Assembly: GCF_002287075.1 (NCBI RefSeq)
Contig: NZ_NSKE01000007.1
Coordinates: 186,001-250,000, forward strand
Length of the DNA: 64,000 nt
DNA from: Fodinibius salipaludis
Lineage (GTDB): Bacteria > Bacteroidota > Rhodothermia > Balneolales > Balneolaceae
Reading direction: 5' to 3'
Shown here: positions 1-64,000 of the stretch, in pieces
Numbering within the stretch: the stretch's first letter is position 1
How the letters are laid out: every line of letters starts with the position of its first letter
Made by a program: the position numbers and the translations under genes
The notes under the pieces: model-generated
What the model was told of the DNA's origin: nothing
Seen by the model: the letters and a program-made list of their open reading frames with translations, nothing else
Databases searched by the model: none

Positions 1-70
1 CTGCATTCTGCTCACACCCCAACAGGATGAACAAAATTGTCAATCCGAATAAAACTGCTACTTTTTTCAT
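1..70 (-). CDS. Lipoprotein N-terminus (partial)
   Basis: Only the first 23 codons are in the window; the gene continues past the left edge. The ATG is the complement of 68-70. The peptide begins MKKVAVLFGLTILF and has a lipobox-like LLGC at residues 17-20, so it should be exported and lipid-anchored at a cysteine. An AGGGGA-like ribosome site lies just upstream on the minus strand. It starts 43 bp after the stop of the OPT transporter gene on the same strand, so the two may be co-transcribed. The function of the mature protein cannot be judged from this fragment. Confidence 0.6.
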   Translation of the reverse strand, partial: MKKVAVLFGLTILFILLGCEQNA

Positions 71-113
71 ACCTGTATCCCCTTTTGTTTTGATTAAGAA
101 ATAATCATTGTTT

Positions 114-2162
114 TTACTTTCTTACCGCAACTTTATACAGCCAAATGATAAAGAATACACCGGCCAGTGCTCCGAGCCAATCGGCATAGGGAGCAAATGA
201 TTCCGGAACTAATCGGAGAGCATCTGTACTTTCCTGGATGGCAAACGGAATGGCTAACACTATACCAATCAAGGCTTCACCAGTAATAAGACCCGATGAA
301 AATAGAAGTCCCTTGCGTTCGGCATTCGTTTTTGCTTCTTCAGGATCGGCCCCTTCATTTTTTGCACGATTTACAACTTTTCGTCCCACATACCATGCAA
401 GTACTCCTCCAATAAAAATTGGTACCGTTAATTCCAGAGGCAGATAGATGCCTACTGCTACTGCCAGCACCGGAGTGCGAAATTCGAAATCTTTAGCCTC
501 TAATACTTTATCCAAAATGATAATAGCTACGGCAATCACTGCACCGATCCAGATCATGTTCCACTCCAGGTTACGGGCAAATACGCCTTCGGCCACCGAC
601 TGCATCAGCGTTGCCTGCGGAGCACTCAACATTTCGGACGAACTCATTCCCTCCCGCGGTAGCACGCCACCCAATCCGTAAGCATTAAATAGCAAACTTA
701 GAATGGGAGCAATAACCAGCGCGGCCGAAACGACTCCTACAATCTGCATAATTTGCTGCTTGTAGGGCGTTGCTCCCACCAGCTGACCTGCTTTTAAATC
801 TTGCATATTATCACCGGCAATAGCCGCTGCACAGGCAACCATCGCTCCCACTACAATGGCTGCAGCTGCCGCCGCCTGGGCGCGTTCGGTATCAACAGAA
901 AAGTCGATCTGCGTCCCCAGCAGTGCTAATAAAATCAGGGAAGTTGCTAATATCGTTGCAATTGTTACTCCTGATATGGGATTATTGGAGGATCCCACAA
1001 GACCGGCCATATATCCGGCTACTGAGGCAAACAGAAAACCGGCCACCAGAGAAAATACAGCTCCAATACTCATTGTTGTCCAATAGAGTCCACTGCTCAC
1101 CGGCAGGTGAGCCATATCAATAACCTGCGTAAAAACAATAAAAATCGGAATACCTAAACCCAATATTCCCCATAAGACATAATTGATAGGCATATCCCGT
1201 TCGGTACGCGGGATGTCTGCACTATTGCCCGATCGTGCTTTCTGAACTGCTTCCCAAGACGAAACGATACCATCCTTAAGCGGCTTGGCCAATGATATCA
1301 GTGCCCATATGCCACCGACAACCATGGCTCCAACCCCCATGTAGCGAATTTTCTGACTCCACACTTCAAGAGCTGCATCATAGCCGCTCATATTTCCGAC
1401 CACTTGAGACAATTCAGCCGGATCGGTAAAAGCCATATACAACGGAATGCCAAACAGCCACGAAATAAGGCCACCGGCAAACACAAGTACTGCAATATTT
1501 AATCCTACTATATAACCGACCCCAAGCAGGGCAACCGACAACTCTGTTCCCATTCCAAAAATGGATCTGCCTGTTGTGACAGAACCGCTTACCGATCCCG
1601 AAAAAATCTTTAACCCCGTTTGCCCTAATTTATACAGAGCAGCAGCAATACCGGCCAGACCAATATATTTGATACCCTTTCCACCTTCGGTTCCGGCTTT
1701 TAGTACCTCACCGGTAGCAACTCCTTCCGGAAATTTTAGCTTTTTTTCTATGATTAATGCGCGGCGTAACGGAATGGTAAACAGCACTCCGAGCACCCCG
1801 CCAAACATCGCAATAGCCATGGTATCGAGGAAAGGGAAGTCTGACCAATAACGGAGTAAAATCAAAGCGGGAAGCGTAAAGATAACCCCTGCGGCCAACG
1901 ATTCTCCCGCCGAAGCGGCGGTCTGAACAATATTATTTTCCAGTATATTTGACTCCTTAAAAAGTCGCAATACCGCCATCGAAATTACGGCCGCCGGAAT
2001 AGAGGCGGAGACAGTCATCCCTACTTTTAATCCCAGATAGGCATTGGCCCCGGCTAAAATGGCCGACAATAAAATTCCCAGAATTACAGCTTTAAATGTT
2101 ATTTGCGGATAATCGTCCTCCGCTCGAACATACGGCACAAATTGCTTGGTTTCGTCACTCAA
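114..2162 (-). CDS. OPT family oligopeptide transporter
   Basis: A 682-residue polytopic membrane protein with many hydrophobic segments throughout and a short acidic cytoplasmic N-terminus. The N-terminal pattern GANAYLGLKVGMTVSASIP, followed by EN-N-QTAASAGES-AAG, is typical of the OPT superfamily, and the length fits its bacterial members. Members import oligopeptides or metal chelates at the inner membrane, driven by protons; the substrate here cannot be told from sequence. The ATG at 2162 opens directly into the family N-terminus. A 156-bp divergent promoter region separates it from the OsmC gene, and a lipoprotein gene follows on the same strand. Confidence 0.92.
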   Translation of the reverse strand: MSDETKQFVPYVRAEDDYPQITFKAVILGILLSAILAGANAYLGLKVGMTVSASIPAAVISMAVLRLFKESNILENNIVQTAASAGESLAAGVIFTLPALILLRYWSDFPFLDTMAIAMFGGVLGVLFTIPLRRALIIEKKLKFPEGVATGEVLKAGTEGGKGIKYIGLAGIAAALYKLGQTGLKIFSGSVSGSVTTGRSIFGMGTELSVALLGVGYIVGLNIAVLVFAGGLISWLFGIPLYMAFTDPAELSQVVGNMSGYDAALEVWSQKIRYMGVGAMVVGGIWALISLAKPLKDGIVSSWEAVQKARSGNSADIPRTERDMPINYVLWGILGLGIPIFIVFTQVIDMAHLPVSSGLYWTTMSIGAVFSLVAGFLFASVAGYMAGLVGSSNNPISGVTIATILATSLILLALLGTQIDFSVDTERAQAAAAAAIVVGAMVACAAAIAGDNMQDLKAGQLVGATPYKQQIMQIVGVVSAALVIAPILSLLFNAYGLGGVLPREGMSSSEMLSAPQATLMQSVAEGVFARNLEWNMIWIGAVIAVAIIILDKVLEAKDFEFRTPVLAVAVGIYLPLELTVPIFIGGVLAWYVGRKVVNRAKNEGADPEEAKTNAERKGLLFSSGLITGEALIGIVLAIPFAIQESTDALRLVPESFAPYADWLGALAGVFFIIWLYKVAVRK

Positions 2163-2318
2163 AATATTCCCCGTTGCTTTAGATTGATTCGCTTCAAATT
2201 AAAAGAACTAAAGAAGAAAGCAAGTCGCAGATTATCATCTTAAATTGTATCCCATGCTTTGTTAACTAACGGTGTTTTTGTACTTTTAGCAGCAAATTTT
2301 AGGTAAAAAAGACTTTTT

Positions 2319-2735
2319 ATGAAAATCACTATCGACCATCTTGATGACCTGCACATGGAAGCCCAAAATGATGAGGGAGGGCTTATTAGAATGGACGGCA
2401 CCACCGAAATTGGCGGACTTGAAGGCGGATTTAGTCCCATGCAGCTTCTGCTGGCAGGTGTTGGCGGATGCAGTGCCATCGATATTATTGGTATCCTTAA
2501 AAAGCAGAAGCAAGATTTGCAAGATCTAAAAGTAGAAGTTGACGGAGACCGCCAAAGCAAAGGCACCTATTCGGAGTTCACTACCATCCACATCAATTAT
2601 ATTTTTACAGGCGATTTAGATGAAAAGAAGGTAGAACGTGCTATCAACCTTTCGCTCGATAAATATTGCTCGGTAACAAAAACGCTGGAAAAAACCTCCA
2701 AAATCACCCACAGTTACGAAATAAAATCCAACTGA
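2319..2735 (+). CDS. OsmC family protein
   Basis: A 138-residue protein of the OsmC/Ohr fold. Both expected conserved cysteines are visible: one in the GVGGCSAIDI helix near residue 52 and one in LDKYCSVTKTL near residue 114. These proteins reduce organic hydroperoxides with a cysteine pair, or are less characterised relatives (YhfA-like); I cannot choose between the peroxidase and non-peroxidase branches. The stop lies 4 bp before the GTG start of the following PLP enzyme, so the two genes are probably one transcript linking sulfur metabolism and thiol redox. Its promoter must lie in the gap shared with the divergent OPT gene. Confidence 0.88.
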   Translation: MKITIDHLDDLHMEAQNDEGGLIRMDGTTEIGGLEGGFSPMQLLLAGVGGCSAIDIIGILKKQKQDLQDLKVEVDGDRQSKGTYSEFTTIHINYIFTGDLDEKKVERAINLSLDKYCSVTKTLEKTSKITHSYEIKSN

Positions 2736-2739
2736 TATT

Positions 2740-3909
2740 GTGAGTAACAAAAAGTCAGAAACGAAAGCCATACGCACGCAAACAAAACGCACGGAAGAAC
2801 ACGAACACTCCACTCCATTGTTTATGACCTCGAGTTTTGTGTTCGACTCGGCCGAACACGCACGCGCCCTTTTTGCCAAAGAAGTAGAAGGGAATGTGTA
2901 CAGCCGCTATTCTAATCCAAATACCAACGAGTTTGAAGAAAAAATGTGTCGGCTTGAAGGGGCTGATGCGGGCATTGCCACCGCTTCGGGGATGTCTGCT
3001 ATATTCTCAAGTTTGGCGGGGCTGCTGGAGCAAGGCGATCATATTTTGGCTTGTCGCTCGCTTTTTGGATCATCCCATCAGATTCTAAATAACATCTTAC
3101 CCAAGTGGGGTATTGATTATTCTTATGGGGATATTGACAAGCCGGAACAATGGGAATCCCTTATTAAGGATAAAACTAAAGTATTATTTTTGGAGACGCC
3201 CTCGAACCCGGGACTCGATCTCATCGACCTCGAATGGGCCGGAGAACTCGCTGATTCTCACAATTTAATTATGATTGTGGATAATTGTTTTGCCACTCCA
3301 TACCTCCAGAAGCCTATGGAATACGGCGCAGATATTGTGTTGCATTCGGCTACGAAATTTATCGACGGACAGGGACGCGGCATTGGCGGCGTGATCGTTG
3401 GCAAAGAAAACTATATCGATGAAATCAGTACTTTCACGCGTCACTCGGGACCCGCAATGTCTCCTTTTAATGCGTGGATGTTCTCTAAAAGCCTGGAAAC
3501 CCTTCCGGCACGCATGGATCGTCATTGCCAAAATGCACTATCCTTAGCCCAATTCTTAGAAGAACAACAAAATACAGCATGGGTTAAATATCCATTTCTT
3601 AAAAGTCATCCGCAGTACGAGCTGGCAAAAAAACAGATGCGTCAAGGCGGTGGAGTAGTTGCTTTTAATATCACTGGCGGATACGAAGCGGCTACCGAAT
3701 TCCTTGATAAATTGGAAATGTTATCACTGTCGGCCAATCTGGGAGATTCCCGGACCATTGCCACGCATCCAGCCTCTACCACTCATTCAAAATTAACCAA
3801 AGAAGAACGAGAAACTGTAAACATTACGCCGGGTATGATACGAATCGCCGTGGGTCTTGAAGCCATTGAAGATATTCAAGCCGATATTGAACAAGCTTTA
3901 AATGGATAA
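2740..3909 (+). CDS. metZ: O-succinylhomoserine sulfhydrylase / Cys-Met metabolism PLP enzyme
   Basis: A 389-residue PLP enzyme of the Cys/Met metabolism family (fold type I, aspartate aminotransferase-like). Visible features are the N-terminal EHSTPLFMTSSF substrate-loop region, the YSRYSNPN segment, the ASGMSAI cofactor-binding stretch, the D in VDNCFATP and the Schiff-base lysine in HSATKFIDG. The GRGIGGVIVG sequence after the lysine resembles MetZ more than cystathionine gamma-synthase, suggesting direct sulfhydrylation of O-succinyl- or O-acetylhomoserine to homocysteine. The start must be the GTG at 2740: the first ATG (residue 29) would remove conserved residues. It follows the OsmC gene by 4 bp. 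Confidence 0.87.
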   Translation: MSNKKSETKAIRTQTKRTEEHEHSTPLFMTSSFVFDSAEHARALFAKEVEGNVYSRYSNPNTNEFEEKMCRLEGADAGIATASGMSAIFSSLAGLLEQGDHILACRSLFGSSHQILNNILPKWGIDYSYGDIDKPEQWESLIKDKTKVLFLETPSNPGLDLIDLEWAGELADSHNLIMIVDNCFATPYLQKPMEYGADIVLHSATKFIDGQGRGIGGVIVGKENYIDEISTFTRHSGPAMSPFNAWMFSKSLETLPARMDRHCQNALSLAQFLEEQQNTAWVKYPFLKSHPQYELAKKQMRQGGGVVAFNITGGYEAATEFLDKLEMLSLSANLGDSRTIATHPASTTHSKLTKEERETVNITPGMIRIAVGLEAIEDIQADIEQALNG

Positions 3910-3954
3910 AATTGTAGGTGTAACCAAAATATTTATGTAAATAGTTTACGGTTT

Positions 3955-4404
3955 CTATGCGTTTTCCACCAATTCTAAAGAAGCAGAGTTAACGCAATAT
4001 CGTAATCCTGTGGGCCCAGGACCATCCGGAAAGACGTGACCAAGATGGGCATCACAGACATTACATAACACCTCAATACGCTGCATACCGTGGCTATAGT
4101 CTTCCTCGTATTTCACTACATTATTTTTTACCGGCTCTCCAAAACTGGGCCATCCGGATCCTGATTCAAACTTCTCGGTAGAATCAAATAATTCTGTTCC
4201 ACAACAGACGCAAGCATACAAACCCGGTTTGTGACTTTCACAATATTCACCCGTTCCCGGTCGCTCCGTCCCATGTTTTCGCGTCACATAAAACTGTTCG
4301 TCAGTGAGCTGTTTCTTCCACTCTTTGTCAGACTTTTCAATTCTTTTCGGTGGTTCAGGATTCTCTTTTCCCGCATATTCATTTACCTGTTTCCAATCAA
4401 TCAT
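3955..4404 (-). CDS. msrB: Peptide-methionine (R)-S-oxide reductase MsrB
   Basis: A 149-residue SelR-domain protein that reduces methionine-R-sulfoxide in proteins. Both zinc-binding pairs are present (CVCC and CNVC), together with the GWPSF motif, [10 protein letters not shown] and the catalytic cysteine in [10 protein letters not shown] near the C-terminus. No signal peptide is seen, so it should be cytoplasmic. It lies downstream of gap on the same strand, but two hairpins with T-tracts separate them, so it probably has its own promoter or is read at a low level from gap. It converges with metZ. Confidence 0.95.
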
Positions 4405-4433
4405 AGGCTTCCTCTTATTCCATTAAAAAGAAA

Positions 4434-4458
4434 AAGGCCAGAGATTTAATCTGACCTT
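4434..4458 (-). terminator. Hairpin with T-tract between gap and msrB
   Basis: Read on the minus strand, AAGGTCAGA pairs with TCTGGCCTT (one G-U wobble) around a 7-nt loop and is followed by TTTTTCTTTTT. This is a good intrinsic terminator shape. It lies about 30 bp before the msrB start and after another hairpin at 4515-4541, so it could be a backup terminator or an attenuator for msrB. Confidence 0.6.
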
Positions 4459-4514
4459 GGTTATTGGGACAATTTCCAAGAATCGCCCCCTATTTCTTAA
4501 ATTAAAAAAATACC

Positions 4515-4541
4515 GATGGAATCATATAAAATGATTCCATC
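4515..4541 (-). terminator. Rho-independent terminator of gap
   Basis: Perfect 11-bp arms (GATGGAATCAT / ATGATTCCATC) around a 5-nt loop, followed on the minus strand by TATTTTTTTAAT. It begins 14 bp after the gap stop codon, which is the expected place for the terminator of that gene. Confidence 0.85.
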
Positions 4542-4554
4542 AGCAAAAATAACG

Positions 4555-5559
4555 TTATGCGATTTTCTTGATTAAATCGGCGGTACGAGCAGAATATCCT
4601 GCTTCGTTATCGTACCAAGCAAGAATTTTAACAAGGTTACCATTTGCTTTGGTAAAGCCGCTATCATAAATACAGGAGTGAGGATCGCCTAAAATGTCGG
4701 TCGAGACCAACTCTTCTTCTGAGTAGCCCAATACCCCTTTCATAACACCATTGGCAGCATCCTTGAACGCCTGATCAACCTCTTCCACCGTAACATCTTT
4801 ACTAAGTGTAGCAGTCAGATCAGTAAGTGATCCATCTGGTACCGGAACGCGAATAGCACTTCCGTCCAGTTTTCCTTCCATTTCCGGTAATACAAGCTCA
4901 ACCGCTTGTGCAGCTCCCGTAGTGGTTGGAACCAGGTTTTGAGCTGCCGTACGTCCACGACGAGGATCCTTATGCGGACCATCCAGAATATTTTGGCTGC
5001 CTGTATAAGCGTGGGTCGTCGTCATAAATCCTTTTTCAAGACCAAAAGCGTCATTCAACACTTTCACCATGGGAGCCAGACAGTTGGTCGTACAACTTGC
5101 GTTGGAATAGATCTGTGCACTGTCATCAATTATTTCTTCATTAACGCCCAACACAACAGTTTTTACATCACCGTCTCCTTTAGCGGGAGCTGAGATAATC
5201 ACCTTTTCAGCACCGGCTTCGAGGTGTTTGGAAGCAGCTTCCTTTGTTCGAAATAAACCGGTTGATTCAACAATAATATCAGCTCCGCGTTCACCCCATT
5301 TTAAATCTGCAGGATCTTTTTCGGATGAAATTCCAATTTCCATTCCATCAATCGTAATACTGTTATCAGTATAACTTACATCACCCTGATAAGTACCGTG
5401 TACCGAATCACGTTTAAAGAGGTAGGCAAGCGTCTCCGCATCCATTAAATCATTTACGCCAACAATATTAATGTCGTCTTTGTGATACGCCATAATAGAT
5501 CGGGTAACCAATCTTCCAATGCGTCCAAAACCATTAATTCCAATATTAATTTTACTCAT
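4555..5559 (-). CDS. gap: Type I glyceraldehyde-3-phosphate dehydrogenase
   Basis: A 334-residue GAPDH that oxidises glyceraldehyde-3-phosphate to 1,3-bisphosphoglycerate in the cytoplasm. The N-terminal NAD-binding signature INGFGRIGRL, the catalytic cysteine in SNASCTTNCLAP (near residue 155), the HAYTGSQ segment and the C-terminal WYDNEAGYS are all intact, and the length is normal. The ATG at 5559 is preceded by an AAAGG-like ribosome site. The gene has its own terminator at 4515-4541 and appears monocistronic. Confidence 0.97.
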   Translation of the reverse strand: MSKINIGINGFGRIGRLVTRSIMAYHKDDINIVGVNDLMDAETLAYLFKRDSVHGTYQGDVSYTDNSITIDGMEIGISSEKDPADLKWGERGADIIVESTGLFRTKEAASKHLEAGAEKVIISAPAKGDGDVKTVVLGVNEEIIDDSAQIYSNASCTTNCLAPMVKVLNDAFGLEKGFMTTTHAYTGSQNILDGPHKDPRRGRTAAQNLVPTTTGAAQAVELVLPEMEGKLDGSAIRVPVPDGSLTDLTATLSKDVTVEEVDQAFKDAANGVMKGVLGYSEEELVSTDILGDPHSCIYDSGFTKANGNLVKILAWYDNEAGYSARTADLIKKIA

Positions 5560-5683
5560 AAATTGTAACCTTTTTAGTTACTTCGTTAAAGTTCTCACGA
5601 TATAAAACCGCGTGTTATTTTCTTTCAGCTAAAAATAAGAGTTCAAACGCTCTTTTGTAAACAATTCCTGAATTAATTTGCCG

Positions 5684-6370
5684 CTAATCTTCATCCAAAT
5701 CAATATCTTCCGGGATTTCTTCTTCATCAATCAGATCATCAAAATCATCCGTATCCAGAACATCATCCTCTTCATCATCCAAATCAGATTGTTCTTTCCG
5801 AACAGCATCAGCCTTTGCCCCGGCTCGCCGTAATTGACTCGCAATTCCAGCATTATCGTTATCCAGAGCAAGTGACAAGGCGGAATGACCATCTTTATCT
5901 TTTACTTTTATCTTTGCCTTGTTTGCCAACAAATAACTGACAATATCAGAATGACCTTCTCTGGCAGCAAGCATTAAGGGAGTTACCCCCCATCTCTGCT
6001 CCGCATTGACATTAGCACCATTTTCAACCAACACTTTAACGACCTCTAACTCTCCTTCCCGAGAAGCGGCAATCAGAGCTACATCGTTGGCCTTCGCACC
6101 GTGGTCGAGCAGCTTCCGGATAATATTAACATGTCCATTTTCGGCCGCCCGGCTGATAGCGGTGCCTCCCATAGCCGTTGCAGCATTGGCATCAGCACCC
6201 TCATCCAACAGAAAGTCAACAACATCTTTGTGATTATTTTCAGCTGCCAGAATTAGAGCCGTCAACCCATTTTTAGCAGTCTCATTGATATCATGATCCT
6301 CCTCACTAAACTTTTTTAATTGAGGCAAATCTCCTTTTTTGGCAGCATCCAACAGTGGTGATAACTCCAT
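5684..6370 (-). CDS. Ankyrin repeat protein with acidic tail
   Basis: A 228-residue protein made of about five to six ankyrin repeats (residues 1-185), recognisable by repeated GLTALILAAENNH and GVTPLMLAAREGH type units with D-G-A-N/D turns. The last 40 residues are an almost wholly Asp/Glu tail. No signal peptide is seen, so it is probably a cytoplasmic protein-protein interaction module. The partner is unknown. It lies between gap and fmt on the same strand with gaps of about 100 bp on each side, so it may be transcribed alone. Confidence 0.85.
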   Translation of the reverse strand: MELSPLLDAAKKGDLPQLKKFSEEDHDINETAKNGLTALILAAENNHKDVVDFLLDEGADANAATAMGGTAISRAAENGHVNIIRKLLDHGAKANDVALIAASREGELEVVKVLVENGANVNAEQRWGVTPLMLAAREGHSDIVSYLLANKAKIKVKDKDGHSALSLALDNDNAGIASQLRRAGAKADAVRKEQSDLDDEEDDVLDTDDFDDLIDEEEIPEDIDLDED

Positions 6371-6462
6371 ATCAACAATTCGTTTTTTATAGGATATAAA
6401 TGAAAGTGATTATATGACAATTATCTGATTATTTGTCAATACAAATTTCCTTTTGGGATATT

Positions 6463-7377
6463 TTAATGAAGCATGCCATGACCAGTATAACCGTTCATAA
6501 AATCTTTCCCGCTCATTCTCTTTTTACCTTGCAGCTGCACTTTTTTCAATACAACAGCCCCGTCTTTACATCCCACAATAAGATCATCGTTATGCATTTG
6601 AAGGCGTCCCGGAGCCAAATCGTTGGAAAGTCCAACCTCTGACCGGTACATGTTAAATTTCAGATCATCGAGCATTGCCCAAGCTGTGGGAAACGGACTA
6701 AGACCACGTATTTTATTATGAACCCGTTCAGCTGTTTCACTAAAATCGATTTTACAATCCTCGGTAAATAATTTAGGGGCCGGGGTCGCTTTATCGTGAT
6801 CCTGTTGCTGCAGCTCATACGAGTCCTGTTCAATCTGATCGACGGCATCTATCAACAATTTACTGCCCATCTTTTTAAGACGCTTGTACAGATCACCGGT
6901 CGTTTCATTGGGACCAATATCTGTTTCCCGCTGCTCAATAATATTCCCGGTATCAACTTTTTCATCCAGAAAGAAAACCGTACACCCTGTCTTTTCTTCT
7001 CCATTCATAATAGCCCAATGGATAGGAGCAGCCCCCCGATACTTGGGGAGTAGCGAGGCATGAAGATTGATAGATCCTTTCTCAGGCAGGTCCAAAATCT
7101 CCGGCGGCAAAATTCGAAAGGCAACAACAACGAACAGGTCAGCATTCAATGCCTTGAGCTTATCATAAAAATCGGAATCATCAAGTTCCTCAACCCCAAT
7201 GACCGGTAAGTCTAATTCAAGCGCTTTCTTTTTAACAGCTGTCGGCGATGGTTTCGCACGTCGACCGCGCCGTTTATCAACATTACTTACAACCGATACA
7301 ATTTCATGATCAGACTGGTGCAGTTTCTCCAGGCTGGGAATGGCAAAATCCGGAGATCCCATGAATACAATACGCAT
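6463..7377 (-). CDS. fmt: Methionyl-tRNA formyltransferase
   Basis: A 304-residue enzyme that formylates initiator Met-tRNA with 10-formyl-THF. The catalytic core is intact: the MGSPDFAIPSL start, the NLHASLLPKYRGAAPI signature carrying the Asn-His pair, and the Asp in DEKVDTGNII. A C-terminal OB-like domain follows from about residue 205. It is 9 bp downstream of def on the same strand, the usual def-fmt pairing in which formylation and deformylation are expressed together. Confidence 0.96.
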   Translation of the reverse strand: MRIVFMGSPDFAIPSLEKLHQSDHEIVSVVSNVDKRRGRRAKPSPTAVKKKALELDLPVIGVEELDDSDFYDKLKALNADLFVVVAFRILPPEILDLPEKGSINLHASLLPKYRGAAPIHWAIMNGEEKTGCTVFFLDEKVDTGNIIEQRETDIGPNETTGDLYKRLKKMGSKLLIDAVDQIEQDSYELQQQDHDKATPAPKLFTEDCKIDFSETAERVHNKIRGLSPFPTAWAMLDDLKFNMYRSEVGLSNDLAPGRLQMHNDDLIVGCKDGAVVLKKVQLQGKKRMSGKDFMNGYTGHGMLH

Positions 7378-7386
7378 AAGAACCTC

Positions 7387-7956
7387 TTACTTGGTCTCTT
7401 GCTTTTTGGGAACGATAGGGTAATCTATTTCGGTACGTCCTTTGGCAATATCTTTGAGCTTAGAACTCAACAATTTGCGCTTAAACATAGACAGGTAATC
7501 CAAAAACAAAATGCCGTCGAGATGATCGGTTTCATGCTGTATCACTCTTGACAGCCAGCCGCCTATTTCCAACTCCTGCTCATTAAAATCCCGGTCCAGG
7601 TAATGTACTACAATTTTTTCGGGACGAGTTACTGATGCGTTAACGCCCGGAATACTCAGACAGCCTTCCTCCATGTCAACCTTTTCTTCACTTTCAAAGG
7701 TAATTTCGGGATTGATAAGTACCAAGGGACCATATTTACTCCCTCCCTCTTCTTCTGTCAGGGGACCGGCATCAGCTACAAAAATTCGAAGCAGCTCCCC
7801 TATTTGCGGGGCAGCAAGTCCGACTCCATCAGAATTATACATGGTGTCGAACATATCGTCGATAAGCTGCTGAATTTCGGGGGTTTTTTCTTTGACGGGT
7901 TCTGCTTCTTTGTGAAGCACCTCATCATCATATGTAACGATCGGTAATACGGACAT
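7387..7956 (-). CDS. def: Peptide deformylase
   Basis: A 189-residue metalloenzyme that removes the N-formyl group from new proteins. All three motifs are present: GVGLAAPQIG, EGCLSIPG (metal-ligand Cys) and QHETDHLDG (HExxH-type ligands and catalytic Glu). The start at 7956 lies inside the end of ruvX, so the two reading frames overlap by 29 bp, implying translational coupling in the HU-ruvX-def-fmt run. Confidence 0.96.
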   Translation of the reverse strand: MSVLPIVTYDDEVLHKEAEPVKEKTPEIQQLIDDMFDTMYNSDGVGLAAPQIGELLRIFVADAGPLTEEEGGSKYGPLVLINPEITFESEEKVDMEEGCLSIPGVNASVTRPEKIVVHYLDRDFNEQELEIGGWLSRVIQHETDHLDGILFLDYLSMFKRKLLSSKLKDIAKGRTEIDYPIVPKKQETK

Positions 7957-8383
7957 TATCTGCTTTTACAAGTTCAATATATTTCTGAAGGATTATAGCG
8001 GCAGCGGCTTGGTTAACGCGATCAGATTCACGGCGTTTCATTTTGGGAACTCCTGCTTCAACCATTGCCCGAACAGCCTCTTTCGTAGTATACCGCTCAT
8101 CAATTTTAGCGACTTCGATATCGGGAAATCTTGCCTCAAGTTTAGCCAGAAATTCCTCTACCATCTTGATGGCTCTCCCCTCTTCGCCTTCGGGAGTAAG
8201 GGGCCAGCCTACTACAATTTTCTCGACGTTTTCATTTTCTACCTGCTCTTCAAGCGCTTCAAAAACGTCGTCAACATAGTAGGTTCCGATAGGATTGGCT
8301 ACTGTTTTTAATAAGTCGGTACGGGCTAAACCAATCCATTTTGTTCCTACATCGATACCGATTATTCTTCCATATTCTGCCAC
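7928..8383 (-). CDS. ruvX: Holliday junction resolvase-like protein RuvX (YqgF)
   Basis: A 151-residue RNase H-fold protein. The conserved aspartate in IGIDVGTKWIGLA (motif 1), VVGWPL (motif 2) and DERYTTKEA (motif 3) identify it as YqgF/RuvX. The family is linked to pre-16S rRNA 5'-end maturation and proposed Holliday junction resolution. It starts 2 bp after the stop of the HU-like gene and overlaps def by 29 bp, so it sits in the middle of a tightly packed operon. Confidence 0.93.
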   Translation of the reverse strand: MAEYGRIIGIDVGTKWIGLARTDLLKTVANPIGTYYVDDVFEALEEQVENENVEKIVVGWPLTPEGEEGRAIKMVEEFLAKLEARFPDIEVAKIDERYTTKEAVRAMVEAGVPKMKRRESDRVNQAAAAIILQKYIELVKADNVRITDRYI

Positions 8384-8385
8384 GG

Positions 8386-8718
8386 CTAATCTTCCATTTC
8401 TTCTACTTCCTCTTCATCAAGAGGTTGCTTTAAAAATTCTTTTAACAATTTACTGGGTTTAAAATGAGTTTTGCGATGAGCCGGCACATAAATCTCTTCA
8501 TTTGTGCGCGGATTTCTTGCTTTCGGCTTCGCCTTGGTCTTCTTCACTTCAAAAACACCAAAATCGCGTAATTCAATCCGACATGTAGGATCTGCGTCCA
8601 TCATCGTTTCGCGCAATGCAACCAATACTGCATTTACCCATGGATCAGCCTGAACCATGGGTTCATCCATCTCCTCAGCAACACGTCTTATTATGTCTCT
8701 TTTTGTATAGGTTATCAT
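8386..8718 (-). CDS. HU/IHF family DNA-binding protein
   Basis: A 110-residue DNA-bending protein of the HU/IHF family: dimerisation helices in the first 45 residues, RIELRDFGVFEVKKT leading into the beta-arm, and RNPRTNEEIYVPAHRKTHFKPSK. The last 15 residues are an acidic extension (DEEEVEEMED) not present in short HU proteins. It is the first gene of the HU-ruvX-def-fmt run, separated from the upstream RelA/SpoT gene by 168 bp that probably hold the promoter. Confidence 0.92.
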   Translation of the reverse strand: MITYTKRDIIRRVAEEMDEPMVQADPWVNAVLVALRETMMDADPTCRIELRDFGVFEVKKTKAKPKARNPRTNEEIYVPAHRKTHFKPSKLLKEFLKQPLDEEEVEEMED

Positions 8719-8886
8719 AAATATAAATCTGTAAATGATCTTTTAACTCTGTATTTCAACACTATTCTTACAGTGTCCTGGGGTTGTAATAGTGAAAAGC
8801 CCTAACTTTTTATCTGGTTGATGATATTACTTTTATCCCAGAGATAAAAATAATCTTATTCGATAAGTAATAATGAAAACAACAAC

Positions 8887-11136
8887 TTATTCGTACCTGA
8901 ATACGCTTTTTACGCCTCCCACATTTTGTAATTTATTAACAATACGTCCCAGGTGATCAATGTCATCAACGTAGACCGTGAGAATTCCCTCAAACATACC
9001 ACTGTCACTGTTTACGTTGATGCTCTTCATATTTGTCTCAAGCGATTTTGAAAGAATATCAGTAATATCATTAATCATACCCACGCGGTCTTCACCAATA
9101 ACCTTAACAGCACCAAGGAATTTAGAATCAATATTTTTCGCCCAGGAGACATCCACTATACGTTCGCCGTCGGTTTGTATCAAGTGATGAATATTCTTAC
9201 AGTTTGACCGATGTACTTTCACATCACCGGTTCGGCTAATAAATCCCATCACATCATCACCGGGAATGGGATTACAACAATTGGCATAGCTGTATTTAAC
9301 GTTGGTAAGCTCACCATTTATAACCAGCGCTTTATCATCACTAATCGAACGCGCAGCATTGATATACGTTTCCTGAATTTCCTCTTCCGTTACGGGTGCC
9401 GGTTTATCTTCATCTTCTTTCTCATCAATACGCCCCTTACTGGTAAACTGCTTAACAACATCATAAAGCTCATTAACATCAAAACTGCCTTTACCAATAT
9501 CGTAAAACAGATCCTGGGTGGAATCGAATTTTAGCTTTTGAGCTATGCGGGTAAGGTCTTGCTCCGAAATTTCAATATTTCCACGCTTAGCTCGTTTCTC
9601 CCAGATCTCTCGTCCCTCATCAGCCGTCTGACGTTCTTTTTGCTTGATGTACTGCCGAATGCGCGACTTGGCCTTGTGAGTAACGACATCGTTAATCCAG
9701 TCGGGATTAAGATTTATTTTATTTCCCGTAATAATCTCTACCTGATCACCGATATCCAATTTTTGGCGAAGCGGTGCCATTTTACCATTTATTTTTGCAG
9801 CAATAGCTCGTTCCCCAATCTCGCTGTGGATATCAAAAGCAAAATCGATAGGTGTTGCCCCCTGTGGAAGCGTCCGCAGTTCACCATCGGGGGTGAATAC
9901 GTAAATTTCATCCTGATACAGGTTAAGCTGAAAATCTTTAACAAATTCGGTAGCCGCATCGGGACGTGGGTTATCCAGCACATCGCGTACCCAGTGGACA
10001 AATTTTTCCAGCGTTTCGGAGCCCCCCTCTTTGCCTTCCTTATACTTCCAGTGTGCAGCCACCCCTTTTTCAGCGATATCATCCATGTGCCGTGTACGTA
10101 TTTGCACCTCCACCTTGCGTCCCTTCTTCGTAATTACCGTCGTATGCAGCGACTGATATCCATTGGCTTTGGGAACTGAAATAAAATCGCGAAACCGCTT
10201 GGGAATAGGCGTATACCAATCCGTAATAATCGAATATACCCGCCAGCAGTCTTCTTTTGTATGGGGTTCTTCAAGGATGATGCGAATAGCAAAAAGGTCG
10301 TAAATCTCTTCGAACGGCTTTTGCTGACGCTGCATTTTTCGAAAAATCGAATAAATATGCTTGGGGCGCCCCTTCATCTCAAACGTAAAACCCTGCTTGT
10401 CCAATTCCTCATCAATAGGGTCCATAAACTCCTCAATAAAAGCCTCACGAGCCTCTTTCTTTTCCCGAAGTTTGCGGGCAATAAATTTATAGGAATTGGG
10501 GTCAATCACTTTAAAACAGAGGTCTTCCAACTCGCTTTTGATATTGAAAAGCCCAAACCGATGAGCCAATGGGGCATACAGCTCCATGGTCTCGGTCGCC
10601 TTTTGCATCTGCTTTTCGCGCGGCAGGTGCTGTATCGTACGCATATTATGCAGGCGATCGGCAAACTTTATCAACACCACGCGGATATCTTCTGCCATCG
10701 ACAGAAGCATCTTCATAAAGGTTTCGGCCTGTTTGGTGTTGCGACTCTTAAATACGCCCGAAATTTTGGTTACCCCGTCAATGAGATGTGAAACCGTATC
10801 GCCAAATTTTTCTTTTATATCATCGAGCGTAACCTCTGTATCTTCGACCGTATCATGGAGTAGCGAAGCAACTACTGAAACGTCATCAATATTAATTTCT
10901 GATGCCACAATTTTAGCCACGGCCACCGGATGATAATAGTAGGGTTCACCGGAGGCACGCTCAATACCCTCGTGCGACACATAGCAGAGCTTAAATGCAC
11001 GTGAAACAAGGTTCTCGTCAACCTCTTCCAGGTTTTTACGGCATACTCTCAACAGCTCATCAAGATCCTCTTGCTGAGGGGGATCCAGAACATAGCCGTC
11101 CAGATCGATATCGTATGTCGTTTTTGTATCTGCCAT
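8887..11136 (-). CDS. rel: Bifunctional (p)ppGpp synthetase/hydrolase (Rel/SpoT)
   Basis: A 749-residue long RSH protein that makes and degrades (p)ppGpp. Domains in order: hydrolase HD domain (about 40-200, with HDTVEDT and KFADRLHNMRT intact), synthetase domain (about 240-380, with YDLFAIRII and KANGYQSLHTTV), TGS (about 410-470, starting YVFTPDGELRTLP), a helical/zinc-finger region with YANCCNPIPGDD, and a C-terminal ACT domain (about 675-749). Both catalytic halves look complete, so it should be bifunctional. It appears to be transcribed alone. Confidence 0.95.
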   Translation of the reverse strand: MADTKTTYDIDLDGYVLDPPQQEDLDELLRVCRKNLEEVDENLVSRAFKLCYVSHEGIERASGEPYYYHPVAVAKIVASEINIDDVSVVASLLHDTVEDTEVTLDDIKEKFGDTVSHLIDGVTKISGVFKSRNTKQAETFMKMLLSMAEDIRVVLIKFADRLHNMRTIQHLPREKQMQKATETMELYAPLAHRFGLFNIKSELEDLCFKVIDPNSYKFIARKLREKKEAREAFIEEFMDPIDEELDKQGFTFEMKGRPKHIYSIFRKMQRQQKPFEEIYDLFAIRIILEEPHTKEDCWRVYSIITDWYTPIPKRFRDFISVPKANGYQSLHTTVITKKGRKVEVQIRTRHMDDIAEKGVAAHWKYKEGKEGGSETLEKFVHWVRDVLDNPRPDAATEFVKDFQLNLYQDEIYVFTPDGELRTLPQGATPIDFAFDIHSEIGERAIAAKINGKMAPLRQKLDIGDQVEIITGNKINLNPDWINDVVTHKAKSRIRQYIKQKERQTADEGREIWEKRAKRGNIEISEQDLTRIAQKLKFDSTQDLFYDIGKGSFDVNELYDVVKQFTSKGRIDEKEDEDKPAPVTEEEIQETYINAARSISDDKALVINGELTNVKYSYANCCNPIPGDDVMGFISRTGDVKVHRSNCKNIHHLIQTDGERIVDVSWAKNIDSKFLGAVKVIGEDRVGMINDITDILSKSLETNMKSINVNSDSGMFEGILTVYVDDIDHLGRIVNKLQNVGGVKSVFRYE

Positions 11137-11259
11137 ATGGTTACATGAAGAAATATTGAAGCATTTTCATTGATAGCAAAACAAGACAAAGCCTCTTTAC
11201 ATTCAAAAAAGGAACTGTAAGCTTATTTAGCAATCGCTAAAATGATTTAAAGTAAAAAA

Positions 11260-11282
11260 GCGGACGCCTTAATAACGTCCGC
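11260..11282 (-). terminator. Rho-independent terminator of the outer-membrane protein gene
   Basis: GCGGACG (11260-11266) pairs with CGTCCGC (11276-11282) around a 9-nt loop. On the minus strand the stem is followed by six T residues. It lies 22 bp after the stop of the 11305-11868 gene. Confidence 0.85.
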
Positions 11283-11304
11283 CTTTTGTACCAAGTTATA
11301 TCTT

Positions 11305-11868
11305 TTAGAATGACAGTGAAACTCCAAAAATAAGCCGTCCGTTGCTGGTACTTACAGAATTCTCTAATTCATCAAAACTTTCGGCTGATTGAAAACGATA
11401 TTCTACAAAAGGTTTTAAAGCAGGAACTGGACTCACTTCTGCTCCCACAAAACCATTCCAGAAAACGCTACTTTCGGATCCCTCCTCAAATGCACCCTCC
11501 GGATTTTGCAAATCAGTAGTTGTTGAACCAAGCCCTGTACCTACATATGGCGACAACAAACCTAATGGGATTCCACCTACAGCAGCTAAACCATAATCAT
11601 AATTTTCAATTTGTCCGTATGTTGCCTGGTTTTCTCCTACATAATTATCTTCACTGAAGTAGCTGAAATGGCCTCGAAGTTTAAAATTTACCACTGGAAT
11701 CTTATTCAAAATTTCCCGTTCAAGACGAACACCAAAACCATTCTGGGGATCCTCATCTCTTATTTCATAGGAAGCGCCTAAGCTCCACTGGGCTGACGCC
11801 TTTTCGGGGATCATACTAAACATCAACGCAAAAGTAGCAAGTACAGCTAATATTCTTTTAACCTTCAT
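11305..11868 (-). CDS. Secreted outer-membrane beta-barrel protein (porin-like)
   Basis: A 187-residue protein with a clear signal peptide (MKVKRILAVLATFALMF...) ending in KASA-Q near residue 27. The rest is made of alternating beta strands with aromatic girdles, and it ends GRLIFGVSLSF, with a terminal Phe as in barrels inserted by the BAM complex. The size fits a small 8-stranded OmpA/OmpX-type barrel. The specific role is unknown. It has its own terminator downstream and stands alone between rel and lytR-type genes. Confidence 0.75.
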   Translation of the reverse strand: MKVKRILAVLATFALMFSMIPEKASAQWSLGASYEIRDEDPQNGFGVRLEREILNKIPVVNFKLRGHFSYFSEDNYVGENQATYGQIENYDYGLAAVGGIPLGLLSPYVGTGLGSTTTDLQNPEGAFEEGSESSVFWNGFVGAEVSPVPALKPFVEYRFQSAESFDELENSVSTSNGRLIFGVSLSF

Positions 11869-12045
11869 AATCGTTTCCTCTTACTTATTATTGATTCTAA
11901 CTTTTGTGTCATGGACTTAGAGTAAGATAGTAAAAAACTTTATGCAAATAAGAGTTTTGGAATATTTTTAAAAGATAGATTTATGAGCCTGAATTAGTAC
12001 AATATTAAAAAAGCTATAAGTCCACAGATAACCATCTACTATTTA

Positions 12046-12792
12046 TTAAATAATAAAATTCTTGATTCGTTCTGCATAATGTCGACTAACTTTAACCTCG
12101 GTGTTATCAAATAATGTAGCCGTAAAGCCCCCATAACCGTCCGGCTCTAAATTTTTCAAAGCTGAAAATGCAATAGCGTGCGACCGATGCACCCGGACAA
12201 AGTGCTCCGGATCAACTCTTGCCATTAGCTTACCCAATCCGATGCCACAAAATACGGTCTCATCTTCAAGATGAATGCGCGCATAGTCCCCTTCCGCCTC
12301 AATCCAGAGAATATCATCTACGAAAACCGGGACAATACGATCACGACTGCGGACAAACAGCTGCTTTGGATAATCTTCTTGCTCTTTAACCTGCTGCAAC
12401 AAAGCACGAATTCGTTTCTGTTGATTTTCATCACCCGCAATTTGACGAACCCGTTGCAAGGCTTCCAAAAATCGCTTCTGGGTATATGGTTTGAGCAGGT
12501 AATCAACCGCATTGATGTCAAAAGCCCGAATAGCATATTCATCATAAGCAGTCGAAAAAACAATATGAGGAAGGGTATCAAGCTGATCCACTAAATCAAA
12601 ACCCGACATCTGTGGCATCTGTATATCCAAGAAGAGCAAATCGGTCTGATTTTCTTCCAAGAATGTGAGTGCTTTTCGGGGATTCCCAAATGATCCTGAA
12701 ACTGATATCCAATCCACATCTTCGAGGTACTCTGCCACCACCTCTCGAGCCGGAGGTTCATCATCTACAATAACTGCCTGATACGTTTTCAT
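12046..12792 (-). CDS. LytTR-family response regulator
   Basis: A 248-residue regulator with an N-terminal receiver domain (VDDEPPAR acidic pair, phospho-acceptor Asp in LLFLDIQMPQMSG, Lys in YLLKPY) and a C-terminal LytTR DNA-binding domain (about 140-245, with RSRDRIVPV and HFVRVHRSHAIA). It acts as the transcriptional output of the sensor kinase next to it: its start overlaps the kinase stop by 4 bp (ATGA-type). It is the last gene of the operon that begins with the TonB receptor. Confidence 0.93.
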   Translation of the reverse strand: MKTYQAVIVDDEPPAREVVAEYLEDVDWISVSGSFGNPRKALTFLEENQTDLLFLDIQMPQMSGFDLVDQLDTLPHIVFSTAYDEYAIRAFDINAVDYLLKPYTQKRFLEALQRVRQIAGDENQQKRIRALLQQVKEQEDYPKQLFVRSRDRIVPVFVDDILWIEAEGDYARIHLEDETVFCGIGLGKLMARVDPEHFVRVHRSHAIAFSALKNLEPDGYGGFTATLFDNTEVKVSRHYAERIKNFII

Positions 12793-13889
12793 GAATGCTG
12801 TCCCCCCAACGGTATTTTAAACCACACTTTTGTACCATGTGGATTCAGAGATTTAAACTGTAATTTCGATTGGTGGCCATATCGTTTTTGCAAATGTTCG
12901 TCGGTATTTCGAACGCCGATACCATCCGAGGATCTTATCTCCTCGGGATCATCCAATCCCCGACCGGTATCTTCTACCGAAATCATCATTTCTTTACCAT
13001 CATGACTAATACTGATGTTTACCTCCCCACCCTCCTCGGTGGGAGCAATCCCATGTTTTACCGCATTTTCAACAATAGGCTGTATAATCATCGGCGGAAT
13101 TTCTACATTCGACAAATCCTCATCTAATGCAATTGAATATTTCAGGCGATCACCATAACGATGTTTTTCGAGCTCCAGATACTGCCTCACAAAATCCAGC
13201 TCTTCGGATAATGCCACGCGATCTTTTTCAAAACTTCGGATAGAATAGCGCAGCATATCCGAAAGTCCGGTAATCATATCACGCGTTTGGTCCACATCTT
13301 TCGAGACCATTGCGTTAATGCTGTTAAGTGTATTAAATAAAAAGTGAGGATTTAGCTGTGCTTTTAAATTGGCAATCTGCTGCCGGTTGGAAAGTTCACG
13401 TAGCTCTGCAGCCTGTTGCTCCCGCAGCCGCAGCTTTTTCATGGAATCCATGATGTGGATTACCGAAAACGTAATGGCATATTCAAAGTAGGCAGAAGAC
13501 ATAATCCACACCTTTTCCTCCAAAAAGCCACTGCCTTCCAGAAACTCTAACCCGAATAACAGGTCAAAAATCCATAAATAGCTATAAAACCATCCCACTG
13601 TAAAAACTAATCCGGTAAATACATGAATCATCAGCTTAACCCAACCGCTAACTTCATATAATTCACGGATTATAAGATACCAGCTTCCAAATAGCAGCAG
13701 CACTTTAATGGAGGTACTTAATGTAGAGCTTAGGAAAGCGGCCAACAAAGGTACCTCCTCTACATTGGATATAATTGCGGTATAAAACAGTAGATATAAG
13801 AATGCTACAAACAGAGCCAGGCCAACGCCACGTGTCGATAACTGTGGTTTTTCTAATCGCAATTCCAAGCTATCAAAATCCGTACTCAT
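12789..13889 (-). CDS. LytS-type sensor histidine kinase (His_kinase family)
   Basis: A 366-residue membrane kinase. Four or so hydrophobic segments occupy residues 20-155. A short coiled coil (about 155-175) leads into the His-box NPHFLFNTLNSINAM, which holds the phospho-accepting His near residue 180. The HATPase domain follows, with PPMIIQPIVENAVKHG and DTGRGL. It has no recognisable periplasmic ligand domain, so sensing is probably through the membrane segments. It overlaps the LytTR regulator by 4 bp and follows the CPBP gene by 12 bp. Confidence 0.93.
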   Translation of the reverse strand: MSTDFDSLELRLEKPQLSTRGVGLALFVAFLYLLFYTAIISNVEEVPLLAAFLSSTLSTSIKVLLLFGSWYLIIRELYEVSGWVKLMIHVFTGLVFTVGWFYSYLWIFDLLFGLEFLEGSGFLEEKVWIMSSAYFEYAITFSVIHIMDSMKKLRLREQQAAELRELSNRQQIANLKAQLNPHFLFNTLNSINAMVSKDVDQTRDMITGLSDMLRYSIRSFEKDRVALSEELDFVRQYLELEKHRYGDRLKYSIALDEDLSNVEIPPMIIQPIVENAVKHGIAPTEEGGEVNISISHDGKEMMISVEDTGRGLDDPEEIRSSDGIGVRNTDEHLQKRYGHQSKLQFKSLNPHGTKVWFKIPLGGQHS

Positions 13890-13901
13890 GGTCGGCTGTA
13901 T

Positions 13902-14799
13902 TTAGGAAAAAATTAGTGGTAGTATCATCGTAACACCGTGCACTATGGCCGGAGCCAAAAATGAGCCGCCTTTTTCGTGAATCACGCCAAAGCTGATTCC
14001 GGCGACAAAGGTCCAGAATCCCCATGCCCACTCCATTGGGTTCTCTCCCGGACTAATCACATGGATGAGTCCAAAAAATGCCGAAGTTATAATGAGTCCC
14101 CATCCGAATCGAAAATTCAGAAAGTTAAACCGTTTTTCAAAAGCAAAATTCAGTCTTGGCTGCATATAACCTCTAAAAAAGAACTCTTCCATAAATCCTA
14201 TAAACACAAGTGCAATTACAACATTGGATACCGGAGGATACAGAGCATAGAAAAGTCCAACCAGAAACAGCCCAACCGCAAAAACCCATCCTGATATGCG
14301 AGCATCACTGCTCGAAAACCCTTTTTCTTCGACTACCTTGTTTTCCTTAAAGAACCAGAGCAATACCAATATGGCTACCAGATAAAAAGAAGCTATGATT
14401 CCGGCCCCACCCCAGTCCGTAAATCCAAAGCCAAACATCTCGGCAATGGGGAAAGCAAAAGTGGCGGGAAACATAATGCCAAGGGCTTTTGCGCCTAAAA
14501 TAACCGACTTTTAAATCTTTTTTTTCCTCGAAAACCAGCTTGTCTTCCCGTTTCGATCCCGCCCGACCATGCCAATAAACGAGCAGTACAGCCGGTAATA
14601 CCATATATATTATGGCACTCAAGATTGACCGACCTAAAAAGGTCTGCTGCCAAGATTCAAATCCCGGTATCAACTCTGTTATCCACATAAGCCCAATAAT
14701 ACTGATATACGCCAGTATTACCTCGCTAATGGCCAATATCTTATTGCGATATCTTAACCGTACTCCTTCCGTTAAGGGTGAGAGACTCATCTTATCCAT
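13902..14799 (-). pseudogene. CPBP-family intramembrane protease, single-base frameshift
   Basis: Two overlapping reading frames together make one protein of about 298 residues. Frame one (from ATG 14799) gives the N-terminal membrane segments. The frame downstream (stop at 13902) carries the CPBP/Abi signature: EEFFFRG (EExxxR), FGLIHVIS (FxxxH) and a later HG in IVHGVT. Near 14510-14513 removing one base from an A-run (minus strand) would join the frames as ...EEKKDLKSVILGAK.... CPBP proteins are Rce1-like membrane endopeptidases. Spacing to the neighbours is 4 bp and 12 bp, so it belongs to the operon. The frameshift may be genuine, a sequencing error or slippage; the C-terminal frame is otherwise uneroded. 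Confidence 0.8.
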
Positions 14800-14803
14800 A
14801 TCG

Positions 14804-15574
14804 CTACTGGGATTTTTCTTTTAATTCGGGAATCAACACATTTTCAACCCACGGATAACCGGGTTTAACTTTAAGCGCCTTTTCGTATGCTTGCCGAGCC
14901 TCTTCGTATTTCTCGGCTTGTACGTATCCCTGTCCAAGCCATGCATAAACTTCAGCCTCACCCCACCGGGGAGCATATCTATTTGGCGTCTGCCAGTCTT
15001 CAAATAACTCAGCTGCCCGCTTAAAACCTTCAATCGCCCCTTCAGTACTTCCACCAAACATCGAAGGCTTATATAGTTTCCCAATGGCATCAAGCATCAC
15101 TACCCGGGGATTTTCGGGAGCCAGTTCCTTGGCCTTACCCATGGCATTATCTGATTTAGGACCGTATTTCATCCCAGAAAAGAATCCACTGGCTTTCATC
15201 CCATAGCAACTTCCCAGCATGGCGTAGCCCTCAGCAAACTTCGGATCCATCTCCACAGCTTTCTCAAACATTATCGTAGCTTCGTCGAGATATTCTTCTT
15301 GCTGATCTTCATTGATTTTAGGAAAGGAATTTTGCAGCCGATAGTTGCTGTAACCACGATAATAATAGGCGAATTTTTTTATCTCAGGATCACCTGTTTG
15401 AATCAATGTTTTTAGCTTTGTATTCACCCCAATTAACCTTTCAGGCTGGAGAGAATCCACCGCTGTTTCAATAGATTGGCGAATCTCATCAAATTGAGTA
15501 GAATCCTGCGCCGATACCTGTTGCGACATAGGGATCAGCAACAACCAGAAAAATAACGTTATTAAATATTTCAT
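14804..15574 (-). CDS. Secreted TPR-repeat protein
   Basis: A 256-residue protein with a signal peptide (MKYLITLFFWLLLIP...VSAQ, cleaved near residue 22) and several tetratricopeptide repeats. The clearest are AYYYRGYSNYRLQ, FAEGYAMLGSCYG and AYAWLGQGYVQAEKYEEARQ. It should act in the periplasm as an interaction scaffold. It is 12 bp downstream of the TonB receptor gene and 4 bp upstream of the CPBP gene, so it probably works with that receptor. The actual partner is unknown. Confidence 0.85.
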   Translation of the reverse strand: MKYLITLFFWLLLIPMSQQVSAQDSTQFDEIRQSIETAVDSLQPERLIGVNTKLKTLIQTGDPEIKKFAYYYRGYSNYRLQNSFPKINEDQQEEYLDEATIMFEKAVEMDPKFAEGYAMLGSCYGMKASGFFSGMKYGPKSDNAMGKAKELAPENPRVVMLDAIGKLYKPSMFGGSTEGAIEGFKRAAELFEDWQTPNRYAPRWGEAEVYAWLGQGYVQAEKYEEARQAYEKALKVKPGYPWVENVLIPELKEKSQ

Positions 15575-15586
15575 TTTGTTGGTGAT

Positions 15587-17839
15587 TTAGAGTTCAAGAT
15601 TAATGGTGACACCGGCGTAAACAAACCGGCTATAATCGCTATAAATAGGTCTGCGTTGTGAATAATCGTTGTTATAAGTGTAATCTGTTACGTTCTTTCG
15701 GTCGAGTACATTTGAAACGGAAGTATAAAATATGACCGACCAGTTCTGCTTCGGAACCCAGTAATAGCTCAAATTCAAATCCAGGCGATGAAAATGTGGC
15801 AACCGCTGCGAGTGTACGGATCCCTCTACCGGTAGATAGTATCCTCCGGAAGCCGGTTCGGCACTTATGACAGGTGTAAAAGGACGTCCCGTAGAATACC
15901 GGTAGGTAAACCCGCCGGTTAACATATCAACCAGACGAGCTTTGGCAACCACATTTAGATTATGTGTGATATCAAAAGCCGAAGGAGCATATTCATAGTC
16001 AATGCTTCCGGATTTTTGGCGGGGATGCAATCGCTTGGATCGCAGAAAGCTGTACGAAATCCATCCATTGAAAGGCGTACGCATAAAATCAGAATACTTG
16101 AAAAAGAAGTCAGCCCCATACGCTTCACCATACCCGGTATTACTGAGGTTTTGCTGTTCATCCTCAATAATTAAATCATCATACGACTTATAATAGCCTT
16201 CCATTCGGACATGAAATAGACTTTTTTTGAATTCATATCCAGCTATGTAGTGCCAAGCTTGCTGAACGCCCAGATTTCTATTGCCTGTTGCAGAATTATA
16301 TTGAAAAGGTTCGGCATACTGATGGTAGCGTCCGCTGGCCAGACGAATGTTGCTGTGATTTGCTACCTGATACTGCAATGATATTCGTGGATCAATCGTC
16401 CATTCCTTAGCATGATTCTCATAATCCATACGTACGCCCAAGCGGAGCTTCCATTGAGGAAGCAACTGATATTCCGACTCCAGATATCCTCCTAACCGCT
16501 TGGTAAAGTATTGTTCATCGATCGTATAAAAATCTGCAGTGGGATCTAAAATATCTTCGTCGCCAGGTAACTGGCCCGTAAATTCGTTACCAAAGCGCCC
16601 CCATTCCATACCGGCATACCATATCATATTTTCAAATCCAGAGAACTCCAGGTCTGAGCGTAGTTTGTATGCTCGGTCTGCTTCATTCAGGTCGAGGCCG
16701 CCCAGCTGCCGGTCGTTCTGGTAGCGATTTACCGAAGCGCTGGTTTTCACAAGCCAATTGCTCCAAAGCTGTTTCCACTGCAAATTATGGAGACGATTTT
16801 GCTCCTTACTCCGATAAGTTGCATCGAACGACGGCTGGGGCACTGGAACGCCAACCCGACTACTATTTACATAATTAAAGAACTTGATGGTAGTCCCCTG
16901 GTATGGCTTGGCAATAATACTGAAATTCCCATCGGCGCCCATTGGTGCTTGCTCAAAGTCATCGGCCAAGCCATTAACTTTAAACATAAACTGAGATAAG
17001 CTTCGATTCCCCGAAAATCGGACCCCCAGCTTATCCGGCACAATCGGAACGGCGCCCCCGGCCGACAGCGCCGCCATGCCAATATTCGCATCGAACTGGT
17101 TGGCATCGGGCATTCCCTTCGATTCCATCGCCAGCACTGCCGACATCGCATTACCATATTTAGCTGAAAATCCGCCGGTCGAAAAATAGGTTCCCGAAAC
17201 CAAGAAAGGCGGAATCGTTCCAAACACTCCGCCAGTCGGCCTCTCATATTTATAAGGATGTATAACCGGAGCCTGATCCAGCACAAATGAAACCTCACTC
17301 ACATCACCGCCACGGACAAATAAACCCGATCCCTCATCCATATTAGAGACCCCAGGAAAAGTCTGTAATGATCGAAAAATATCTGCGGCGGCGCCCGGTG
17401 TTGTGACCACTTCAGTTGGAGACAGGGTAACCCCTTCAGTATCACCAGTGGTAAAAGCATCGGCCGTTACTGTTGTCTCATCCAGTTTAGCCTGCTTCCG
17501 CTGTAACTGAAAATTGATTTCAACTGTTTTCGCGGCCTCTACATTTACTTCCTCTTTAGCAGGAGCATACCCAACCATTGAAACAACGATAACAACGGAA
17601 CCCGAAGAAGGCATCTCTATTTGAAATCGTCCCTCTCGGTTGGACACATCTCCATTCGAAGTTCCCTCAACCATAACATGAGCCAAGTGCAACGGCTTGC
17701 CCTTTTCATTAAGGACAATGCCTTTGATCACCGTTTGTCCCCTTTGCTGCGCCTGCATGGGAATAACGGCTGCAATAACAACTATTCCACAAATGATAAA
17801 CGAAACTGCTCTTTTAATATGACATTGCAAATGAGTCAT
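15587..17839 (-). CDS. TonB-dependent receptor with carboxypeptidase-like N-terminal domain
   Basis: A 750-residue outer-membrane receptor. In order it has a signal peptide (to about residue 30, ending MQAQ), a CarboxypepD_reg-like beta-sandwich (about 38-120), a plug with TPGAAADIFRSLQTFPGV and GLFVRGGD, and a beta-barrel ending in VTINLEL. It imports an unknown ligand with TonB energy. No SusD partner follows. Instead it heads an operon with a TPR protein, a CPBP protease and a LytS/LytR pair, so its ligand may be a signal rather than a glycan. The 17840-18227 stretch upstream presumably holds its promoter. Confidence 0.92.
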   Translation of the reverse strand: MTHLQCHIKRAVSFIICGIVVIAAVIPMQAQQRGQTVIKGIVLNEKGKPLHLAHVMVEGTSNGDVSNREGRFQIEMPSSGSVVIVVSMVGYAPAKEEVNVEAAKTVEINFQLQRKQAKLDETTVTADAFTTGDTEGVTLSPTEVVTTPGAAADIFRSLQTFPGVSNMDEGSGLFVRGGDVSEVSFVLDQAPVIHPYKYERPTGGVFGTIPPFLVSGTYFSTGGFSAKYGNAMSAVLAMESKGMPDANQFDANIGMAALSAGGAVPIVPDKLGVRFSGNRSLSQFMFKVNGLADDFEQAPMGADGNFSIIAKPYQGTTIKFFNYVNSSRVGVPVPQPSFDATYRSKEQNRLHNLQWKQLWSNWLVKTSASVNRYQNDRQLGGLDLNEADRAYKLRSDLEFSGFENMIWYAGMEWGRFGNEFTGQLPGDEDILDPTADFYTIDEQYFTKRLGGYLESEYQLLPQWKLRLGVRMDYENHAKEWTIDPRISLQYQVANHSNIRLASGRYHQYAEPFQYNSATGNRNLGVQQAWHYIAGYEFKKSLFHVRMEGYYKSYDDLIIEDEQQNLSNTGYGEAYGADFFFKYSDFMRTPFNGWISYSFLRSKRLHPRQKSGSIDYEYAPSAFDITHNLNVVAKARLVDMLTGGFTYRYSTGRPFTPVISAEPASGGYYLPVEGSVHSQRLPHFHRLDLNLSYYWVPKQNWSVIFYTSVSNVLDRKNVTDYTYNNDYSQRRPIYSDYSRFVYAGVTINLEL

Positions 17840-18227
17840 CGGACGCTATTCTTACTTTTTACTTTAATGTGACTCCAAAAAGTAAAAGACTGCATCCTAT
17901 TTTAATGACTATTTTCGATGAGTTGCAGTATTAGTCGATAACTGACAAATGCGGCAGGCCTGTGATGTATCCGTCCGCTGAAATCAGTTTTTTTTAGATT
18001 TATAAACAAGACCTTTTATCTGCTTAAAATCAGATAATATCAAACCAGATGAGACAATATCTCTGAATGCCGAGTATTATTTTATAAGAGTCATTTTCTG
18101 CAATTTAAAGGTTCCCTCAACTTTTTTGTGCCTTGGGATTCGCCAACACTTAATCTTTTCTGGGAGGTTATTACAATTTGAATGGTATTTCCCTCTTTCA
18201 GTGTCTTTTTACGGTCCGGATAATTTT
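17840..18227. other. Intergenic, presumed promoter region of the TonB receptor operon
   Basis: About 390 bp without a convincing reading frame. It should contain the minus-strand promoter of the TonB-receptor operon. I see no strong hairpin, repeat or RNA gene in it. Confidence 0.4.
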
Positions 18228-18551
18228 TCAAAACCAATCAGCACTAACCGTTAATTCTTGTTCAACAGCAATCGGAGATGTTGCAGACGCATATCCAAGT
18301 ATTTCTTCTGATTTTATGGTAAGTTCCTTATTTGCTTCCCTATCAAGATCAGCAGAAATAACTACTGCTTTTACCAACACCGTCCCGGGAGCTAAATCCT
18401 CTGGTGTGGCAGAAGGAGTTCTATACTCTTCGGCTGTATTTTCTTCAATAGTATCCTCTTGTGCTGTAAATGTTGGTCTTTCTGGAGTAGAAATACTATC
18501 ACTGTAAACAGATATAGACTGTGGTTTGAATCTTTCGACAACAGATACCAT
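18228..18551 (-). CDS. Hypothetical small protein, possibly a gene remnant
   Basis: A 107-residue frame with Ser/Thr/Glu-rich composition (SISTPERPTFTAQEDTIEENTAEE) followed by a beta-like stretch GTVLVKAVVISADLD. Its codon use looks protein-like, and the same frame stays open about 12 codons upstream of the ATG to a TAA near 18587. There is no signal peptide, no recognised domain and no neighbour on the same strand. It could be the surviving middle or C-terminal piece of a larger secreted protein, or chance. I do not recognise it. Confidence 0.3.
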   Translation of the reverse strand: MVSVVERFKPQSISVYSDSISTPERPTFTAQEDTIEENTAEEYRTPSATPEDLAPGTVLVKAVVISADLDREANKELTIKSEEILGYASATSPIAVEQELTVSADWF

Positions 18552-18769
18552 CCGAGTGCCAACAGAAATAGACTGAACCGATTATTGCCATTTTGGAATA
18601 GTTCAAAATCCCCTGATTACTGTGGTTAAATAATCCAAATTGCTGTGATTATGTGGAGTCAATAAAACAATAATATTGTAATACTACTGAAATCAGAAAA
18701 ACTTAAAATGCGTGCTGGGTATGGACATTCCAAAAACAGAATTGTATCTTTAGACATAATTTTAATTCC

Positions 18770-18839
18770 CACCTTAGAATTGAGATCCAAGATAGAACTA
18801 TCTTACGATACATTTCTTTGACGATCCTACCCTAAGGTG
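18770..18839 (+). promoter_or_regulatory. Structured leader of the cold-shock gene
   Basis: Two nested inverted repeats lie 25-95 bp before the cold-shock ATG. The outer pair is CACCTTAG (18770-18777) with CTAAGGTG (18832-18839), a perfect 8 bp. The inner pair is AAGATAG (18789-18795) with CTATCTT (18798-18804). In RNA these would form a branched hairpin just upstream of the start, as in temperature-responsive 5' leaders of cold-shock mRNAs. The thermosensor role is inference. Confidence 0.45.
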
Positions 18840-18863
18840 TATAAAACACAATACTTAGTATAC

Positions 18864-19082
18864 ATGACACAACAAGGTAAAGTTAAATGGTTCGATGTTG
18901 AAAAAGGATATGGATTTATCGAACCTGAGGACGGAACGAAAGATGTTTTCGTCCACCGCAATAACGTAGAAAATTTGGACTATAATCAAGGTCTTGAAGA
19001 CGGAGAAAATGTAGAATTCGACGTTGAAGAAACCGACAAAGGCTTGAGTGCTATCGAAGTACGCAGCCTTGATTATAAGTAA
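18864..19082 (+). CDS. Cold-shock domain protein (CspA family)
   Basis: A 72-residue single cold-shock domain beginning MTQQGKVKWFD. RNP1 (KGYGFIEPE) and RNP2 (DVFVHRNNV) are both present. It binds single-stranded RNA/DNA and is expected to melt mRNA structure. I chose the ATG at 18864 because the domain starts there; the frame stays open to a GTG at 18837, but those 9 extra residues are not part of the family. A strong terminator follows at 19113-19130, and a structured leader precedes it. Confidence 0.95.
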   Translation: MTQQGKVKWFDVEKGYGFIEPEDGTKDVFVHRNNVENLDYNQGLEDGENVEFDVEETDKGLSAIEVRSLDYK

Positions 19083-19112
19083 GTTTTAGCCAATATTTTT
19101 TGGTATATTAGA

Positions 19113-19130
19113 GCCCGCTTTTTAGCGGGC
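19113..19130 (+). terminator. Rho-independent terminator of the cold-shock gene
   Basis: GCCCGC (19113-19118) pairs with GCGGGC (19125-19130) around a 6-nt loop and is followed by TTTTTTATT on the plus strand, 31 bp after the stop codon. Confidence 0.93.
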
Positions 19131-19335
19131 TTTTTTATTGGCTTAAAGAAAACAAATTGAAAATCCTTTCTATTTTCTGTGCTCTTATTGCTGATGATAT
19201 CATGGAAACAATAACCCCCATTTCGAGTTTAAGATAGACGACACGGTATCTATATTTTCTGAAATTACTTTTGATAGTACGATCTAATAATCATTGAGAC
19301 ATCGACGCAACCGAAATTCTTTGTTATAACGAACT

Positions 19336-19605
19336 ATGCATCAATCCCCAATTCAACTTTTTAAGAAATACCTTCGCAAGAAGGATATCAGCCCTCAGGA
19401 ATTTTCTCAAATATCGGGCATGCCTGAAACAGAAGTCCACGGTATTATGGAGGGCGACTTGCCTATAACAAACCTTCGGGCTCATCATTTAGCTGTAACT
19501 TTCGATACGGATGTGGAAGTATGGTTTAAAGATAACGAGCAGAAAATAAAAGAGGATGGGGTGAATCAGAGCCCCAAACAGCCGTCTCTCGTTGGTAGTG
19601 ACTGA
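19336..19605 (+). CDS. HigA-like helix-turn-helix protein (orphan)
   Basis: An 89-residue XRE-type protein. The order LFKKYLRKKDISPQEFSQISGMP, VHGIMEGDLPITNLRAHHLAVTF, DVEVWFKDNEQK matches the HigA/VapI antitoxin layout (helix-turn-helix, then the W-x-x-x-Q/E-like end). No HigB-type toxin gene lies next to it, so it is an orphan antitoxin or simple regulator. The last 13 residues run toward the repeat cluster that begins 14 bp after its stop and may be a random extension. Confidence 0.65.
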   Translation: MHQSPIQLFKKYLRKKDISPQEFSQISGMPETEVHGIMEGDLPITNLRAHHLAVTFDTDVEVWFKDNEQKIKEDGVNQSPKQPSLVGSD

Positions 19606-19618
19606 TTCTCTTTCTGGC

Positions 19619-19745
19619 GTCATCTCGACCCAACCTACCCCCACACAAGGCTACGGTTGGCAGGCGCAAGGGAGAGAACCTTGTTATTATCCCGAACAAC
19701 ACAAAACACAGATTCCTCACTTCACGATGTTCCGTTCGAAATGAC
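19619..19745. repeat. Palindromic intergenic repeat A
   Basis: Begins GTCATCTCGACC and ends TTCGAAATGAC, so the termini are near inverted repeats of each other. Internally it contains the CTACGGTTGGCAGG and GGGAGAGAACCTT type segments seen in related form in the neighbouring copies. Confidence 0.7.
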
Positions 19746-19796
19746 AACATTGGTGAGCTTTCTTGACTCGTAATCCAAATACCACAATCCTAACCT

Positions 19797-19882
19797 GTCA
19801 TCTCGACCGCCAGGGAGAGATCCTTGTTTTTGAAGTAGAAAAGATAAATTTCTCGCTTTCGCTACGCTTCATTCGAAATGAC
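19797..19882. repeat. Palindromic intergenic repeat B
   Basis: An 86-bp copy of the same repeat family: GTCATCTCGACC...GAGAGATCC on the left and TTTCTCGCTTTCGCTACG...TTCGAAATGAC on the right. It can fold into one long imperfect hairpin. Confidence 0.75.
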
Positions 19883-19908
19883 GTAATTATTCCAATTCTC
19901 TTTAAGGT

Positions 19909-20467
19909 GTCATCCCGAGCGTAGCCGAGGGATCTATCATACCTCACAAAGTAATCTACTGCCACAATAGATTCCTTTTTTATACTCTTACTTATAAAGT
20001 ACATCTGCCACTACTCATTTAAACAATGTATCATATTTATATTTTATCCAGTTTATCCCGAGTACTTTATGTTGGGGTCACAGGAAATTTGTACAAACGC
20101 ATTCAAGAACACAAAAAAGCCAATAATCCCAAATCATTTACAGCAAAATACAATGTGAATCGATTGGTTTATTTTGAAGATTTTAAAGGTATTCAAAAAG
20201 CTATCAAGCGAGAAAAACAGCTCAAACGTTGGCGACGAGAAAAGAAGGTCACATTAATTGAATCTATTAATCCGGGGTGGAAAGATTTATCTAAAGAGCT
20301 GTATTTTGATAGAAGTAATTAAATTGAAAGCTATAGAAGAACATCATCTCTCCCATAATCTCGACTATTTGGGAGAGAGTAGAGAGAACTATCAGAGCAT
20401 CTTATTATTAAGCATGATAGATTTCTCGACTGCGCAATGAACACCACATTACTTCCCTCGAAATGAC
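19909..20467. mobile_element. Palindromic repeat split by a GIY-YIG gene
   Basis: The left arm (19909-19940: GTCATCCCGAGCG, GAGGGATCTATCAT) and right arm (20414-20467: ATGATAGATTTCTCGAC ... CCTCGAAATGAC) are the two halves of the same repeat family. The inner edges are a perfect 9-bp inverted repeat (ATCTATCAT 19932-19940 / ATGATAGAT 20414-20422). The GIY-YIG gene lies between the arms. I read this as a putative autonomous unit of the repeat family; the mobility is inference. Confidence 0.5.
20026..20322 (+). CDS. GIY-YIG domain nuclease
   Basis: A 98-residue single-domain protein of the UvrC-N/GIY-YIG family. It has YHIYILSS followed by VLYVGVTGNLYKRIQEHK (the GIY...YIG equivalent and catalytic Arg), the Glu in YFEDF, and a lysine/arginine-rich end REKQLKRWRREKK. 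These proteins cut DNA with a single metal. It is small, has no partner domain, and lies inside a split palindromic repeat, with several solo copies of the repeat on both sides. A repeat-maintenance role is possible but unproven. Confidence 0.9.
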   Translation: MYHIYILSSLSRVLYVGVTGNLYKRIQEHKKANNPKSFTAKYNVNRLVYFEDFKGIQKAIKREKQLKRWRREKKVTLIESINPGWKDLSKELYFDRSN

Positions 20468-20495
20468 GTCATGGGGTTATTATATCACAGGTGGC

Positions 20496-20611
20496 GTCAT
20501 CTCGACCGGAATCTGCCGACAGGTAGATGGAGCGGAGAGATCTACAGAAGCTTACCCGTGTTAGATAGTGTGATGGATTTTTCCGCTCCCTACTGGTCGG
20601 TCGAAAATAAC
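20496..20611. repeat. Palindromic intergenic repeat E
   Basis: A further degraded copy: GTCATCTCGACCGG...GGAGAGATCT on the left and CCGCTCCCTACTGGTCGGTCGAAAATAAC on the right. Together with the arms listed above it fills the 20323-20626 gene-free stretch. Confidence 0.65.
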
Positions 20612-20626
20612 AACCGTGGGTTTTAC

Positions 20627-21745
20627 TTATAAACTATCTCGGTAGGTTCGGCGTCTTTTATGAAGCCTATTTTCATACTTTTCCCAAAGCGCCTGTATGG
20701 CTTCATTATCTTCGAGTTCAGGATTAGTCTCAACGGTTGTAATTCCATTCTGATTAAATACTTCATTCATCTCGTCAAAAATAATGGAAGTTACCCCTTT
20801 ATTCTGGTACTCGGGTTTTATCCCAATAAGATAGAACGCTGCTTTTTGGGGAAAGTATCGTGCTTTCAAAAGATGATACCATCCAAAAGGAAAGAGCTTG
20901 CCGTTAGCTTTCCGCAACGCTTTGGAGAAAGAGGGCATCGTAATGGCAAAGGCAATCAGATCACCTTTTTCATCTGCCACACAATTTATAAAATCGGGAT
21001 GAAGATATTTCACATAGCGATCCTTATAATGGGTAATCTGATCAGGTTTTATAGGAATATAAGTACTTAAATCGCTATAGGTTTTGTTGATGAGATCAAA
21101 CATTTCATCAGTATGTTTAAGAAGCTCTTTCGTATTCGAAAATCGGACATTCCGAAGGTTATATCGTTCTCTTATGAGCTTTGAAAACCGTTTAACTTTG
21201 GGTGGCGAACGATCAGGGATCTGTATCTCATACTCTACCCACTCTTTCTCTTTTTTATAACCAAGCTGTTCCAAATGAGCTGCGTAATGAGGCAACCCAT
21301 ACCACGTAATCATTGTATTCGGCTCGTCAAATCCTTCCACAAGCATACCTGCCTTATCCATATTGGAAAAGCCAAGAGGACCTTCCATAAATTCCAACTC
21401 CTTTTCTTTTCCCATCTGGCGGACTTTCCCCAAGAGTGCTTTGGAAACTTCCGGATCATCGATACAATCAAAATATCCGAAACGGATTTTGGGGATATTT
21501 AACTCGCGTACTTCAAGCCAGTTTATAATTCCTGCTATTCTCCCCACCGGCTGTTCATCGCGATAGGCTATAAAATACCTTGCCTCCACATGGTTGAATA
21601 CCGGATTCTTTTGGGAATTCATATTTTGCAGCTCATCACTTATGATAGGCGGTGCCCAGTATGGACTATCACCAAATAACAAAAATGGGAAGTGAACAAA
21701 ATCGTAAAGCTCATCATGAGCACTTAATTCACGAATAGTAATCAT
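20627..21745 (-). CDS. Large GNAT-superfamily acyltransferase-like protein
   Basis: A 372-residue protein of the YghO-like GNAT group. It has an N-terminal YFIAYRDEQPVGRIAGIIN strand-helix, the FGYFDCIDD and EGPLGFSNMDKAGMLVEGFD blocks seen in that family, and a C-terminal acetyl-CoA-like region with YLIGIKPEYQNKGVTSIIFDEM and NPELEDNEAIQALWEKY. No membrane segments are seen. The substrate is unknown. It is the last chromosomal gene before the integrated element and appears to be monocistronic. Confidence 0.8.
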   Translation of the reverse strand: MITIRELSAHDELYDFVHFPFLLFGDSPYWAPPIISDELQNMNSQKNPVFNHVEARYFIAYRDEQPVGRIAGIINWLEVRELNIPKIRFGYFDCIDDPEVSKALLGKVRQMGKEKELEFMEGPLGFSNMDKAGMLVEGFDEPNTMITWYGLPHYAAHLEQLGYKKEKEWVEYEIQIPDRSPPKVKRFSKLIRERYNLRNVRFSNTKELLKHTDEMFDLINKTYSDLSTYIPIKPDQITHYKDRYVKYLHPDFINCVADEKGDLIAFAITMPSFSKALRKANGKLFPFGWYHLLKARYFPQKAAFYLIGIKPEYQNKGVTSIIFDEMNEVFNQNGITTVETNPELEDNEAIQALWEKYENRLHKRRRTYRDSL

Positions 21746-21937
21746 GCAATATCAATTTTTACGAAATAATGAAGACTGATTTGGATTACATCCCTCAGTT
21801 TTCTTTATGATACTAAAGTAAGAGCAAAAAAATGATAGCATTTTTTGGCTCATCAGCTCAAATTAAAGATTCTTGTTCATCATTTTTAAAATCTATGAAC
21901 ATCGATTTGCCCCTTCCCTCGAAATAAAAACCTGGAA

Positions 21938-22147
21938 ATGACTTACGCTTGCCAATTCACCGGTTTTAACCAATTTATAATAGAATTGTGGAGATTCTTG
22001 GTGCAATCGATGGGAGGGAATCATAAAGAATTTCTGCCTAAAAAGAACGAAGGAAAGCTTGTCGACCAAAGTGCAGCATAAGTAGTTGGGAGCTATATTA
22101 ACTACTATTTTGAAAAGCTTACAAACTTTTTAAATGAACAGTATTAA
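21938..22147 (+). pseudogene. Decayed reading frame beside the left attachment site
   Basis: A frame opening at ATG 21938 (MTYACQFTGFNQF...) runs 47 codons to a TAA at 22079-22081. It then stays open another 21 codons (VVGSYINYYFEKLTNFLNEQ) to a second TAA at 22145-22147, one base before the direct repeat. It looks like the remnant of a small gene with one in-frame stop. I do not recognise the family, and chance cannot be excluded. Confidence 0.25.
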
Positions 22148-22195
22148 AAAAGTGGGCCCGGCAGGACTTGAACCTGCGACCAATCGATTATGAGT
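22148..22195. repeat. Left attachment site (duplicate tRNA 3' half)
   Basis: A perfect 48-bp copy of 55479-55526, running from AAAAGTGGGCCCGG to GATTATGAGT. It covers the acceptor arm, T arm, variable loop and the 3' part of the anticodon stem-loop, then diverges. It is not a complete tRNA gene. Confidence 0.93.
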
Positions 22196-22246
22196 GTAGT
22201 TTAGAATTAACTATATGGGTTATATAGGCCGATTTATGACGACTGT

Positions 22247-22265
22247 GTACCCACTAATGTACCAA
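22247..22265. promoter_or_regulatory. Putative integrase arm sites, left end
   Basis: GTACCCA (22247-22253) and GTACCAA (22259-22265), with the context GTACCAACTTTA, match the repeats at the right end (55224-55344). They lie about 60 bp inside the left attachment site, where arm-type sites of tyrosine recombinases are expected. Confidence 0.5.
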
Positions 22266-22310
22266 CTTTAAGTATCACTGGTGAAAGAAATTCATAACTA
22301 ATCATACTTG

Positions 22311-23894
22311 CTATTTGAGCTCATTTTCTATGCGAGTGAAAAAATCTCCTGTTTCTACTGATTTTCTAGCCTTATATTTTAATACTTCTCTAAGATCAAT
22401 TTTATGCTTGAGCATACTTTCAATTTCATCTCCCAAAATACCTAATAATTTGGTGCTCTTACCTTCTCGAAAATTTTTTAGACAACCATCAGTAAATGGT
22501 GATATTGAAATAAATATTCCTCTTGCCCAAGAGGCCTTGCTGTCTACTTTAACTTGGAAATTATTGAGGTGTTTTGCTTCAATATTTTTATCCTGCCATT
22601 TAGCTTCAATGAGATACGCATTACCTTCAAAATTAAGGCTTCCATCAATTTGTTCGCCTACGTTTTTAAATGGCTTTCTAGGCTCTAAGCTATAGGTCTT
22701 AAATAATTCATTAAGAAAGTCCTCAAAAGCATATCCTCTAGGATGTGGCTTAAGTTTCTTTATGTCCTGAAATCTATCATTGAGCCGATCTAAAATAAAT
22801 GGATACTCATTATGATCTAAGAGTTGATATTTTTTATTGTAATGTTCTCTTTCATATTTATCATCAAGTTTGACGAGCTTATGATAGTACTTCAAAAAAA
22901 CTGGATCATGCTTACCTTTTACCTTGCCTAAGTGCTCAAGCTTTCCCTTTATAACTTTGTCCAGTGGTGGCTTACTTCTTTCTGGGTTTATGCCTGGATT
23001 ACAGTATTCTCTGTGAAACGTATCTTCAGCATTTTCATAGCCGAATTTTTCCCATGCGTGTAACATAGCTCGAATCTTTCGTACATATGAACGATTGACA
23101 TTTGTAAATTCATTTACTGTTATACCCGTGACTTCTTGCCTTTGAGAAGAATTCATCAACTTGACCTTATCATGATTTACTTCAAAACCATTGTCATTAA
23201 TAATTTCTTCCAATTCACTGCCAACTATTGTTTGCCCAGCATCATTTATTTTAGCTAAAGATTTGGGAAATACAGGTATTGTAGTTGAGAAAGTTAGATC
23301 ATCAGCATACCTAGTATAGGTCACCTTATGTTTCTTTGCTAAGCGAGTCAGTTCAGAATCCAATTTTGCACAAATAAAATTAGAAATAACTGGTGAGGTT
23401 GGGGCACCTTGAGGTAATGAATTTTTAAAAATGCAAATCTGGGCTAAAACTGTTGCTGCTTCTTCAGGAAGATTAAATGGTTTAGCCTGAAATAATCCCC
23501 AAACTCTTCCAAAGTTGATGGAAGGAAAAAAGTCTTTAATATCTACATTTAAAACATACTTTTTATCAGTATGCTTAGAGGCGCCTTCTACTATATCCCG
23601 ATCATTAACAAAACCATAGACACAAACTCTAGGGTTATAAAAAAGTCTTAGTATATGATTAAGTTTTTGCTGTAATATTTTTAAAGAATCATTAGGTGCT
23701 GAAATACTACGAGTACCACCTGATCTCTTGGGTATTTTAAACTCGTTGTATTTCTTTTCATCATCCAGTATGTATAAATAGTACTTAAGCTTATCAGAAG
23801 AAATCTCAAGTAAATCAGAAACTTCCCTGAGACTCTTAAGATTAGCAAACTTCTGTTTTAACTCTCTATTTGAATAATTTAATTCTACATCCAT
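22311..23894 (-). CDS. Retron-like reverse transcriptase fused to a restriction-nuclease domain
   Basis: 527 residues from ATG 23894; a GTG at 23909 would add five. The first 320 or so residues are a reverse transcriptase: VLNVDIKDFFPSI, LPQGAPTSPVISNF, the active-site YADD in TYTRYADDLTFS near residue 195, and VTGITVN, the VTG motif characteristic of retron RTs. A helical linker follows. From about residue 385 there is a PD-(D/E)XK (Mrr-like) nuclease domain, with RGYAFEDFLNELF, the Asp in EQIDGS and EAK in LIEAKW. A fused nuclease would be the effector of a retron or abortive-infection RT. It is the outermost cargo gene at the left end of the element, and a candidate msr-msd lies directly upstream. 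Confidence 0.88.
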   Translation of the reverse strand: MDVELNYSNRELKQKFANLKSLREVSDLLEISSDKLKYYLYILDDEKKYNEFKIPKRSGGTRSISAPNDSLKILQQKLNHILRLFYNPRVCVYGFVNDRDIVEGASKHTDKKYVLNVDIKDFFPSINFGRVWGLFQAKPFNLPEEAATVLAQICIFKNSLPQGAPTSPVISNFICAKLDSELTRLAKKHKVTYTRYADDLTFSTTIPVFPKSLAKINDAGQTIVGSELEEIINDNGFEVNHDKVKLMNSSQRQEVTGITVNEFTNVNRSYVRKIRAMLHAWEKFGYENAEDTFHREYCNPGINPERSKPPLDKVIKGKLEHLGKVKGKHDPVFLKYYHKLVKLDDKYEREHYNKKYQLLDHNEYPFILDRLNDRFQDIKKLKPHPRGYAFEDFLNELFKTYSLEPRKPFKNVGEQIDGSLNFEGNAYLIEAKWQDKNIEAKHLNNFQVKVDSKASWARGIFISISPFTDGCLKNFREGKSTKLLGILGDEIESMLKHKIDLREVLKYKARKSVETGDFFTRIENELK

Positions 23895-23910
23895 AAAAAA
23901 GGCACCCACT

Positions 23911-24059
23911 TGGCAATTCTACTTATCGCGCTCTAATATAATATCCAATGGATATTACTCAAACGGACACAACTAAAACATTAAAGTTAAGTTGCAAAGC
24001 GTATAAAAGTAAGCTTATTTAAGCTTGTTGCAGTATCAACAACAAAAAAGCAATTGCCA
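23911..24059 (-). ncRNA. Candidate retron msr-msd RNA
   Basis: Directly upstream of the RT start, an 8-bp inverted repeat (AATTGCCA at 24052-24059, TGGCAATT at 23911-23918) brackets about 150 nt that contain two strong hairpins: AAGCTTA/TAAGCTT and TAATATCC/GGATATTA. Position, size and a1/a2-like outer stem fit a retron noncoding RNA ending at its RT. The branching guanosine cannot be assigned with confidence, and the stem is short. Confidence 0.35.
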
Positions 24060-24680
24060 TAGTGAATGCCTGATGAGAAATAACCCGTTTTTTAGTTGAA
24101 GTATCAAGAATAAATCTTTGATTAAAATTTGCTGATAATTTACTCATTAACTAAAAAGGATTTCCTCAACTATTAATAATTGTTCTATTATGGTTGAGTA
24201 CAATCACTTCTGTTAAAATATACTTTGACTCTTTTCACCGGTTATTTTTTTACACTAACTTTAGCTTATTCAGATACTTATAAAAATCATTTCATTCCAA
24301 AAAGGTAGATATATGACCAGCTTATTGACCGATACTGTTGCCGGTTTATATGTAATATACATTTGACTTTTGAACAGCTGGAATTATACAAAAATGCATT
24401 TTTGAATTGTCTGAGGCTCATTTTCTAATTTCTCTGTTTTAGGTATCCATGGTAAACTATGTGCAATGGTCTCCAGGTAAGATTTAATAACGCTGCATAA
24501 TTTCATGGTAAGGGAGGGCTTGGAAAGAAAAAAATGTGAACTGGCAGATCAACTACATAATATATTTCATTGCCCAGAGACTTGAACCTTGAATAAACCG
24601 ATCTCACTCTACAAAGCCTTGGTGCACTACAATGATACCGCCCTATTTAATTGGAAAACCCCTTATTGTTCATTAATTTA
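24060..24680. other. Gene-free A+T-rich stretch left of the AbiE-like pair
   Basis: About 620 bp without a convincing reading frame. Near 24571-24600 the minus strand reads GGTTCAAGTCTCTGGGCA, which resembles a tRNA T-loop and acceptor end but does not fold into a full tRNA. I see nothing else I can name. Confidence 0.4.
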
Positions 24681-24683
24681 ATT

Positions 24684-24702
24684 TGTTCACGGGACGTGAA
24701 CA
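24684..24702. promoter_or_regulatory. Palindromic operator before the AbiE-like pair
   Basis: TGTTCACG-GGA-CGTGAACA is a perfect 8-bp inverted repeat 18 bp before the ATG. A half site TGTTCA lies upstream (near 24667), and a reversed half site TGAACA overlaps the spacer before the start. The arrangement recurs almost unchanged at 27507-27525, so it is probably bound by the same regulator, plausibly the AbiEi-like protein itself. Confidence 0.65.
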
Positions 24703-24720
24703 TAAATAAAAAATGAACAA

Positions 24721-25716
24721 ATGGAAGCCGATATACTTCCCATAGCACAAGAAAATCTTAAAAAGCTTACTCAATTTAAGCTAGAAATTGAGGGACGAGA
24801 GAAGTATATCCAGGATGGACATCAAGTAGATGCGAAGGTGAAGCTACACCTTCCAGATGAGACATTGGAGTTTTTTACAGAAATAAAGAAAGAAGTCCGA
24901 ACCCACCAGCTACCCAAAATTTATGAGTTGGCCAAAACCAATAAGCCATTTCTGTTAATTGGAGGACAAATTTTCCCGAATATAAAAGATAAGCTGAAAA
25001 ACAAAGGGATCAACTGGATTGATGGTGCTGGTAATATGTACATCAGAACCAAAGATCACTTCCTCTTGGTAGATCACAACGAGACATTCCATCTTAAAAC
25101 TGAGAGAGATCGAGCCTTTACTAAAACGGGATTAAAAGTAGTCTTTTTATTTCTTCTCGATGAAGAGTGGATTCAAAAAACGTATAGAGAAATTGCCAAA
25201 GCTGCAGATGTAGCATTGGGTACCATTGGTTATGTCATTAATGGACTTAAGAAAAGAAAGTATCTGGTTAAAAAGAACGAAAAGAACTATCAGTTAGTCG
25301 GTAAAGATGCATTAATTGATGAATGGATCGGTGCTTATGAACAAGAGTTAAAACCTAAGCTACACAAAGGTACATTTGCCTTCATTGATAAAGAAGAGGC
25401 TACTAATTGGAAAAAGATGGAACTTGATGCCCAAACAGTATGGGGTGGAGAGGCTGGTGCAGATTTACTTACTGGAATGTTAAAGCCACAGACTCTGACT
25501 CTTTTTACAACTCACACTAAAGGTAATATAATGAAGAAATTTAGGCTAAAGCCTGACCCTGATGGTACCGTTCAAGTTTACGAGCCATTCTGGAAAATTG
25601 AAGTGGGAAAAGAAACTGCTCCTCCTTTGGCAATCTATGCAGACTTAATCTTAACGGGCGATGAACGCAATTTTAAAATAGCTGAAAAAATATATGGCGA
25701 GTTCATACAAGATTAA
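24721..25716 (+). CDS. AbiEi-like antitoxin/transcriptional regulator
   Basis: A 331-residue protein. The N-terminal half (1-110) is a mixed alpha/beta region with VDAKVKLHLPDETLEFFTEIKKEV and KPFLLIGGQIFP. Next comes a winged-helix segment (about 135-190: TYREIAKAADVALGTIGYVINGLKKRKYL). The C-terminal part has WGGEAGADLLTG and PPLAIYADLILTGDERN, which are typical of AbiEi-type antitoxins of type IV toxin-antitoxin systems. It overlaps the nucleotidyltransferase gene by 23 bp, the usual pairing, and carries a palindromic operator directly in front, consistent with autorepression. Confidence 0.8.
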   Translation: MEADILPIAQENLKKLTQFKLEIEGREKYIQDGHQVDAKVKLHLPDETLEFFTEIKKEVRTHQLPKIYELAKTNKPFLLIGGQIFPNIKDKLKNKGINWIDGAGNMYIRTKDHFLLVDHNETFHLKTERDRAFTKTGLKVVFLFLLDEEWIQKTYREIAKAADVALGTIGYVINGLKKRKYLVKKNEKNYQLVGKDALIDEWIGAYEQELKPKLHKGTFAFIDKEEATNWKKMELDAQTVWGGEAGADLLTGMLKPQTLTLFTTHTKGNIMKKFRLKPDPDGTVQVYEPFWKIEVGKETAPPLAIYADLILTGDERNFKIAEKIYGEFIQD

Positions 25717-26533
25717 GTTATCTAGTTTTAACCAAGAAGGGCTAAAGGATGTTATACAAATACTTGAAACAGTTTTTCAAAAATTTGATGTAGATTTTTA
25801 TGTCATTGGAGCATTAGCTAAAGATATGTGGCTGTCAAAAGAGAAAGTTCAAACCAGAGCTACGAGAGATGTCGATTTAGCAATATTTATTTCGGAGTCG
25901 CGAGATTATGAAGAAATCAAGTCTACACTAATTAAAGAACATGATTTTAAAGAAGTCTCAACGAATGCCTTTGCCTTACTGACACCTTATGGTTATCCCG
26001 TTGATCTGCTCCCATTTGGATCCGTAGAAATTGATGAAGCAGTCGAAGTAGAGGGAGGCGGACTAACAAAGGTTCACGTTAATGGCTTTAAGGAAATTTA
26101 CCAACAAGGCCTGGCACCTATCTTAACTGATGAGGGCCTTACTTTTAAAGTTGCCTCCCTTGCATCCATTATTTTACTAAAATTAATCGCCTTTGATGAC
26201 CGCCCGGAAAAACGCACTCAAGATATTAAAGATGTTGGCATTATAATCCACCACTATTTTCATATAGAGAGTAGGCTGATATATGACAAACATAACGATT
26301 TGTTTACCCAGGGAGATTTTGAATTGATCGATATTGCAGCTTACGTGATTGGCCGAGAATTGAATGCTATTATTTCTGATAATGAAACTTTGAGAAACCG
26401 AGTACTAGATATTCTATCGCTATCTGAAAAGTATCATCACAGAATTCCCGAATTAATGGCCCAAAATGCAAAGCTTACTGTTGAGCAATCCAAAAAAATA
26501 TTGAGAGAAGTGGCACAAGGAATTAAGCAATAA
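25694..26533 (+). CDS. AbiEii-like nucleotidyltransferase toxin
   Basis: A 279-residue nucleotidyltransferase-fold protein. The active-site pattern is visible: FYVIGALAKDMW (helix glycines) followed by TRATRDVDLAIF, with Asp59 and Asp61 as likely metal ligands, and a third acidic strand in YPVDLLPFG. In type IV systems such enzymes (AbiEii family) are toxic and are counteracted by the neighbouring AbiEi protein, which overlaps this gene by 23 bp. It is not a recognisable CD-NTase: the surrounding sequence fits the AbiEii/MNT group better. Confidence 0.82.
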   Translation: MASSYKIKLSSFNQEGLKDVIQILETVFQKFDVDFYVIGALAKDMWLSKEKVQTRATRDVDLAIFISESRDYEEIKSTLIKEHDFKEVSTNAFALLTPYGYPVDLLPFGSVEIDEAVEVEGGGLTKVHVNGFKEIYQQGLAPILTDEGLTFKVASLASIILLKLIAFDDRPEKRTQDIKDVGIIIHHYFHIESRLIYDKHNDLFTQGDFELIDIAAYVIGRELNAIISDNETLRNRVLDILSLSEKYHHRIPELMAQNAKLTVEQSKKILREVAQGIKQ

Positions 26534-26608
26534 GAGTTATTGATTGATATTAACAAGCCCCTTCATTTTGAATCCAATCTTCCTGGTAACATTTTTCTGA
26601 AATCATTA

Positions 26609-27358
26609 TCAACCTAAAATCTGTTCATTAGTCTCTTTTAAAAATTCTTTTACTTCATCCCATTTATTACGGCGTAGGCTATATCTTTTCAGGGTACTTA
26701 GATTTACATCATATTTGTTAACTATATTACTGTAGATGTTTTTAAGCTCTTTTCCCTGAAAGGCATTAAATAAAACCTCGTCCGCTACCAGATCAACCAT
26801 TATTTTTTCCAACTTAGGGACCTGGATTTCATTTACCGTCATTAAGGGAGACTGACTGATTAGCGACCGGACTACCAAAGGATTTTCTGAACTACCTAAA
26901 TATTTATGTACTTCATCTTTGCTGGGATTAAGAAACACCCCGGAATCTTTTCGAATATCTTGCAGGCAATAAAAAACGGACTCTTCAGTATCTCGCTCAG
27001 TATCGACGAGAGTAAAATATTTCGTGGGCAGATGCTGCGTAAAGTTTAAAAGCCACTTTGTTGACCAAATACAAAACGTGAGGTATAGGAACTCATTTTG
27101 GAGCTTGGAAGTAATAGTTTTTAACTCTTTAGATATATCTGGCTTCCATTCCCTAACTTCTGATCCAAGCTTATACACACCTCTTTTTACCCTGCTAAGA
27201 ATAGCTTTGTTATTTAATTCGTAAATACGCCATCTTAATGTGCTTCGGGGTAGGTCTGGCTCTTTTTCTTTATAAAATTGATATAACTCTTCTATTGAGA
27301 CCGTTTTTTGGTCCCTAAATCGATTTTCTAATTCTTCTATATAGAATGTTTCAGCCAT
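26609..27358 (-). CDS. Lone AbiEi-like winged-helix regulator (DUF6577-type)
   Basis: A 249-residue protein starting MAETFYIEELENRF. Residues 15-65 form a winged helix (SIEELYQFYKEKEPDLPRSTLRWRIYEL, then AILSRVKRGVYKLG). The remainder has the WSTKWLLNFTQHLP, FTLVDTERDTEESVF and PLMTVNEIQVPKLEKIMVDLVAD blocks of AbiEi-like antitoxins. No toxin-type nucleotidyltransferase lies next to it on the same strand. I chose ATG 27358 rather than 27424 because a 16-bp inverted repeat, evidently the operator, fills the space between the two. Confidence 0.72.
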   Translation of the reverse strand: MAETFYIEELENRFRDQKTVSIEELYQFYKEKEPDLPRSTLRWRIYELNNKAILSRVKRGVYKLGSEVREWKPDISKELKTITSKLQNEFLYLTFCIWSTKWLLNFTQHLPTKYFTLVDTERDTEESVFYCLQDIRKDSGVFLNPSKDEVHKYLGSSENPLVVRSLISQSPLMTVNEIQVPKLEKIMVDLVADEVLFNAFQGKELKNIYSNIVNKYDVNLSTLKRYSLRRNKWDEVKEFLKETNEQILG

Positions 27359-27367
27359 AGTTATTTT

Positions 27368-27408
27368 CAAATTATTGTCAAATATAAGAATAATTTGACA
27401 ATAATTTG
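27368..27408. promoter_or_regulatory. 16-bp inverted repeat operator
   Basis: CAAATTATTGTCAAAT (27368-27383) and its exact inverse ATTTGACAATAATTTG (27393-27408) are separated by 9 nt. The site lies 10 bp before the ATG of the minus-strand AbiEi-like gene, so binding would block its transcription or translation. It is the natural target for the protein encoded next to it. Confidence 0.75.
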
Positions 27409-27506
27409 GACACTCTTGCAGCATGCGGGTTTAAATTTTCGCAGATAAGTCAATTAAACATTGACTTAAATTGATTTTTTTAAACCATTTGTTCACTAAT
27501 ACTTGC

Positions 27507-27525
27507 TGTTCACGGAACGTGAACA
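27507..27525. promoter_or_regulatory. Second copy of the TGTTCACG palindromic operator
   Basis: TGTTCACG-GAA-CGTGAACA, preceded by TTTGTTCACTAAT and followed by ATAGATAATAAATGAACAAAT. Nearly the same roughly 45-bp block precedes the AbiE-like pair at 24684. Here the nearest plus-strand gene of normal size starts 327 bp further on (27852), and a 50-codon frame starts at 27536 directly behind it. Confidence 0.65.
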
Positions 27526-27535
27526 TAGATAATAA

Positions 27536-27688
27536 ATGAACAAATTAAGCAACGGAGAAAAACCTTTAATAAGTAATGCTTTATTTAAGATTCAAGGACT
27601 ATTCTTAAATAAAAATCCTTTTAAGCTTTCCCGATATAAATCTTTGCACCGATTAATCGCTTTCACCTTTGCTTTTCAGAGCCATTCT
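27536..27688 (+). CDS. Possible 50-residue reading frame behind the duplicated operator
   Basis: ATG 27536 opens 50 codons (MNKLSNGEKPLISNALFKIQ...) ending TAA at 27686-27688. It starts at the ATGAACAA that is conserved with the block at 24713. The peptide is basic with no recognised domain. It may be a truncated remnant of a gene once driven by this operator, or a chance frame. Confidence 0.25.
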
Positions 27689-27851
27689 TAAATATTGATT
27701 CTAAGAAGCTATCTATTCCTGTTATGAGGTTTTTTTCTAGACCTTTTAGCAAGTTTTTAGAGTCTGGATTTAACTATCATTTATTTCAACCGAGTAATCG
27801 ATGATAGGTAATTTATTGCTTCTCTTACTCCTAAGTTAAATACCAATCATT

Positions 27852-28355
27852 ATGGAACCTGCAAAGAAATTAAAGTACCGGGATTTGCTAATGAATCTGA
27901 TATGGGAGAATAAAGTACTTCATAAACTTTTTGAGGGAAATAAAAGATACACCAAGCTGCTACGAGAACTGATGAAATATCATATGAATGATGACGAACC
28001 TTTACCTCTTCAAAAAGATCTCTTAGAGAACTTGGGAGTGTCTCGAGCGAAACTCATGAATTTAATGGAAGAATTATATGAGGACTTTCACAAAAGATTA
28101 TTTGACCCTAATGCTTATCCAATTTTCGATACTGAGGTTTGGCTATTTATTAATACCCGTGATGATTATTGGCCTATTGGAATCAAAGGCTTAGAATTTA
28201 TCCCCAGTAAAGGCGATGATTTCACCCTTGAATTTATTTGCGAACTATGGGATGCTAGGTATTTAAGGGTAGAAAGTGTAACCCATGAAATTGAAAATGG
28301 GGTCCATCGGATTAATATTCACTTGGAAAAGCCATCCTTAGAGGAAGGTTTGTAA
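27852..28355 (+). CDS. Hypothetical protein with helical N-terminus
   Basis: A 167-residue protein I do not recognise. The first 90 residues are helical and include a possible helix-turn-helix (LPLQKDLLENLGVSRAKLMNLMEELYEDF). The second half is strand-rich (EVWLFINTRDDYWPIGIKGLEFIP, FTLEFICELWDARYLRVESV). No signal peptide is seen. It sits alone between the duplicated palindromic operator and the convergent AlpA-like gene, and may be regulated through the operator at 27507. Confidence 0.7.
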   Translation: MEPAKKLKYRDLLMNLIWENKVLHKLFEGNKRYTKLLRELMKYHMNDDEPLPLQKDLLENLGVSRAKLMNLMEELYEDFHKRLFDPNAYPIFDTEVWLFINTRDDYWPIGIKGLEFIPSKGDDFTLEFICELWDARYLRVESVTHEIENGVHRINIHLEKPSLEEGL

Positions 28356-28387
28356 ATATATGATGGCCTTAACTGGGAGAAAGTTTA

Positions 28388-28717
28388 CTATTTATCTTGT
28401 TTTCTACTCACCAACCATTCCTCTATATCTGACCTAAGCCAACCGACTGCATGACTTGAGATCTTAACCTTATCCGGGAGTTGATCATCAGATTGCATCT
28501 TATATAAAGTCGATATGCTTATCGAAAGCATATTGGCCAACTCCTTAGGCCTGATTATTTTGCTTTGTGATTGCCTCCTATCTTTGGTGACATTACGATT
28601 TTTAGATTTAGATGTAATAGAATTCGAAATTTCTTCTTTGAAGTCTTTAAGCTCTTCTCGAATGACTTTCCTTACCGCTTCCTCAATAGTTTCCCTTAAA
28701 TAGGTTTCAATGTTCAT
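28388..28717 (-). CDS. AlpA-like helix-turn-helix regulator
   Basis: A 109-residue protein. Its first 35 residues are an amphipathic helix (YLRETIEEAVRKVIREELKDF) likely used for oligomerisation. The last 55 form a MerR/excisionase-type helix-turn-helix: IRPKELANMLSISISTLYKMQ, KISSHAVGWLRSDIEEWL. AlpA-like proteins regulate or assist excision in satellites and integrative elements. An inverted repeat at 28736-28763, directly upstream, may be its operator. The similar 97-residue protein at 51583 has the same two-part layout. Confidence 0.82.
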   Translation of the reverse strand: MNIETYLRETIEEAVRKVIREELKDFKEEISNSITSKSKNRNVTKDRRQSQSKIIRPKELANMLSISISTLYKMQSDDQLPDKVKISSHAVGWLRSDIEEWLVSRKQDK

Positions 28718-28735
28718 ATACTTGGACTTTAGTCT

Positions 28736-28763
28736 AATTTGGTCTGACTTTAGCGACCAAATT
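28736..28763. promoter_or_regulatory. Inverted repeat before the AlpA-like gene
   Basis: AATTTGGTC (28736-28744) and GACCAAATT (28755-28763) are perfect 9-bp arms with a 10-nt spacer, 19 bp upstream of the minus-strand start. A partial second pattern GGACTTTAGTC is adjacent. It is likely a regulator binding site. Confidence 0.5.
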
Positions 28764-28981
28764 AAGGATGATAGAGGAATTTTCTGACTTTTAAAGCTCT
28801 TAGAAAGGAGATTTGAGAAAGGGGTGACATGATGTTGTCAGAAGTACTTTTTATTTAGAAAAGTCTTAGAAGTTTTCTGTAAGCCAAATTTTTCACAGGT
28901 TTATTTTTGGTCTTTTGTGAGGCTTCTAGTAAGATTCTTTCTGGAGAGATTTAATTAATTACAAATTAAACCAATGTACTT

Positions 28982-30100
28982 ATGGCTGTTCACAATATCT
29001 CATGTTTTCCGCTAGGAAATGCTGACACTTCTTTTATTCAATTAGATAATGATAAAACAATACTTGTCGATTTTGCCAATCGGGGTGATCAAGATGATGA
29101 GGACAACAAATACTCGGACTTATCAAAAGAGATAAGGGAAAAATTAGGGGACAAAAATGAAATAACTGTTGTTACACTTACTCACCTTGATGAAGATCAT
29201 GTTTATGGTTTTTCAGATTTCTTTTATTTGGAGTATGCTGATAAATATCAGGATGAAGATAGAATTCATATCAATGAACTCTGGGTCCCAGCAGCTGCCC
29301 TTACTGAAGAAGGTTTGACAGGTGATGCTAGAATAGTACGACAGGAAGCTAGACACCGACTAAAAAATAAATTTGGTATAAAGATCTTCTCGAACCCAAA
29401 ATATTTAAAAGAATGGGCAGAAGAAGAGAACGTTGATTTAGATGAATACTCCAATTTATTTGTGGATGCGGGAACCATAGTTAAAACATTTAATAAACAA
29501 GATGATTTAATAGAGTTTTTTACTCATTCCCCTTTTGCTTCTCGGAATGAAGAAGGAGAGCTAATTAATCGAAATAAGGATTCTATAGCGATAAACGCTC
29601 GATTTTATACAGAAAATCAATCTACAACTTCTGTCAACTTGTTTTCGGATTTAGAGTATGATGATATCGAGCGAATAATCAATATTTCTGAATATCATGA
29701 GAATGAAGATCGCTTAGAATGGGACATCTTCCATCTACCCCATCACTGTAGTTATAAAGCCCTGAATGAAGAAAAGGGAGACGAGAAGACAACGCCTACT
29801 GAAAAAGTGCAAAAATTGTTTGAGGATTATTATGAAATAAATCCATTGATCATTTCTTCAAGTGAACCCACTGAAAAAAATGATTCAGATCAGCCTCCAC
29901 ATAAAGAAGCTGCGAACTATTATCGAGAAATCGTATCTGATAATAGTGGTAAGTTCTTAGTTACAATGGAGCATCCCAATATTTCATCTCCCGAACCTAT
30001 AGAAATTGAAATTTCAGATCATGGCTATGAGATCAAAAAAGAAGTTACTACGGGGGCTGCGACAATAGCGGGAAGTAAAGCTCGAAGAGCTGGTAATTAA
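28982..30100 (+). CDS. Metallo-beta-lactamase-fold hydrolase linked to the E2-E1-JAB operon
   Basis: A 372-residue soluble MBL-fold protein of the ComEC/Rec2-like kind without membrane segments. Metal-ligand motifs are THLDEDHVYGF (His68, Asp72, His73 in HxxxDH order) and FHLPHHCSYKAL (His254/His255). The C-terminal 60 residues add a strand-rich extension ending AGSKARRAGN. The substrate is unknown (nucleic acid, nucleotide or lipid are possible). It starts the operon: the next gene begins 3 bp after its stop. MBL proteins next to E1/JAB fusions were noted in comparative-genomic surveys of bacterial ubiquitin-like systems. Confidence 0.85.
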   Translation: MAVHNISCFPLGNADTSFIQLDNDKTILVDFANRGDQDDEDNKYSDLSKEIREKLGDKNEITVVTLTHLDEDHVYGFSDFFYLEYADKYQDEDRIHINELWVPAAALTEEGLTGDARIVRQEARHRLKNKFGIKIFSNPKYLKEWAEEENVDLDEYSNLFVDAGTIVKTFNKQDDLIEFFTHSPFASRNEEGELINRNKDSIAINARFYTENQSTTSVNLFSDLEYDDIERIINISEYHENEDRLEWDIFHLPHHCSYKALNEEKGDEKTTPTEKVQKLFEDYYEINPLIISSSEPTEKNDSDQPPHKEAANYYREIVSDNSGKFLVTMEHPNISSPEPIEIEISDHGYEIKKEVTTGAATIAGSKARRAGN

Positions 30101-30103
30101 AAT

Positions 30104-32332
30104 ATGGAACAGGAATATTATACAACTGATGGTAATAGTATATCAGAAGAGGAGTTGTCCAGTGCTAAAGCAAAAGCTGTATTAGAGTTAATTAAAAATC
30201 CTAATTTGGATAATTTTTTTCTGGTAGAGGTTAAGGCAAATGATGATTTCGATGTAATAGTATTTGATATATTTCCCCAAGTTCCGCAGAAACCATCAAA
30301 TGATATAAGAAGTGTAGAAAGAATAGCTACACATTTTCACAAGCAAGATAAAGAGCGTCCTGGAGCCTACGTACTCAGAAAAGATTTTCCAGAAGTCAAA
30401 CATATTTATAATCCAAAAGGAGACAGCGCCAAACAATTATGCTTAACTATTGAACCATATATCGAGGAAAAGTACTATTGGACAGCTTCTGGTTTCTTAA
30501 AATCCATATTTAATTGGTTGAGCAAAACTTCAAAGGGTATTCTCCATGAAGAAGATCAACCTTTAGAAGAATTCTATTTTGAATCTCCCCACAGGATATT
30601 GCTGCCCAATTTATTTTTCGATAATAACGTAGATGAAATTGATAAGGGTTTCATTTGTCGAAAACTGTATCAAGAAAAAAATCAGACAATTGCTTTACTA
30701 GATAATCCTGATAAAAACCCTGATCAAAAGCTACTAAATATTTTCATATTTGAGACCCCACCAGTAGTACATTCTATTCCACAAATTCCTTCCTACAAGT
30801 TAGGATCTCTTCATCAAGAATTACAAAAGATAAACTTTAACCTTGCCTCAAAATTAGCTACTAAACTTTTTGCCTACGCTGAGCTTGAAAAACTAAATCC
30901 TGGAAATGGACTTATTCTTCTTGTAAGAATACCAAAGAAAAGAGATATAGATAGTGAAATTGAAGAATATGAGCTCCAAGCGTTTTTCTTGGAAAAGAAC
31001 CTTAAAGAAACAATCAAAATTCTTGGATTGAAAACAAATCATGGTAACATCGTTTTAGGAGATTATGACCCTAATAATCTTTTAGATTTGAGTTTATTAC
31101 CATTAAATCCTACCCCGTACTTAACACCTAGTAAAGCATTAGAACATAACGGATTAGAAAAAGATATTGAGCAAAGAATATCACTAATTGGTTTAGGCGC
31201 ACTTGGTTCTCAAATTGCAGATAACATTTATAGATCAGGCTTTAATAAACTAAGTTTAATTGATCATGATAAATTGTTACCTCATAACTTAGCTAGACAC
31301 ACTTTAGATGGGACTCATCTAGGTGAGTTCAAAGTAAAAGGTATGAAGAATACTTTATCATCAATATTTGAGAATAATAAATTGAGAACTTTTACTGAAA
31401 ATGTTTTACATCAATTGTCGGATGATCTAAAACAAGAGTTAGAAAACTCTGACCTAATTTTAGACTTTTCAGCTTCTAATATTGTTTCAAAATATATATC
31501 CAATAATATAGTAAGTAACGCTCCCAGAATTTCCTGTTTTTTGAACCCAAATGGAAAAGATTCTATACTGATAAAAGAAGATTTAGACAGGCATTATCAA
31601 TTAGATACATTAGAATTAGATTACTATAGGGGAATCTACAGGCGTTCAGAACTTCACAATCATTTAGATATCTCTCAATCTCGAATTGGCTATGCATATA
31701 ATTGTCGGGATGTATCTTCACAAATGCCTCAAATTAATGTTGCTCAACATTCAGCAATATTATCTAGATCCATAATTAACTCTTATAATAAAAACTGCCC
31801 ATTAATATCGATATGGCGAACTAACCAAAAGGGGGAAACTAACCGATTTGATTTAGCATGCCATAAATACCAAACTATAAACCATAGAAATTGGGAAATT
31901 AAGATTTCGTCATCAATCCTTGAAAAAATCTATGATGAACGAAGTAATAAATTACCAAATGAGACCGGTGGAGTACTAGTTGGGTATATAAATACTAAGG
32001 ATGAAATCATTTATATATCTGATAGTCTAAAATCACCTTCTGACAGCATTGAATATCCTGACTCATATACTCGGGGAAAAAACAACCTTTTAGAGGAATT
32101 AGAAAAGTATGATAAGGTTACGGCAAATCAGATTACTTACATTGGTGAATGGCATTCACATCCAGATAATTGCAGCGTGGACCCAAGTCCAGATGACAAA
32201 AAACTTTTCGAATGGTTAAAAACATACCGGGAGATCGATTCCCTTCCGCCTGTTATGCTTATAGTCGGTGATGATAATAGACTAAATTTTTTAGTAGAAG
32301 AAGTGACAAACTCAGAAATACTATATGCCTAA
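30104..32332 (+). CDS. E2-E1-JAB triple-domain ubiquitin-like conjugation protein
   Basis: A 742-residue fusion. Residues 1-170 look like the bacterial E2 found in such fusions: KQLCLTIEPY, with Cys113 as likely catalytic cysteine, then FNWLSKTSKGILHEEDQPLE. Residues 350-590 are an E1/ThiF adenylation domain with the nucleotide loop GLGALGSQIADNIYRSGF near 364, LIDHDKLLPHNLARH, and Cys534 (AYNCRDVSSQ) as possible transfer cysteine. Residues 610-742 are a JAB/JAMM isopeptidase with GEWHSHPDNCSVDPSPDD intact. One chain could therefore activate, transfer and remove a peptide tag. No separate ubiquitin-like protein was recognised nearby. It overlaps the patatin gene by 8 bp. Confidence 0.87.
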   Translation: MEQEYYTTDGNSISEEELSSAKAKAVLELIKNPNLDNFFLVEVKANDDFDVIVFDIFPQVPQKPSNDIRSVERIATHFHKQDKERPGAYVLRKDFPEVKHIYNPKGDSAKQLCLTIEPYIEEKYYWTASGFLKSIFNWLSKTSKGILHEEDQPLEEFYFESPHRILLPNLFFDNNVDEIDKGFICRKLYQEKNQTIALLDNPDKNPDQKLLNIFIFETPPVVHSIPQIPSYKLGSLHQELQKINFNLASKLATKLFAYAELEKLNPGNGLILLVRIPKKRDIDSEIEEYELQAFFLEKNLKETIKILGLKTNHGNIVLGDYDPNNLLDLSLLPLNPTPYLTPSKALEHNGLEKDIEQRISLIGLGALGSQIADNIYRSGFNKLSLIDHDKLLPHNLARHTLDGTHLGEFKVKGMKNTLSSIFENNKLRTFTENVLHQLSDDLKQELENSDLILDFSASNIVSKYISNNIVSNAPRISCFLNPNGKDSILIKEDLDRHYQLDTLELDYYRGIYRRSELHNHLDISQSRIGYAYNCRDVSSQMPQINVAQHSAILSRSIINSYNKNCPLISIWRTNQKGETNRFDLACHKYQTINHRNWEIKISSSILEKIYDERSNKLPNETGGVLVGYINTKDEIIYISDSLKSPSDSIEYPDSYTRGKNNLLEELEKYDKVTANQITYIGEWHSHPDNCSVDPSPDDKKLFEWLKTYREIDSLPPVMLIVGDDNRLNFLVEEVTNSEILYA

Positions 32333-33791
32333 TAAGGATATTAAAATTGGCCTAGCTCTTTCGGGTGGTGGTTTTCGGGCCTCAGCTTTTCATCTCGGAG
32401 TCTTAAAAAGACTTGAGGAATTGAAGATATTACCTCATCTCAGTAATGTTTCTGTAGTATCGGGAGGAGCAATAACAGGTGGTTTATACGCTTTAAAATG
32501 TGCAAATCATGGTAATGGGCATCCCGGAAGTTATCCTATAAACAATCTGATTCGAGATTTGAGGCCAGTTTTTGAAATGAATTTAAGGAGGAGTTTTTTA
32601 TGGGGTTCAACAGGGCGAACTTTAAAAACTCTTAAATCATTTGTTTCAAAAAACACTTATCGAAATACTAATTTCGTTAATGAACTCAATAATCAGTTAT
32701 TCAATTACGAAACACTCGACAAACTTCCAGATTGGATCCTAATAAATGCCACCAACTTAACGACCGGGAAAAATTGGAAATTTTTCTCTGATCGAGTTGG
32801 AGATTACTTAATTGGTGCAACTGATAAGACTGGAAAAATCCAACTTGCTGAGGCTGTAGCTTCTTCAGCGGCATATCCGATTATGGTTGATCCTTACCCA
32901 TTTAAAACAAACTGGGAGGATTTGAAATTCAGCTTATTGGATAATCGATGGAGACAGCCCCCAAAGAATAAAAAAACAAATACCAGCCAATGGAGGAAGA
33001 GATTTGGAAAAGCAAAAGGAAAACTTACACTTCCAATTGTTGATGGTGGATTATATGATAACCTAGGTCTCAATAGTTTACAATCTTCTCGAGTTACACA
33101 TGCTATTTATTCTTCCTCTTCAACTTTACAAAAGTATTATGGACCAAGTAATCTAATAACTGAATTATTAAGAGAGATAGGAGTCGTTCACGAACGGCTT
33201 GGAAATGTTTCTAAGCAACATATTCACGAAATGACCCACGCCTATGACCCATCTAAAGCCAATAAAAAACTTAAAGATATATCAAAGATTCTCTCAGAAA
33301 AAGCAACAGAACATCATGACTCTGAACTGGATAAAGTGTCCAAATCGATCAACGAGCTATCCAAGGTTGGATTTCCGCCACGAGGGCATCAATTTAAGAA
33401 ATATGCTCCTATCCAACTCATTAAAACAGATTTAGCAACCAATAGATATGCAGAGTTTGATCCACCATATGACGTTCCCGAGAATTTTCGTGGCTTAAGT
33501 GTACCTCTAGTTAAGGAATTAGCTCGGGTTAGAACTGATTTAGATGCTTATCAACGAGAAGTAACTGATTTGTTAATGGTTCAAGGGTATTTTTTGACGG
33601 ATGCTCAAATCAAGGTCTCTATGCCTGAAGTAATTAATTTTTCACTTGGAACTGATCACCCATTAGATGTAACACCAAAATGGGATAAAGCTCATGAAGT
33701 TATCTCAAAATTTAATGGAAATATAGATTATGGTAAGGAATTATTAATCAATGCCTCCAAAAGAAAACCAATATTAGGAAATTCACTATAA
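32325..33791 (+). CDS. Patatin-like phospholipase, presumed effector
   Basis: A 488-residue patatin-family lipase without a signal peptide. The oxyanion-hole motif is SGGGFRASAFHLGVL (residues 13-27). The nucleophile is Ser46 in VVSGGA; the usual first Gly of G-x-S-x-G is Val here. The catalytic Asp lies in VDGGLYDNLG near residue 240. The C-terminal 230 residues are not the core lipase and may be a sensor or partner-binding region. Patatins of this kind (CapV) kill infected cells in CBASS by cutting phospholipids. Its start lies inside the end of the E2-E1-JAB gene, so the two proteins are made together. Confidence 0.87.
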   Translation: MPNKDIKIGLALSGGGFRASAFHLGVLKRLEELKILPHLSNVSVVSGGAITGGLYALKCANHGNGHPGSYPINNLIRDLRPVFEMNLRRSFLWGSTGRTLKTLKSFVSKNTYRNTNFVNELNNQLFNYETLDKLPDWILINATNLTTGKNWKFFSDRVGDYLIGATDKTGKIQLAEAVASSAAYPIMVDPYPFKTNWEDLKFSLLDNRWRQPPKNKKTNTSQWRKRFGKAKGKLTLPIVDGGLYDNLGLNSLQSSRVTHAIYSSSSTLQKYYGPSNLITELLREIGVVHERLGNVSKQHIHEMTHAYDPSKANKKLKDISKILSEKATEHHDSELDKVSKSINELSKVGFPPRGHQFKKYAPIQLIKTDLATNRYAEFDPPYDVPENFRGLSVPLVKELARVRTDLDAYQREVTDLLMVQGYFLTDAQIKVSMPEVINFSLGTDHPLDVTPKWDKAHEVISKFNGNIDYGKELLINASKRKPILGNSL

Positions 33792-33853
33792 ACCACCTCT
33801 TAGTAAGCTGGTTTCGTCGTTAGTCCTACCAAATACAAAGTGATATTGATTTA

Positions 33854-34882
33854 TTAATTCCACTGTTTCCCACCTAACAAGTCTGCAAGCTTTTGGCTAC
33901 TTATTTCAACATCAAATCCATCAATTTCTTTAAGTAGCATATACTTTTTCTTTCTCAATCCCCCATGAGAGACTTTTAGAAAATTAGTATCATGAAATTT
34001 ATCAACTACAAAAAATCTTTTCCCCCTACTTAAATCATAATAATCTGTATTTCTAATAATACCAATGATAGCCATTTTATTTTCATCTGATAAGTTCTCA
34101 AATACTTCCTCGTAGCCTTCTGCTGCGGTTAGTTTCCCATTAATTAAATTACAGGCCACAATATATTTTACTTCTCCGACTCCTCTGATAGCTTTATTTT
34201 TGTATAAACCTAAATATTTAAAATTCCTTGTATGAGTTCTATCAATTGGATCGTAGTACACATCATATTTTCGGTTTTCTTGGTACGAATCACCAGTAGG
34301 AGCTACCAACATTCTATATTTTTCTAAAGAGATAACTCCCTTTTCTTGGCATAGACTATCATAATCTGCTATGATTTCTTTCATTGTCAATTCATGCTCA
34401 TGCAGGACTTCTTCAAAGTTTAATATAATCTCCTCGTAGGTTACAGTGGCAAAGTTTACGTTGGTAGATTTTTGTGGATACCTTTCTTTAATTTTACTTT
34501 TTATCGTTTTTGAACTAGCCTCAGACACTTTTTCTTTTGTAAGAGCCAGCAAAATTCTCTCACTATTATTATCTGTAAAAGCTTCAATATGATCTAATAA
34601 TTGCCCTTCCCTAAGTTCTCCATGTGGTTTAGCCTCAATTAATATTCTAAATCCCTTTTGATATATATGCCCATCAGGCACACTACTATATTCCCTAACT
34701 TGTTGTTCGAAATCAGGACCGATAGAAATGGATATATTCTCTTCTGATCCTATAAGACCTTCCAAAAAATCTTCGAACCTCTTGGAATCATGGTTATATA
34801 GATATTGAAAAAGTAGGAGTGTACTATTAGTAAGCCAATTTTCTGGTTTTGAATATCTTTGAAAGTAGTGTGTAGCACCCAT
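33854..34882 (-). CDS. PD-(D/E)XK nuclease-like protein
   Basis: A 342-residue protein. Residues 50-90 hold a likely nuclease core: SVPDGHIYQKGFRILIEAKPHGELREGQL gives the P-D...E-x-K arrangement. The rest is mixed alpha/beta, with GVGEVKYIVACNLI and RGKRFFVVDKFHDTNFLKVSHGG in the C-terminal part. I do not know a named family for it. It faces away from the patatin gene (convergent) and is divergent from the small helical gene at 34931, so it is probably a separate defence or accessory unit. Confidence 0.72.
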   Translation of the reverse strand: MGATHYFQRYSKPENWLTNSTLLLFQYLYNHDSKRFEDFLEGLIGSEENISISIGPDFEQQVREYSSVPDGHIYQKGFRILIEAKPHGELREGQLLDHIEAFTDNNSERILLALTKEKVSEASSKTIKSKIKERYPQKSTNVNFATVTYEEIILNFEEVLHEHELTMKEIIADYDSLCQEKGVISLEKYRMLVAPTGDSYQENRKYDVYYDPIDRTHTRNFKYLGLYKNKAIRGVGEVKYIVACNLINGKLTAAEGYEEVFENLSDENKMAIIGIIRNTDYYDLSRGKRFFVVDKFHDTNFLKVSHGGLRKKKYMLLKEIDGFDVEISSQKLADLLGGKQWN

Positions 34883-34930
34883 AGATTATAACCTTATAAT
34901 TTTTAAACTTCTGAGTAAATAACGTTAAAG

Positions 34931-35329
34931 ATGGCTCTTAACGAACAAGATTATTTTGAAATATTGTATCACTTGCAAGAGGAAGTGGCAGGTAATGAAC
35001 CACAATTGGCAAATAACTTTCTAGAGATATCTAATAATATAATTGAAGAATACGAAGATCCCCGCAAAATACTTATCCACAGTCTGGAAAGGCTAATAGA
35101 GTTGTTAGAGCAAGAGTCCTCAAATACCTACGAAAATGTATTAACAAACTTGAACAATTTTGTAGAAACTGAGGAAGGTCAAAAAATTGATGGGATACAT
35201 GTTGAGTTATCTCCTAAACAAAAAAAACTATATCAACAAGATTACATTGACCTGTCAGAGATGAAAAGTCAAGAAACTATGATTTCAGAATTGAATGAAA
35301 TAATAGAAGAAATAAGGTCAAATAAATAG
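34931..35329 (+). CDS. Small helical protein paired with a nuclease-like gene
   Basis: A 132-residue acidic, almost wholly helical protein (LYHLQEEVAGNEPQLANNFLEISNNIIEEY, then ILIHSLERLIELLEQ). I do not recognise it. It is 12 bp upstream of the 35342 nuclease-like gene on the same strand and is likely its partner, as an inhibitor or subunit. No catalytic motif is visible. Confidence 0.65.
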   Translation: MALNEQDYFEILYHLQEEVAGNEPQLANNFLEISNNIIEEYEDPRKILIHSLERLIELLEQESSNTYENVLTNLNNFVETEEGQKIDGIHVELSPKQKKLYQQDYIDLSEMKSQETMISELNEIIEEIRSNK

Positions 35330-35341
35330 TAGCCACCTAAC

Positions 35342-36019
35342 ATGGACAAGGAAGATATTAAAAAGAAAATAACTAGCACCTTTCAAAAATATACTAAGGC
35401 CAATAATACAAAGGCAGCGGATGTTATAACTAACTCACTTACCTCAGGTAAGCTTTATGAAGCATTTATACTTAGTCGTGTCGCTGAGCAGCTAGTAAAA
35501 AAAGAAGGATTAAAATTAAAATTAGTAAACAGCAAATATTTAAAGCTAAAAACCTCAGCTGGTAAAATTGATCGTACTAAACCAAGATTTAATGTATATA
35601 AGTCAGGTAATTGTATAGCTGAGATTTGGACTGATATTGAATTTACAACCCTTAGCTATGCTAAGGATTCAAGCTTCACTTCACCGGATCCAGGTCAATA
35701 TCATGAGCTTGATATTGTTGTTCTCGATCCAAACTTATCAGGCCGCCCAGGCTATGATCAAATCTGGTTAGGAGTTGAATGCAAGAATACCAGTTATGAA
35801 AAAGGATTGTTAAAAGAAATTCTTGGAATAAGAAGAGAATTGAGTCTCTTAAGAAGCACTCCTCAACAAACAAAATTTAGCAAATGGCCAAGAAAAAATG
35901 TACCCGCAGACCCATCTTCTTGTTTACTGGTTTATTCAACCGATGCAAATGTTCAAAATTATTCTTCCCCAGGTGATTTGTTTGGTATAGACTTTTACTT
36001 TGAACCACTTAACCCATAG
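35342..36019 (+). CDS. Putative PD-(D/E)XK-type nuclease
   Basis: A 225-residue protein. A helical N-terminus (1-65) precedes a strand-rich core with HELDIVVLDPNLSG and WLGVECKNTSYEKGLL, which gives the E-L-D ... E-C-K catalytic layout of restriction-type nucleases; a helix GIRRELSLLR follows. No DNA-recognition domain is obvious. It is 12 bp downstream of the small helical gene and ends 9 bp before the convergent brxL stop, so it borders the BREX operon. Its function beyond the fold is inference. Confidence 0.65.
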   Translation: MDKEDIKKKITSTFQKYTKANNTKAADVITNSLTSGKLYEAFILSRVAEQLVKKEGLKLKLVNSKYLKLKTSAGKIDRTKPRFNVYKSGNCIAEIWTDIEFTTLSYAKDSSFTSPDPGQYHELDIVVLDPNLSGRPGYDQIWLGVECKNTSYEKGLLKEILGIRRELSLLRSTPQQTKFSKWPRKNVPADPSSCLLVYSTDANVQNYSSPGDLFGIDFYFEPLNP

Positions 36020-36028
36020 TAATTAGAA

Positions 36029-38080
36029 CTAATCTATCAAAATAGCTTTCTGCATCAACATCTGACTGTTGGAGTAGAAAGGCACATCAGTAGAGCCAAC
36101 TACACTTTGGGGAATAGAGGCCATCTCAGATAAATTATCCATTGGAGAAATCACCGTTTTTGCTCCATTTTCAGAAAGCATGGTTACTTTATCTGTGAAA
36201 TTATTTGACCGTTCGATAGCACCACCGATAGAAATATTACCAAGCACCGCTAAACCAGCCTTAAGGTTTTGATTGTATAGATCTGAAAGGACTGCAATAT
36301 AAGTTGCAGATCCAACCCCAGAATTAATTTTATCACCCAGCAAATTGGTTATCTGTACATGAATATCGAAGTTTGAAAGGCTATGCTGTTCGTTTAATAT
36401 CTGATCCTCATTAGCCTTAATATATTGATAGGTATTCTTAATATTCTCTTTTACATCTCTATCTGAGGTACCTGAAATATTTAATTTGCCAGACCCCTCA
36501 GTTGTTACTACTTCTAATCTTACTACGGAGAAATTTACTCCATCTCCTGTACATGTATAGCATATACCAGGCTTTAGTGGGGTATTTTCTATGAGCTGAG
36601 TTCCCTTTTGTTCAGGCAAGCCAACAAACGTCTCCTCTTGGTTATCTTTGTCTATGAAAGAGAAATTTGTATCCCAGAACTCCATTCCCCCAATCCTTTT
36701 AAGCTGTTCCTTAACCCTTCTCCGCATTTCTATAGCAAAGGTTACGTATTCTCTAATATCTTCTTTCGTATAATTACCGTCAGGATGTAGCAACTTTATA
36801 AACCCAGAAACAGTTTTCTTAACCGGCTTGGTGTCTCGTTGCTTTAAATGGGAGCCCAAAGAAAAGTATTCTTCAAGCGCATCGGTATAGTTTTCTCTCC
36901 TTTTGCTTTTAAGTACCTCGGAAAAGAAATCAGTGCTAAATCCAAAGTTAGAAGTGAAGTTCTTATTTGAAAACTTCATGATCTCCCAGCCAGGCAAGTA
37001 AAAATGGATTCTATCTAAGAATGCAGTATCAGAGTTCACTTCCTCTGAAAGGGGGCTAAATAAGTGAGAGGTTTGTAAAACCGTTTGAACAGGCTGATTA
37101 ATATTTCCATTAAGTATTACAGATGCATTACCTGTAATTTCACCGCCTGCTCCAGCTCTTGAGAAGGAACCTGATTCCATGTAATCCTTCATTAACGGTG
37201 TAGCATCCTTATCTTTAAATAATTGGTCTGTAGCTTCATCAAAACAGATAGCATCCCATTGCCCTACCGCGCCAACTCTACCTGTATTACCATGGACAAA
37301 AAGTTTAGCCACAGTACCTTGGCCACCTGATATAAGCACTGCATAAGGGGTAAGCTCTTTGTAAACAAAGGATTTACCAGTTGATCTTGGCCCCAACTCC
37401 ACTAAGTTAAAATTGGACTCTACAAGAGGCAATAGACGGGATAACAATAACATCTTAATTCTATGTGTCATCCCTTCAGAAGAAGGCTCATAGCCACTAC
37501 TCCTGAGCAAGACATTCATCCACTCCTCTTTGCTAAACTCTTTTCGCTTATTATTTACTTTTGAGACGTCAAATGAGGATAGCTGAATTGGCTTAATGTC
37601 TCTGATTACAAAGGGATAGATAGTATTACCCACTTTAATATTTGGATCGTATTCGACATCCATAATGGCCCATATACCACCCATCAGCATCTTGTCGTGA
37701 TCTAAGACCAACGAATCTCGAATTACAGCGTCCTTAATGTTGCTGTTATGTAAATACGCCCAATATTTATCTTTCTTGGGGTCTAATTTCACCTCAATCT
37801 TATCGATGATCTTGTAGCTACCAGCTTCCCGAATTTTGGAATGAATCAGATCGCTCTCCTCAGGGTTCACATAATGCTGAGAAAGAATGTTTTTCACATT
37901 CTCCATTCCCTCTTTGATCTTCTCTTCATCGTTGGTGGAGCAAGAGTTGGCAATCAGGTATTCCAATACAAAAACGGGAACATTCGCACCTACTTTAACC
38001 CGCCTGACAAGATCTTTCTTAACTACAAATCCCCGAAAGTGATCTAATAATTTTTCGTCTAAACTGTCTAATGTGATCAT
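36029..38080 (-). CDS. brxL: BREX type 1 BrxL (Lon-like AAA+ protein)
   Basis: A 683-residue protein: an N-terminal domain (1-200), an AAA+-like core with Walker A GPRSTGKSFVYK and Walker B AICFDEATDQ, sensor-like residues in DRIHFYLPGWEI, and a C-terminal Lon-protease-like domain with GVGSATYIAVLSD and IGGAIERSNNF. BrxL is the signature last gene of BREX type 1 and is needed for phage exclusion. It is 10 bp downstream of pglZ and the length is normal. Confidence 0.95.
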   Translation of the reverse strand: MITLDSLDEKLLDHFRGFVVKKDLVRRVKVGANVPVFVLEYLIANSCSTNDEEKIKEGMENVKNILSQHYVNPEESDLIHSKIREAGSYKIIDKIEVKLDPKKDKYWAYLHNSNIKDAVIRDSLVLDHDKMLMGGIWAIMDVEYDPNIKVGNTIYPFVIRDIKPIQLSSFDVSKVNNKRKEFSKEEWMNVLLRSSGYEPSSEGMTHRIKMLLLSRLLPLVESNFNLVELGPRSTGKSFVYKELTPYAVLISGGQGTVAKLFVHGNTGRVGAVGQWDAICFDEATDQLFKDKDATPLMKDYMESGSFSRAGAGGEITGNASVILNGNINQPVQTVLQTSHLFSPLSEEVNSDTAFLDRIHFYLPGWEIMKFSNKNFTSNFGFSTDFFSEVLKSKRRENYTDALEEYFSLGSHLKQRDTKPVKKTVSGFIKLLHPDGNYTKEDIREYVTFAIEMRRRVKEQLKRIGGMEFWDTNFSFIDKDNQEETFVGLPEQKGTQLIENTPLKPGICYTCTGDGVNFSVVRLEVVTTEGSGKLNISGTSDRDVKENIKNTYQYIKANEDQILNEQHSLSNFDIHVQITNLLGDKINSGVGSATYIAVLSDLYNQNLKAGLAVLGNISIGGAIERSNNFTDKVTMLSENGAKTVISPMDNLSEMASIPQSVVGSTDVPFYSNSQMLMQKAILID

Positions 38081-38090
38081 AGTATTTCGT

Positions 38091-40316
38091 TTATAATAAA
38101 CCGCCTAAATCTCGGCTAGATGATTTCTTTACTTTTACTTTATCTAGATACTCTTTGGTTTCATCATCAATAACTTGGGCATGCACTTCCTTATTCCCAT
38201 CAAATGAAAACTCTCGTTTTGCACTGTCTCCAGATTCCAAACTGATGACATCACTGGAAGCAATTTCTTCCTCACCTGCATATATGAGTACTCTGTATTT
38301 TCTTTCGAGTGAAAACAGATCCTGTCCACCTTTTGGTGTTCTTAACTTAATCTCAAAGTATTCGCCTTCAACTTGGTCAAGGTCTGCTTTGTTAGTAATC
38401 TCAACCTTTAGCTTCTCAACTGTGGTACCACTCGAAAATTTAAAGCAGGGTACGATCAGTTCTTGAGGGGAAGCCCCACCATGAGCAAAGCCATATACAC
38501 CGGTTGTTTTGAAAGATCGCAAGTTTTTAGATACTACCAGGTGATCGTATTCTAAATAGGATTTTTCAATGGTAAACAGATTATTTGATTCCTGAGGCTT
38601 TTCTTTTAACGACACATAACGTTCTCCTTTTGAATGGTCTCCATTTGCATTGTACTCGATCTTATCAGATTCTTTTAAGATGCCTGTCAAAACAAAGCCA
38701 TGATCCGATACCAGGTAGATGTTTTGAAAACCCAGTTTTTCTAATTCTACAATCTTTTCTGCAAGCGTATCTTTAATTGTTTCCAGATACTTCAGGGCTT
38801 TTTGCTGCATTTTCTCACCGATATCATCAATATCTTTGTAACTGCAAACAGCTACATCAAAATCTGATATGCTGAGGGTGATATGCTCAAGATCAACGAA
38901 GGTAATACGCTTATCAGAAAATTGTTCCTTTAAGAACTTTTCTCTTTTACTTTTTTCTTTAGTCCAGCTCCCGTCCGACATATACATTCTGCTCATATTA
39001 TTGTCGGTCACTGAGGGTAGATCAGCCAACATCGTATCCTTTTCAACCTTTAGCCTGTGATCTACGCTTTCAACAATATCCTCTGCAATTTCATAGGTAA
39101 TACCATCTCCAACAATAATTGCCAGAGATTCTGAATGTTTCTCAACCAGCTGTTTGAAAAGTCCCGTTTGCTCTTCTTCATAGCCCTCAAAATAGTTAAA
39201 CCATTTGTCCAACAGCTCGTTGACCATTGAGGTATAACGTTCTTGCAAAGGCTGCATTAAAGCCTCATCGTGCAAGAATTCTGCGTAAAGGTTGCGAACC
39301 GAACGGTCTAATTTATAGAAGGTTTCCGTATAGTATGCTTTAGCCTCTTCAAATGAGTTGATAGTCTTAATGCCAGAATAATCAAAGTCGATAACTCCAA
39401 GTACACTTGACCACCAATCTATGCCACATAGATGGGCATATTGGTTCTTAGCTCTTCGTTTAATGTATGGAATTTTTTCTTCGAGGAAATCCTCGTCTCC
39501 CAAATTCGACACGATTTGTCTGAGCTGCTCTCTATCCACCCTATCAAACGGATGATCTGGATGAACTGGCCAAATGTCTGTAATATCTTTCTGTGAAAAA
39601 TGGTCTAAATACCTATTGAAAGATTTCCTATAGGTCGTGCTGTCGATCCATTGCCGGTAAATATTCAGCATCAGGTCATCAATGTCATGATTGGCTAATC
39701 CGTTAAGCATATACAGAACTGTCTCTTCAGCAACTGTTTCTGCAGGTTTCGACATTGGTTGCTGGCCAATTGCTTTCTGAACCTTCTCCAAAAAGGCTTC
39801 TTCTACCTCTGGGTCCATTCCACCTACATACGACTCCGGATTATCCAGAAATTCGACCAGCATCGTAGAAAGATCAAAGATTTCTCCCGATCCTTTTCGG
39901 CTCAAATTCAGCCAGTAATCTTTCTTTTCACCAACAGAGACTTTAGCTGCTGTCAATAACTTATCTTTTTCCAGATCAAGGTTTAGACCAATTTTTTGGT
40001 GTACTTTTTTCTTGATGTAGTGATGGAGCTGTGCCAGATCCAAATATCCGTTAATTTGTGCATACTCCATCAAAAAGGTGAGCTCATCAGCAGGAATAGT
40101 AGAATAAACAACAACCTTTTTACCCTTATCTGATTTTTCAATCTTATACTTGGCCTTCAGCTCTTCTATCTTAGATGATGCCTCATACACCTTCCAGTTT
40201 GATGGCAGGCTTTTCAGCAAGTATTTACCCAGCCTATTCGGATCACAGACTACAAACCGATCACCGGATTCATCAAATGCTTTTTGAATGTCTTCTTTAA
40301 ACCAGGTTTCTATCAT
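38091..40316 (-). CDS. pglZ: BREX type 1 alkaline phosphatase-like PglZ
   Basis: A 741-residue PglZ protein. The alkaline-phosphatase-superfamily core is visible from about residue 390: LAIIVGDGITYEIAED, VCSYKDIDDIGE, YLVSDHGFVLTG and AHGGASPQELIVP. The N-terminal half is helical. PglZ is the one component shared by all BREX types. Its ATG overlaps the TGA of a 52-codon frame (40313-40471) by 3 bp, so its translation is probably coupled to that frame rather than directly to pglX. Confidence 0.95.
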   Translation of the reverse strand: MIETWFKEDIQKAFDESGDRFVVCDPNRLGKYLLKSLPSNWKVYEASSKIEELKAKYKIEKSDKGKKVVVYSTIPADELTFLMEYAQINGYLDLAQLHHYIKKKVHQKIGLNLDLEKDKLLTAAKVSVGEKKDYWLNLSRKGSGEIFDLSTMLVEFLDNPESYVGGMDPEVEEAFLEKVQKAIGQQPMSKPAETVAEETVLYMLNGLANHDIDDLMLNIYRQWIDSTTYRKSFNRYLDHFSQKDITDIWPVHPDHPFDRVDREQLRQIVSNLGDEDFLEEKIPYIKRRAKNQYAHLCGIDWWSSVLGVIDFDYSGIKTINSFEEAKAYYTETFYKLDRSVRNLYAEFLHDEALMQPLQERYTSMVNELLDKWFNYFEGYEEEQTGLFKQLVEKHSESLAIIVGDGITYEIAEDIVESVDHRLKVEKDTMLADLPSVTDNNMSRMYMSDGSWTKEKSKREKFLKEQFSDKRITFVDLEHITLSISDFDVAVCSYKDIDDIGEKMQQKALKYLETIKDTLAEKIVELEKLGFQNIYLVSDHGFVLTGILKESDKIEYNANGDHSKGERYVSLKEKPQESNNLFTIEKSYLEYDHLVVSKNLRSFKTTGVYGFAHGGASPQELIVPCFKFSSGTTVEKLKVEITNKADLDQVEGEYFEIKLRTPKGGQDLFSLERKYRVLIYAGEEEIASSDVISLESGDSAKREFSFDGNKEVHAQVIDDETKEYLDKVKVKKSSSRDLGGLL

Positions 40317-40471
40317 ATTAACTGTTTTATCTGATCGTTCATCTTGGTCAGTAGCTTGGTCACATCTTGGTCATTAACTTGGTCACTCCATCGTAACTTT
40401 TCATGCTGTTGACAATTATGAACTGATATGAAGTAGGGATAATATTCATCTATATTAAATGCAAGGATCAT
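40313..40471 (-). CDS. Overlooked 52-residue protein between pglX and pglZ
   Basis: ATG at 40471 follows the pglX TAA (40472-40474) with no gap, and the TGA (40313-40315) overlaps the pglZ ATG. The product begins MILAFNIDEYYPYFIS and ends in a charged, probably helical stretch (SDQVNDQDVTKLLTKMNDQ). The perfect fit into the only 150-bp gap of the operon makes real translation likely. It is not a known BREX subunit. The four TTGGTCA repeats visible here on the plus strand are the DQ/TK codons of this frame. Confidence 0.6.
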   Translation of the reverse strand: MILAFNIDEYYPYFISVHNCQQHEKLRWSDQVNDQDVTKLLTKMNDQIKQLI

Positions 40472-43400
40472 TTACCAGTCTGCGTTTAGGTATTTTTTGA
40501 GTTGAGACTTGGTTAGCACATCATACGGAATCAGACCTCGCTTTTGGAGCGGGGCGATATTTTTACCTACCCCGTCATCTAGAATTGGATCATAGCCAGA
40601 AGCGATCAGGTCATCTATTTTTTCCTTAAACTCCTCGATCTCTTCGAGCTGCTTTTGGATGGTATCCCGCTCGTTTTGGGAAGCCGCATCGGAGCGGTCG
40701 CCTAAATCGGTTAATCGGTTCTTTAAGGCCCGCTCACGCTTTTCTATATAGACCGACTTGAGGGAATGTAAGTTGTCCCTACTCCATTTATAGATGCTCA
40801 GATAACATTCAAAACCTTTATGAGGGCCACTGCTCAAGTGCCATATAAAGGGTGTTTTAGGTAAATGTCGAAATAAGTTCAAATTATCACTCAAATCGCT
40901 AAAGAAATCATTTTTGAGATAGTTATTTATTGAATCATTCAGCAAAATATCGAGTTGAGAAATTTGAGTATTGCTAAGACCTTTGTTTCTCATATGGTTT
41001 TCAAGACGATTAATCAATGTATCCTCTCCAGCATGACGAACAAGCGGTATTATGCCATCTTGATCTTTCATTAAGATTTCGCTGACATGTTCAATCAGAA
41101 AATCTAATGCAATTTTTTCTGTCTGGCTTCCTGGTAACACATTATTCTTTTTAAACCAAAACCAGACATTTATAGGATTTATCTCATTTTTAATGCAAAA
41201 AGATTCTAATGATGAACCACTCTGATAGAGTTTTGATAGATCTTTAGAAATTTTAGACTCCTTCTTCTCAATAGATTCATCAACTTTTAACCGATTCAAC
41301 TTCTCCTTCAATTCATACGTGATGAATTTAGAATCTTTTACAGAATCCGTAAAAGATTCTAATGCTTCAGGTAATAAAGGGTAATCACTGACATTTTTTC
41401 CTTCACTTTGAAGAACTTGTTCAATGTCTTGTTCTGATAAATCATAAATCTTAAAGATCAATTCATCAATTACTGCTTCACTAAGAAGTTGTATTGTAAA
41501 TAATTTATTCTTATAGCTTATGAATGCTTTAATACGATCCTTTAAATCCTTTTTATTTGAAAACTCCATAATTGGAGATCCATTATAGTTCTTCTCAGTA
41601 AGATTATAGCTTAGAACTTCTTTATTTATGGCTATATTATTTTCTGTGAGCTTAACTACTTTGGATTCTAGATTTGAGGATGGTTTTACAAAAGGAACCC
41701 TTTTCAAATCTCCTACTTGTGTATTAACAGTAGGATTAAGGCAATTAGCAGCATAAAAAGCTAAACTAGAATTGAGAAGTGCTAAAGTATAACTTATGTC
41801 ATTCTCCTTTAATGGAAATATTGAGGACCCACCTACATCAAAAATATGATTCTCTTCCAGGTGTCTAAAAGAGACACCTTTTGAACCTGAAGCGGAATAC
41901 GTAATACCTTCTCTAAAATAAAATTCTTTATTTTGAGGTCTGGACCTTTGGTTTCCATCCTCATCAGTCATATTTTTAATTTCTTTTCCGTCTTTCGCCC
42001 AATTCACAACTAACCAATCATTACCAAACCATTTTTGATAAGGGCCTCCTTTAGCATAAGGAACCCATTTTTTTTGATCCTCATAATAATCATTTGAAAT
42101 TTTTGATTGATCTACCTCCCACCAAAACCTTAAGAATCTATCATTATTTGCTGTAGCTAAACCTTGCGCTACTTTATAAAAATGTTGTAGTGTCTTCTCT
42201 CTAAACTTTTGCCGAAACCCATCACTTATCCAATAAATAAAGGGGTACCCTTCAATCTCCTTAAGTTTTTCTTGCCTAAGTTTATAGTTATGCGAATTTT
42301 TAACTCCGTTACCAAGATCATCATAGGCATCTAGAAATATTTCTTTTTTCCTGCTTACTCCTTTGTATGATTTTAAGTTCATAAAAAATGAATAAGTACC
42401 TTTAGGTTCTTTATCAAGTACGTACCCAACAACATCTACATCTACCTTGGTAGTTAAGAAAACGCCTCCCAATCCAAATTCTACCATTAAATCAATATAT
42501 AATTGCTCAAGTATATATTTCCTTACATCCTCAAAACTTGAGATGTACATGAATGTAAGCGGATGTATTTGAGCAATTTTTCCGTTTGTTTTTGCTAACT
42601 CGCTACATCTCTTTATAAAAGCTGCATAGAGATTTGTGTGAAATTTTTGCGGTTCCTTATAATTATCTTCAATGAACTTTTTCAAATCTGGTCCAAAGTC
42701 ACTGCTATCAGTATAAGGTGGATTAGCTACAGCTACGTCATATTTTTGAGTAATGACTTCCAGGTAAGTAAGAGCATCTAAAGTTTTCTCCTTTACAAAA
42801 GCAGTAGTACTCCCGTTAGCATGCTGTTTCACGGCTTTACGAATGCGGGGAAAGAATTTCTCTTCGAATTCACCGTATTTAGCCATCTCTTCCTGCACAA
42901 ACAGGTCCATCGGCTCTTCCTTGAATTTCTCCAAACGGCGGTTTACCCGGTCTTCAATCTTAAGCAGAGATCCGAACTTGTGGGCGTTTTGCAGGTCGTC
43001 CCAAATCTCTTTCAGCAGATCGGTTACGCCGCTTTCCAGCCCACCGCCATCTTCAAATAATGGGCGTACCGTTTCAAAATCCGGTAGATAAAAATCCGAA
43101 GAGACCACATGAAAGCTGGGTATCGGCGTATTCCGGTTCTTACCTTTAGCTTTAATGTACAGACCTAACTGGGCCAGCTGCACGGCACGGTCGTCTAGGT
43201 CAATGCCAAAGAGATTATTCTCAATAATGAGCTTGGGAATGTCCTCTTCCTCATAATCCGCTCCAAAGAAATCAATCTGGTCCATGTAGAGCTCATAAAA
43301 CAGATCAAAGGCATACAGCAAAAAGTTACCGGAACCGAGAGCGGGATCTACCAAGGTAACTTCATGCAGTGGCTTCGGTTCTCTAAGCTGTTCCTTTGGT

Positions 43401-44176
43401 GCATTGGCAATCTTCTTCCGGTTTTTAATGTCGGAGGTGGGGTACATTTCCAAATAGAGCTTACCCAGGGAATTATTTACCAAAAACTCCACCACCCACC
43501 GGGGGGTGTACACCTGGGATTGGAGTGAGACTTTATCGTATTCGGTCTTGCCTCCGTCCTCTTTAAAAGCCTCCTTCTTATCGTTATTGTAGCTTTCATA
43601 CAGCCAGCCCAAAACATCATCACTGGCCCAAATACGGTCTTCTATGTCCTTGTCTTTCTCAACGGCATTAAAGGCTTCAATAATATCATTTAAATCAATG
43701 GTATCGGGAAGCAGAGCATAGGGATAGCTTTTGTGGTATAAAGCCAACTCTTCACCAAGGTTATTAAAAGCATGCTTGATGAATTCGCGCAAGCCCTCCA
43801 GCTCCTCTGAACGCATGTCCGGGTTCTGCTCCAACCATGCCTTATGCTGGAACGAGCGATCTCCATTTTCCGGCCGTTTAGTAATGATTTCCGGGAAGAG
43901 GGTTTTCGCTTCCATAACCTTTACCGCCGCAATGCGGTTAAACAGCGTAAAGGTCAGCTCTTCCAGAGCTCTCTCACGGGCACCAGCATAATCATCCTTT
44001 TCTTCTTTGTGGTTATCAATCAGTTCCAGGATTTTAGCTCTCTTTGAAAGCTGCTGATTAGGAATCAGGTCTTGCCCAGCCAACTCTTTAGCGCGAATTC
44101 CCAATCGGGCGAACAAATTGTCAAAGGATTGATAGGTAACACCCTTAATGTGCTGTACGTGTTCCGCTAATTTCAT
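40472..44176 (-). CDS. pglX: BREX type 1 adenine-specific DNA methyltransferase PglX
   Basis: A 1234-residue type IIG-like N6-adenine methyltransferase that marks host DNA at a non-palindromic site and is essential for BREX. The SAM-binding motif is TLVDPALGSGNFLLYAF near residue 275 and the catalytic motif is VANPPYTDSSDF near residue 485. A long target-recognition region follows, and the C-terminus ends with the family pattern IPYDVLTKSQLKKYLNADW. It starts with a 4-bp overlap with brxC. The recognition region (about 650-1000) is noticeably more A+T-rich than the ends, as expected if it is exchanged between strains. Confidence 0.96.
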   Translation of the reverse strand: MKLAEHVQHIKGVTYQSFDNLFARLGIRAKELAGQDLIPNQQLSKRAKILELIDNHKEEKDDYAGARERALEELTFTLFNRIAAVKVMEAKTLFPEIITKRPENGDRSFQHKAWLEQNPDMRSEELEGLREFIKHAFNNLGEELALYHKSYPYALLPDTIDLNDIIEAFNAVEKDKDIEDRIWASDDVLGWLYESYNNDKKEAFKEDGGKTEYDKVSLQSQVYTPRWVVEFLVNNSLGKLYLEMYPTSDIKNRKKIANAPKEQLREPKPLHEVTLVDPALGSGNFLLYAFDLFYELYMDQIDFFGADYEEEDIPKLIIENNLFGIDLDDRAVQLAQLGLYIKAKGKNRNTPIPSFHVVSSDFYLPDFETVRPLFEDGGGLESGVTDLLKEIWDDLQNAHKFGSLLKIEDRVNRRLEKFKEEPMDLFVQEEMAKYGEFEEKFFPRIRKAVKQHANGSTTAFVKEKTLDALTYLEVITQKYDVAVANPPYTDSSDFGPDLKKFIEDNYKEPQKFHTNLYAAFIKRCSELAKTNGKIAQIHPLTFMYISSFEDVRKYILEQLYIDLMVEFGLGGVFLTTKVDVDVVGYVLDKEPKGTYSFFMNLKSYKGVSRKKEIFLDAYDDLGNGVKNSHNYKLRQEKLKEIEGYPFIYWISDGFRQKFREKTLQHFYKVAQGLATANNDRFLRFWWEVDQSKISNDYYEDQKKWVPYAKGGPYQKWFGNDWLVVNWAKDGKEIKNMTDEDGNQRSRPQNKEFYFREGITYSASGSKGVSFRHLEENHIFDVGGSSIFPLKENDISYTLALLNSSLAFYAANCLNPTVNTQVGDLKRVPFVKPSSNLESKVVKLTENNIAINKEVLSYNLTEKNYNGSPIMEFSNKKDLKDRIKAFISYKNKLFTIQLLSEAVIDELIFKIYDLSEQDIEQVLQSEGKNVSDYPLLPEALESFTDSVKDSKFITYELKEKLNRLKVDESIEKKESKISKDLSKLYQSGSSLESFCIKNEINPINVWFWFKKNNVLPGSQTEKIALDFLIEHVSEILMKDQDGIIPLVRHAGEDTLINRLENHMRNKGLSNTQISQLDILLNDSINNYLKNDFFSDLSDNLNLFRHLPKTPFIWHLSSGPHKGFECYLSIYKWSRDNLHSLKSVYIEKRERALKNRLTDLGDRSDAASQNERDTIQKQLEEIEEFKEKIDDLIASGYDPILDDGVGKNIAPLQKRGLIPYDVLTKSQLKKYLNADW

Positions 44177-47100
44177 GCTTTAGTAGTCTCTTCAATGATA
44201 ATTTCAACTTTAGCGTCATCAGGCAGCCCGCGCAAATTCTTCATTTGATCCAGTAACAGCTGTCGATAATCATTCGCCGTCACCTCATTTGCAGGTACGG
44301 ATAGGGTAATTTTCTTTGCCGGTTTGGGTTTTGGATCAGGGTCACCTCCTCCGGGTTCTGGTTCAGGCTCTGGCTCAGTAGCCATTTGTGCCAACAGCAT
44401 ATCCAGATCCGAAATATCACCGGGAGCAAGTCTCGTCTCCTTTTGAATTTCAGAAAGAGAATAGTGTGAATTGGTATCTGAAATACTGAATTCCAGATTT
44501 ATGGAATCGATAATTTTATTAGAGGCCTTTTTCTTAATCCTTTTGGTCTTCGCTATTTTCGACTCATTGTATTCAGCATACTCATTAAGTTCATCCAGCA
44601 CTTCATCAGCTTTTTTCAGAACCTCTTGATAGGCTACATTCATCTTCGAATTGGCCTCTTTCATCAGTTCATAGTATTGGTCTTTTATAGCAATCGCCTT
44701 CTGCTGAAGCTCCCCATATTGCTCGGCCAGATTATTGTTATAAATTTCTTTGAATGCCTGAATATCCTCTTCGAATAAGCCGATATCTACTTCAGCCTTA
44801 TTGAGCTCAATCTTCAGGTCGTCCACAAAGCGGTTCATTTCATTGGCCTTATTCAGATTGTTTTTAATAAACCGCTGGGTCTTCTGAATGGATTTTCGAA
44901 TCTCCCGAATTCGATCAGACTGCTCAATGAAATGCTTGGCTTTGTCAATATAGTTGTGTTCGGTCACCTGTCCGGTAAAGCTACCCAATTCACTTTTCAT
45001 GTCGGCAATCTTGGAGAAGCGTTGCTGGAAGTCAGCAGTTGACTGCTCCATACCCTGAATCTGTTGCGCAAAGCTTTGAGCCGTCTGAACCGTTGCTTGC
45101 ACAACCTGAAAATCATTTAGATTATAATCTACTCGTGGATCGTCTGGGTTTTTGATGTGCTCGTTGTATTTAACGTCCATTAACGTTTCAACAATCTGCT
45201 GTTTGGTGGCAGTATCCAGCGTTTCTGAGATCGCTTTGAAGGAAGCTTTTTTAAACTCACGAGAATTGCTAAATACCTTCAAAACTTCTTTATCGGTAGG
45301 ATCAAAGAACTCATTTCCACCATATTTAACCACCAGTTTACCTGCTTTCATCAACACCGCCAATGTGGTACTTACCGTACCAAAGGAATAACCGGTTGGG
45401 GCTTTTTTCAGCTCCTTCTCAATGTGGTCTCCATCCGTAAATTTGGTGTCAATTAGGCGGGTGATTTCTTCAACAACCTTCAGGCTTTCACCAATAAAGT
45501 TTCCTTTCTTATCAAAAAACTTGAAGTCATCCCCTGAAAAGAAACGGTGTAGCCGATCTTTGTGATTCTCTTTCAGAACTTTAGCTGCAGTTTCATCAGA
45601 AAGCTGATGATCCAGTCGCTTGGTAAATATATTTCCGATCAGCTTCTTCTGCGTTTTTGCAACAGTGGCTGTAAACTGGTCTTTATCCAAAATACTATCT
45701 GAAAAAAGATAGATAAGATGACCGTTTAAGTAGGCTTTTTCTAATTGCCTGTTGAGTTCCTTCTGTTTTTGGTCTTTAATCAGTTCAAACTCTCGCGCTA
45801 TTTGCCGTACTCTGTCATCGTTATCCGTCTTATACTTGTCAGCAATATATTCATGCTGCTGAACTTCCTGAATCAGTCGGTCTATCTCATCAAACAAGCT
45901 GATATCCGGTACCAGGTAGATGGTTCTCTTATCATCTTGAGACTTTAATTTTTGCTTCTCTACAAATTCCTCAAGCTTATCCTCATTAATATTATAGATA
46001 TTGTGCACCTCAATGCTCATATCAGAAGTGGAGGAGCCAAAAATATCATCATCCTGATCTGAAACAATACGAAAAGAATAGGTATCACTATTATCCTGAA
46101 CGGTTTGAACAGACTTCAGATGTGTATTCTTTTTCAAGAGCTGAATAACCTCCCTTTTCTTGCGATGCAGCTCAACAGGAAATTCATTTAGTTCTTCCAA
46201 CAGCTTCGTTTCAAGATCTGAGGTAATCTTATATACGTGATTATTTTCAATCAGTATTTTTTGATCATACAAAAGATCTAAAGCCTCATCTATATCTGGC
46301 TTCACATCATGATATTGACTGATATCAGACAGGTACATCTTGGTGATGTTACTGGCCGTGGCCTTCACCCGTTCAGACTCATTGATAAAATGGATCGCTT
46401 TAAGAAGTTTCTTCCCATCTATCTCTGATCCTTCGTTATGGAGTATCTTAGATGCATTATCATACTTATTCACTAATGCTGCATCAGGATTAGGCTGCGC
46501 TTCAGTCGTTAAGTGATACGAGGTCGCAAAATTGAATAAATCGGTATCCTTTAGCTGTTTCCTAAGTACATCGAAAGTGGTGATAATCATACCACGTGCT
46601 GCAACCTGTGTACTTGTAAGTGTCTTCGATTGAAACAAGAAATTTTGAAGCAGGTCAAACTGGTACCGGTGGAACGGATAGTAGGTTTTAAACTCCTCAA
46701 CATCCTCCGTCTTGGTGGGAAATGTTGATTCCAGATTGGTGTTCTCTGATACCAAGCCAATATTCTTGGTATAATAATTTTCCAATTCCGGCAAGGCCTC
46801 TTCTTGCTTTTCAAGTAACCGGCTCCGAATGATTTTATCCACCTCTGTACTTTCAAGCGGAATTTTTGTCTTAAAGCGATCGGTTACCTTGACAAGGTTC
46901 TGCTTGGATACATTGGAATTGTTGATAACATCATCCAGTTTTTCTTGGGCGATGGCAATCGTCCATACTTTTTGTGCAATACCGGAAAGAGCTTCACTTA
47001 CCCCTTCAAGATCATCCAGCTTAATTTTATCCTGAGCGATCGCTTCACTGGCCTCATCAAAAATAAATACAATCTTCGTATCAGGATATTTTTCCAGATA

Positions 47101-47814
47101 ACGTTCTAGCTTTTCCTTTAGTTTGGAGGGTGAAAAAGACTCGATCTCATCTTCCAGAAACTCCCTTGTTTTATTGTACTCTTCCTCCGTGAACTTCCAA
47201 CCAATAAGTGCACGGCCAACCGCAGCAGGCACTTTCATGGAGCTTTTCTTTATTTCGCTCCATTCTTTACCCTCATTTTCTTTTATACGCTCTTTAAACT
47301 CATCCAATTCGTCATCTAGAAACAGCTCAAACTCAAAAATACCGTATAAGTTATCGAGGAAACCAAGACTTCTTAAAAAGTTTCTGAACAACATGTAATG
47401 CAATCCATGCTGTCCGCTCTGTTTGGCCACATCAAGCATCACCAATAGTGTGTCGTAAGCTTCCAGTTTTCCTATCTCATTCTTTAGAAGTTCTTCACCC
47501 TTTACTCCTGAAAGTCTTGGCTTGAATCGGTCTCTGGCAGGAGTCCCATTAATCGTTGGATTCTCAAGCAAATAACCCAACATTTTTCCAAAATACGACT
47601 TACCAGAGCCATAGAATCCCGAGATCCAAACTCCAGTCTCTTTAATGTTAGAGGTGTATAGGCTTATGAACTTCTGAAAATGATCTGCGATGTTATCAGT
47701 GACAATGTAAGATTCAATTTCTTTTTGAATCTCTAATTCTGATCGATCCTCAAGATCAATCACATTCTTGATGTCCTCTGAAAAATCGAGTTTTAAAATG
47801 TCTTGAATACTCAT
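44173..47814 (-). CDS. brxC: BREX type 1 ATPase BrxC
   Basis: A 1213-residue P-loop protein of the BrxC/PglY group. Walker A is GFYGSGKSYFGKML near residue 65, and the Walker B-like region is VFIFDEASEAIA. The C-terminal 400 residues hold long coiled coils and a proline/glutamate/glycine-rich linker before a final small domain (ITLSVPANEVTANDYRQLL). BrxC is required for both methylation and defence. It is 5 bp downstream of brxB and overlaps pglX by 4 bp. Confidence 0.95.
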   Translation of the reverse strand: MSIQDILKLDFSEDIKNVIDLEDRSELEIQKEIESYIVTDNIADHFQKFISLYTSNIKETGVWISGFYGSGKSYFGKMLGYLLENPTINGTPARDRFKPRLSGVKGEELLKNEIGKLEAYDTLLVMLDVAKQSGQHGLHYMLFRNFLRSLGFLDNLYGIFEFELFLDDELDEFKERIKENEGKEWSEIKKSSMKVPAAVGRALIGWKFTEEEYNKTREFLEDEIESFSPSKLKEKLERYLEKYPDTKIVFIFDEASEAIAQDKIKLDDLEGVSEALSGIAQKVWTIAIAQEKLDDVINNSNVSKQNLVKVTDRFKTKIPLESTEVDKIIRSRLLEKQEEALPELENYYTKNIGLVSENTNLESTFPTKTEDVEEFKTYYPFHRYQFDLLQNFLFQSKTLTSTQVAARGMIITTFDVLRKQLKDTDLFNFATSYHLTTEAQPNPDAALVNKYDNASKILHNEGSEIDGKKLLKAIHFINESERVKATASNITKMYLSDISQYHDVKPDIDEALDLLYDQKILIENNHVYKITSDLETKLLEELNEFPVELHRKKREVIQLLKKNTHLKSVQTVQDNSDTYSFRIVSDQDDDIFGSSTSDMSIEVHNIYNINEDKLEEFVEKQKLKSQDDKRTIYLVPDISLFDEIDRLIQEVQQHEYIADKYKTDNDDRVRQIAREFELIKDQKQKELNRQLEKAYLNGHLIYLFSDSILDKDQFTATVAKTQKKLIGNIFTKRLDHQLSDETAAKVLKENHKDRLHRFFSGDDFKFFDKKGNFIGESLKVVEEITRLIDTKFTDGDHIEKELKKAPTGYSFGTVSTTLAVLMKAGKLVVKYGGNEFFDPTDKEVLKVFSNSREFKKASFKAISETLDTATKQQIVETLMDVKYNEHIKNPDDPRVDYNLNDFQVVQATVQTAQSFAQQIQGMEQSTADFQQRFSKIADMKSELGSFTGQVTEHNYIDKAKHFIEQSDRIREIRKSIQKTQRFIKNNLNKANEMNRFVDDLKIELNKAEVDIGLFEEDIQAFKEIYNNNLAEQYGELQQKAIAIKDQYYELMKEANSKMNVAYQEVLKKADEVLDELNEYAEYNESKIAKTKRIKKKASNKIIDSINLEFSISDTNSHYSLSEIQKETRLAPGDISDLDMLLAQMATEPEPEPEPGGGDPDPKPKPAKKITLSVPANEVTANDYRQLLLDQMKNLRGLPDDAKVEIIIEETTKA

Positions 47815-47819
47815 ATAAA

Positions 47820-48374
47820 TTATTTAACCAATTTGCAGCGATACTTAGATGCTGGTTTAAATCCTAAATATTTTATTTGTCCATCCGGTTGAATATCTGC
47901 GGGATAAAACACTACTAATGGAATCCCAAATTTCATAACCTCCGGGTTTTCCACTATGTGGATGTTTTCAATTTCAGTCCCAAACAGCGCCCCGGTGTGA
48001 ATTAAAAAAGGTAGTTTTTCTTCGTTAATTGCCTTCTTAATTTTTCCGATGATCAAGGATTCCAATTTCTCCTCGTCATCTGAATCTCGAAATATGTTTT
48101 CCGGCTCTGTTTGATAACCTTTGTAGTAGTCTTTGAAATCTTCCCAGCCGATACTATCAATAAATTCTACAAGAGCCTCTCTAACATCTATAAATTCGGC
48201 ATTGGGATATTTCTCCTTAGCCTTTTCAATATATTTTAGCTCATCTTTTGGTGGATAAACAAACAGAATGCTATTACCGCCATTCGCTTCAATACGAATG
48301 TTATCCCGATTTTCCTCCGCCAGGGCCACCGCAAGATTCTGGAATTTTTCCTGATGATCAGTTTCAAAGTTCAT
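47820..48374 (-). CDS. brxB: BREX type 1 BrxB (DUF1788)
   Basis: A 184-residue DUF1788 protein. Recognisable segments are ILFVYPPKDELKYIEKAKEKYPNAEFIDVRE, LPFLIHTGALFGTEIENIHIVE and the C-terminal PLVVFYPADIQPDGQIKYLGF. Its biochemical role is not established but it is required in BREX type 1. It overlaps brxA by 11 bp and is followed by brxC after 5 bp, giving the canonical order A-B-C. Confidence 0.95.
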   Translation of the reverse strand: MNFETDHQEKFQNLAVALAEENRDNIRIEANGGNSILFVYPPKDELKYIEKAKEKYPNAEFIDVREALVEFIDSIGWEDFKDYYKGYQTEPENIFRDSDDEEKLESLIIGKIKKAINEEKLPFLIHTGALFGTEIENIHIVENPEVMKFGIPLVVFYPADIQPDGQIKYLGFKPASKYRCKLVK

Positions 48375-49101
48375 TTACATACTCCTTGATTAAAAGTTTT
48401 GGCTCAACTGTGAATCTATCACCCGAATAATGCCAATCAAGATTATTTCTTATTTCGTCCTGCTTCATAAGGAAGAGGTACTTTTCCTCAGAGACCATCA
48501 ACAATGAGAAAAACTTTGATGCAAAAACATCGGAGGTATCATCAAAAGCTTCCAACCAATAGTGATAAAAAACTAAAAAATCTGCTCCATTATAAACGCC
48601 TTTAAACCTTTTCTTCCTTTTCCCTTCTAAGTAGTCTAGCTTCTTTAAAATGGTCAGGAATTTTCTACTGACGGTATCAATCGTTTCGCGACTCCAATCA
48701 ACAGCGATTTCAAAATTGTTTATTTTTTCATCCAAAAAAGCAATTACATCATGTTTAGTAATGGTAACCCTTCCACTGCTGAGAATATTTAAAAAGCAAT
48801 CATCAAACAAAATTTGGAATAACCTATCAACTGCATAGAACTGCAATGTCATTATTCGAAGCTTGGCATTTATAGATAGGTTCTCAGATGCCATAGCTTG
48901 CTTAAACAGAAGCCCCGACTCTGGTGACTCATAATTAAGAAAGGTCTCTTCAATAGCTTTGATGTATCTTTTCTTAGAAGCTTGTGTACGCTCATCAAGC
49001 TGTAGCTCACTATTGCCGATCATCATAGGGATAGCATCAAAATCCTTATAACCTCCCAGAATATTAATATTACTCTTTATTGATTTCGCGTTTTTGCTCA
49101 T
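48364..49101 (-). CDS. brxA: BREX type 1 BrxA (DUF1819)
   Basis: A 245-residue DUF1819 protein, largely helical, of the NusB-like DNA-binding fold described for BrxA. It starts SKNAKSIKSNINILGGYKDFD and ends with HYSGDRFTVEPKLLIKEY, both usual for the family. It is the first gene of the BREX operon, whose promoter should lie in 49102-49254. It overlaps brxB by 11 bp. Confidence 0.93.
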   Translation of the reverse strand: MSKNAKSIKSNINILGGYKDFDAIPMMIGNSELQLDERTQASKKRYIKAIEETFLNYESPESGLLFKQAMASENLSINAKLRIMTLQFYAVDRLFQILFDDCFLNILSSGRVTITKHDVIAFLDEKINNFEIAVDWSRETIDTVSRKFLTILKKLDYLEGKRKKRFKGVYNGADFLVFYHYWLEAFDDTSDVFASKFFSLLMVSEEKYLFLMKQDEIRNNLDWHYSGDRFTVEPKLLIKEYVNEL

Positions 49102-49254
49102 GAACAGCGACTATATTACGACTTATTTACTCTTACACTTCAGCCAACGATATCAATAAAACCACGCAATTAAAAATGATATCAGCAACTTTAAAGCTGG
49201 ATAGAACATTGAAAATATCAACTTATGGACTAAACAATTTTAGAAAAAAAAGGA

Positions 49255-50226
49255 CTATGAATACTTACTGAAAAAGTCGCTTTCATTTAAGTATTGATAC
49301 TCTGCATTAGACAAAAACCATGGAGTCTCAATAGCATTAATATTTAAATTAATCTTCATTTCTTCTTCAGGTATCTCTTTTAAATATTTTTTAAACCTGC
49401 TATAAGCATTGCGTACCTCTTTATCATTTGTAAGTGATATTTTTATATCATTTCCGTCTAAGGTTCTGCCAATTACTTTATCATTCAAAAACTGATAATC
49501 TAGAATAGAAAAACTCTTAAGATGAGGAAATTGGTTGCTTTTAGCCTCTAACTTTCTAACATCCAGAACTGGAAGACAGACTACAAATAATGCCTCATCA
49601 ATTATATCAAAATCGAGAATTGACCTAATTACTTCCCCTCTCTCACCACTTTCGACAACCAACAGTTCATTTTTAAGATTAGTAATAGATTCCTTGGCTT
49701 TAACAATCTTTTTCTGTTGTTGTTTATGCCATTCCCTCCCCCGAAACAACCGATTTAAAATATTTATACAGTACTTAATATTTCTATGTGTACCTCCACT
49801 AGGCCCTGAAAATGAATTTTGTTTAGGATGTGCCTTCATATCACGAAGACCTGCTGACCTTTCCAATTTTTTCTTTAAGTCCCTCAGATAATCTTCATCA
49901 CAAATATCATCTATAATAAGAGATAATCTTCTATACCACCTTTCCCCATTCTCCTTTCTTCTGTATATAGGAATATTTAACTGCTTAGCCTTTAGCTTTA
50001 TCCCCATTTCAATTGTAAAAAGCATTTTGTTAAATGCTTCGTCAAACATTGGCCAGTAATAGTATGCATGAGCCATCAAATACTCGACAGTTTCATATGC
50101 TTTTATTACATCCTCTGGTACTTGGTCATGGAAATAGCCAGTAATTACTAGTTTTTTAGCATAATCCTCATTGTTATTTATTTGGTGCATTTCCCATCTC
50201 GAATCCGGCTCGTAAAATCTTTTCAT
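49255..50226 (-). CDS. Hypothetical protein upstream of the BREX operon
   Basis: A 323-residue protein I do not recognise. The first 170 residues are helical and rich in aromatics (VEYLMAHAYYYWPMFDEAFNKMLF), with a conserved-looking GLRDMKAHPKQNSFSGPSGG loop. Residues 200-290 look strand-rich (FDIIDEALFVVCLPVLDV). No signal or membrane segment is seen. It is on the same strand as BREX, 153 bp upstream of brxA, so it may be a BREX-associated regulator or an independent gene. Codon use is as A+T-rich as the rest of the cargo. Confidence 0.65.
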   Translation of the reverse strand: MKRFYEPDSRWEMHQINNNEDYAKKLVITGYFHDQVPEDVIKAYETVEYLMAHAYYYWPMFDEAFNKMLFTIEMGIKLKAKQLNIPIYRRKENGERWYRRLSLIIDDICDEDYLRDLKKKLERSAGLRDMKAHPKQNSFSGPSGGTHRNIKYCINILNRLFRGREWHKQQQKKIVKAKESITNLKNELLVVESGERGEVIRSILDFDIIDEALFVVCLPVLDVRKLEAKSNQFPHLKSFSILDYQFLNDKVIGRTLDGNDIKISLTNDKEVRNAYSRFKKYLKEIPEEEMKINLNINAIETPWFLSNAEYQYLNESDFFSKYS

Positions 50227-50418
50227 TTCTTAGAATTTCTATGAAAAATTTGCATACCCAAAAAATGCAGTCTATTTCTAACTTCTGATATGACAACGTA
50301 ATAAGAATTAATCCAAAGTGTTATTAAGACAAATAAATATATTCCAATTGTTATACATAAAAATTAATTAGATTTACTATTCAGTGGTATCCCAATTTCA
50401 TAACTAAAGATTCATCAA

Positions 50419-50655
50419 ATGAGCTTAACCAACCTACCTGATCCTAAATTTAAACAAGGCCAAACTATAACAAACGGAGAGAAAACGATCACCATTGATT
50501 TCATCGAGTATGACTTTGAAAGAGAGGAATATTATTACTATCCGATGAAATATCGGTTTTCCCAAACCATTTATGAATCTGATGCTGAACTCACGGATCC
50601 ACCCAAGCCCCATTCGCTAGAAACGTTTGATATATTGTTTGGTGAGGATGAATAA
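50419..50655 (+). CDS. Hypothetical 78-residue acidic protein
   Basis: A small acidic protein (MSLTNLPDPKFKQGQTI...) with two predicted strand pairs (KTITIDFIEYDFEREEYYYYPMKYRF) and a C-terminal ETFDILFGEDE. Its length and strand content superficially recall small modulators or beta-grasp-like proteins, but there is no terminal Gly-Gly and no family match I can name. It is divergent from the 49255-50226 gene and borders the repeat cluster that follows. Confidence 0.55.
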   Translation: MSLTNLPDPKFKQGQTITNGEKTITIDFIEYDFEREEYYYYPMKYRFSQTIYESDAELTDPPKPHSLETFDILFGEDE

Positions 50656-51147
50656 CGCAGTAACGTAAAAACGCATAGACGCATTAACGCAGCTTCATAA
50701 AAAGCACAATCCGAAGCATTAAACATTTGCTTGTGTGAACGAGTATTGCCTCAAAACACATTAACACATATCCGGTAGGTTAAATATTATGTACATATTG
50801 AAGTAGTGCAACGGCCTTTTTAGAAAACGTTAAACATTTGGATCCCCGGTTATATAAAAGTCTGTTCTTTTAGTCCTCTGCTTTAAATGTTGTACCACAT
50901 TAACATAAAACCATCTATATGTTTTTATGGTTTTCACCTCTTTATTGGTCTGACATATAGATGAAATGTTTAACAAACGGCCGAATTATCAGATTTTTGA
51001 TAAAGTTTTATTAAAAGTATGATCTTTAAAACTATCATTTTCCTGTTTTTTGATGCTTTGCACAAAGAAACAGGCGTTTTTATCTGAATGTTTAACAAAA
51101 AGCGTTAAACATTCAGGTTTTGTATAACAGAGTTTTTGTTAAACAAA
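50656..51147. repeat. Iteron-like repeat cluster, candidate replication origin
   Basis: About 490 gene-free bp contain GTTAAACATT-type repeats in both directions: 50719-50729, 50779-50788 (variant), 50829-50840, 50964-50974, 51084-51096 and 51104-51116, with GTTAAACAAAT forms at 51138 and 51547. The pair at 51084/51104 is a perfect 13-bp inverted repeat. The left end (50655-50694) carries several ACGCA(T/G) units. The cluster lies beside the Rep-like gene, so origin or rep-operator function is likely. Confidence 0.6.
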
Positions 51148-51513
51148 TTACCTTTTTTGGAAGAATTGTTTGACGAATTTTCCTACGGCATCCCCGGTTA
51201 ACAGTACCCTTTTCTTGCTAACAAGGTCTTTCAATCGTGGATTTGACATACTTTTTAGCTCGGAATCCCGCCAATTTTCTGTTTTTCCGTTTAATGCGTT
51301 ATACGATTGAAGGTAGAAGCCATTATCTGTTTTTTGTATGGAATGGTTCGGCAACTGAGTGAAAAGATCAATCAGTTCGGTTAACAATTTACTGTTTTTC
51401 TGGGTCCTACGGTATCTCATCCGGCAACGGTCACTACAGTACTTCGCATCAATGCGTTTATCTGAGATATCTATGCCGCAGGAAAGGCAGCAATGTTCAG
51501 ACTTGTTAGGCAT
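51148..51513 (-). CDS. Small zinc-finger-like protein of the replication module
   Basis: 121 residues starting MPNKSEHCCLSCG. Four cysteines (CLSCG near residues 9-12 and KYCSDRCR near 24-28) form a treble-clef or zinc-ribbon knuckle. The remainder is basic and helical (RYRRTQKNSKLLTELI, KDLVSKKRVLL). The longer start at 51555 overlaps one of the GTTAAACAAAT repeats and adds 14 hydrophobic residues unlike the rest, so I prefer 51513. It may bind the adjacent repeats, but no function is established. Confidence 0.65.
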   Translation of the reverse strand: MPNKSEHCCLSCGIDISDKRIDAKYCSDRCRMRYRRTQKNSKLLTELIDLFTQLPNHSIQKTDNGFYLQSYNALNGKTENWRDSELKSMSNPRLKDLVSKKRVLLTGDAVGKFVKQFFQKR

Positions 51514-51582
51514 AAAAAAGAAAATTGAGGTTGTTATATCGAAAAGGTTAAACAAATGGGTGTTTTCAGATTTTCACCCAAA

Positions 51583-51876
51583 TCATCGATATGCTTTGAT
51601 CATATTTTTACGCAAAAACTCTTCAATCCCTTCTCGGGGATACAAAATTTTTCGTCCTTCCTGGAAGTAGGAGATTTTCCCTTCATCCCGGTAATTTTGA
51701 ATCGTTCGTCTGGAAACGTTTAGCATTTCCATGACTTCTTCAGTCGAAAGCCAGTCCTTCTGAAAACTATTCTGATACTTGGGTAGCTCTTCTTTAACGG
51801 CTTCTTTAATTGCCTGAGTAAGTACGTCTAGCAGTTCATCATTCAAAGTTATTTGTATAGCATTTTTCATAAACAC
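51583..51876 (-). CDS. Helix-turn-helix excisionase/AlpA-like protein
   Basis: A 97-residue protein with the same two-part layout as the 28388 gene: an N-terminal helix (DVLTQAIKEAVKEELPKYQ) and a MerR/excisionase-type domain, DWLSTEEVMEMLNVSRRTIQNYRDEGKISYFQEGRKILYP. Likely roles are excision directionality or control of the replication module. It lies between the zinc-finger gene and the Rep-like gene on the same strand. Three small HTH proteins in one element suggest separate control of excision, replication and cargo. Confidence 0.85.
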   Translation of the reverse strand: MFMKNAIQITLNDELLDVLTQAIKEAVKEELPKYQNSFQKDWLSTEEVMEMLNVSRRTIQNYRDEGKISYFQEGRKILYPREGIEEFLRKNMIKAYR

Positions 51877-51929
51877 GAGGATTTAAAAGTTAAGCAGTTG
51901 TCATTGTTGTAGGTTTGTAATAATAAATT

Positions 51930-52796
51930 CTACATGTCAGAAGCTTTTAGCTTCCATAATGGTCGGTCCCTATCGTCTTTCATTTTAGGTACCATCTCAA
52001 AATAATCTGTTGTCATGCCGGGTGTTTCTCCAACCTTATTTGTCATCTCTTCAAATGTAAAGATGCCTTCAGGTTTGCGTTGTAAATCATTTCTTATGTA
52101 TTGGGGTATACTAAAAAACATTTCAGGGTTATCTCTGTGCCATGGGATCGTTTTGTAATACTCAGCCTCTGATCTATTGAAAATGGCTCTACAAATTTGA
52201 TCAGCTGAAAAGTCATTTAAGGCAGATTTGACTTTTTCTATATCTCTGTTGTTGTCAATGTTCATCTTCCTTTCAAATACAGTATTCCAGGTCTCGATTA
52301 TTTCAACAATATTATCAGACAAACCGCTACTATTAGTAGTATTTCTTTTTATTTCTTTAATAGGTTTCTTTTGTGGGTTTAATTTTTGAACCTCTGAACG
52401 GTGTAATTTTTGAACCTTTTGGGGTGTAATTTTTAAACCCCCGCCCGGTTCTAAGTTTGTGGGGCCTACCTTCATGATTTTCTGTTTTTGTGGTTTGGCG
52501 TCAATGTGGTTTGACACATTAATGCTATACTGATAGGGAGTAGAAGAAATGTTTTTATGTATAACTTTTTTCTTTACAAGTCTTCTCAATGAATCAATAA
52601 CTGTCTTTTTTGCTAGACCGGTTAGATCCATTATCTGTGAAAGAGCTATACCATCTGTCTTCTTATGGAAGCCAAAGGTTTTTCGGCATATAGCAATTGC
52701 TACTTTTAGTTCACCTCCCCGTAGCTCTGCCATAAGATCTTCTATGATAAAGTTTGGAACCTTGGTATATGGTATTTCTTTTGGTAATCCTGCCAT
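51930..52796 (-). CDS. Replication initiator-like protein (phage Rep/O-type winged helix)
   Basis: A 288-residue protein. The first 100 residues match the N-terminal winged-helix domain of phage replication proteins: YTKVPNFIIEDLMAELRGGELKVAIAICRKTFGFHKKTDGIALSQI, then TGLAKKTVIDSLRRLVKKKVI. A variable linker with tandem QKVQKL-like segments follows, then a helical C-terminal domain ending FFSIPQYIRNDLQRKPEGIF, which in relatives contacts the host helicase machinery. It should bind the element's origin, probably the GTTAAACATT cluster at 50656-51147. It is 7 bp upstream on the same strand from the 85-residue HTH gene stop. Confidence 0.8.
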   Translation of the reverse strand: MAGLPKEIPYTKVPNFIIEDLMAELRGGELKVAIAICRKTFGFHKKTDGIALSQIMDLTGLAKKTVIDSLRRLVKKKVIHKNISSTPYQYSINVSNHIDAKPQKQKIMKVGPTNLEPGGGLKITPQKVQKLHRSEVQKLNPQKKPIKEIKRNTTNSSGLSDNIVEIIETWNTVFERKMNIDNNRDIEKVKSALNDFSADQICRAIFNRSEAEYYKTIPWHRDNPEMFFSIPQYIRNDLQRKPEGIFTFEEMTNKVGETPGMTTDYFEMVPKMKDDRDRPLWKLKASDM

Positions 52797-52803
52797 AGTC
52801 GTA

Positions 52804-53061
52804 TTAACTCAGATGGAAAATGCGTTCGATTACCTTTCTCTCGAAATATTTTCGGCGGCTTCCTCCGAACTGAATAGACGGAATAAAGCGGGGATGCTCT
52901 TCGTCCAAGTTAGATCGGTTTAGAATGGTTCGATAATTAAGCCCGGTAAGATCCTCAACTTCCCGGGCTGTTATATATTTCTTCTCATTAATGCGATGCT
53001 TGTTTGAGTTGAGGAGAAGATCTAACTTTTTCTCGATTCTGTTTAACGTTTCGTCACTCAT
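52804..53061 (-). CDS. Small helix-turn-helix protein
   Basis: An 85-residue protein with a short N-terminal helix (ETLNRIEKKLDLLLNS) followed by an excisionase-like helix-turn-helix, KYITAREVEDLTGLNYRTILNRSNL, and a basic wing FGGSRRKYFERKVIERIF. It starts the rep transcription unit, with 7 bp to the Rep-like gene. It is likely an excision or replication control protein; which one is not clear from the sequence. Confidence 0.78.
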   Translation of the reverse strand: MSDETLNRIEKKLDLLLNSNKHRINEKKYITAREVEDLTGLNYRTILNRSNLDEEHPRFIPSIQFGGSRRKYFERKVIERIFHLS

Positions 53062-53245
53062 GGGTAAAGGGATTAATTAGTGATTTATTTTCATCCCTAA
53101 TTTATCCCCTAAGTAGTTGAGCAGCAAAGATTTACGCATATTAAGCCTTTACCCATTGTATAGAATATTCCACTATTGCTATAGATTCTTCTTTTTATCA
53201 ATAGAAAGGATTTAATATTCTACAGAAATGCTATAGAAATAATTA

Positions 53246-54001
53246 TTAGTCGGTAGGAATCACTTTCTTTTTATTGGGCTTATCATTTTCGTAATCCACC
53301 CAAGAGTTGATCCTTCCATTGATTTTCTTCCAGCTTACTTCTTGGCCGTCTTCTATTATTCTAGCCTTATCTTTAATTTGTGCTTTCAGCAGATCACGTG
53401 ATACCTTATCACCCAATTTCTTTTCGTAGTAACTGCAGGCATCTGGTACACTTTCAAATTCTTTATAAAATTTATATTTGCCTTCTAAAGAAGCTTCCTC
53501 AGCTACTTGGTCCATAGCTTTTAACTTGATCTGATATCGGGCAATGTGTTTTAGCTTCTTTTTTATTTTATCAAATTCCTCTTGCTCAAATTTGTAACAT
53601 GTGCTGCCGCCTAAAGCCTTAAACTCACTGTACCATTTTTGGATGATTCGATGAGTATCTGCATTAAGTCTATCCACTTTTTTATAGATAGAGCTATTCT
53701 TGCCAGAACCGTTCTGACTCCTAATTGGTTCAGGACTTTCAAATTCTAGTTTCTCAACTAAACTATCTAATTTCTTTTTCAGCTTATTTCTTCGGCTCTT
53801 GAATATGGCTGCTTCGACATCCTCAAAAGTGTAGCCATCAAATTCCTGTAAGGTCTCCTCTGCTTCCTTTCCATAAGTGCCAATCAATTTATAGAGATCA
53901 ATAGCCAACTCTTTTATAGGCAGTTCTTGATCAACATATCGGCTTATATAAAATGAGCTACATAGTATTTGTATAAGAGTATTTACTTCTCGTTGTGACA
54001 T
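53246..54001 (-). CDS. Hypothetical protein next to the integrase
   Basis: A 251-residue basic, mostly helical protein I do not recognise (YVDQELPIKELAIDLYKLIG, KKKLDSLVEKLEFESPEPIRS, KKLGDKVSRDLLKAQIKDKARIIEDG). It has no catalytic motif. It lies 16 bp downstream of the integrase stop on... the same strand after the integrase gene, so the two are probably co-transcribed. A partner in integration or excision is possible but unsupported. Confidence 0.65.
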   Translation of the reverse strand: MSQREVNTLIQILCSSFYISRYVDQELPIKELAIDLYKLIGTYGKEAEETLQEFDGYTFEDVEAAIFKSRRNKLKKKLDSLVEKLEFESPEPIRSQNGSGKNSSIYKKVDRLNADTHRIIQKWYSEFKALGGSTCYKFEQEEFDKIKKKLKHIARYQIKLKAMDQVAEEASLEGKYKFYKEFESVPDACSYYEKKLGDKVSRDLLKAQIKDKARIIEDGQEVSWKKINGRINSWVDYENDKPNKKKVIPTD

Positions 54002-54017
54002 AGGGCAGGTTATTTAA

Positions 54018-55193
54018 TTAGTCAATTCCCTTAATTGCATTTTTAATATCTTTCTGATCCAGGTGCTCGTAAATTTGGGTGACATCAATAGAAGAGTGTC
54101 CCATTATTTTTTGGACCATATGAATGGGTACTCCTTTACGTAACAAGTCGGTAACACAAGAATGCCGCAGTCCGTGAAGGGTAATGGAGTTGGGAACATC
54201 TTTGGCCAATCGGACAAATTTTTTAAAAGATCTTGACAATGATCCGGCTGTCATGCCATGAAAGCGATTCAATCCCGTAGAACTGGGAAAAACGTAACCA
54301 TCCTTGGGTTCTCCTTGTTTCTCATGCCATTCTACCAACCAGGGTTTCAAAGGCTCTCTAATCGGAATTACGCGTTCCAGCTTTGATTTCGTGGTATTAT
54401 CATCGGTATTGATAATCAATATATGTCCGTGGTCATCCGGGTCATCGGAATTACCCTCTAAATCTACCTCGTTCCATTGAAGGTTTACCCCCTCACTGGC
54501 TCGCATCCCACAATAATACATGGTATTAATCATTGGTTTAAACCACAGTCGCATCTGATGAGGTTTAGTTACATAGCCTTTCTCTTTCTGTTCTTTGTAG
54601 AATTTGTCAAATGCATCGAAAACTCTATCGAGCTGCTCTCTTGAAATAATCTTTTGAGCAATTTTTTGTGGGACTTTTGGTGGCTTAATATCAGCGGTAA
54701 TATCCTCTTTGAGGATCTCCCTTTCGTGCATCCATTTAAAGAACACTTTCAGGTGTCGAAGATAACTTGCCTGGGTTGCCGGTGCGATATCATCCCGAAA
54801 ACAAAACTCCCGAATGTCTTTCTCCAGAATTTCTGTTACCGGCATGGTGCGTCCAAGCTGGTCTTCCAGCATATTTAGGTGACGACGGTAGTTATCTTTC
54901 GTCTTCTGATTAGCTTGGCTGCGCTCCTCAATAAATTGATCGGCCGCCTTGTGCAAGGGGATGTATTTGCCACGAAGCTTTGATCGTTTTTTCTTGGCTT
55001 CCTTACGAGGGGTCCAGCCGTTAAAGGGATCGATTTCACCCCGCTGAAATTTATCCTCATACTCGATCAGAAGTTTCTGTGCTTCTCGCTTGATCGTTGT
55101 ACCCAAGCTCAGGGCCTTTTGTTTTCTCTTCCCGTTGATTTTTTTGAAAAAACGAATGTAATACGTCCCTTTTCTCTTTTTCAGACTAGCCAT
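54018..55193 (-). CDS. int: Tyrosine recombinase (integrase) of the element
   Basis: 391 residues from ATG 55193 (MASLKKRKGTYYIRFFKK). The first 70 residues are an arm-binding N-terminal domain, then a SAM-like core-binding domain (about 80-180). The catalytic domain has the first Arg in CGMRASEGVNL, HGLRHSCVTDLL and GHSSIDVTQIYEH with the nucleophile Tyr. The longer start at 55268 lies among the GTACCAA repeats and adds residues not typical of the family. It sits just inside the right attachment site, as is usual for tRNA-targeting islands. Confidence 0.95.
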   Translation of the reverse strand: MASLKKRKGTYYIRFFKKINGKRKQKALSLGTTIKREAQKLLIEYEDKFQRGEIDPFNGWTPRKEAKKKRSKLRGKYIPLHKAADQFIEERSQANQKTKDNYRRHLNMLEDQLGRTMPVTEILEKDIREFCFRDDIAPATQASYLRHLKVFFKWMHEREILKEDITADIKPPKVPQKIAQKIISREQLDRVFDAFDKFYKEQKEKGYVTKPHQMRLWFKPMINTMYYCGMRASEGVNLQWNEVDLEGNSDDPDDHGHILIINTDDNTTKSKLERVIPIREPLKPWLVEWHEKQGEPKDGYVFPSSTGLNRFHGMTAGSLSRSFKKFVRLAKDVPNSITLHGLRHSCVTDLLRKGVPIHMVQKIMGHSSIDVTQIYEHLDQKDIKNAIKGID

Positions 55194-55223
55194 ATAATCA
55201 ATATTGTGTGTGAAAATTACGAG

Positions 55224-55344
55224 TTGGTACAGAATTGGTACACGATGTACCAACTCATTCATGTGCATTGCTTCTTGTCAATTGCTCCAAATAAGTAATT
55301 AATCTTAGTAACTGACTGTACCAATGTACCAACTTTTGTACCAA
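55224..55344. promoter_or_regulatory. Putative integrase arm sites, right end
   Basis: GTACCAA occurs at 55247-55253, 55318-55324, 55326-55332 and 55338-55344, and inverted (TTGGTAC) at 55224-55230 and 55235-55241. They lie between the integrase start and the attachment site and match the left-end copies, as expected for arm-type binding sites. They also overlap the integrase promoter, so binding could repress int. Confidence 0.6.
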
Positions 55345-55478
55345 CTATTTACATAAATCGTTGCAAAAAGTGAAATGATTTCACGCAGAAATTTTTACAA
55401 GAAAGGGACAGGAAGGGCCTAAAAGTGCCGCTTAAATAAAATAAAGGATGTTTTAGAGGTCTTAAAAGGAGGGAAAAT

Positions 55479-55526
55479 AAAAGTGGGCCCGGCAGGACTT
55501 GAACCTGCGACCAATCGATTATGAGT
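55479..55526. repeat. Right attachment site (within the tRNA gene)
   Basis: The 48-bp identical partner of 22148-22195. It covers the tRNA from the anticodon loop to the 3' end plus five bases beyond, so integration keeps the tRNA intact at this end. Divergence beyond the anticodon marks the outer limit of the duplicated core. Confidence 0.93.
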
Positions 55527-55557
55527 CGACTGCTCTGACCAACTGAGCTACGGGCCC
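55484..55557 (-). tRNA. tRNA-Met (CAT), elongator type or Ile2
   Basis: A 74-nt cloverleaf without encoded CCA. Acceptor GGGCCCG pairs with CGGGCCC, the D arm is GCTC-AGTTGGTCA-GAGC, the anticodon loop is CTCATAA with CAT at 55521-55523, and the T arm is GCAGG-TTCAAGT-CCTGC. The G1-C72 pair excludes the initiator. Whether it is elongator Met or lysidine-modified Ile cannot be decided by eye. It is the integration target of the element. Confidence 0.92.
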
Positions 55558-55687
55558 TTAGTACAATTAACTGACAAATCATCAGAAATTATTGCCACTT
55601 AAGGTACTTTTATGGGACTTTGTTTTACCAAATTTTCACCACGAAATTATAAGTCATTGAAAAACAATGACTTATAGGTAACAAAAG

Positions 55688-55775
55688 TACCCGAGGCCGG
55701 ACTCGAACCGGCACTGGTATTTAGATACCAATTGGATTTTAAGTCCAACGCGTCTACCAATTCCGCCACTCGGGC
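55688..55775 (-). tRNA. tRNA-Leu (TAA)
   Basis: An 88-nt class II tRNA. Acceptor GCCCGAG pairs with CTCGGGT, the anticodon loop is CTTAAAA with TAA, there is a long variable arm (TGGTATCTAAATACCA), and the T arm is GCCGG-TTCGAGT-CCGGC. No CCA is encoded. It lies about 130 bp from the tRNA-Met, in the same direction. Confidence 0.95.
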
Positions 55776-55944
55776 AAACATATCAATTGATTGATTCCCT
55801 ACAAAGGATAACCAATTTTTCGAGAAACCAAATATAAGGGATTACAAATTACTTCTACAATGGTTTTTTAAGTTTTTTGTAATTGCGATACCCTATTAAA
55901 TATAGAATACGCATATCATTTTCTCATTTGTACAATACCAGCGT

Positions 55945-58900
55945 CTATTCTGCAATTTCTTTTTGGGGAGAGGAATAAAGTTTAGCAACTATATCTTCGA
56001 GAATTAAATATAGACAGGGTACAATAACCAAGATTATGGAAGTCGCAAATACAATACCGAATCCAAGTGATATAGCCATAGGTACTAAATGTGCCGCCTG
56101 ACGAGAGGTCTCTAAAATGATCGGGGTTAATCCACCGAATGTGGTTAGTGTTGTCAAGATGATAGGACGAAAACGCCGAAGCCCCGCCTCGTGTATAGCA
56201 TCATATATCGATATATCGGGGTCTTTTCGTTTTCTATTCGCCAGATCAATCATAATAAGAGAATCATTAAGTACTACTCCCGACAACGCTATTACTCCCA
56301 TCATGCTTACCAACGACAAATCATAACCCAGTAAAATGTGTCCGATAACCGCTCCCACAATACCAAAAGGGATCGCTCCCATCACAATAATTGGTTGCAA
56401 GTAACTTCGAAATGCCACAGCCAACAGAGCATAAATGACAATCATCGCCAGCCCAAAGGTACCCCACAGGGCTTGCGTTGATTCCCGCATTTCGGCCTGG
56501 CTCCCTTCAAAGGACCATGTTATGCCCGGGAAATCTTCTCGGAGCTGAGGCAACGTTTCGGTTTGTATCGACTCCAGCACCCGTGAGACGGCATTAGCCG
56601 GTTCAGCGTCCATACTTACTGTTACCACGCGCCGACCGTTACGACGATTGATACTGGTAAAAGCTTCTCCCTTTTCGAACTCTGCCACATCCAAGAGCGG
56701 AACCTCTACTCCGGTGGGAGTTTGTACTACAAAATCCTCCAAATTATATACATCCTGACGCTGTTCCCGGGGTAATTTTACGCGTACTTCAATCTCATTC
56801 ACGCCCCTCAGCTGACGCATTGCGAGCGATCCGTAAAAAGCATTTCGCAGCTGTTGTCCAACATCTTCTGAGGTCAAGCCAAGTCGTCTTCCTTCGGGAA
56901 GCAATTTAAAATCAAGCTGAGCCTTTCCCCTGTTGTAATTATCATTGACATCCCGCGTAGCTTCAAAACGCTCTACACGCTCCAGGAATGCCTGGCTGGC
57001 TTTTTCAAGAACATCAATATCGGAATGGCTCAAGTCTACGCTTATATCAGGCAGATATCCGGCCGGACCTCGTTCAGCCTCAAAAGTAATCTGATCCACT
57101 CCCTCGATATCGCCGATACTGTCCCGCCAAAGCTCAATGACTTTCTGGGCCGTCATATCTCGCTCGGTTGGTGGCTTCATCACAATCTCCACATCAATAA
57201 AACTCTGACCCCGTACGTTCGTTTTGATACCTTCCGCCACACGATCCAGGTTGTGCTCATCAAACATACGTTGTGTTGACTTCGTAATTTCTTCGGCAAC
57301 CTTACCCGCCTGTATAGCTGTCGTTCCTACCGGCAGCGACACTCCGGACTCAATTTCGTCGGCCGCTACTTCGGGCATCATAATCATCCCCATATGATCA
57401 CTGTACCCGAATCCTCCTACCATTACCAATAAGGCAACAGCTGCACTTAAGGTGATATACCGGTATCGAAGACAGTAATCTAAAAACGACCTATAATAAG
57501 TTTCAACAAAATGATTAAACCGCTTAGCAAATTTCTGCTGAAAACGATGTAACCGTCGCCCAATTTTGAACCGGCTTTCTTTTTTGGAGCTGTGAGCAAG
57601 GTGAGCCGGCAAGATAAATAGCGCCTCTACAAGCGATACCAATAATACTACAATAACCACTGCCGGCAGTGGCCACCAATATTTTCCGGTAGTTCCCGGG
57701 ATAAAGAGTAACGGGAAAAAGGCAATCACATTCGTCAAAATGGCGAAAGTCACCGGCTTGCTCATTTCCTTGGCCCCCTTGATGGCCGCTTCCAGAAAGT
57801 TCATACCCTGCTGACGGTACTCGTAGATATTCTCCCCCACCACAATGGCATCGTCAACTACAATACCAAGCACCACCAGGAATCCGAACATAGAAATCAT
57901 GTTGATACTTAATCCCAGCAGCGGTAAAAACAGCAACCCGCCTACAAAAGAAATCGTCATTCCCATCATCACCCAAAAAGCAAGCCTGTACTCCAAGAAC
58001 AAGGCCAGGATAACCAGCACAATAAGAATGGCCAGGGCTCCATTTTCGACCAGCAGTGAAAGACGTTCGCTAAAATCGTCCGCACTATTACTGTCGATAC
58101 GATACTTTACGCCGGTCGGAAACGCTGACTCTGCAATCTCCAGTTCATTTTTAACTGTTTCTGCTATTTCGAGCGGTGATTGATTACCAATGCGATAAAT
58201 CTGAAGATCTACTGTAGGCTGTTGATTAAACTGTCCATGGAATCCGGTCTCCTCAAATCCATCGGTAATTTTTGCAATATCCGCCAGCGTAATATTACTC
58301 CCCACATCCGATGTTACAATCTCAATATTACCAAATTCATCGGCCCACTGCTTTCGCTCTTGCATCCGCAAAAGTATCTCACCGGCATTGGTCTCGATAA
58401 CACCTGCGGGAATATCTTCACTGGATTGACGGATAACATTTGCCACTTCGTCCAGCGTTATATTATACTCGCGCAGTGTATTCCGGGGGATCTCCACATG
58501 TGTTATATAATCGGGGACGTTACCAATTTCGACCTGGGTAATATTTTCTTTACTCAACAGGCGGTCGCGCATATTTTCGGCTAACTTACGAAGTGTCCAT
58601 ATATCGGAATCCCCATATAGGCCAACAGTCATTACCTCTCGCTGATTGGATTGCAGCTGCACTTCCGGTTCTTCGATATCATCCGGAAAAGTACGGATAC
58701 GATTAACAGCCTGATCGATATCCTGAAAAGTTTTCATCCGCTCGGCACCGGTCACCAACTCTATGGATATGCTGCCCGACCCCTCATATGCCGTTGATGT
58801 AACTTCTTTAATACCCTGCACGCCTCGAATGGCCTCTTCCACGGGACGTAATATCCCCTGCTCTACCTCGGCCGGTGAAGCCCCCGGATAAACCACACTG

Positions 58901-59088
58901 ACCTCTACAATATCCAGCTGATACTCGGGAAATACCTCCTTCTGCATATTATATCCCGTCCATATACCACCGCCAATCAGAATAATCATTAACAGGTTGG
59001 CCGCAATGGGATTTTGCGCCATATAGGATATAAATCCACTCCCTGTATTGCTGTCTGACTCGTTTGTATTTGATCCGGAGTTACTCAT
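55945..59088 (-). CDS. RND-family efflux pump permease
   Basis: A 1047-residue inner-membrane pump with the RND layout: one N-terminal membrane helix, a large periplasmic loop, a helix bundle, a second large loop and a second bundle. The proton-relay aspartates are in [19 protein letters not shown] near residue 405. It extrudes drugs or lipophilic compounds together with the adaptor and outer-membrane protein encoded just upstream (gaps 27 and 63 bp). The first 20 residues are a Ser/Asn-rich extension before the usual [11 protein letters not shown]. The substrate range cannot be deduced. Confidence 0.95.
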
Positions 59089-59115
59089 TAATCCTTAAGT
59101 TGGGAGTCAAGTTTG

Positions 59116-60315
59116 TTATTGAGATGCAGCTGACGTATCTGATTCTGCATTTCCCGTGCCTTCAAGTCGAAGCGGAGCACCCTCACTCACTGTAGAAAGA
59201 TTGGTAGTGACAATCTGATCTCCTTCCGACAAGCCACTTTTGATATAAGCATACTGGGCATCCTGAAACACTATTTGTACATCACTGATATTCAATTCAC
59301 CATCATTCATAACCCAAACCGTGTCATCATCTCTTACATAATCGCGATTCAACCGAATTACATCCTCAAGCGCATCGGCCTTAATATGCACTTCTACAAA
59401 TGATCCCAGCATTAATCGCGGCACATCGGGCTCGTCTGTTTTATATGCCTGCGGATCTGGTACCGAAACCAACACTCGGGCCATCCGCGTCTGATCTTCA
59501 AGCGTACCAATCAATCGATACAAATACCCCTGTCGGTAGGTTTCAGGAGGCCAGGCGGTTCTGTTTCTAACTCTCACTTCGGAACCACGCTGTTCATTTC
59601 CCTCTGGAATGGTAATCCACCGAAGCTTGGAAACAGGCACGGTTGCTTCAATCCAATAGGTATCGAGCCCCACTAAACGAGCCAAAGTTTCGCTCGTAGA
59701 CACTTGCGATCCTACATTTACATTACGAGTTAAAATATGGGCATCAAATGGGGCTTTAATTGTCGTTCGTTCAAGATCCAGTTGGGCCTGATCAACAGCT
59801 GCCTGGGCAGATTCTACGCTCGATCGGGCAGATTCCAGCTGCGGTTCACGTAAAACCAGCGATTTATTTTCTTCTGACAAGGTATCAGCAAATAACTGGT
59901 AATCCTGCCGGGCCACATCCTGTCGACCCATTTCAATATTGAGATCAGCCCGGGCCTGGCGTAATTCACTTTTTCGCTGTTCCAGTGTATTTCTATAGTC
60001 AGAAGAATCAATTTGCAGCAACTGTTCTCCTTTTTCAATATAACCGCCGGGGGTAAATGCGTCCGACAGGGCTTCCACTTCCCCACTCACTCTGGGACTC
60101 AAGTTTACTTCCTGTGACGGGCGAACCGTTCCCATAGCCTGAATTGTCGGCCGATAGTTATCCCTTTCCACCTCTATCACATCCACAAGCATAGGGGTTG
60201 CCCGGGTGGCTCCCGCCTGCTCTGCCGTTGGTTCAGTCGAAAAGATTAGTACTGTCACCACACCGGCTGTTGCTAAAATACCGATACTAATAAAAAGTGT
60301 CTGTTTCCAACTCAT
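59116..60315 (-). CDS. RND efflux periplasmic adaptor (membrane fusion protein)
   Basis: A 399-residue HlyD/AcrA-type adaptor: an N-terminal anchor helix (SWKQTLFISIGILATAGVVTVLIFS), a lipoyl-like half (VNLSPRVSGEVEAL, YIEKGEQLLQID), a coiled-coil hairpin (about 100-190) and a beta-barrel domain, then TIKAPFDAHILTRNVNVGSQV for the second lipoyl half. It bridges the pump and the outer-membrane channel. It is the middle gene of the three-gene efflux operon. Confidence 0.94.
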   Translation of the reverse strand: MSWKQTLFISIGILATAGVVTVLIFSTEPTAEQAGATRATPMLVDVIEVERDNYRPTIQAMGTVRPSQEVNLSPRVSGEVEALSDAFTPGGYIEKGEQLLQIDSSDYRNTLEQRKSELRQARADLNIEMGRQDVARQDYQLFADTLSEENKSLVLREPQLESARSSVESAQAAVDQAQLDLERTTIKAPFDAHILTRNVNVGSQVSTSETLARLVGLDTYWIEATVPVSKLRWITIPEGNEQRGSEVRVRNRTAWPPETYRQGYLYRLIGTLEDQTRMARVLVSVPDPQAYKTDEPDVPRLMLGSFVEVHIKADALEDVIRLNRDYVRDDDTVWVMNDGELNISDVQIVFQDAQYAYIKSGLSEGDQIVTTNLSTVSEGAPLRLEGTGNAESDTSAASQ

Positions 60316-60378
60316 TTTTAAAATGGTTTAGTGTCCAAGCCCCTTTATATGATTAAGTAAACTGCTTAAATAAAATCG

Positions 60379-61770
60379 TCAATTCTCATTTTCACGTTCA
60401 GTTTCAAAAGAACCGGCCAATGCCCGGTATAGTCCAATACGGTATTCAACGAGTGTCAGCTCTGCTGTTAATAAATCTCTTTGCAATTGCTGAACCTCAT
60501 CAAGTGCCGTAAGTACATCCAGATAATTCGATGTTCCATTGAGATATTCCAGTCGCAGCTGATCATAGGCCTGTTCAGCCAATGTTACCTGTTCTTCCAA
60601 TCGTTCAATACTTTCGCGCTGTTTTTGCTCACGGATCAACGCATCCTCCACTTCTTGAAAAGCCGTAAGTATGGTTTGTCCATATTCATAGAGTCGCTGT
60701 TTTTTAACGGCTTCTAACCGGTCAACCTCGGCGCTTAGCTCACCGCCACGAAAAATAGGTGCCAACAGATTCCCGGCAAACGAGGCAGCCCAATTCTCAA
60801 AAAGATCCTCGACCGTATTACTTGAAGAAGTCAGTGAGGCTGACAACGTCAGGCGTGGGTACTGGTTGCTGATTGCCGAAGCCAGATCACGGTCGGCAGC
60901 CTTAACCAGATTAAAAGCGCTTTTAACATCGGGACGACGCTGAACAAGATCTATCGGGACGCCCGTGCTTGGCAATGGTGGTAGCTCAGGCAGTTGTTCC
61001 GGTACAATATCAATTGTATCCTGAGGCGATCGTCCAAGTAACACCGAAAGCTCATGCTGTAATACATCCAAATTTGCTTCGGCATTTGATTTCTGTTCAC
61101 GCGTGGACTCCAACAATTGCTGCTGACGAAGAATATCAACACCTCTGATCTGCCCGGTCCCAAATCGATTCTTCAGCAGCTCCAACACTTTTTTATTTGT
61201 TTCGATCTGGCTTTCAACAAGTGCCAACTGCTTTTTTGCCTCAGCCAGCCGAGTCCAGGTTCGTACCACTTCTGCCGAAACGGTAAGTGCTGCTGTTTGG
61301 TAGTCAGCCAATGTAGCCTGCGCACGATATTCTTCAGCATCTACCTGTGAACCAATTCGCCCCCATAAATCAATTTCATACGAAGAACTTAATCCCGCGC
61401 TAAAATCATCGGAGCTTCCAAAGGGTGATTGCTGGTTGCGCGTCGTTTGAGCTTCTGCATTTGCATCCAACGTAGGGAAAAGACCGCCCGTTTCACGATC
61501 AATTACGGCCTCTGATGCCTGCAGGCGCTGCCATGCCGTTTGAATATCAAAATTGGAACTTAACGCCGTATCAACGAGGGTATTTAGTTGGTCATTCTCA
61601 AAAGAGGTCCACCAACGGGAAGAGACTTCCGCTTCACCACTTTGTGAAAAAGAAGCCGATTCCTGAACAGGAGGTTCCAACGTCTCTTTTTGAGGTGCAC
61701 ACCCCAGTACCAATAGGAAAATAGATCCCCACAGCAAATAGTTAACATTCATAAAGAGATCTCTGCTCAT
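60379..61770 (-). CDS. Outer-membrane efflux lipoprotein (NodT/TolC family)
   Basis: A 463-residue outer-membrane factor. The signal peptide ends in a lipobox (SIFLLVLGCAPQ, Cys near residue 24). Two repeated halves, each with long helices, are visible: SSRWWTSFENDQLNTLVDTAL and the VDAEEYRAQATLADYQTA helix, then QRRPDVKSAFNLVKAADRDLASAISNQYPRL. It forms the exit duct for the RND pump and heads the operon. The upstream 61771-62192 stretch should hold its promoter. Confidence 0.94.
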   Translation of the reverse strand: MSRDLFMNVNYLLWGSIFLLVLGCAPQKETLEPPVQESASFSQSGEAEVSSRWWTSFENDQLNTLVDTALSSNFDIQTAWQRLQASEAVIDRETGGLFPTLDANAEAQTTRNQQSPFGSSDDFSAGLSSSYEIDLWGRIGSQVDAEEYRAQATLADYQTAALTVSAEVVRTWTRLAEAKKQLALVESQIETNKKVLELLKNRFGTGQIRGVDILRQQQLLESTREQKSNAEANLDVLQHELSVLLGRSPQDTIDIVPEQLPELPPLPSTGVPIDLVQRRPDVKSAFNLVKAADRDLASAISNQYPRLTLSASLTSSSNTVEDLFENWAASFAGNLLAPIFRGGELSAEVDRLEAVKKQRLYEYGQTILTAFQEVEDALIREQKQRESIERLEEQVTLAEQAYDQLRLEYLNGTSNYLDVLTALDEVQQLQRDLLTAELTLVEYRIGLYRALAGSFETERENEN

Positions 61771-62192
61771 CCTGCGATTTCTCTGCCACTTTATAAAAAA
61801 TTATTTGTGGGTTGTTTATTATAGCACCCAAATCTATAGGAAGTTTGAAGCATTTATGCTTACTATATTTCCGAAAGACGACTTTCAAACAATACTACTA
61901 TCCAAAACGTTTATCCGAATAAAAATTTTTGGGAATGTAGTACTATTGCCTATGTGATTTTAGATAAAGACGTCATAAATAATCATTACATAAATGCTTC
62001 ATTTTACTCCTTGAATATGACTATATTGATCTGCATGTTTATACTTTTCAAAGGTTATAAGGGATTACATTTATTTACTATTCTAAACTTACAAAAACTC
62101 TTGTGATAAATTCCTCGTCAAATAAATAGATTGTCTTATACCACGATTTTACTATTTTAAATACATTATCTAAAAACGATTACTAATATTAT
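61771..62192. other. Divergent intergenic region
   Basis: About 420 A+T-rich bp between the efflux operon and the response regulator, expected to hold both promoters. I see no reading frame, strong hairpin or RNA gene in it. Confidence 0.5.
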
Positions 62193-62573
62193 ATGAGTAA
62201 AGAAAAGAAGAAGGTCATCATTGTAGAAGACGATCTCATTCTCAATTTACTGTACGAGAGTTATTTGGAGAGGCTCGGATTCGAAACGGAAGGTGAGCTT
62301 GTTTACGGTAAAACAGCTATTGAAACAGCAAAAAAAATTGACCCGGATTTAGTGGTCATGGATATTTCTCTGGAAGGAGAGATAGACGGTATCGACGCTA
62401 TGCTTAAAATCCGCGAGTTTTCTGAAGTACCGGTCATTTATATCACCGGTAATTCTGATCCCTATCATGTTGAACGAGCCAAAGAAACAGATCCTTTGGA
62501 TTACCTCACCAAACCCATAGAGTTCGAGGATTTAAAAAAGTCTATTCAAAAACACTTTTCTTCCAACTCCTAA
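62193..62573 (+). CDS. Stand-alone response regulator receiver protein
   Basis: A 126-residue single receiver domain: acidic pair in IIVEDDLILN, phospho-acceptor Asp in DPDLVVMDISLEGEIDG near residue 54, Thr in VIYITGNSD and Lys in YLTKPIEFEDL. There is no output domain. Such CheY-like proteins act through protein contacts; the kinase is not encoded nearby. It is divergent from the efflux operon and followed 35 bp later by the M1 peptidase gene. Confidence 0.93.
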   Translation: MSKEKKKVIIVEDDLILNLLYESYLERLGFETEGELVYGKTAIETAKKIDPDLVVMDISLEGEIDGIDAMLKIREFSEVPVIYITGNSDPYHVERAKETDPLDYLTKPIEFEDLKKSIQKHFSSNS

Positions 62574-62608
62574 GATCCGGAATTATAATTTCCTGAACCA
62601 CCCAACCT

Positions 62609-64000
62609 ATGTTTACACCATTGCCATCATCAAAGAATGTGATATTGCCAGTGGTTTTTGCTGCATTTCTATTTTTTGGATGCACCGGACCACAACAAAC
62701 TACTGAAGATCCTCAACAAACATCCGAAGAAAAAGCCGTTCAAAAACCTTCGGAATTAGATCGATTGGTCCCCAACCCAATCACCGAAGAAATCCCCAAT
62801 GCATTTTTTAATGCTATCGATAATGGTACCCGGACCATGTCTGGCGAACCAGGCAACAATTATTGGACACAAACGGCCAATTATGATATTGATGTTGAGC
62901 TAATCCCCGCCGATACGCTTGTAAAGGGAAGTGCAACCATTACCTATTACAACAATTCTCCCGATACGTTAGATGCTCTTCATATGGAACTGGCGCAAAA
63001 TCTGCATGCCGAAGGAGCACAACGAAGCAGCCCCCAGGAAGTTACCGGAGGTATAAACCTACATAAGGTTGGCCTTAATGGTGATGAGGTCAGCCAGCTG
63101 CAAACACGCAGAGATCCAACGGGATATGGTGTTAATGGAACACATCTTTTTATTCGACCCCAAAATGCTGTTACACCCGGTGACTCTGCTAAAATACAGG
63201 TCGCTTGGGATTTCAAAATCCCCCAGCGAGGGGCAAGTGGACGCATGGGATATAATGAAGACAATCTTTTCTATATTGCATACTGGTACCCGCAGATGCG
63301 CGTTTATGATGATGTTTTCGGATGGATGACTGACCAGTTTACCGGAACTTCCGAATTCTACCACGACTTTGCAGGTTATAACGTTGACATTACCGTCCCC
63401 GAACAATGGGTGGTGGGCTCTACCGGTCAGCTTACAAATGGACAAGAAGTTCTTACCAAAGACATTTTTCAACGGCTTGATAAAGCTCATAAAAGCGATA
63501 CAGTAGTATCTGTTGTTACTGAAGATGATTTCGGATCGGCAACAAAATCACCTGAGAATGGTACCCTTACCTGGAGCTTCGAAGCCCAAAAAGTACGAGA
63601 TTTTGCTTTTAGCGTAACCAAAGAATCCAAATGGGATGCCACCCGCGCAAGTGTTGGTGATCTTGATAACGACGGCGAAGAAGAGTATACAGATATCAAT
63701 GCTATTTATCGCAGTTCTGCTCCAAAATGGACAGATGGCGCTAAGTTTACGCAGCATGCTATCACCTTCTTGTCAGAACAGACTGACCTCGAATATCCCT
63801 GGCCTCACATGACCTCGGTAGAAGGGGGAGGCATCATCGGCGGGGGCATGGAGTTTCCAATGATTACCATTATTGGTGATTATAATAATCAATCCTCGCA
63901 AGCCCTTTACGGAGTAATAGCACATGAATTGGCACATATGTGGGTGCCGATGATTGTAAGCACAAACGAGCGTCATTATGCCTGGATGGATGAGGGTACC
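62609..64000 (+). CDS. M1-family metallopeptidase, lipid-anchored (partial)
   Basis: 464 codons, open at the right edge. The start MFTPLPSSKNVILPVVFA leads to a lipobox (FLFFGC, Cys near residue 25), so the protein is exported and lipid-anchored. A beta-rich N-terminal domain (about 75-300) precedes the catalytic part, with substrate motif GGGMEFPM, zinc site HELAHMW near residue 438 and the third ligand Glu 18 residues later in WMDEG. This is the gluzincin layout of aminopeptidase N-like enzymes. The upstream receiver gene is 35 bp away, so the two may share a transcript. Confidence 0.93.
   Translation, partial: MFTPLPSSKNVILPVVFAAFLFFGCTGPQQTTEDPQQTSEEKAVQKPSELDRLVPNPITEEIPNAFFNAIDNGTRTMSGEPGNNYWTQTANYDIDVELIPADTLVKGSATITYYNNSPDTLDALHMELAQNLHAEGAQRSSPQEVTGGINLHKVGLNGDEVSQLQTRRDPTGYGVNGTHLFIRPQNAVTPGDSAKIQVAWDFKIPQRGASGRMGYNEDNLFYIAYWYPQMRVYDDVFGWMTDQFTGTSEFYHDFAGYNVDITVPEQWVVGSTGQLTNGQEVLTKDIFQRLDKAHKSDTVVSVVTEDDFGSATKSPENGTLTWSFEAQKVRDFAFSVTKESKWDATRASVGDLDNDGEEEYTDINAIYRSSAPKWTDGAKFTQHAITFLSEQTDLEYPWPHMTSVEGGGIIGGGMEFPMITIIGDYNNQSSQALYGVIAHELAHMWVPMIVSTNERHYAWMDEGT

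Follow-up and report, generated by a model that had tools for sequence, protein, structure and literature searches.

A GIY-YIG nuclease gene enclosed by GTC-tagged hairpins: a probable REPtron-like element from a class that shares a promoter-like motif with competence genes in Balneolaceae

A nuclease gene between tagged hairpins

The 64,000-nucleotide stretch analysed here (the window) is part of the 3.58-Mb draft genome of Fodinibius salipaludis. Between two of its host genes lies about 1 kb of DNA that comprises three solo repeats and a gene unit (Table 1). An earlier note, made from the sequence alone, had described this unit as a GIY-YIG nuclease gene between the arms of a palindromic repeat that also occurs in solo copies nearby, with a perfect 9-bp inverted repeat at the inner edges. 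Both descriptions are borne out, and the arms can be refined to complete tagged hairpins. Each arm alone consists of GTC, a stem of the form ATNNN...NNNAT and a closing C, with the tag reading GTCAY. The nuclease gene is placed between the two members of an inverted pair of such hairpins, and the solo repeats are pairs of the same kind without a gene.

Table 1. Coordinates of features at the locus and of a sigma factor-like gene elsewhere
Feature	Position	Strand	Description
Left host gene	19336..19605	+	small helix-turn-helix-like ORF (by eye); insertion edge
Solo repeat	19619..19745		inverted pair of tagged hairpins, nested insert
Solo repeat	19797..19882		inverted pair of tagged hairpins
Left arm	19909..19934	+	GTC-tagged hairpin GTCATCCCGAGCGTAGCCGAGGGATC, CGTC-type REP, tag outward
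Inner inverted repeat, left copy	19932..19940	+	ATCTATCAT
GIY-YIG nuclease gene	20026..20322	+	98 aa
Inner inverted repeat, right copy	20414..20422	+	ATGATAGAT
Right arm	20420..20467	-	GTC-tagged hairpin GTCATTTCGAGGGAAGTAATGTGGTGTTCATTGCGCAGTCGAGAAATC, nested hairpin inside, tag outward
Solo repeat	20496..20611		inverted pair, degenerate right tag GTTAT for GTCAT
Right host gene	20627..21745	-	GNAT acetyltransferase; other insertion edge
ECF sigma-like gene	L150:1531-2076	-	directly before exact motif
ECF sigma-like gene	L192:957-1499	+	directly before exact motif
ECF sigma-like gene	G000:C23 ~28.5 kb		directly before exact motif

A gapped version of the arm pattern yields 27 matches in this genome, as compared with none for the reversed pattern. 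When the five repeat stretches of the window were folded as isolated single strands, one surpassed its shuffled counterparts (z -3.3) and the others were not significant. The case for hairpins is built on their recurrence and on the compensatory changes described below, not on the folding energy of the window copies. An Rfam scan of the 64,000-nt window returned tRNAs and nothing else.

The product of the gene matches the Pfam GIY-YIG family (PF01541, E=2e-14). Its domain matches are limited to GIY-YIG and T5orf172, and an HUH tyrosine transposase is absent from them. An alignment of 17 homologues reveals seven invariant residues (Y5, Y15, G17, R25, H29, E63 and N82), all of which are kept in the window protein, and a predicted model (pLDDT 90) resembles the folds of UPF0213, Slx1 and the UvrC GIY-YIG domains. 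The reading frame is open, and a promoter-like motif typical of related genes (GTAAGG-N17-TCTTAC, see below) has been lost. Therefore, the window copy may be poorly expressed, or the unit may be decaying. Elsewhere in the window, a 532-aa ORF (22311-23909, minus strand) looks by eye like a reverse transcriptase with a YADD motif, and is possibly of retron or defence type.

The arrangement recurs across genomes and phyla

There are nine GIY-YIG matches in this genome. Tagged repeats of differing classes lie near seven of them, one being a pseudogene (L007) and two forming a tandem pair (L003, L006), and the two divergent members L008 and L009 have no tagged repeats nearby. Several unrelated units coexist in one genome.

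Scoring entire flanks for inverted repeats without use of the tag proved too noisy, and therefore a strict, tag-anchored detector was employed that accepts hairpins located no more than 200 bp from the gene. Control windows were placed more than 900 bp away. In a sample of the order (58 genomes, from which 80 regions were taken), 47 of 71 element-class genes carry a tagged hairpin on both sides, 15 carry one on a single side, and nine carry none. Among 188 control windows, none has hairpins on both sides and 28 have one on a single side. Two-sided flanking is likewise absent from the 19 other GIY-YIG genes of the order.

A tight homologue alignment was used to find a further 80 named loci in a genome collection. 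Hairpins are present on both sides of 64, as compared with 13 of 800 shuffled flanks, and on one side of a further 14. These loci are distributed among Bacteroidota, Pseudomonadota, Nitrospirota, Chloroflexota, Patescibacteria and other phyla. The same anatomy is evident on annotated replicons whose flanks were read, including those of Novosphingobium, Azospirillum, Sinorhizobium, Shinella, Rhizobium CIAT894, Aeromonas, Spirosoma, Planktothrix and Neisseria gonorrhoeae. Thus, in both samples the gene is mostly found together with its arms, as the earlier note would have it.

On plasmid AZO_p3 of Azospirillum lipoferum 4B (L177), a nuclease unit is located between sufB and sufC, two genes that usually form one operon.

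Hairpin class follows gene subfamily

When copies from different genomes are compared, the likeness of their arms climbs from 0.54 to 0.84 with the likeness of their proteins (Mantel rho 0.247). None of 500 shuffles gave a value as high, and this was also true of shuffles made within genomes. In the protein tree, clades each have their own hairpin class. Hairpin type is tied to the gene subfamily and not to the genome, which is the result expected if each protein recognises its own repeat. The stems are kept by double compensatory changes, as is evident from the pairings ATCCTGAA..TTCAGGAT, ATGCTGAA..TTCAGCAT, ATTCTGAA..TTCAGAAT and ATCCCGAA..TTCGGGAT.

Repeat abundance likewise tracks the gene, a relationship on which the earlier note had staked its proposal. 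For the GTCATCCTGAACTTGTTTCAGGATC class, at least five further repeats are present in 10 of 11 genomes that carry the gene but in only 5 of 47 that do not (Fisher p=6e-7, a value calculated for genomes that are related), and the reversed control pattern gave a count of zero in all 58 genomes. One gene-bearing genome (G021) is nevertheless almost free of GTCATCCTGAACTTGTTTCAGGATC repeats, and in five others (G004, G007, G009, G010 and G013), which hold 18-34 copies, a matching nuclease gene was not found. Solo repeats are many-fold more common than genes.

The inserted unit extends from outer hairpin to outer hairpin

Empty sites of the kind that the earlier note had envisaged do exist: in two relatives (G003 and G010; L222 and L223), the two host genes that border the unit in the window directly adjoin each other. 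The same site is occupied by a single degenerate repeat in G004 and by other DNA in G008, and related genomes differ in the copies that they hold.

In two pairs of paralogues residing at different sites (L105/L117 and L004/L007), the likeness starts and stops at the outer edges of the two hairpins, to within 2 bp. The remaining pairs have one such edge in common, and the likeness between L109 and L110 runs past the unit. The paralogous copies and the empty site thus mark the inserted unit as the DNA that the two outer hairpins delimit, the hairpins included. Among 47 elements, none shows a target-site duplication of at least 3 bp.

Competence and recombination genes carry the promoter-like motif of the element genes

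Most element genes are preceded by the sequence GTAAGGA-N14-GNTCTTAC, which corresponds to GTAAGG-N17-TCTTAC. There are 16 exact copies of the motif in this genome, and the 58 genomes together have 206, spread over 27 of them; the reversed control does not occur. If one mismatch per hexamer is permitted, 49 of 71 element genes have the motif in the 130 bp upstream of them, whereas 360 control windows yield none. Its spacing of 17 bp (rarely 18) fits a sigma promoter with -35-like and -10-like hexamers.

The same motif precedes recA, recN, radC, comM (yifB), a comEA-like gene and comEC in this genome, and recQ in relatives. Other genes preceded by it in this genome encode integron integrases, a Y1 transposase, four-helix IVP proteins and GxxExxY. 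On this evidence of shared promoter-like sequence, the GIY-YIG nucleases are tied to a putative competence and recombination regulon in Balneolaceae. Because the motif is common to genes for DNA uptake and recombination, single-stranded DNA that is being taken up is probably the substrate of the enzyme.

A gene resembling those for ECF sigma factors (TIGR02937, 57 bits, cut-off 43) abuts the exact motif in 13 genomes. At two loci that were read, this gene is followed by the motif, by a gene for a TPR protein that weakly matches anti-sigma factors, and then by ruvB. The sigma-like gene is a candidate regulator of the competence and recombination genes. LexA was also considered for this role. 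The LexA regulon of Balneolaeota likewise contains recA, but its box is the direct repeat TTACACATATTTTWTACATA (PMC7739468), and this difference from GTAAGG-N17-TCTTAC rules LexA out. We are evenly divided on a broader proposal, according to which a dedicated Balneolaceae ECF sigma factor would drive recA, recN, recQ, radC, comM, comEA and comEC, and unrelated repeat-flanked genes (GIY-YIG, IVP, RAYT and DUF559) would have gained its promoter and so act and spread during uptake of single-stranded DNA.

Some other motif-preceded genes are flanked by inverted repeats of their own type, namely those for four-helix IVP proteins (L163, L166, L168 and L194), a RAYT (L164), a DUF559 protein (L204) and GxxExxY (L151). 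Several of these flanking repeats score only about as well as the best shuffle, and recA, radC and comEA have no flanking repeats. There is also a GIY-YIG lineage (L108, L118, L123 and L135) that has the promoter motif and does not have hairpins on both sides. In some of these cases the downstream sequence looks lepA-like by eye, and the nuclease is possibly domesticated.

Discussion

We consider it likely that the hairpin–GIY-YIG gene–hairpin arrangement is a REPtron-like element, in which a GIY-YIG nuclease takes the part of the tyrosine transposase. The protein is most likely a site-specific nuclease of the Ssn type, directed at single-stranded hairpins of its own GTC-tagged class. The solo hairpin pairs would be gene-less relatives of the unit. 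The nuclease would be produced as single-stranded DNA enters the cell, when RecA is present, with the regulon defined by sequence and its control by a sigma factor presumed. Cutting at hairpins could bias the sites at which incoming DNA recombines, and homologous repair after cutting could help the unit reach new sites. Both hairpin cutting by the predicted protein and the mobility of the unit are aspects that we infer. Several observations weigh against this explanation: the absence of a target-site duplication, the five repeat-rich genomes in which a matching gene was not found, the loss of the motif and the weak hairpins of the window copy, and a repeat tail unlike the CCA described for CGTC-tagged REPs.

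Other explanations assign the hairpins a different origin. Tagged hairpins are frequent in intergenic DNA, as evident by their presence on one side of some control windows, and one might suspect that ordinary terminators or extragenic repeats, such as those around many genes, enclose the nuclease gene by accident. However, this idea is refuted by the control windows and the other GIY-YIG genes, which never carry hairpins on both sides, and the recurrence of two-sided flanking across phyla together with the congruence of arms and subfamilies leaves it with almost no probability. A homing-type invader is a more serious alternative. The hairpins would then be older genome repeats into which the gene enters by cutting and repair copying, such that solo repeats are its targets rather than its derivatives. 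The many-fold excess of solo repeats over genes agrees with this scheme, as do the five genomes in which repeats were found and a matching gene was not, and the occurrence of gene and arms as one unit in many phyla can be read in the same way. Nevertheless, the tie between arm type and subfamily across genomes implies that gene and hairpin travel together, and the site in two relatives has neither gene nor repeat. We therefore regard homing into pre-existing repeats as unlikely.

It is also possible, if doubtful, that the system serves the host. Under this explanation, hairpins would mark chromosomal sites and the nuclease would tune uptake or recombination, with the units being maintained by selection and hardly mobile. 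The promoter-like motif common to competence and recombination genes is in keeping with such a role, as are the reported tie between Ssn and transformation in Neisseria and the motif-bearing, armless lineage (L108, L118 and L123). What speaks for the REPtron-like element instead are habits of selfish DNA, which include the copy differences among relatives, the pseudogene L007, and the presence of several unrelated units per genome.

A link between nuclease and repeat is probably already known in principle. In the open-access literature, we found no paper that connects GIY-YIG proteins with REP or palindromic repeats, and by the same measure the competence-type regulon in Balneolaceae appears to be new. 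The promoter link in this family constitutes sequence evidence for action on single-stranded DNA in uptake or recombination, and is independent of the reported Neisseria work.

Comparison with known systems

Of the known systems compared here, Ssn is the closest. It is said to be a family of GIY-YIG site-specific single-stranded nucleases, an account credited to Chenal et al. in Nat Commun in 2025, and in Neisseria it has reportedly been tied to natural transformation. The N. gonorrhoeae copy (L185), which we take to be the published Ssn gene, is flanked by CGTCATTCCCGCG.. hairpin repeats and encodes a protein 43% identical to that of the window. The window protein is itself small, consists of a GIY-YIG domain standing alone and keeps the catalytic residues; it is homologous to this repeat-flanked Neisseria protein, and its cognate repeat is present in many copies in the genome. 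It is thus likely, judging from these sequence features, to be an Ssn-type nuclease. Both systems share the small stand-alone domain, the many-copy cognate repeat and a link to transformation, which is suggested here indirectly by the motif. Unlike Ssn, the present system is divided into many subfamilies within a single genome, every one of them with a separate hairpin class, and it has a promoter-like motif common to competence genes.

The nearest solved fold is that of UPF0213/YhbQ (1zg2, 1ywl). However, UPF0213/YhbQ genes occupy a separate part of the tree, have no hairpins on both sides and almost never carry the promoter motif. A 93/78 branch separates 16 of the 17 divergent rows from the element class, and the remaining one (L135) falls inside that class.

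CGTC-tagged REPs have been characterised by a CGTC or TGTC tag, a stem that begins with AT, a short loop, inverted dimers and high copy number, and a dedicated transposase was reported to be absent (Di Nocera 2013, PMC3733652). The repeats of the window type match in their tag, their AT-first stem, their inverted dimers and their high copy number. The base 5′ of GTCAY is T in 61 cases, C in 20, A in 19 and G in 9, such that about three in four fit the CGTC/TGTC tag. Stems start with A-T and T-A pairs in most arms (GTCAT...ATC), and some arms have the form GTCAC..GTC. A CCA tail is present in most, but not all, CGTC-tagged REPs (PMC3733652), whereas in the arms examined here the tail is mostly CT and the CCA form occurs in Azospirillum and Aeromonas. 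Two further differences are that some stems and loops are longer, with nested inserts, and that a GIY-YIG partner gene is a constant companion. The 2013 survey gave no answer as to the enzyme that serves these REPs, and our data point to a GIY-YIG nuclease, family by family, in many phyla.

RAYT genes with their REPs (REPtrons) and REPINs offer a parallel in arrangement, with a gene between hairpins, solo and paired repeats elsewhere, and gene-specific arms. The systems differ in that a GIY-YIG hydrolase takes the place of the HUH tyrosine transposase and a CGTC tag that of GTAG. GIY-YIG enzymes hydrolyse DNA and retain no covalent link to it, and therefore the rejoining of ends in the manner of RAYTs would be impossible for this enzyme alone. 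The resemblance to REP elements and RAYT proteins that the earlier note had proposed is supported by the recurrence of the gene with its arms, by the tracking of repeat abundance with the gene, and by arms that are specific to each subfamily.

Follow-up and report, generated by a model that had tools for sequence, protein, structure and literature searches.

The operon described here appears to encode a CBASS-like immune system in which a metallo-beta-lactamase (MBL) hydrolase, rather than a CD-NTase, is the enzyme predicted to be conjugated, and we put the probability of this reading at roughly three in four. It is built on the order of the genes, their catalytic residues, a conserved tail on the MBL, the match between that tail and the conjugation enzyme, the exchange of effectors, the defense island around the operon and the lack of a CD-NTase at the loci. 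Within the 64,000-nucleotide stretch of Fodinibius salipaludis DNA that we analyzed (hereafter the window), three forward-strand open reading frames (ORFs) encode a ComEC-type MBL-fold hydrolase of 372 residues (28982..30100), which we predict to be both ‘modifier’ and signal enzyme, a single-chain E2-E1-JAB conjugation and deconjugation enzyme of 742 residues (30104..32332), and a patatin-like phospholipase of 488 residues (32325..33791; Ser46, Asp240 and a GGGxR motif), the predicted exchangeable effector. The distance from the MBL to the E2-E1-JAB gene is 3 bp and that from the E2-E1-JAB to the patatin gene is -8 bp (an 8-bp overlap), so that the three-gene layout and spacing given by a first-pass annotation of this DNA are borne out by both the ORFs and Pfam. 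These three ORFs make up the whole operon, with no CD-NTase gene among them. Nor does it hold a beta-grasp ubiquitin-like gene: a hidden one was rejected because the spacing leaves no room between the ORFs, and the MBL model itself has an MBL fold.

The surroundings of the operon are a defense island, with an AbiE-type pair (Pfam) and an RT gene to the left and a BREX set to the right (brxL, pglZ (PADLOC), pglX, brxC, brxB and brxA), in keeping with the candidate defense role first suggested for the locus. A divergent AlpA-like regulator gene (Pfam) lies at 28388-28717. Among the scanned window neighbors Pfam and PADLOC gave no match to CapH, CapP or WYL, and across the whole window Rfam at its gathering threshold returned two tRNAs and nothing else.

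Relatives of the operon were gathered by similarity to the E2-E1-JAB protein, keeping the best 80 of 476 relatives from a scan of genome contigs, a non-random set in which several loci are near-copies. Genome contigs, viral contigs, earlier loci and the window’s own locus together gave 88 loci with a long E2-E1-JAB ORF, and in 82 of these an MBL ORF lies directly 5' of it. At two more (L103 and L083) the MBL was present by tblastn despite the lack of an ORF call, and the four loci still without one (L003/L037, which are one contig, L090 and L111) all start at contig ends; an MBL was found at every locus that does not. The operon is thus conserved across loci, in support of its first reading, and the aligned rows span 15 named phyla with their active sites intact. 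In the sampled genomes of the phylum the MBL was matched in 8/394 (one of them marginal, at 9.4e-4), and the E2-E1-JAB protein had a match of some kind in 174/394, nearly all of them short ThiF/JAB pieces. For a Klebsiella-type version, plasmid records gave 229 matches, 175 of which cover the greater part of its length, and of 5426 E. coli genomes 31 had a match, in 29 of them likewise to the greater part, and the Klebsiella and E. coli plasmid members are ~30% identical to the window’s E2-E1-JAB. Elsewhere, a phage collection gave one partial match, IMG/VR six related loci, and divergent E2-E1-JAB proteins were found in 3/398 genomes at E 1e-30.

The second gene carries, in order on one chain, the Pfam domains Prok-E2_A (9.1e-13), ThiF (1.5e-16) and Prok-JAB (7.1e-11), and its nearest PADLOC models are the CBASS E1-E2 and JAB models. 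The E2 catalytic residue Cys113 (codon TGC, 30440..30442, forward strand) is present in 85/85 aligned homologues and the E1 catalytic residue Cys534 (TGT, 31703..31705, forward strand) in 86/86. The JAB/JAMM isopeptidase domain, whose bounds we estimate at 31892..32308 on the same strand (Pfam Prok-JAB, residues 604-723), has E620, H684-x-H686 and D698, each in 86/86 homologues. Both cysteines and the E-W-H-S-H-P motif had been claimed from the start, and all are present (the histidines in 86/86), with the proviso that peptides from the EWHSH region and from the RxDFPxxxH stretch of E2 served as search patterns, so that conservation there partly reflects how the homologues were chosen. AlphaFold (run on single chains here and for the MBL) gave a model of the enzyme with a pLDDT of 88.9. 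Its best PDB match by both profile and fold was Cap2 (7to3), with Cap2 bound to the CD-NTase C-terminus (7tsx, 7tsq) also among the matches, and the E2 and E1 folds on which the original interpretation depended are accordingly present in a confident model.

The MBL itself matches Pfam Lactamase_B at 3.6e-05 (24.2 bits vs a cut-off of 22.7), and its residues H68, D72, H73, D223, H254 and H255 are invariant in aligned homologues (76/76 to 79/79), with D70 kept in 68/76. The AlphaFold model (pLDDT 90.8) is well predicted in the body except for a loop near 190-200, and poorly in the tail. Its top match among solved structures was the ComEC MBL domain (9ic4, Z 23.6), followed by phosphorylcholine esterase and then RNase Z/J types; the substrate of the MBL cannot be read from the predicted common fold with the ComEC domain. 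The nearest PADLOC models were RTasMBL, LmuA and Avs1a, and in LmuA and Avs1a systems the MBLs are effectors.

Beyond this body lies the feature that bears on what would be conjugated. The final residues of the MBL form a low-confidence C-terminal tail (residues 353-372, 30038..30097, forward strand; pLDDT blocks of 56, 61 and 46 over residues 351-372), and the poor prediction is as would be expected of a flexible tail. It closes with Arg369-Ala370-Gly371 (the RAG motif, 30086..30094, forward strand, codons checked) followed by Asn372, and we predict that Gly371 is adenylated and then forms the thioester and the isopeptide bond. With two duplicate contigs dropped beforehand, RAG stands within the last 16 residues in 73/81 MBLs encoded 5' of an E2-E1-JAB gene, and by alignment column R369 is kept in 75/80, A370 in 78/79 and G371 in 77/79, behind ~15 variable linker positions. 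The first RAG has no trailing residues in 41 MBLs and 1-8 of them in 32/73, five of these 32 closing with a second RAG, such that 46/81 MBLs end exactly in RAG. Eight of the 81 lack RAG there: three have close variants (PKAG twice and PRVG), two end in Gln-Gly (ISQG and ITQG), and in the other three (L035, L089 and L108) a different frame encodes RAG and, no more than four residues on, a stop, which probably reflects frameshifts. The first-pass annotation was silent on an Arg-Ala-Gly near the MBL C-terminus. A chance origin of the motif was rejected, since RAG was found in just 3 of 1053 other ORFs (at least 60 aa, both strands, own gene caller), in 0/23 other MBL-like ORFs of the examined loci, and elsewhere in the chain of 1/81 MBLs. 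The tail is moreover not a search artifact, as the MBL was not used in fetching the 80 genome loci.

A divergent set of ten loci (L120-L123, L160-L162 and L165-L167) has instead of RAG another Gly in the last seven residues in 10/10 cases, terminal in 4/10, as in IDHG, ISQG, LGHG and MPHG-AS. This is a looser trait than RAG: 6 of the 23 other MBL-like ORFs also show a Gly this near the end and one ends in Gly, and Gly alone is for this reason weaker evidence. Three of the set (L123, ...GFGSYNE; L162, ...TYGSKPI; L165, ...AHGCRNKDS) are a less clean fit to a conjugation tail. A quick tree built from 97 enzymes needs a single change between RAG and other-Gly tails (SH-aLRT 99), where the 83 RAG rows include PKAG/PRVG variants, three frame-shifted loci and four plasmid loci, and the other-Gly tails fill 9 rows, with L161 not placed. 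One member, G227, joins features of the two groups. The body of its MBL shares 43-48% identity with the eight MBLs closest to it, which all belong to the RAG clade, its tail is ...IDHG and not RAG, and its enzyme is nearest to L013 of the other-Gly set (29% over 761, 337 bits; next match 91 bits). Apart from L013, the other-Gly set is by BLAST no closer to the G227 enzyme than the RAG enzymes are, so that its grouping with the former rests on L013 together with the tree. It is a single case, yet just the natural swap that a match of tail to enzyme calls for.

How the parts might work together is suggested by CBASS, in which Cap2 conjugates the CD-NTase by its C-terminal Gly/Ala (PMC10097602, PMC11153139). 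The C-terminus is joined to Cap2 as a thioester and then handed on to lysines, a reaction that Cap3 undoes, and the Gly/Ala end is kept only by those cyclases that are encoded with Cap2/Cap3 (PMC10097602). Because of this Cap2 precedent and the structural matches to Cap2, we predict Gly371 to be the conjugated residue and JAB to be the trimmer of Asn372. In such a scheme JAB would first cut after Gly371 (-RAG/N), and E1 would then adenylate Gly371 and transfer it to Cys534. From there Gly371 would pass to Cys113 of E2 and on to a target of the cell or the phage, at a lysine or another nucleophile; in another system the conjugation target is PspA (PMC11153139). JAB would also reverse the conjugation. 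Lastly, conjugation would place or activate the MBL, whose activity, directly or via a small-molecule product, would switch on the effector, with the patatin attacking membranes to stop the infection. We infer each of these reactions, as well as target and trigger, and the switch from MBL to effector is the weakest step; it is suggested by the exchange of effectors beside a constant MBL. The original interpretation of the operon is supported in part. It had left the MBL as a sensor, target or regulator, a range that now narrows to a protein most likely conjugated via its own C-terminus.

The third gene of the window is a patatin by Pfam (2.1e-14) and resembles the CBASS phospholipase effector of PADLOC (1.1e-06), and Ser46 and Asp240 are kept in 31/31 patatins. 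It had been taken as directly coupled to the conjugation enzyme, and we find instead that at least five partners replace one another here, the patatin among them. By a strict rule over 85 loci, with the window and two duplicates set aside, the partners are patatin 30, TM-A 18, TM-B 7, TM-C 6, TM-D 3 and other or none 21. With the window included, wider offsets and either strand allowed, the 86 loci give patatin 31, TM-A 18, TM-B 9, TM-C 8, TM-D 6, caspase 1 and unassigned 13 (the caspase label, at L072, is from Pfam, and TM-A to TM-D, four families of membrane proteins, are BLAST clusters with hydropathy counts). A constant patatin is thus rejected (30/85 or 31/86), and a partner of the five families is absent at 21/85 loci by the strict rule and at 14/86 even with wide offsets. 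On the enzyme tree (72 rows) 22 changes account for the five labels, against a mean of 36.4 in shuffles, and partners are therefore locally inherited and often exchanged. TM-A and TM-B also adjoin MBLs that have no E2-E1-JAB in the stretch read (~3.5 kb at L158 and L159, 10.7 kb at L163), and these three MBLs have no terminal Gly, that of L159 having a Gly five residues before its end. Within the stretch read, such MBL-effector pairs with and without E2-E1-JAB parallel CBASS with and without Cap2/Cap3.

A different division of labor is possible, though we doubt it, in which the MBL is itself the killer (a nuclease), conjugation only anchors it to structures of the phage or the cell, and the third gene is an accessory. 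Its conserved metal site would suit this, as would the fold matches to ComEC, phosphorylcholine esterase and RNase Z/J and the PADLOC matches to LmuA and Avs1a with their effector MBLs, and at 13/86 loci a recognized partner is absent. However, the third genes are tightly coupled, the distance to the next partner gene being at most 28 bp in 49/60 cases, and are of membrane or lipase type, and since they vary while the MBL stays constant, the MBL would seem to act upstream.

Improbable in our view is that RAG serves as a docking peptide for E2-E1-JAB or as a localization signal, with the C-terminus of some other protein being conjugated. A binding peptide would suit the conservation of the whole RAG and not just of its Gly, and also the residues that follow the first RAG in 32/73. 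Against this, 46/81 MBLs end exactly in RAG, the other clade keeps the Gly alone, and the MBL and E2-E1-JAB are the sole constant genes. Extra residues could moreover be trimmed by the JAB on the same chain, and processing proteases do trim extra C-terminal residues of other modifiers.

That the operon is a degraded type II CBASS, its CD-NTase lost and the MBL a passenger, is largely contradicted and was rejected as very improbable, for although its E2-E1 and JAB have their nearest counterparts in CBASS and the patatin is a CBASS effector type, the SMODS profile (PF18144, the sole profile used) had no match in the genome of the window and matched 17/80 genomes (15 over cut-off) without once overlapping the loci, active sites are intact across the 15 phyla, and the MBL is never missing from a locus that does not start at a contig end. 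The same PF18144 search upholds the first-pass annotation, which had noted no CD-NTase in the operon and held that one always adjacent in homologous loci would mark a degraded CBASS; none was found at the loci of the 80 genomes.

The operon shares several features with type II CBASS. As there, the E2-E1 part is homologous to Cap2 with both catalytic cysteines, a JAB deconjugase (Cap3) is present, here fused to E2-E1, a patatin-type effector occurs, and CapH/CapP-like and WYL regulators lie near some loci. The enzyme predicted to be conjugated here, the MBL, has a conserved Gly on a probably flexible tail, with residues beyond the first RAG in 32/73. The operon differs in that the tailed enzyme is the MBL with no CD-NTase, in the Arg-Ala before the Gly, and in that many tails would need trimming. 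Bil and Bub also combine E1, E2 and JAB, in operons that are antiviral or putatively immune. They use a gene for a beta-grasp ubiquitin-like protein, whereas the gaps of 3 and -8 bp here leave no room for one.

The core of the operon has been known by sequence since 2006, when Iyer, Burroughs and Aravind described as operon type 6a an E2-E1-JAB chain adjoining a ‘specialized’ metallo-beta-lactamase gene (PMC1779556). Both the single chain and the adjacent metallo-beta-lactamase are found here; however, in the available portion of that account type 6a is catalogued as usually two-gene and uncharacterized, with nothing on an MBL tail, exchangeable effectors or defense regulators (PMC1779556). 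The 2026 literature, as far as available, gives one sentence to seven such operons behind capK/capS, which are probably of the same E2-E1-JAB/MBL family, and the available parts of PMC7159879 and PMC11354881 hold no relevant mention. In the part of the literature searched we found neither the MBL as a conjugated protein nor its tail, and within that literature the conjugated MBL is the new part. PADLOC also lists a candidate system, PDC-M48, made up of the TM protein M48A and the MBL M48B. M48A is matched by the TM-B representative (L074), and M48B by the second MBL of L039. L158 and L159 differ in that the ~3.5 kb read there hold the pair but no E2-E1-JAB, and in that the MBL of the pair lacks a terminal Gly. 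M48A (PDLC04670) is rare in the phylum sample (2/394) and has no match in the genome of the window, where the partner is the patatin.

On balance we lean towards a second ‘enzyme-as-ubiquitin’, in which a ComEC-type MBL would be conjugated via Arg-Ala-Gly by a module added to MBL-effector pairs as Cap2/Cap3 is to CD-NTase-effector pairs. If true, the conjugation of enzymes without a ubiquitin fold would be a general immune strategy and not a peculiarity of CBASS, with a second such family whose conjugated enzyme is of another kind altogether and whose residue for testing is precisely defined, and an operon uncharacterized in 2006 would become a testable immune system. Testing is within the reach of an ordinary laboratory, as the ~30% identical members are found on Klebsiella and E. 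coli plasmids.

The neighbors upstream of the operons, mostly divergent, form clusters at 8, 7 and 6 loci, whose representatives (one scanned each) are CapP-like (capP 2.6e-40), WYL (7.4e-08) and CapH-like (7.8e-09). Plasmid pSE11-2 of the commensal E. coli SE11 has, divergent from the MBL and E2-E1-JAB, genes for a hypothetical protein and for a WYL protein, and on a Klebsiella plasmid the protein at the position matching the pSE11-2 upstream gene is TM-D-like.

The operon lies between further genes of a defence island. On its left, we observe an AbiEi/AbiEii-type toxin-antitoxin pair (window 24721-26533, plus strand) and, inside the island, a DUF6577 protein on the minus strand (26609-27424; match 3.5e-75), together with a reverse transcriptase gene, also on the minus strand (22311-23909; RVT_1, 2e-24). 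The nearest PADLOC models for this last protein are RT-TIR_XII and RT-Protease_XI, the match being limited to its RT part, and in its C-terminal part there is a match to PF04471, a restriction endonuclease domain of Mrr type (2.8e-06). The gene is possibly an RT-nuclease fusion of the retron/defence type; an Rfam scan gave no match adjoining it. To the right of the operon, a BREX set on the minus strand comprises brxL, pglZ, pglX, brxC, brxB and brxA (36029-49101), and patatin is separated from brxL by three unassigned genes (33854-36019; 342 aa on the minus strand, 132 and 225 aa on the plus strand) for which Pfam returned no match above cut-off.

Additional MBL-type genes were also seen near operons of other genomes (coordinates are those of each locus). 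Convergent with the operon of G227, whose own MBL ends ...IDHG, is another ORF (L168, 2909-4099, plus strand) with an MBL-type HxHxDH motif, recognized by eye, and the C-terminus ...VWHG. In a Hymenobacter plasmid (L127) the operon is flanked by two further genes annotated as MBL fold (1013-2173 and 7244-8671), which adjoin WYL and ATPase genes. A Rhodococcus plasmid (L161, 1774-5735) carries both MBL forms side by side, one ending ...VGFGR and adjoining a ThiF gene, the second divergent, lacking such a tail and adjoining a protein of the membrane-partner family TM-A.
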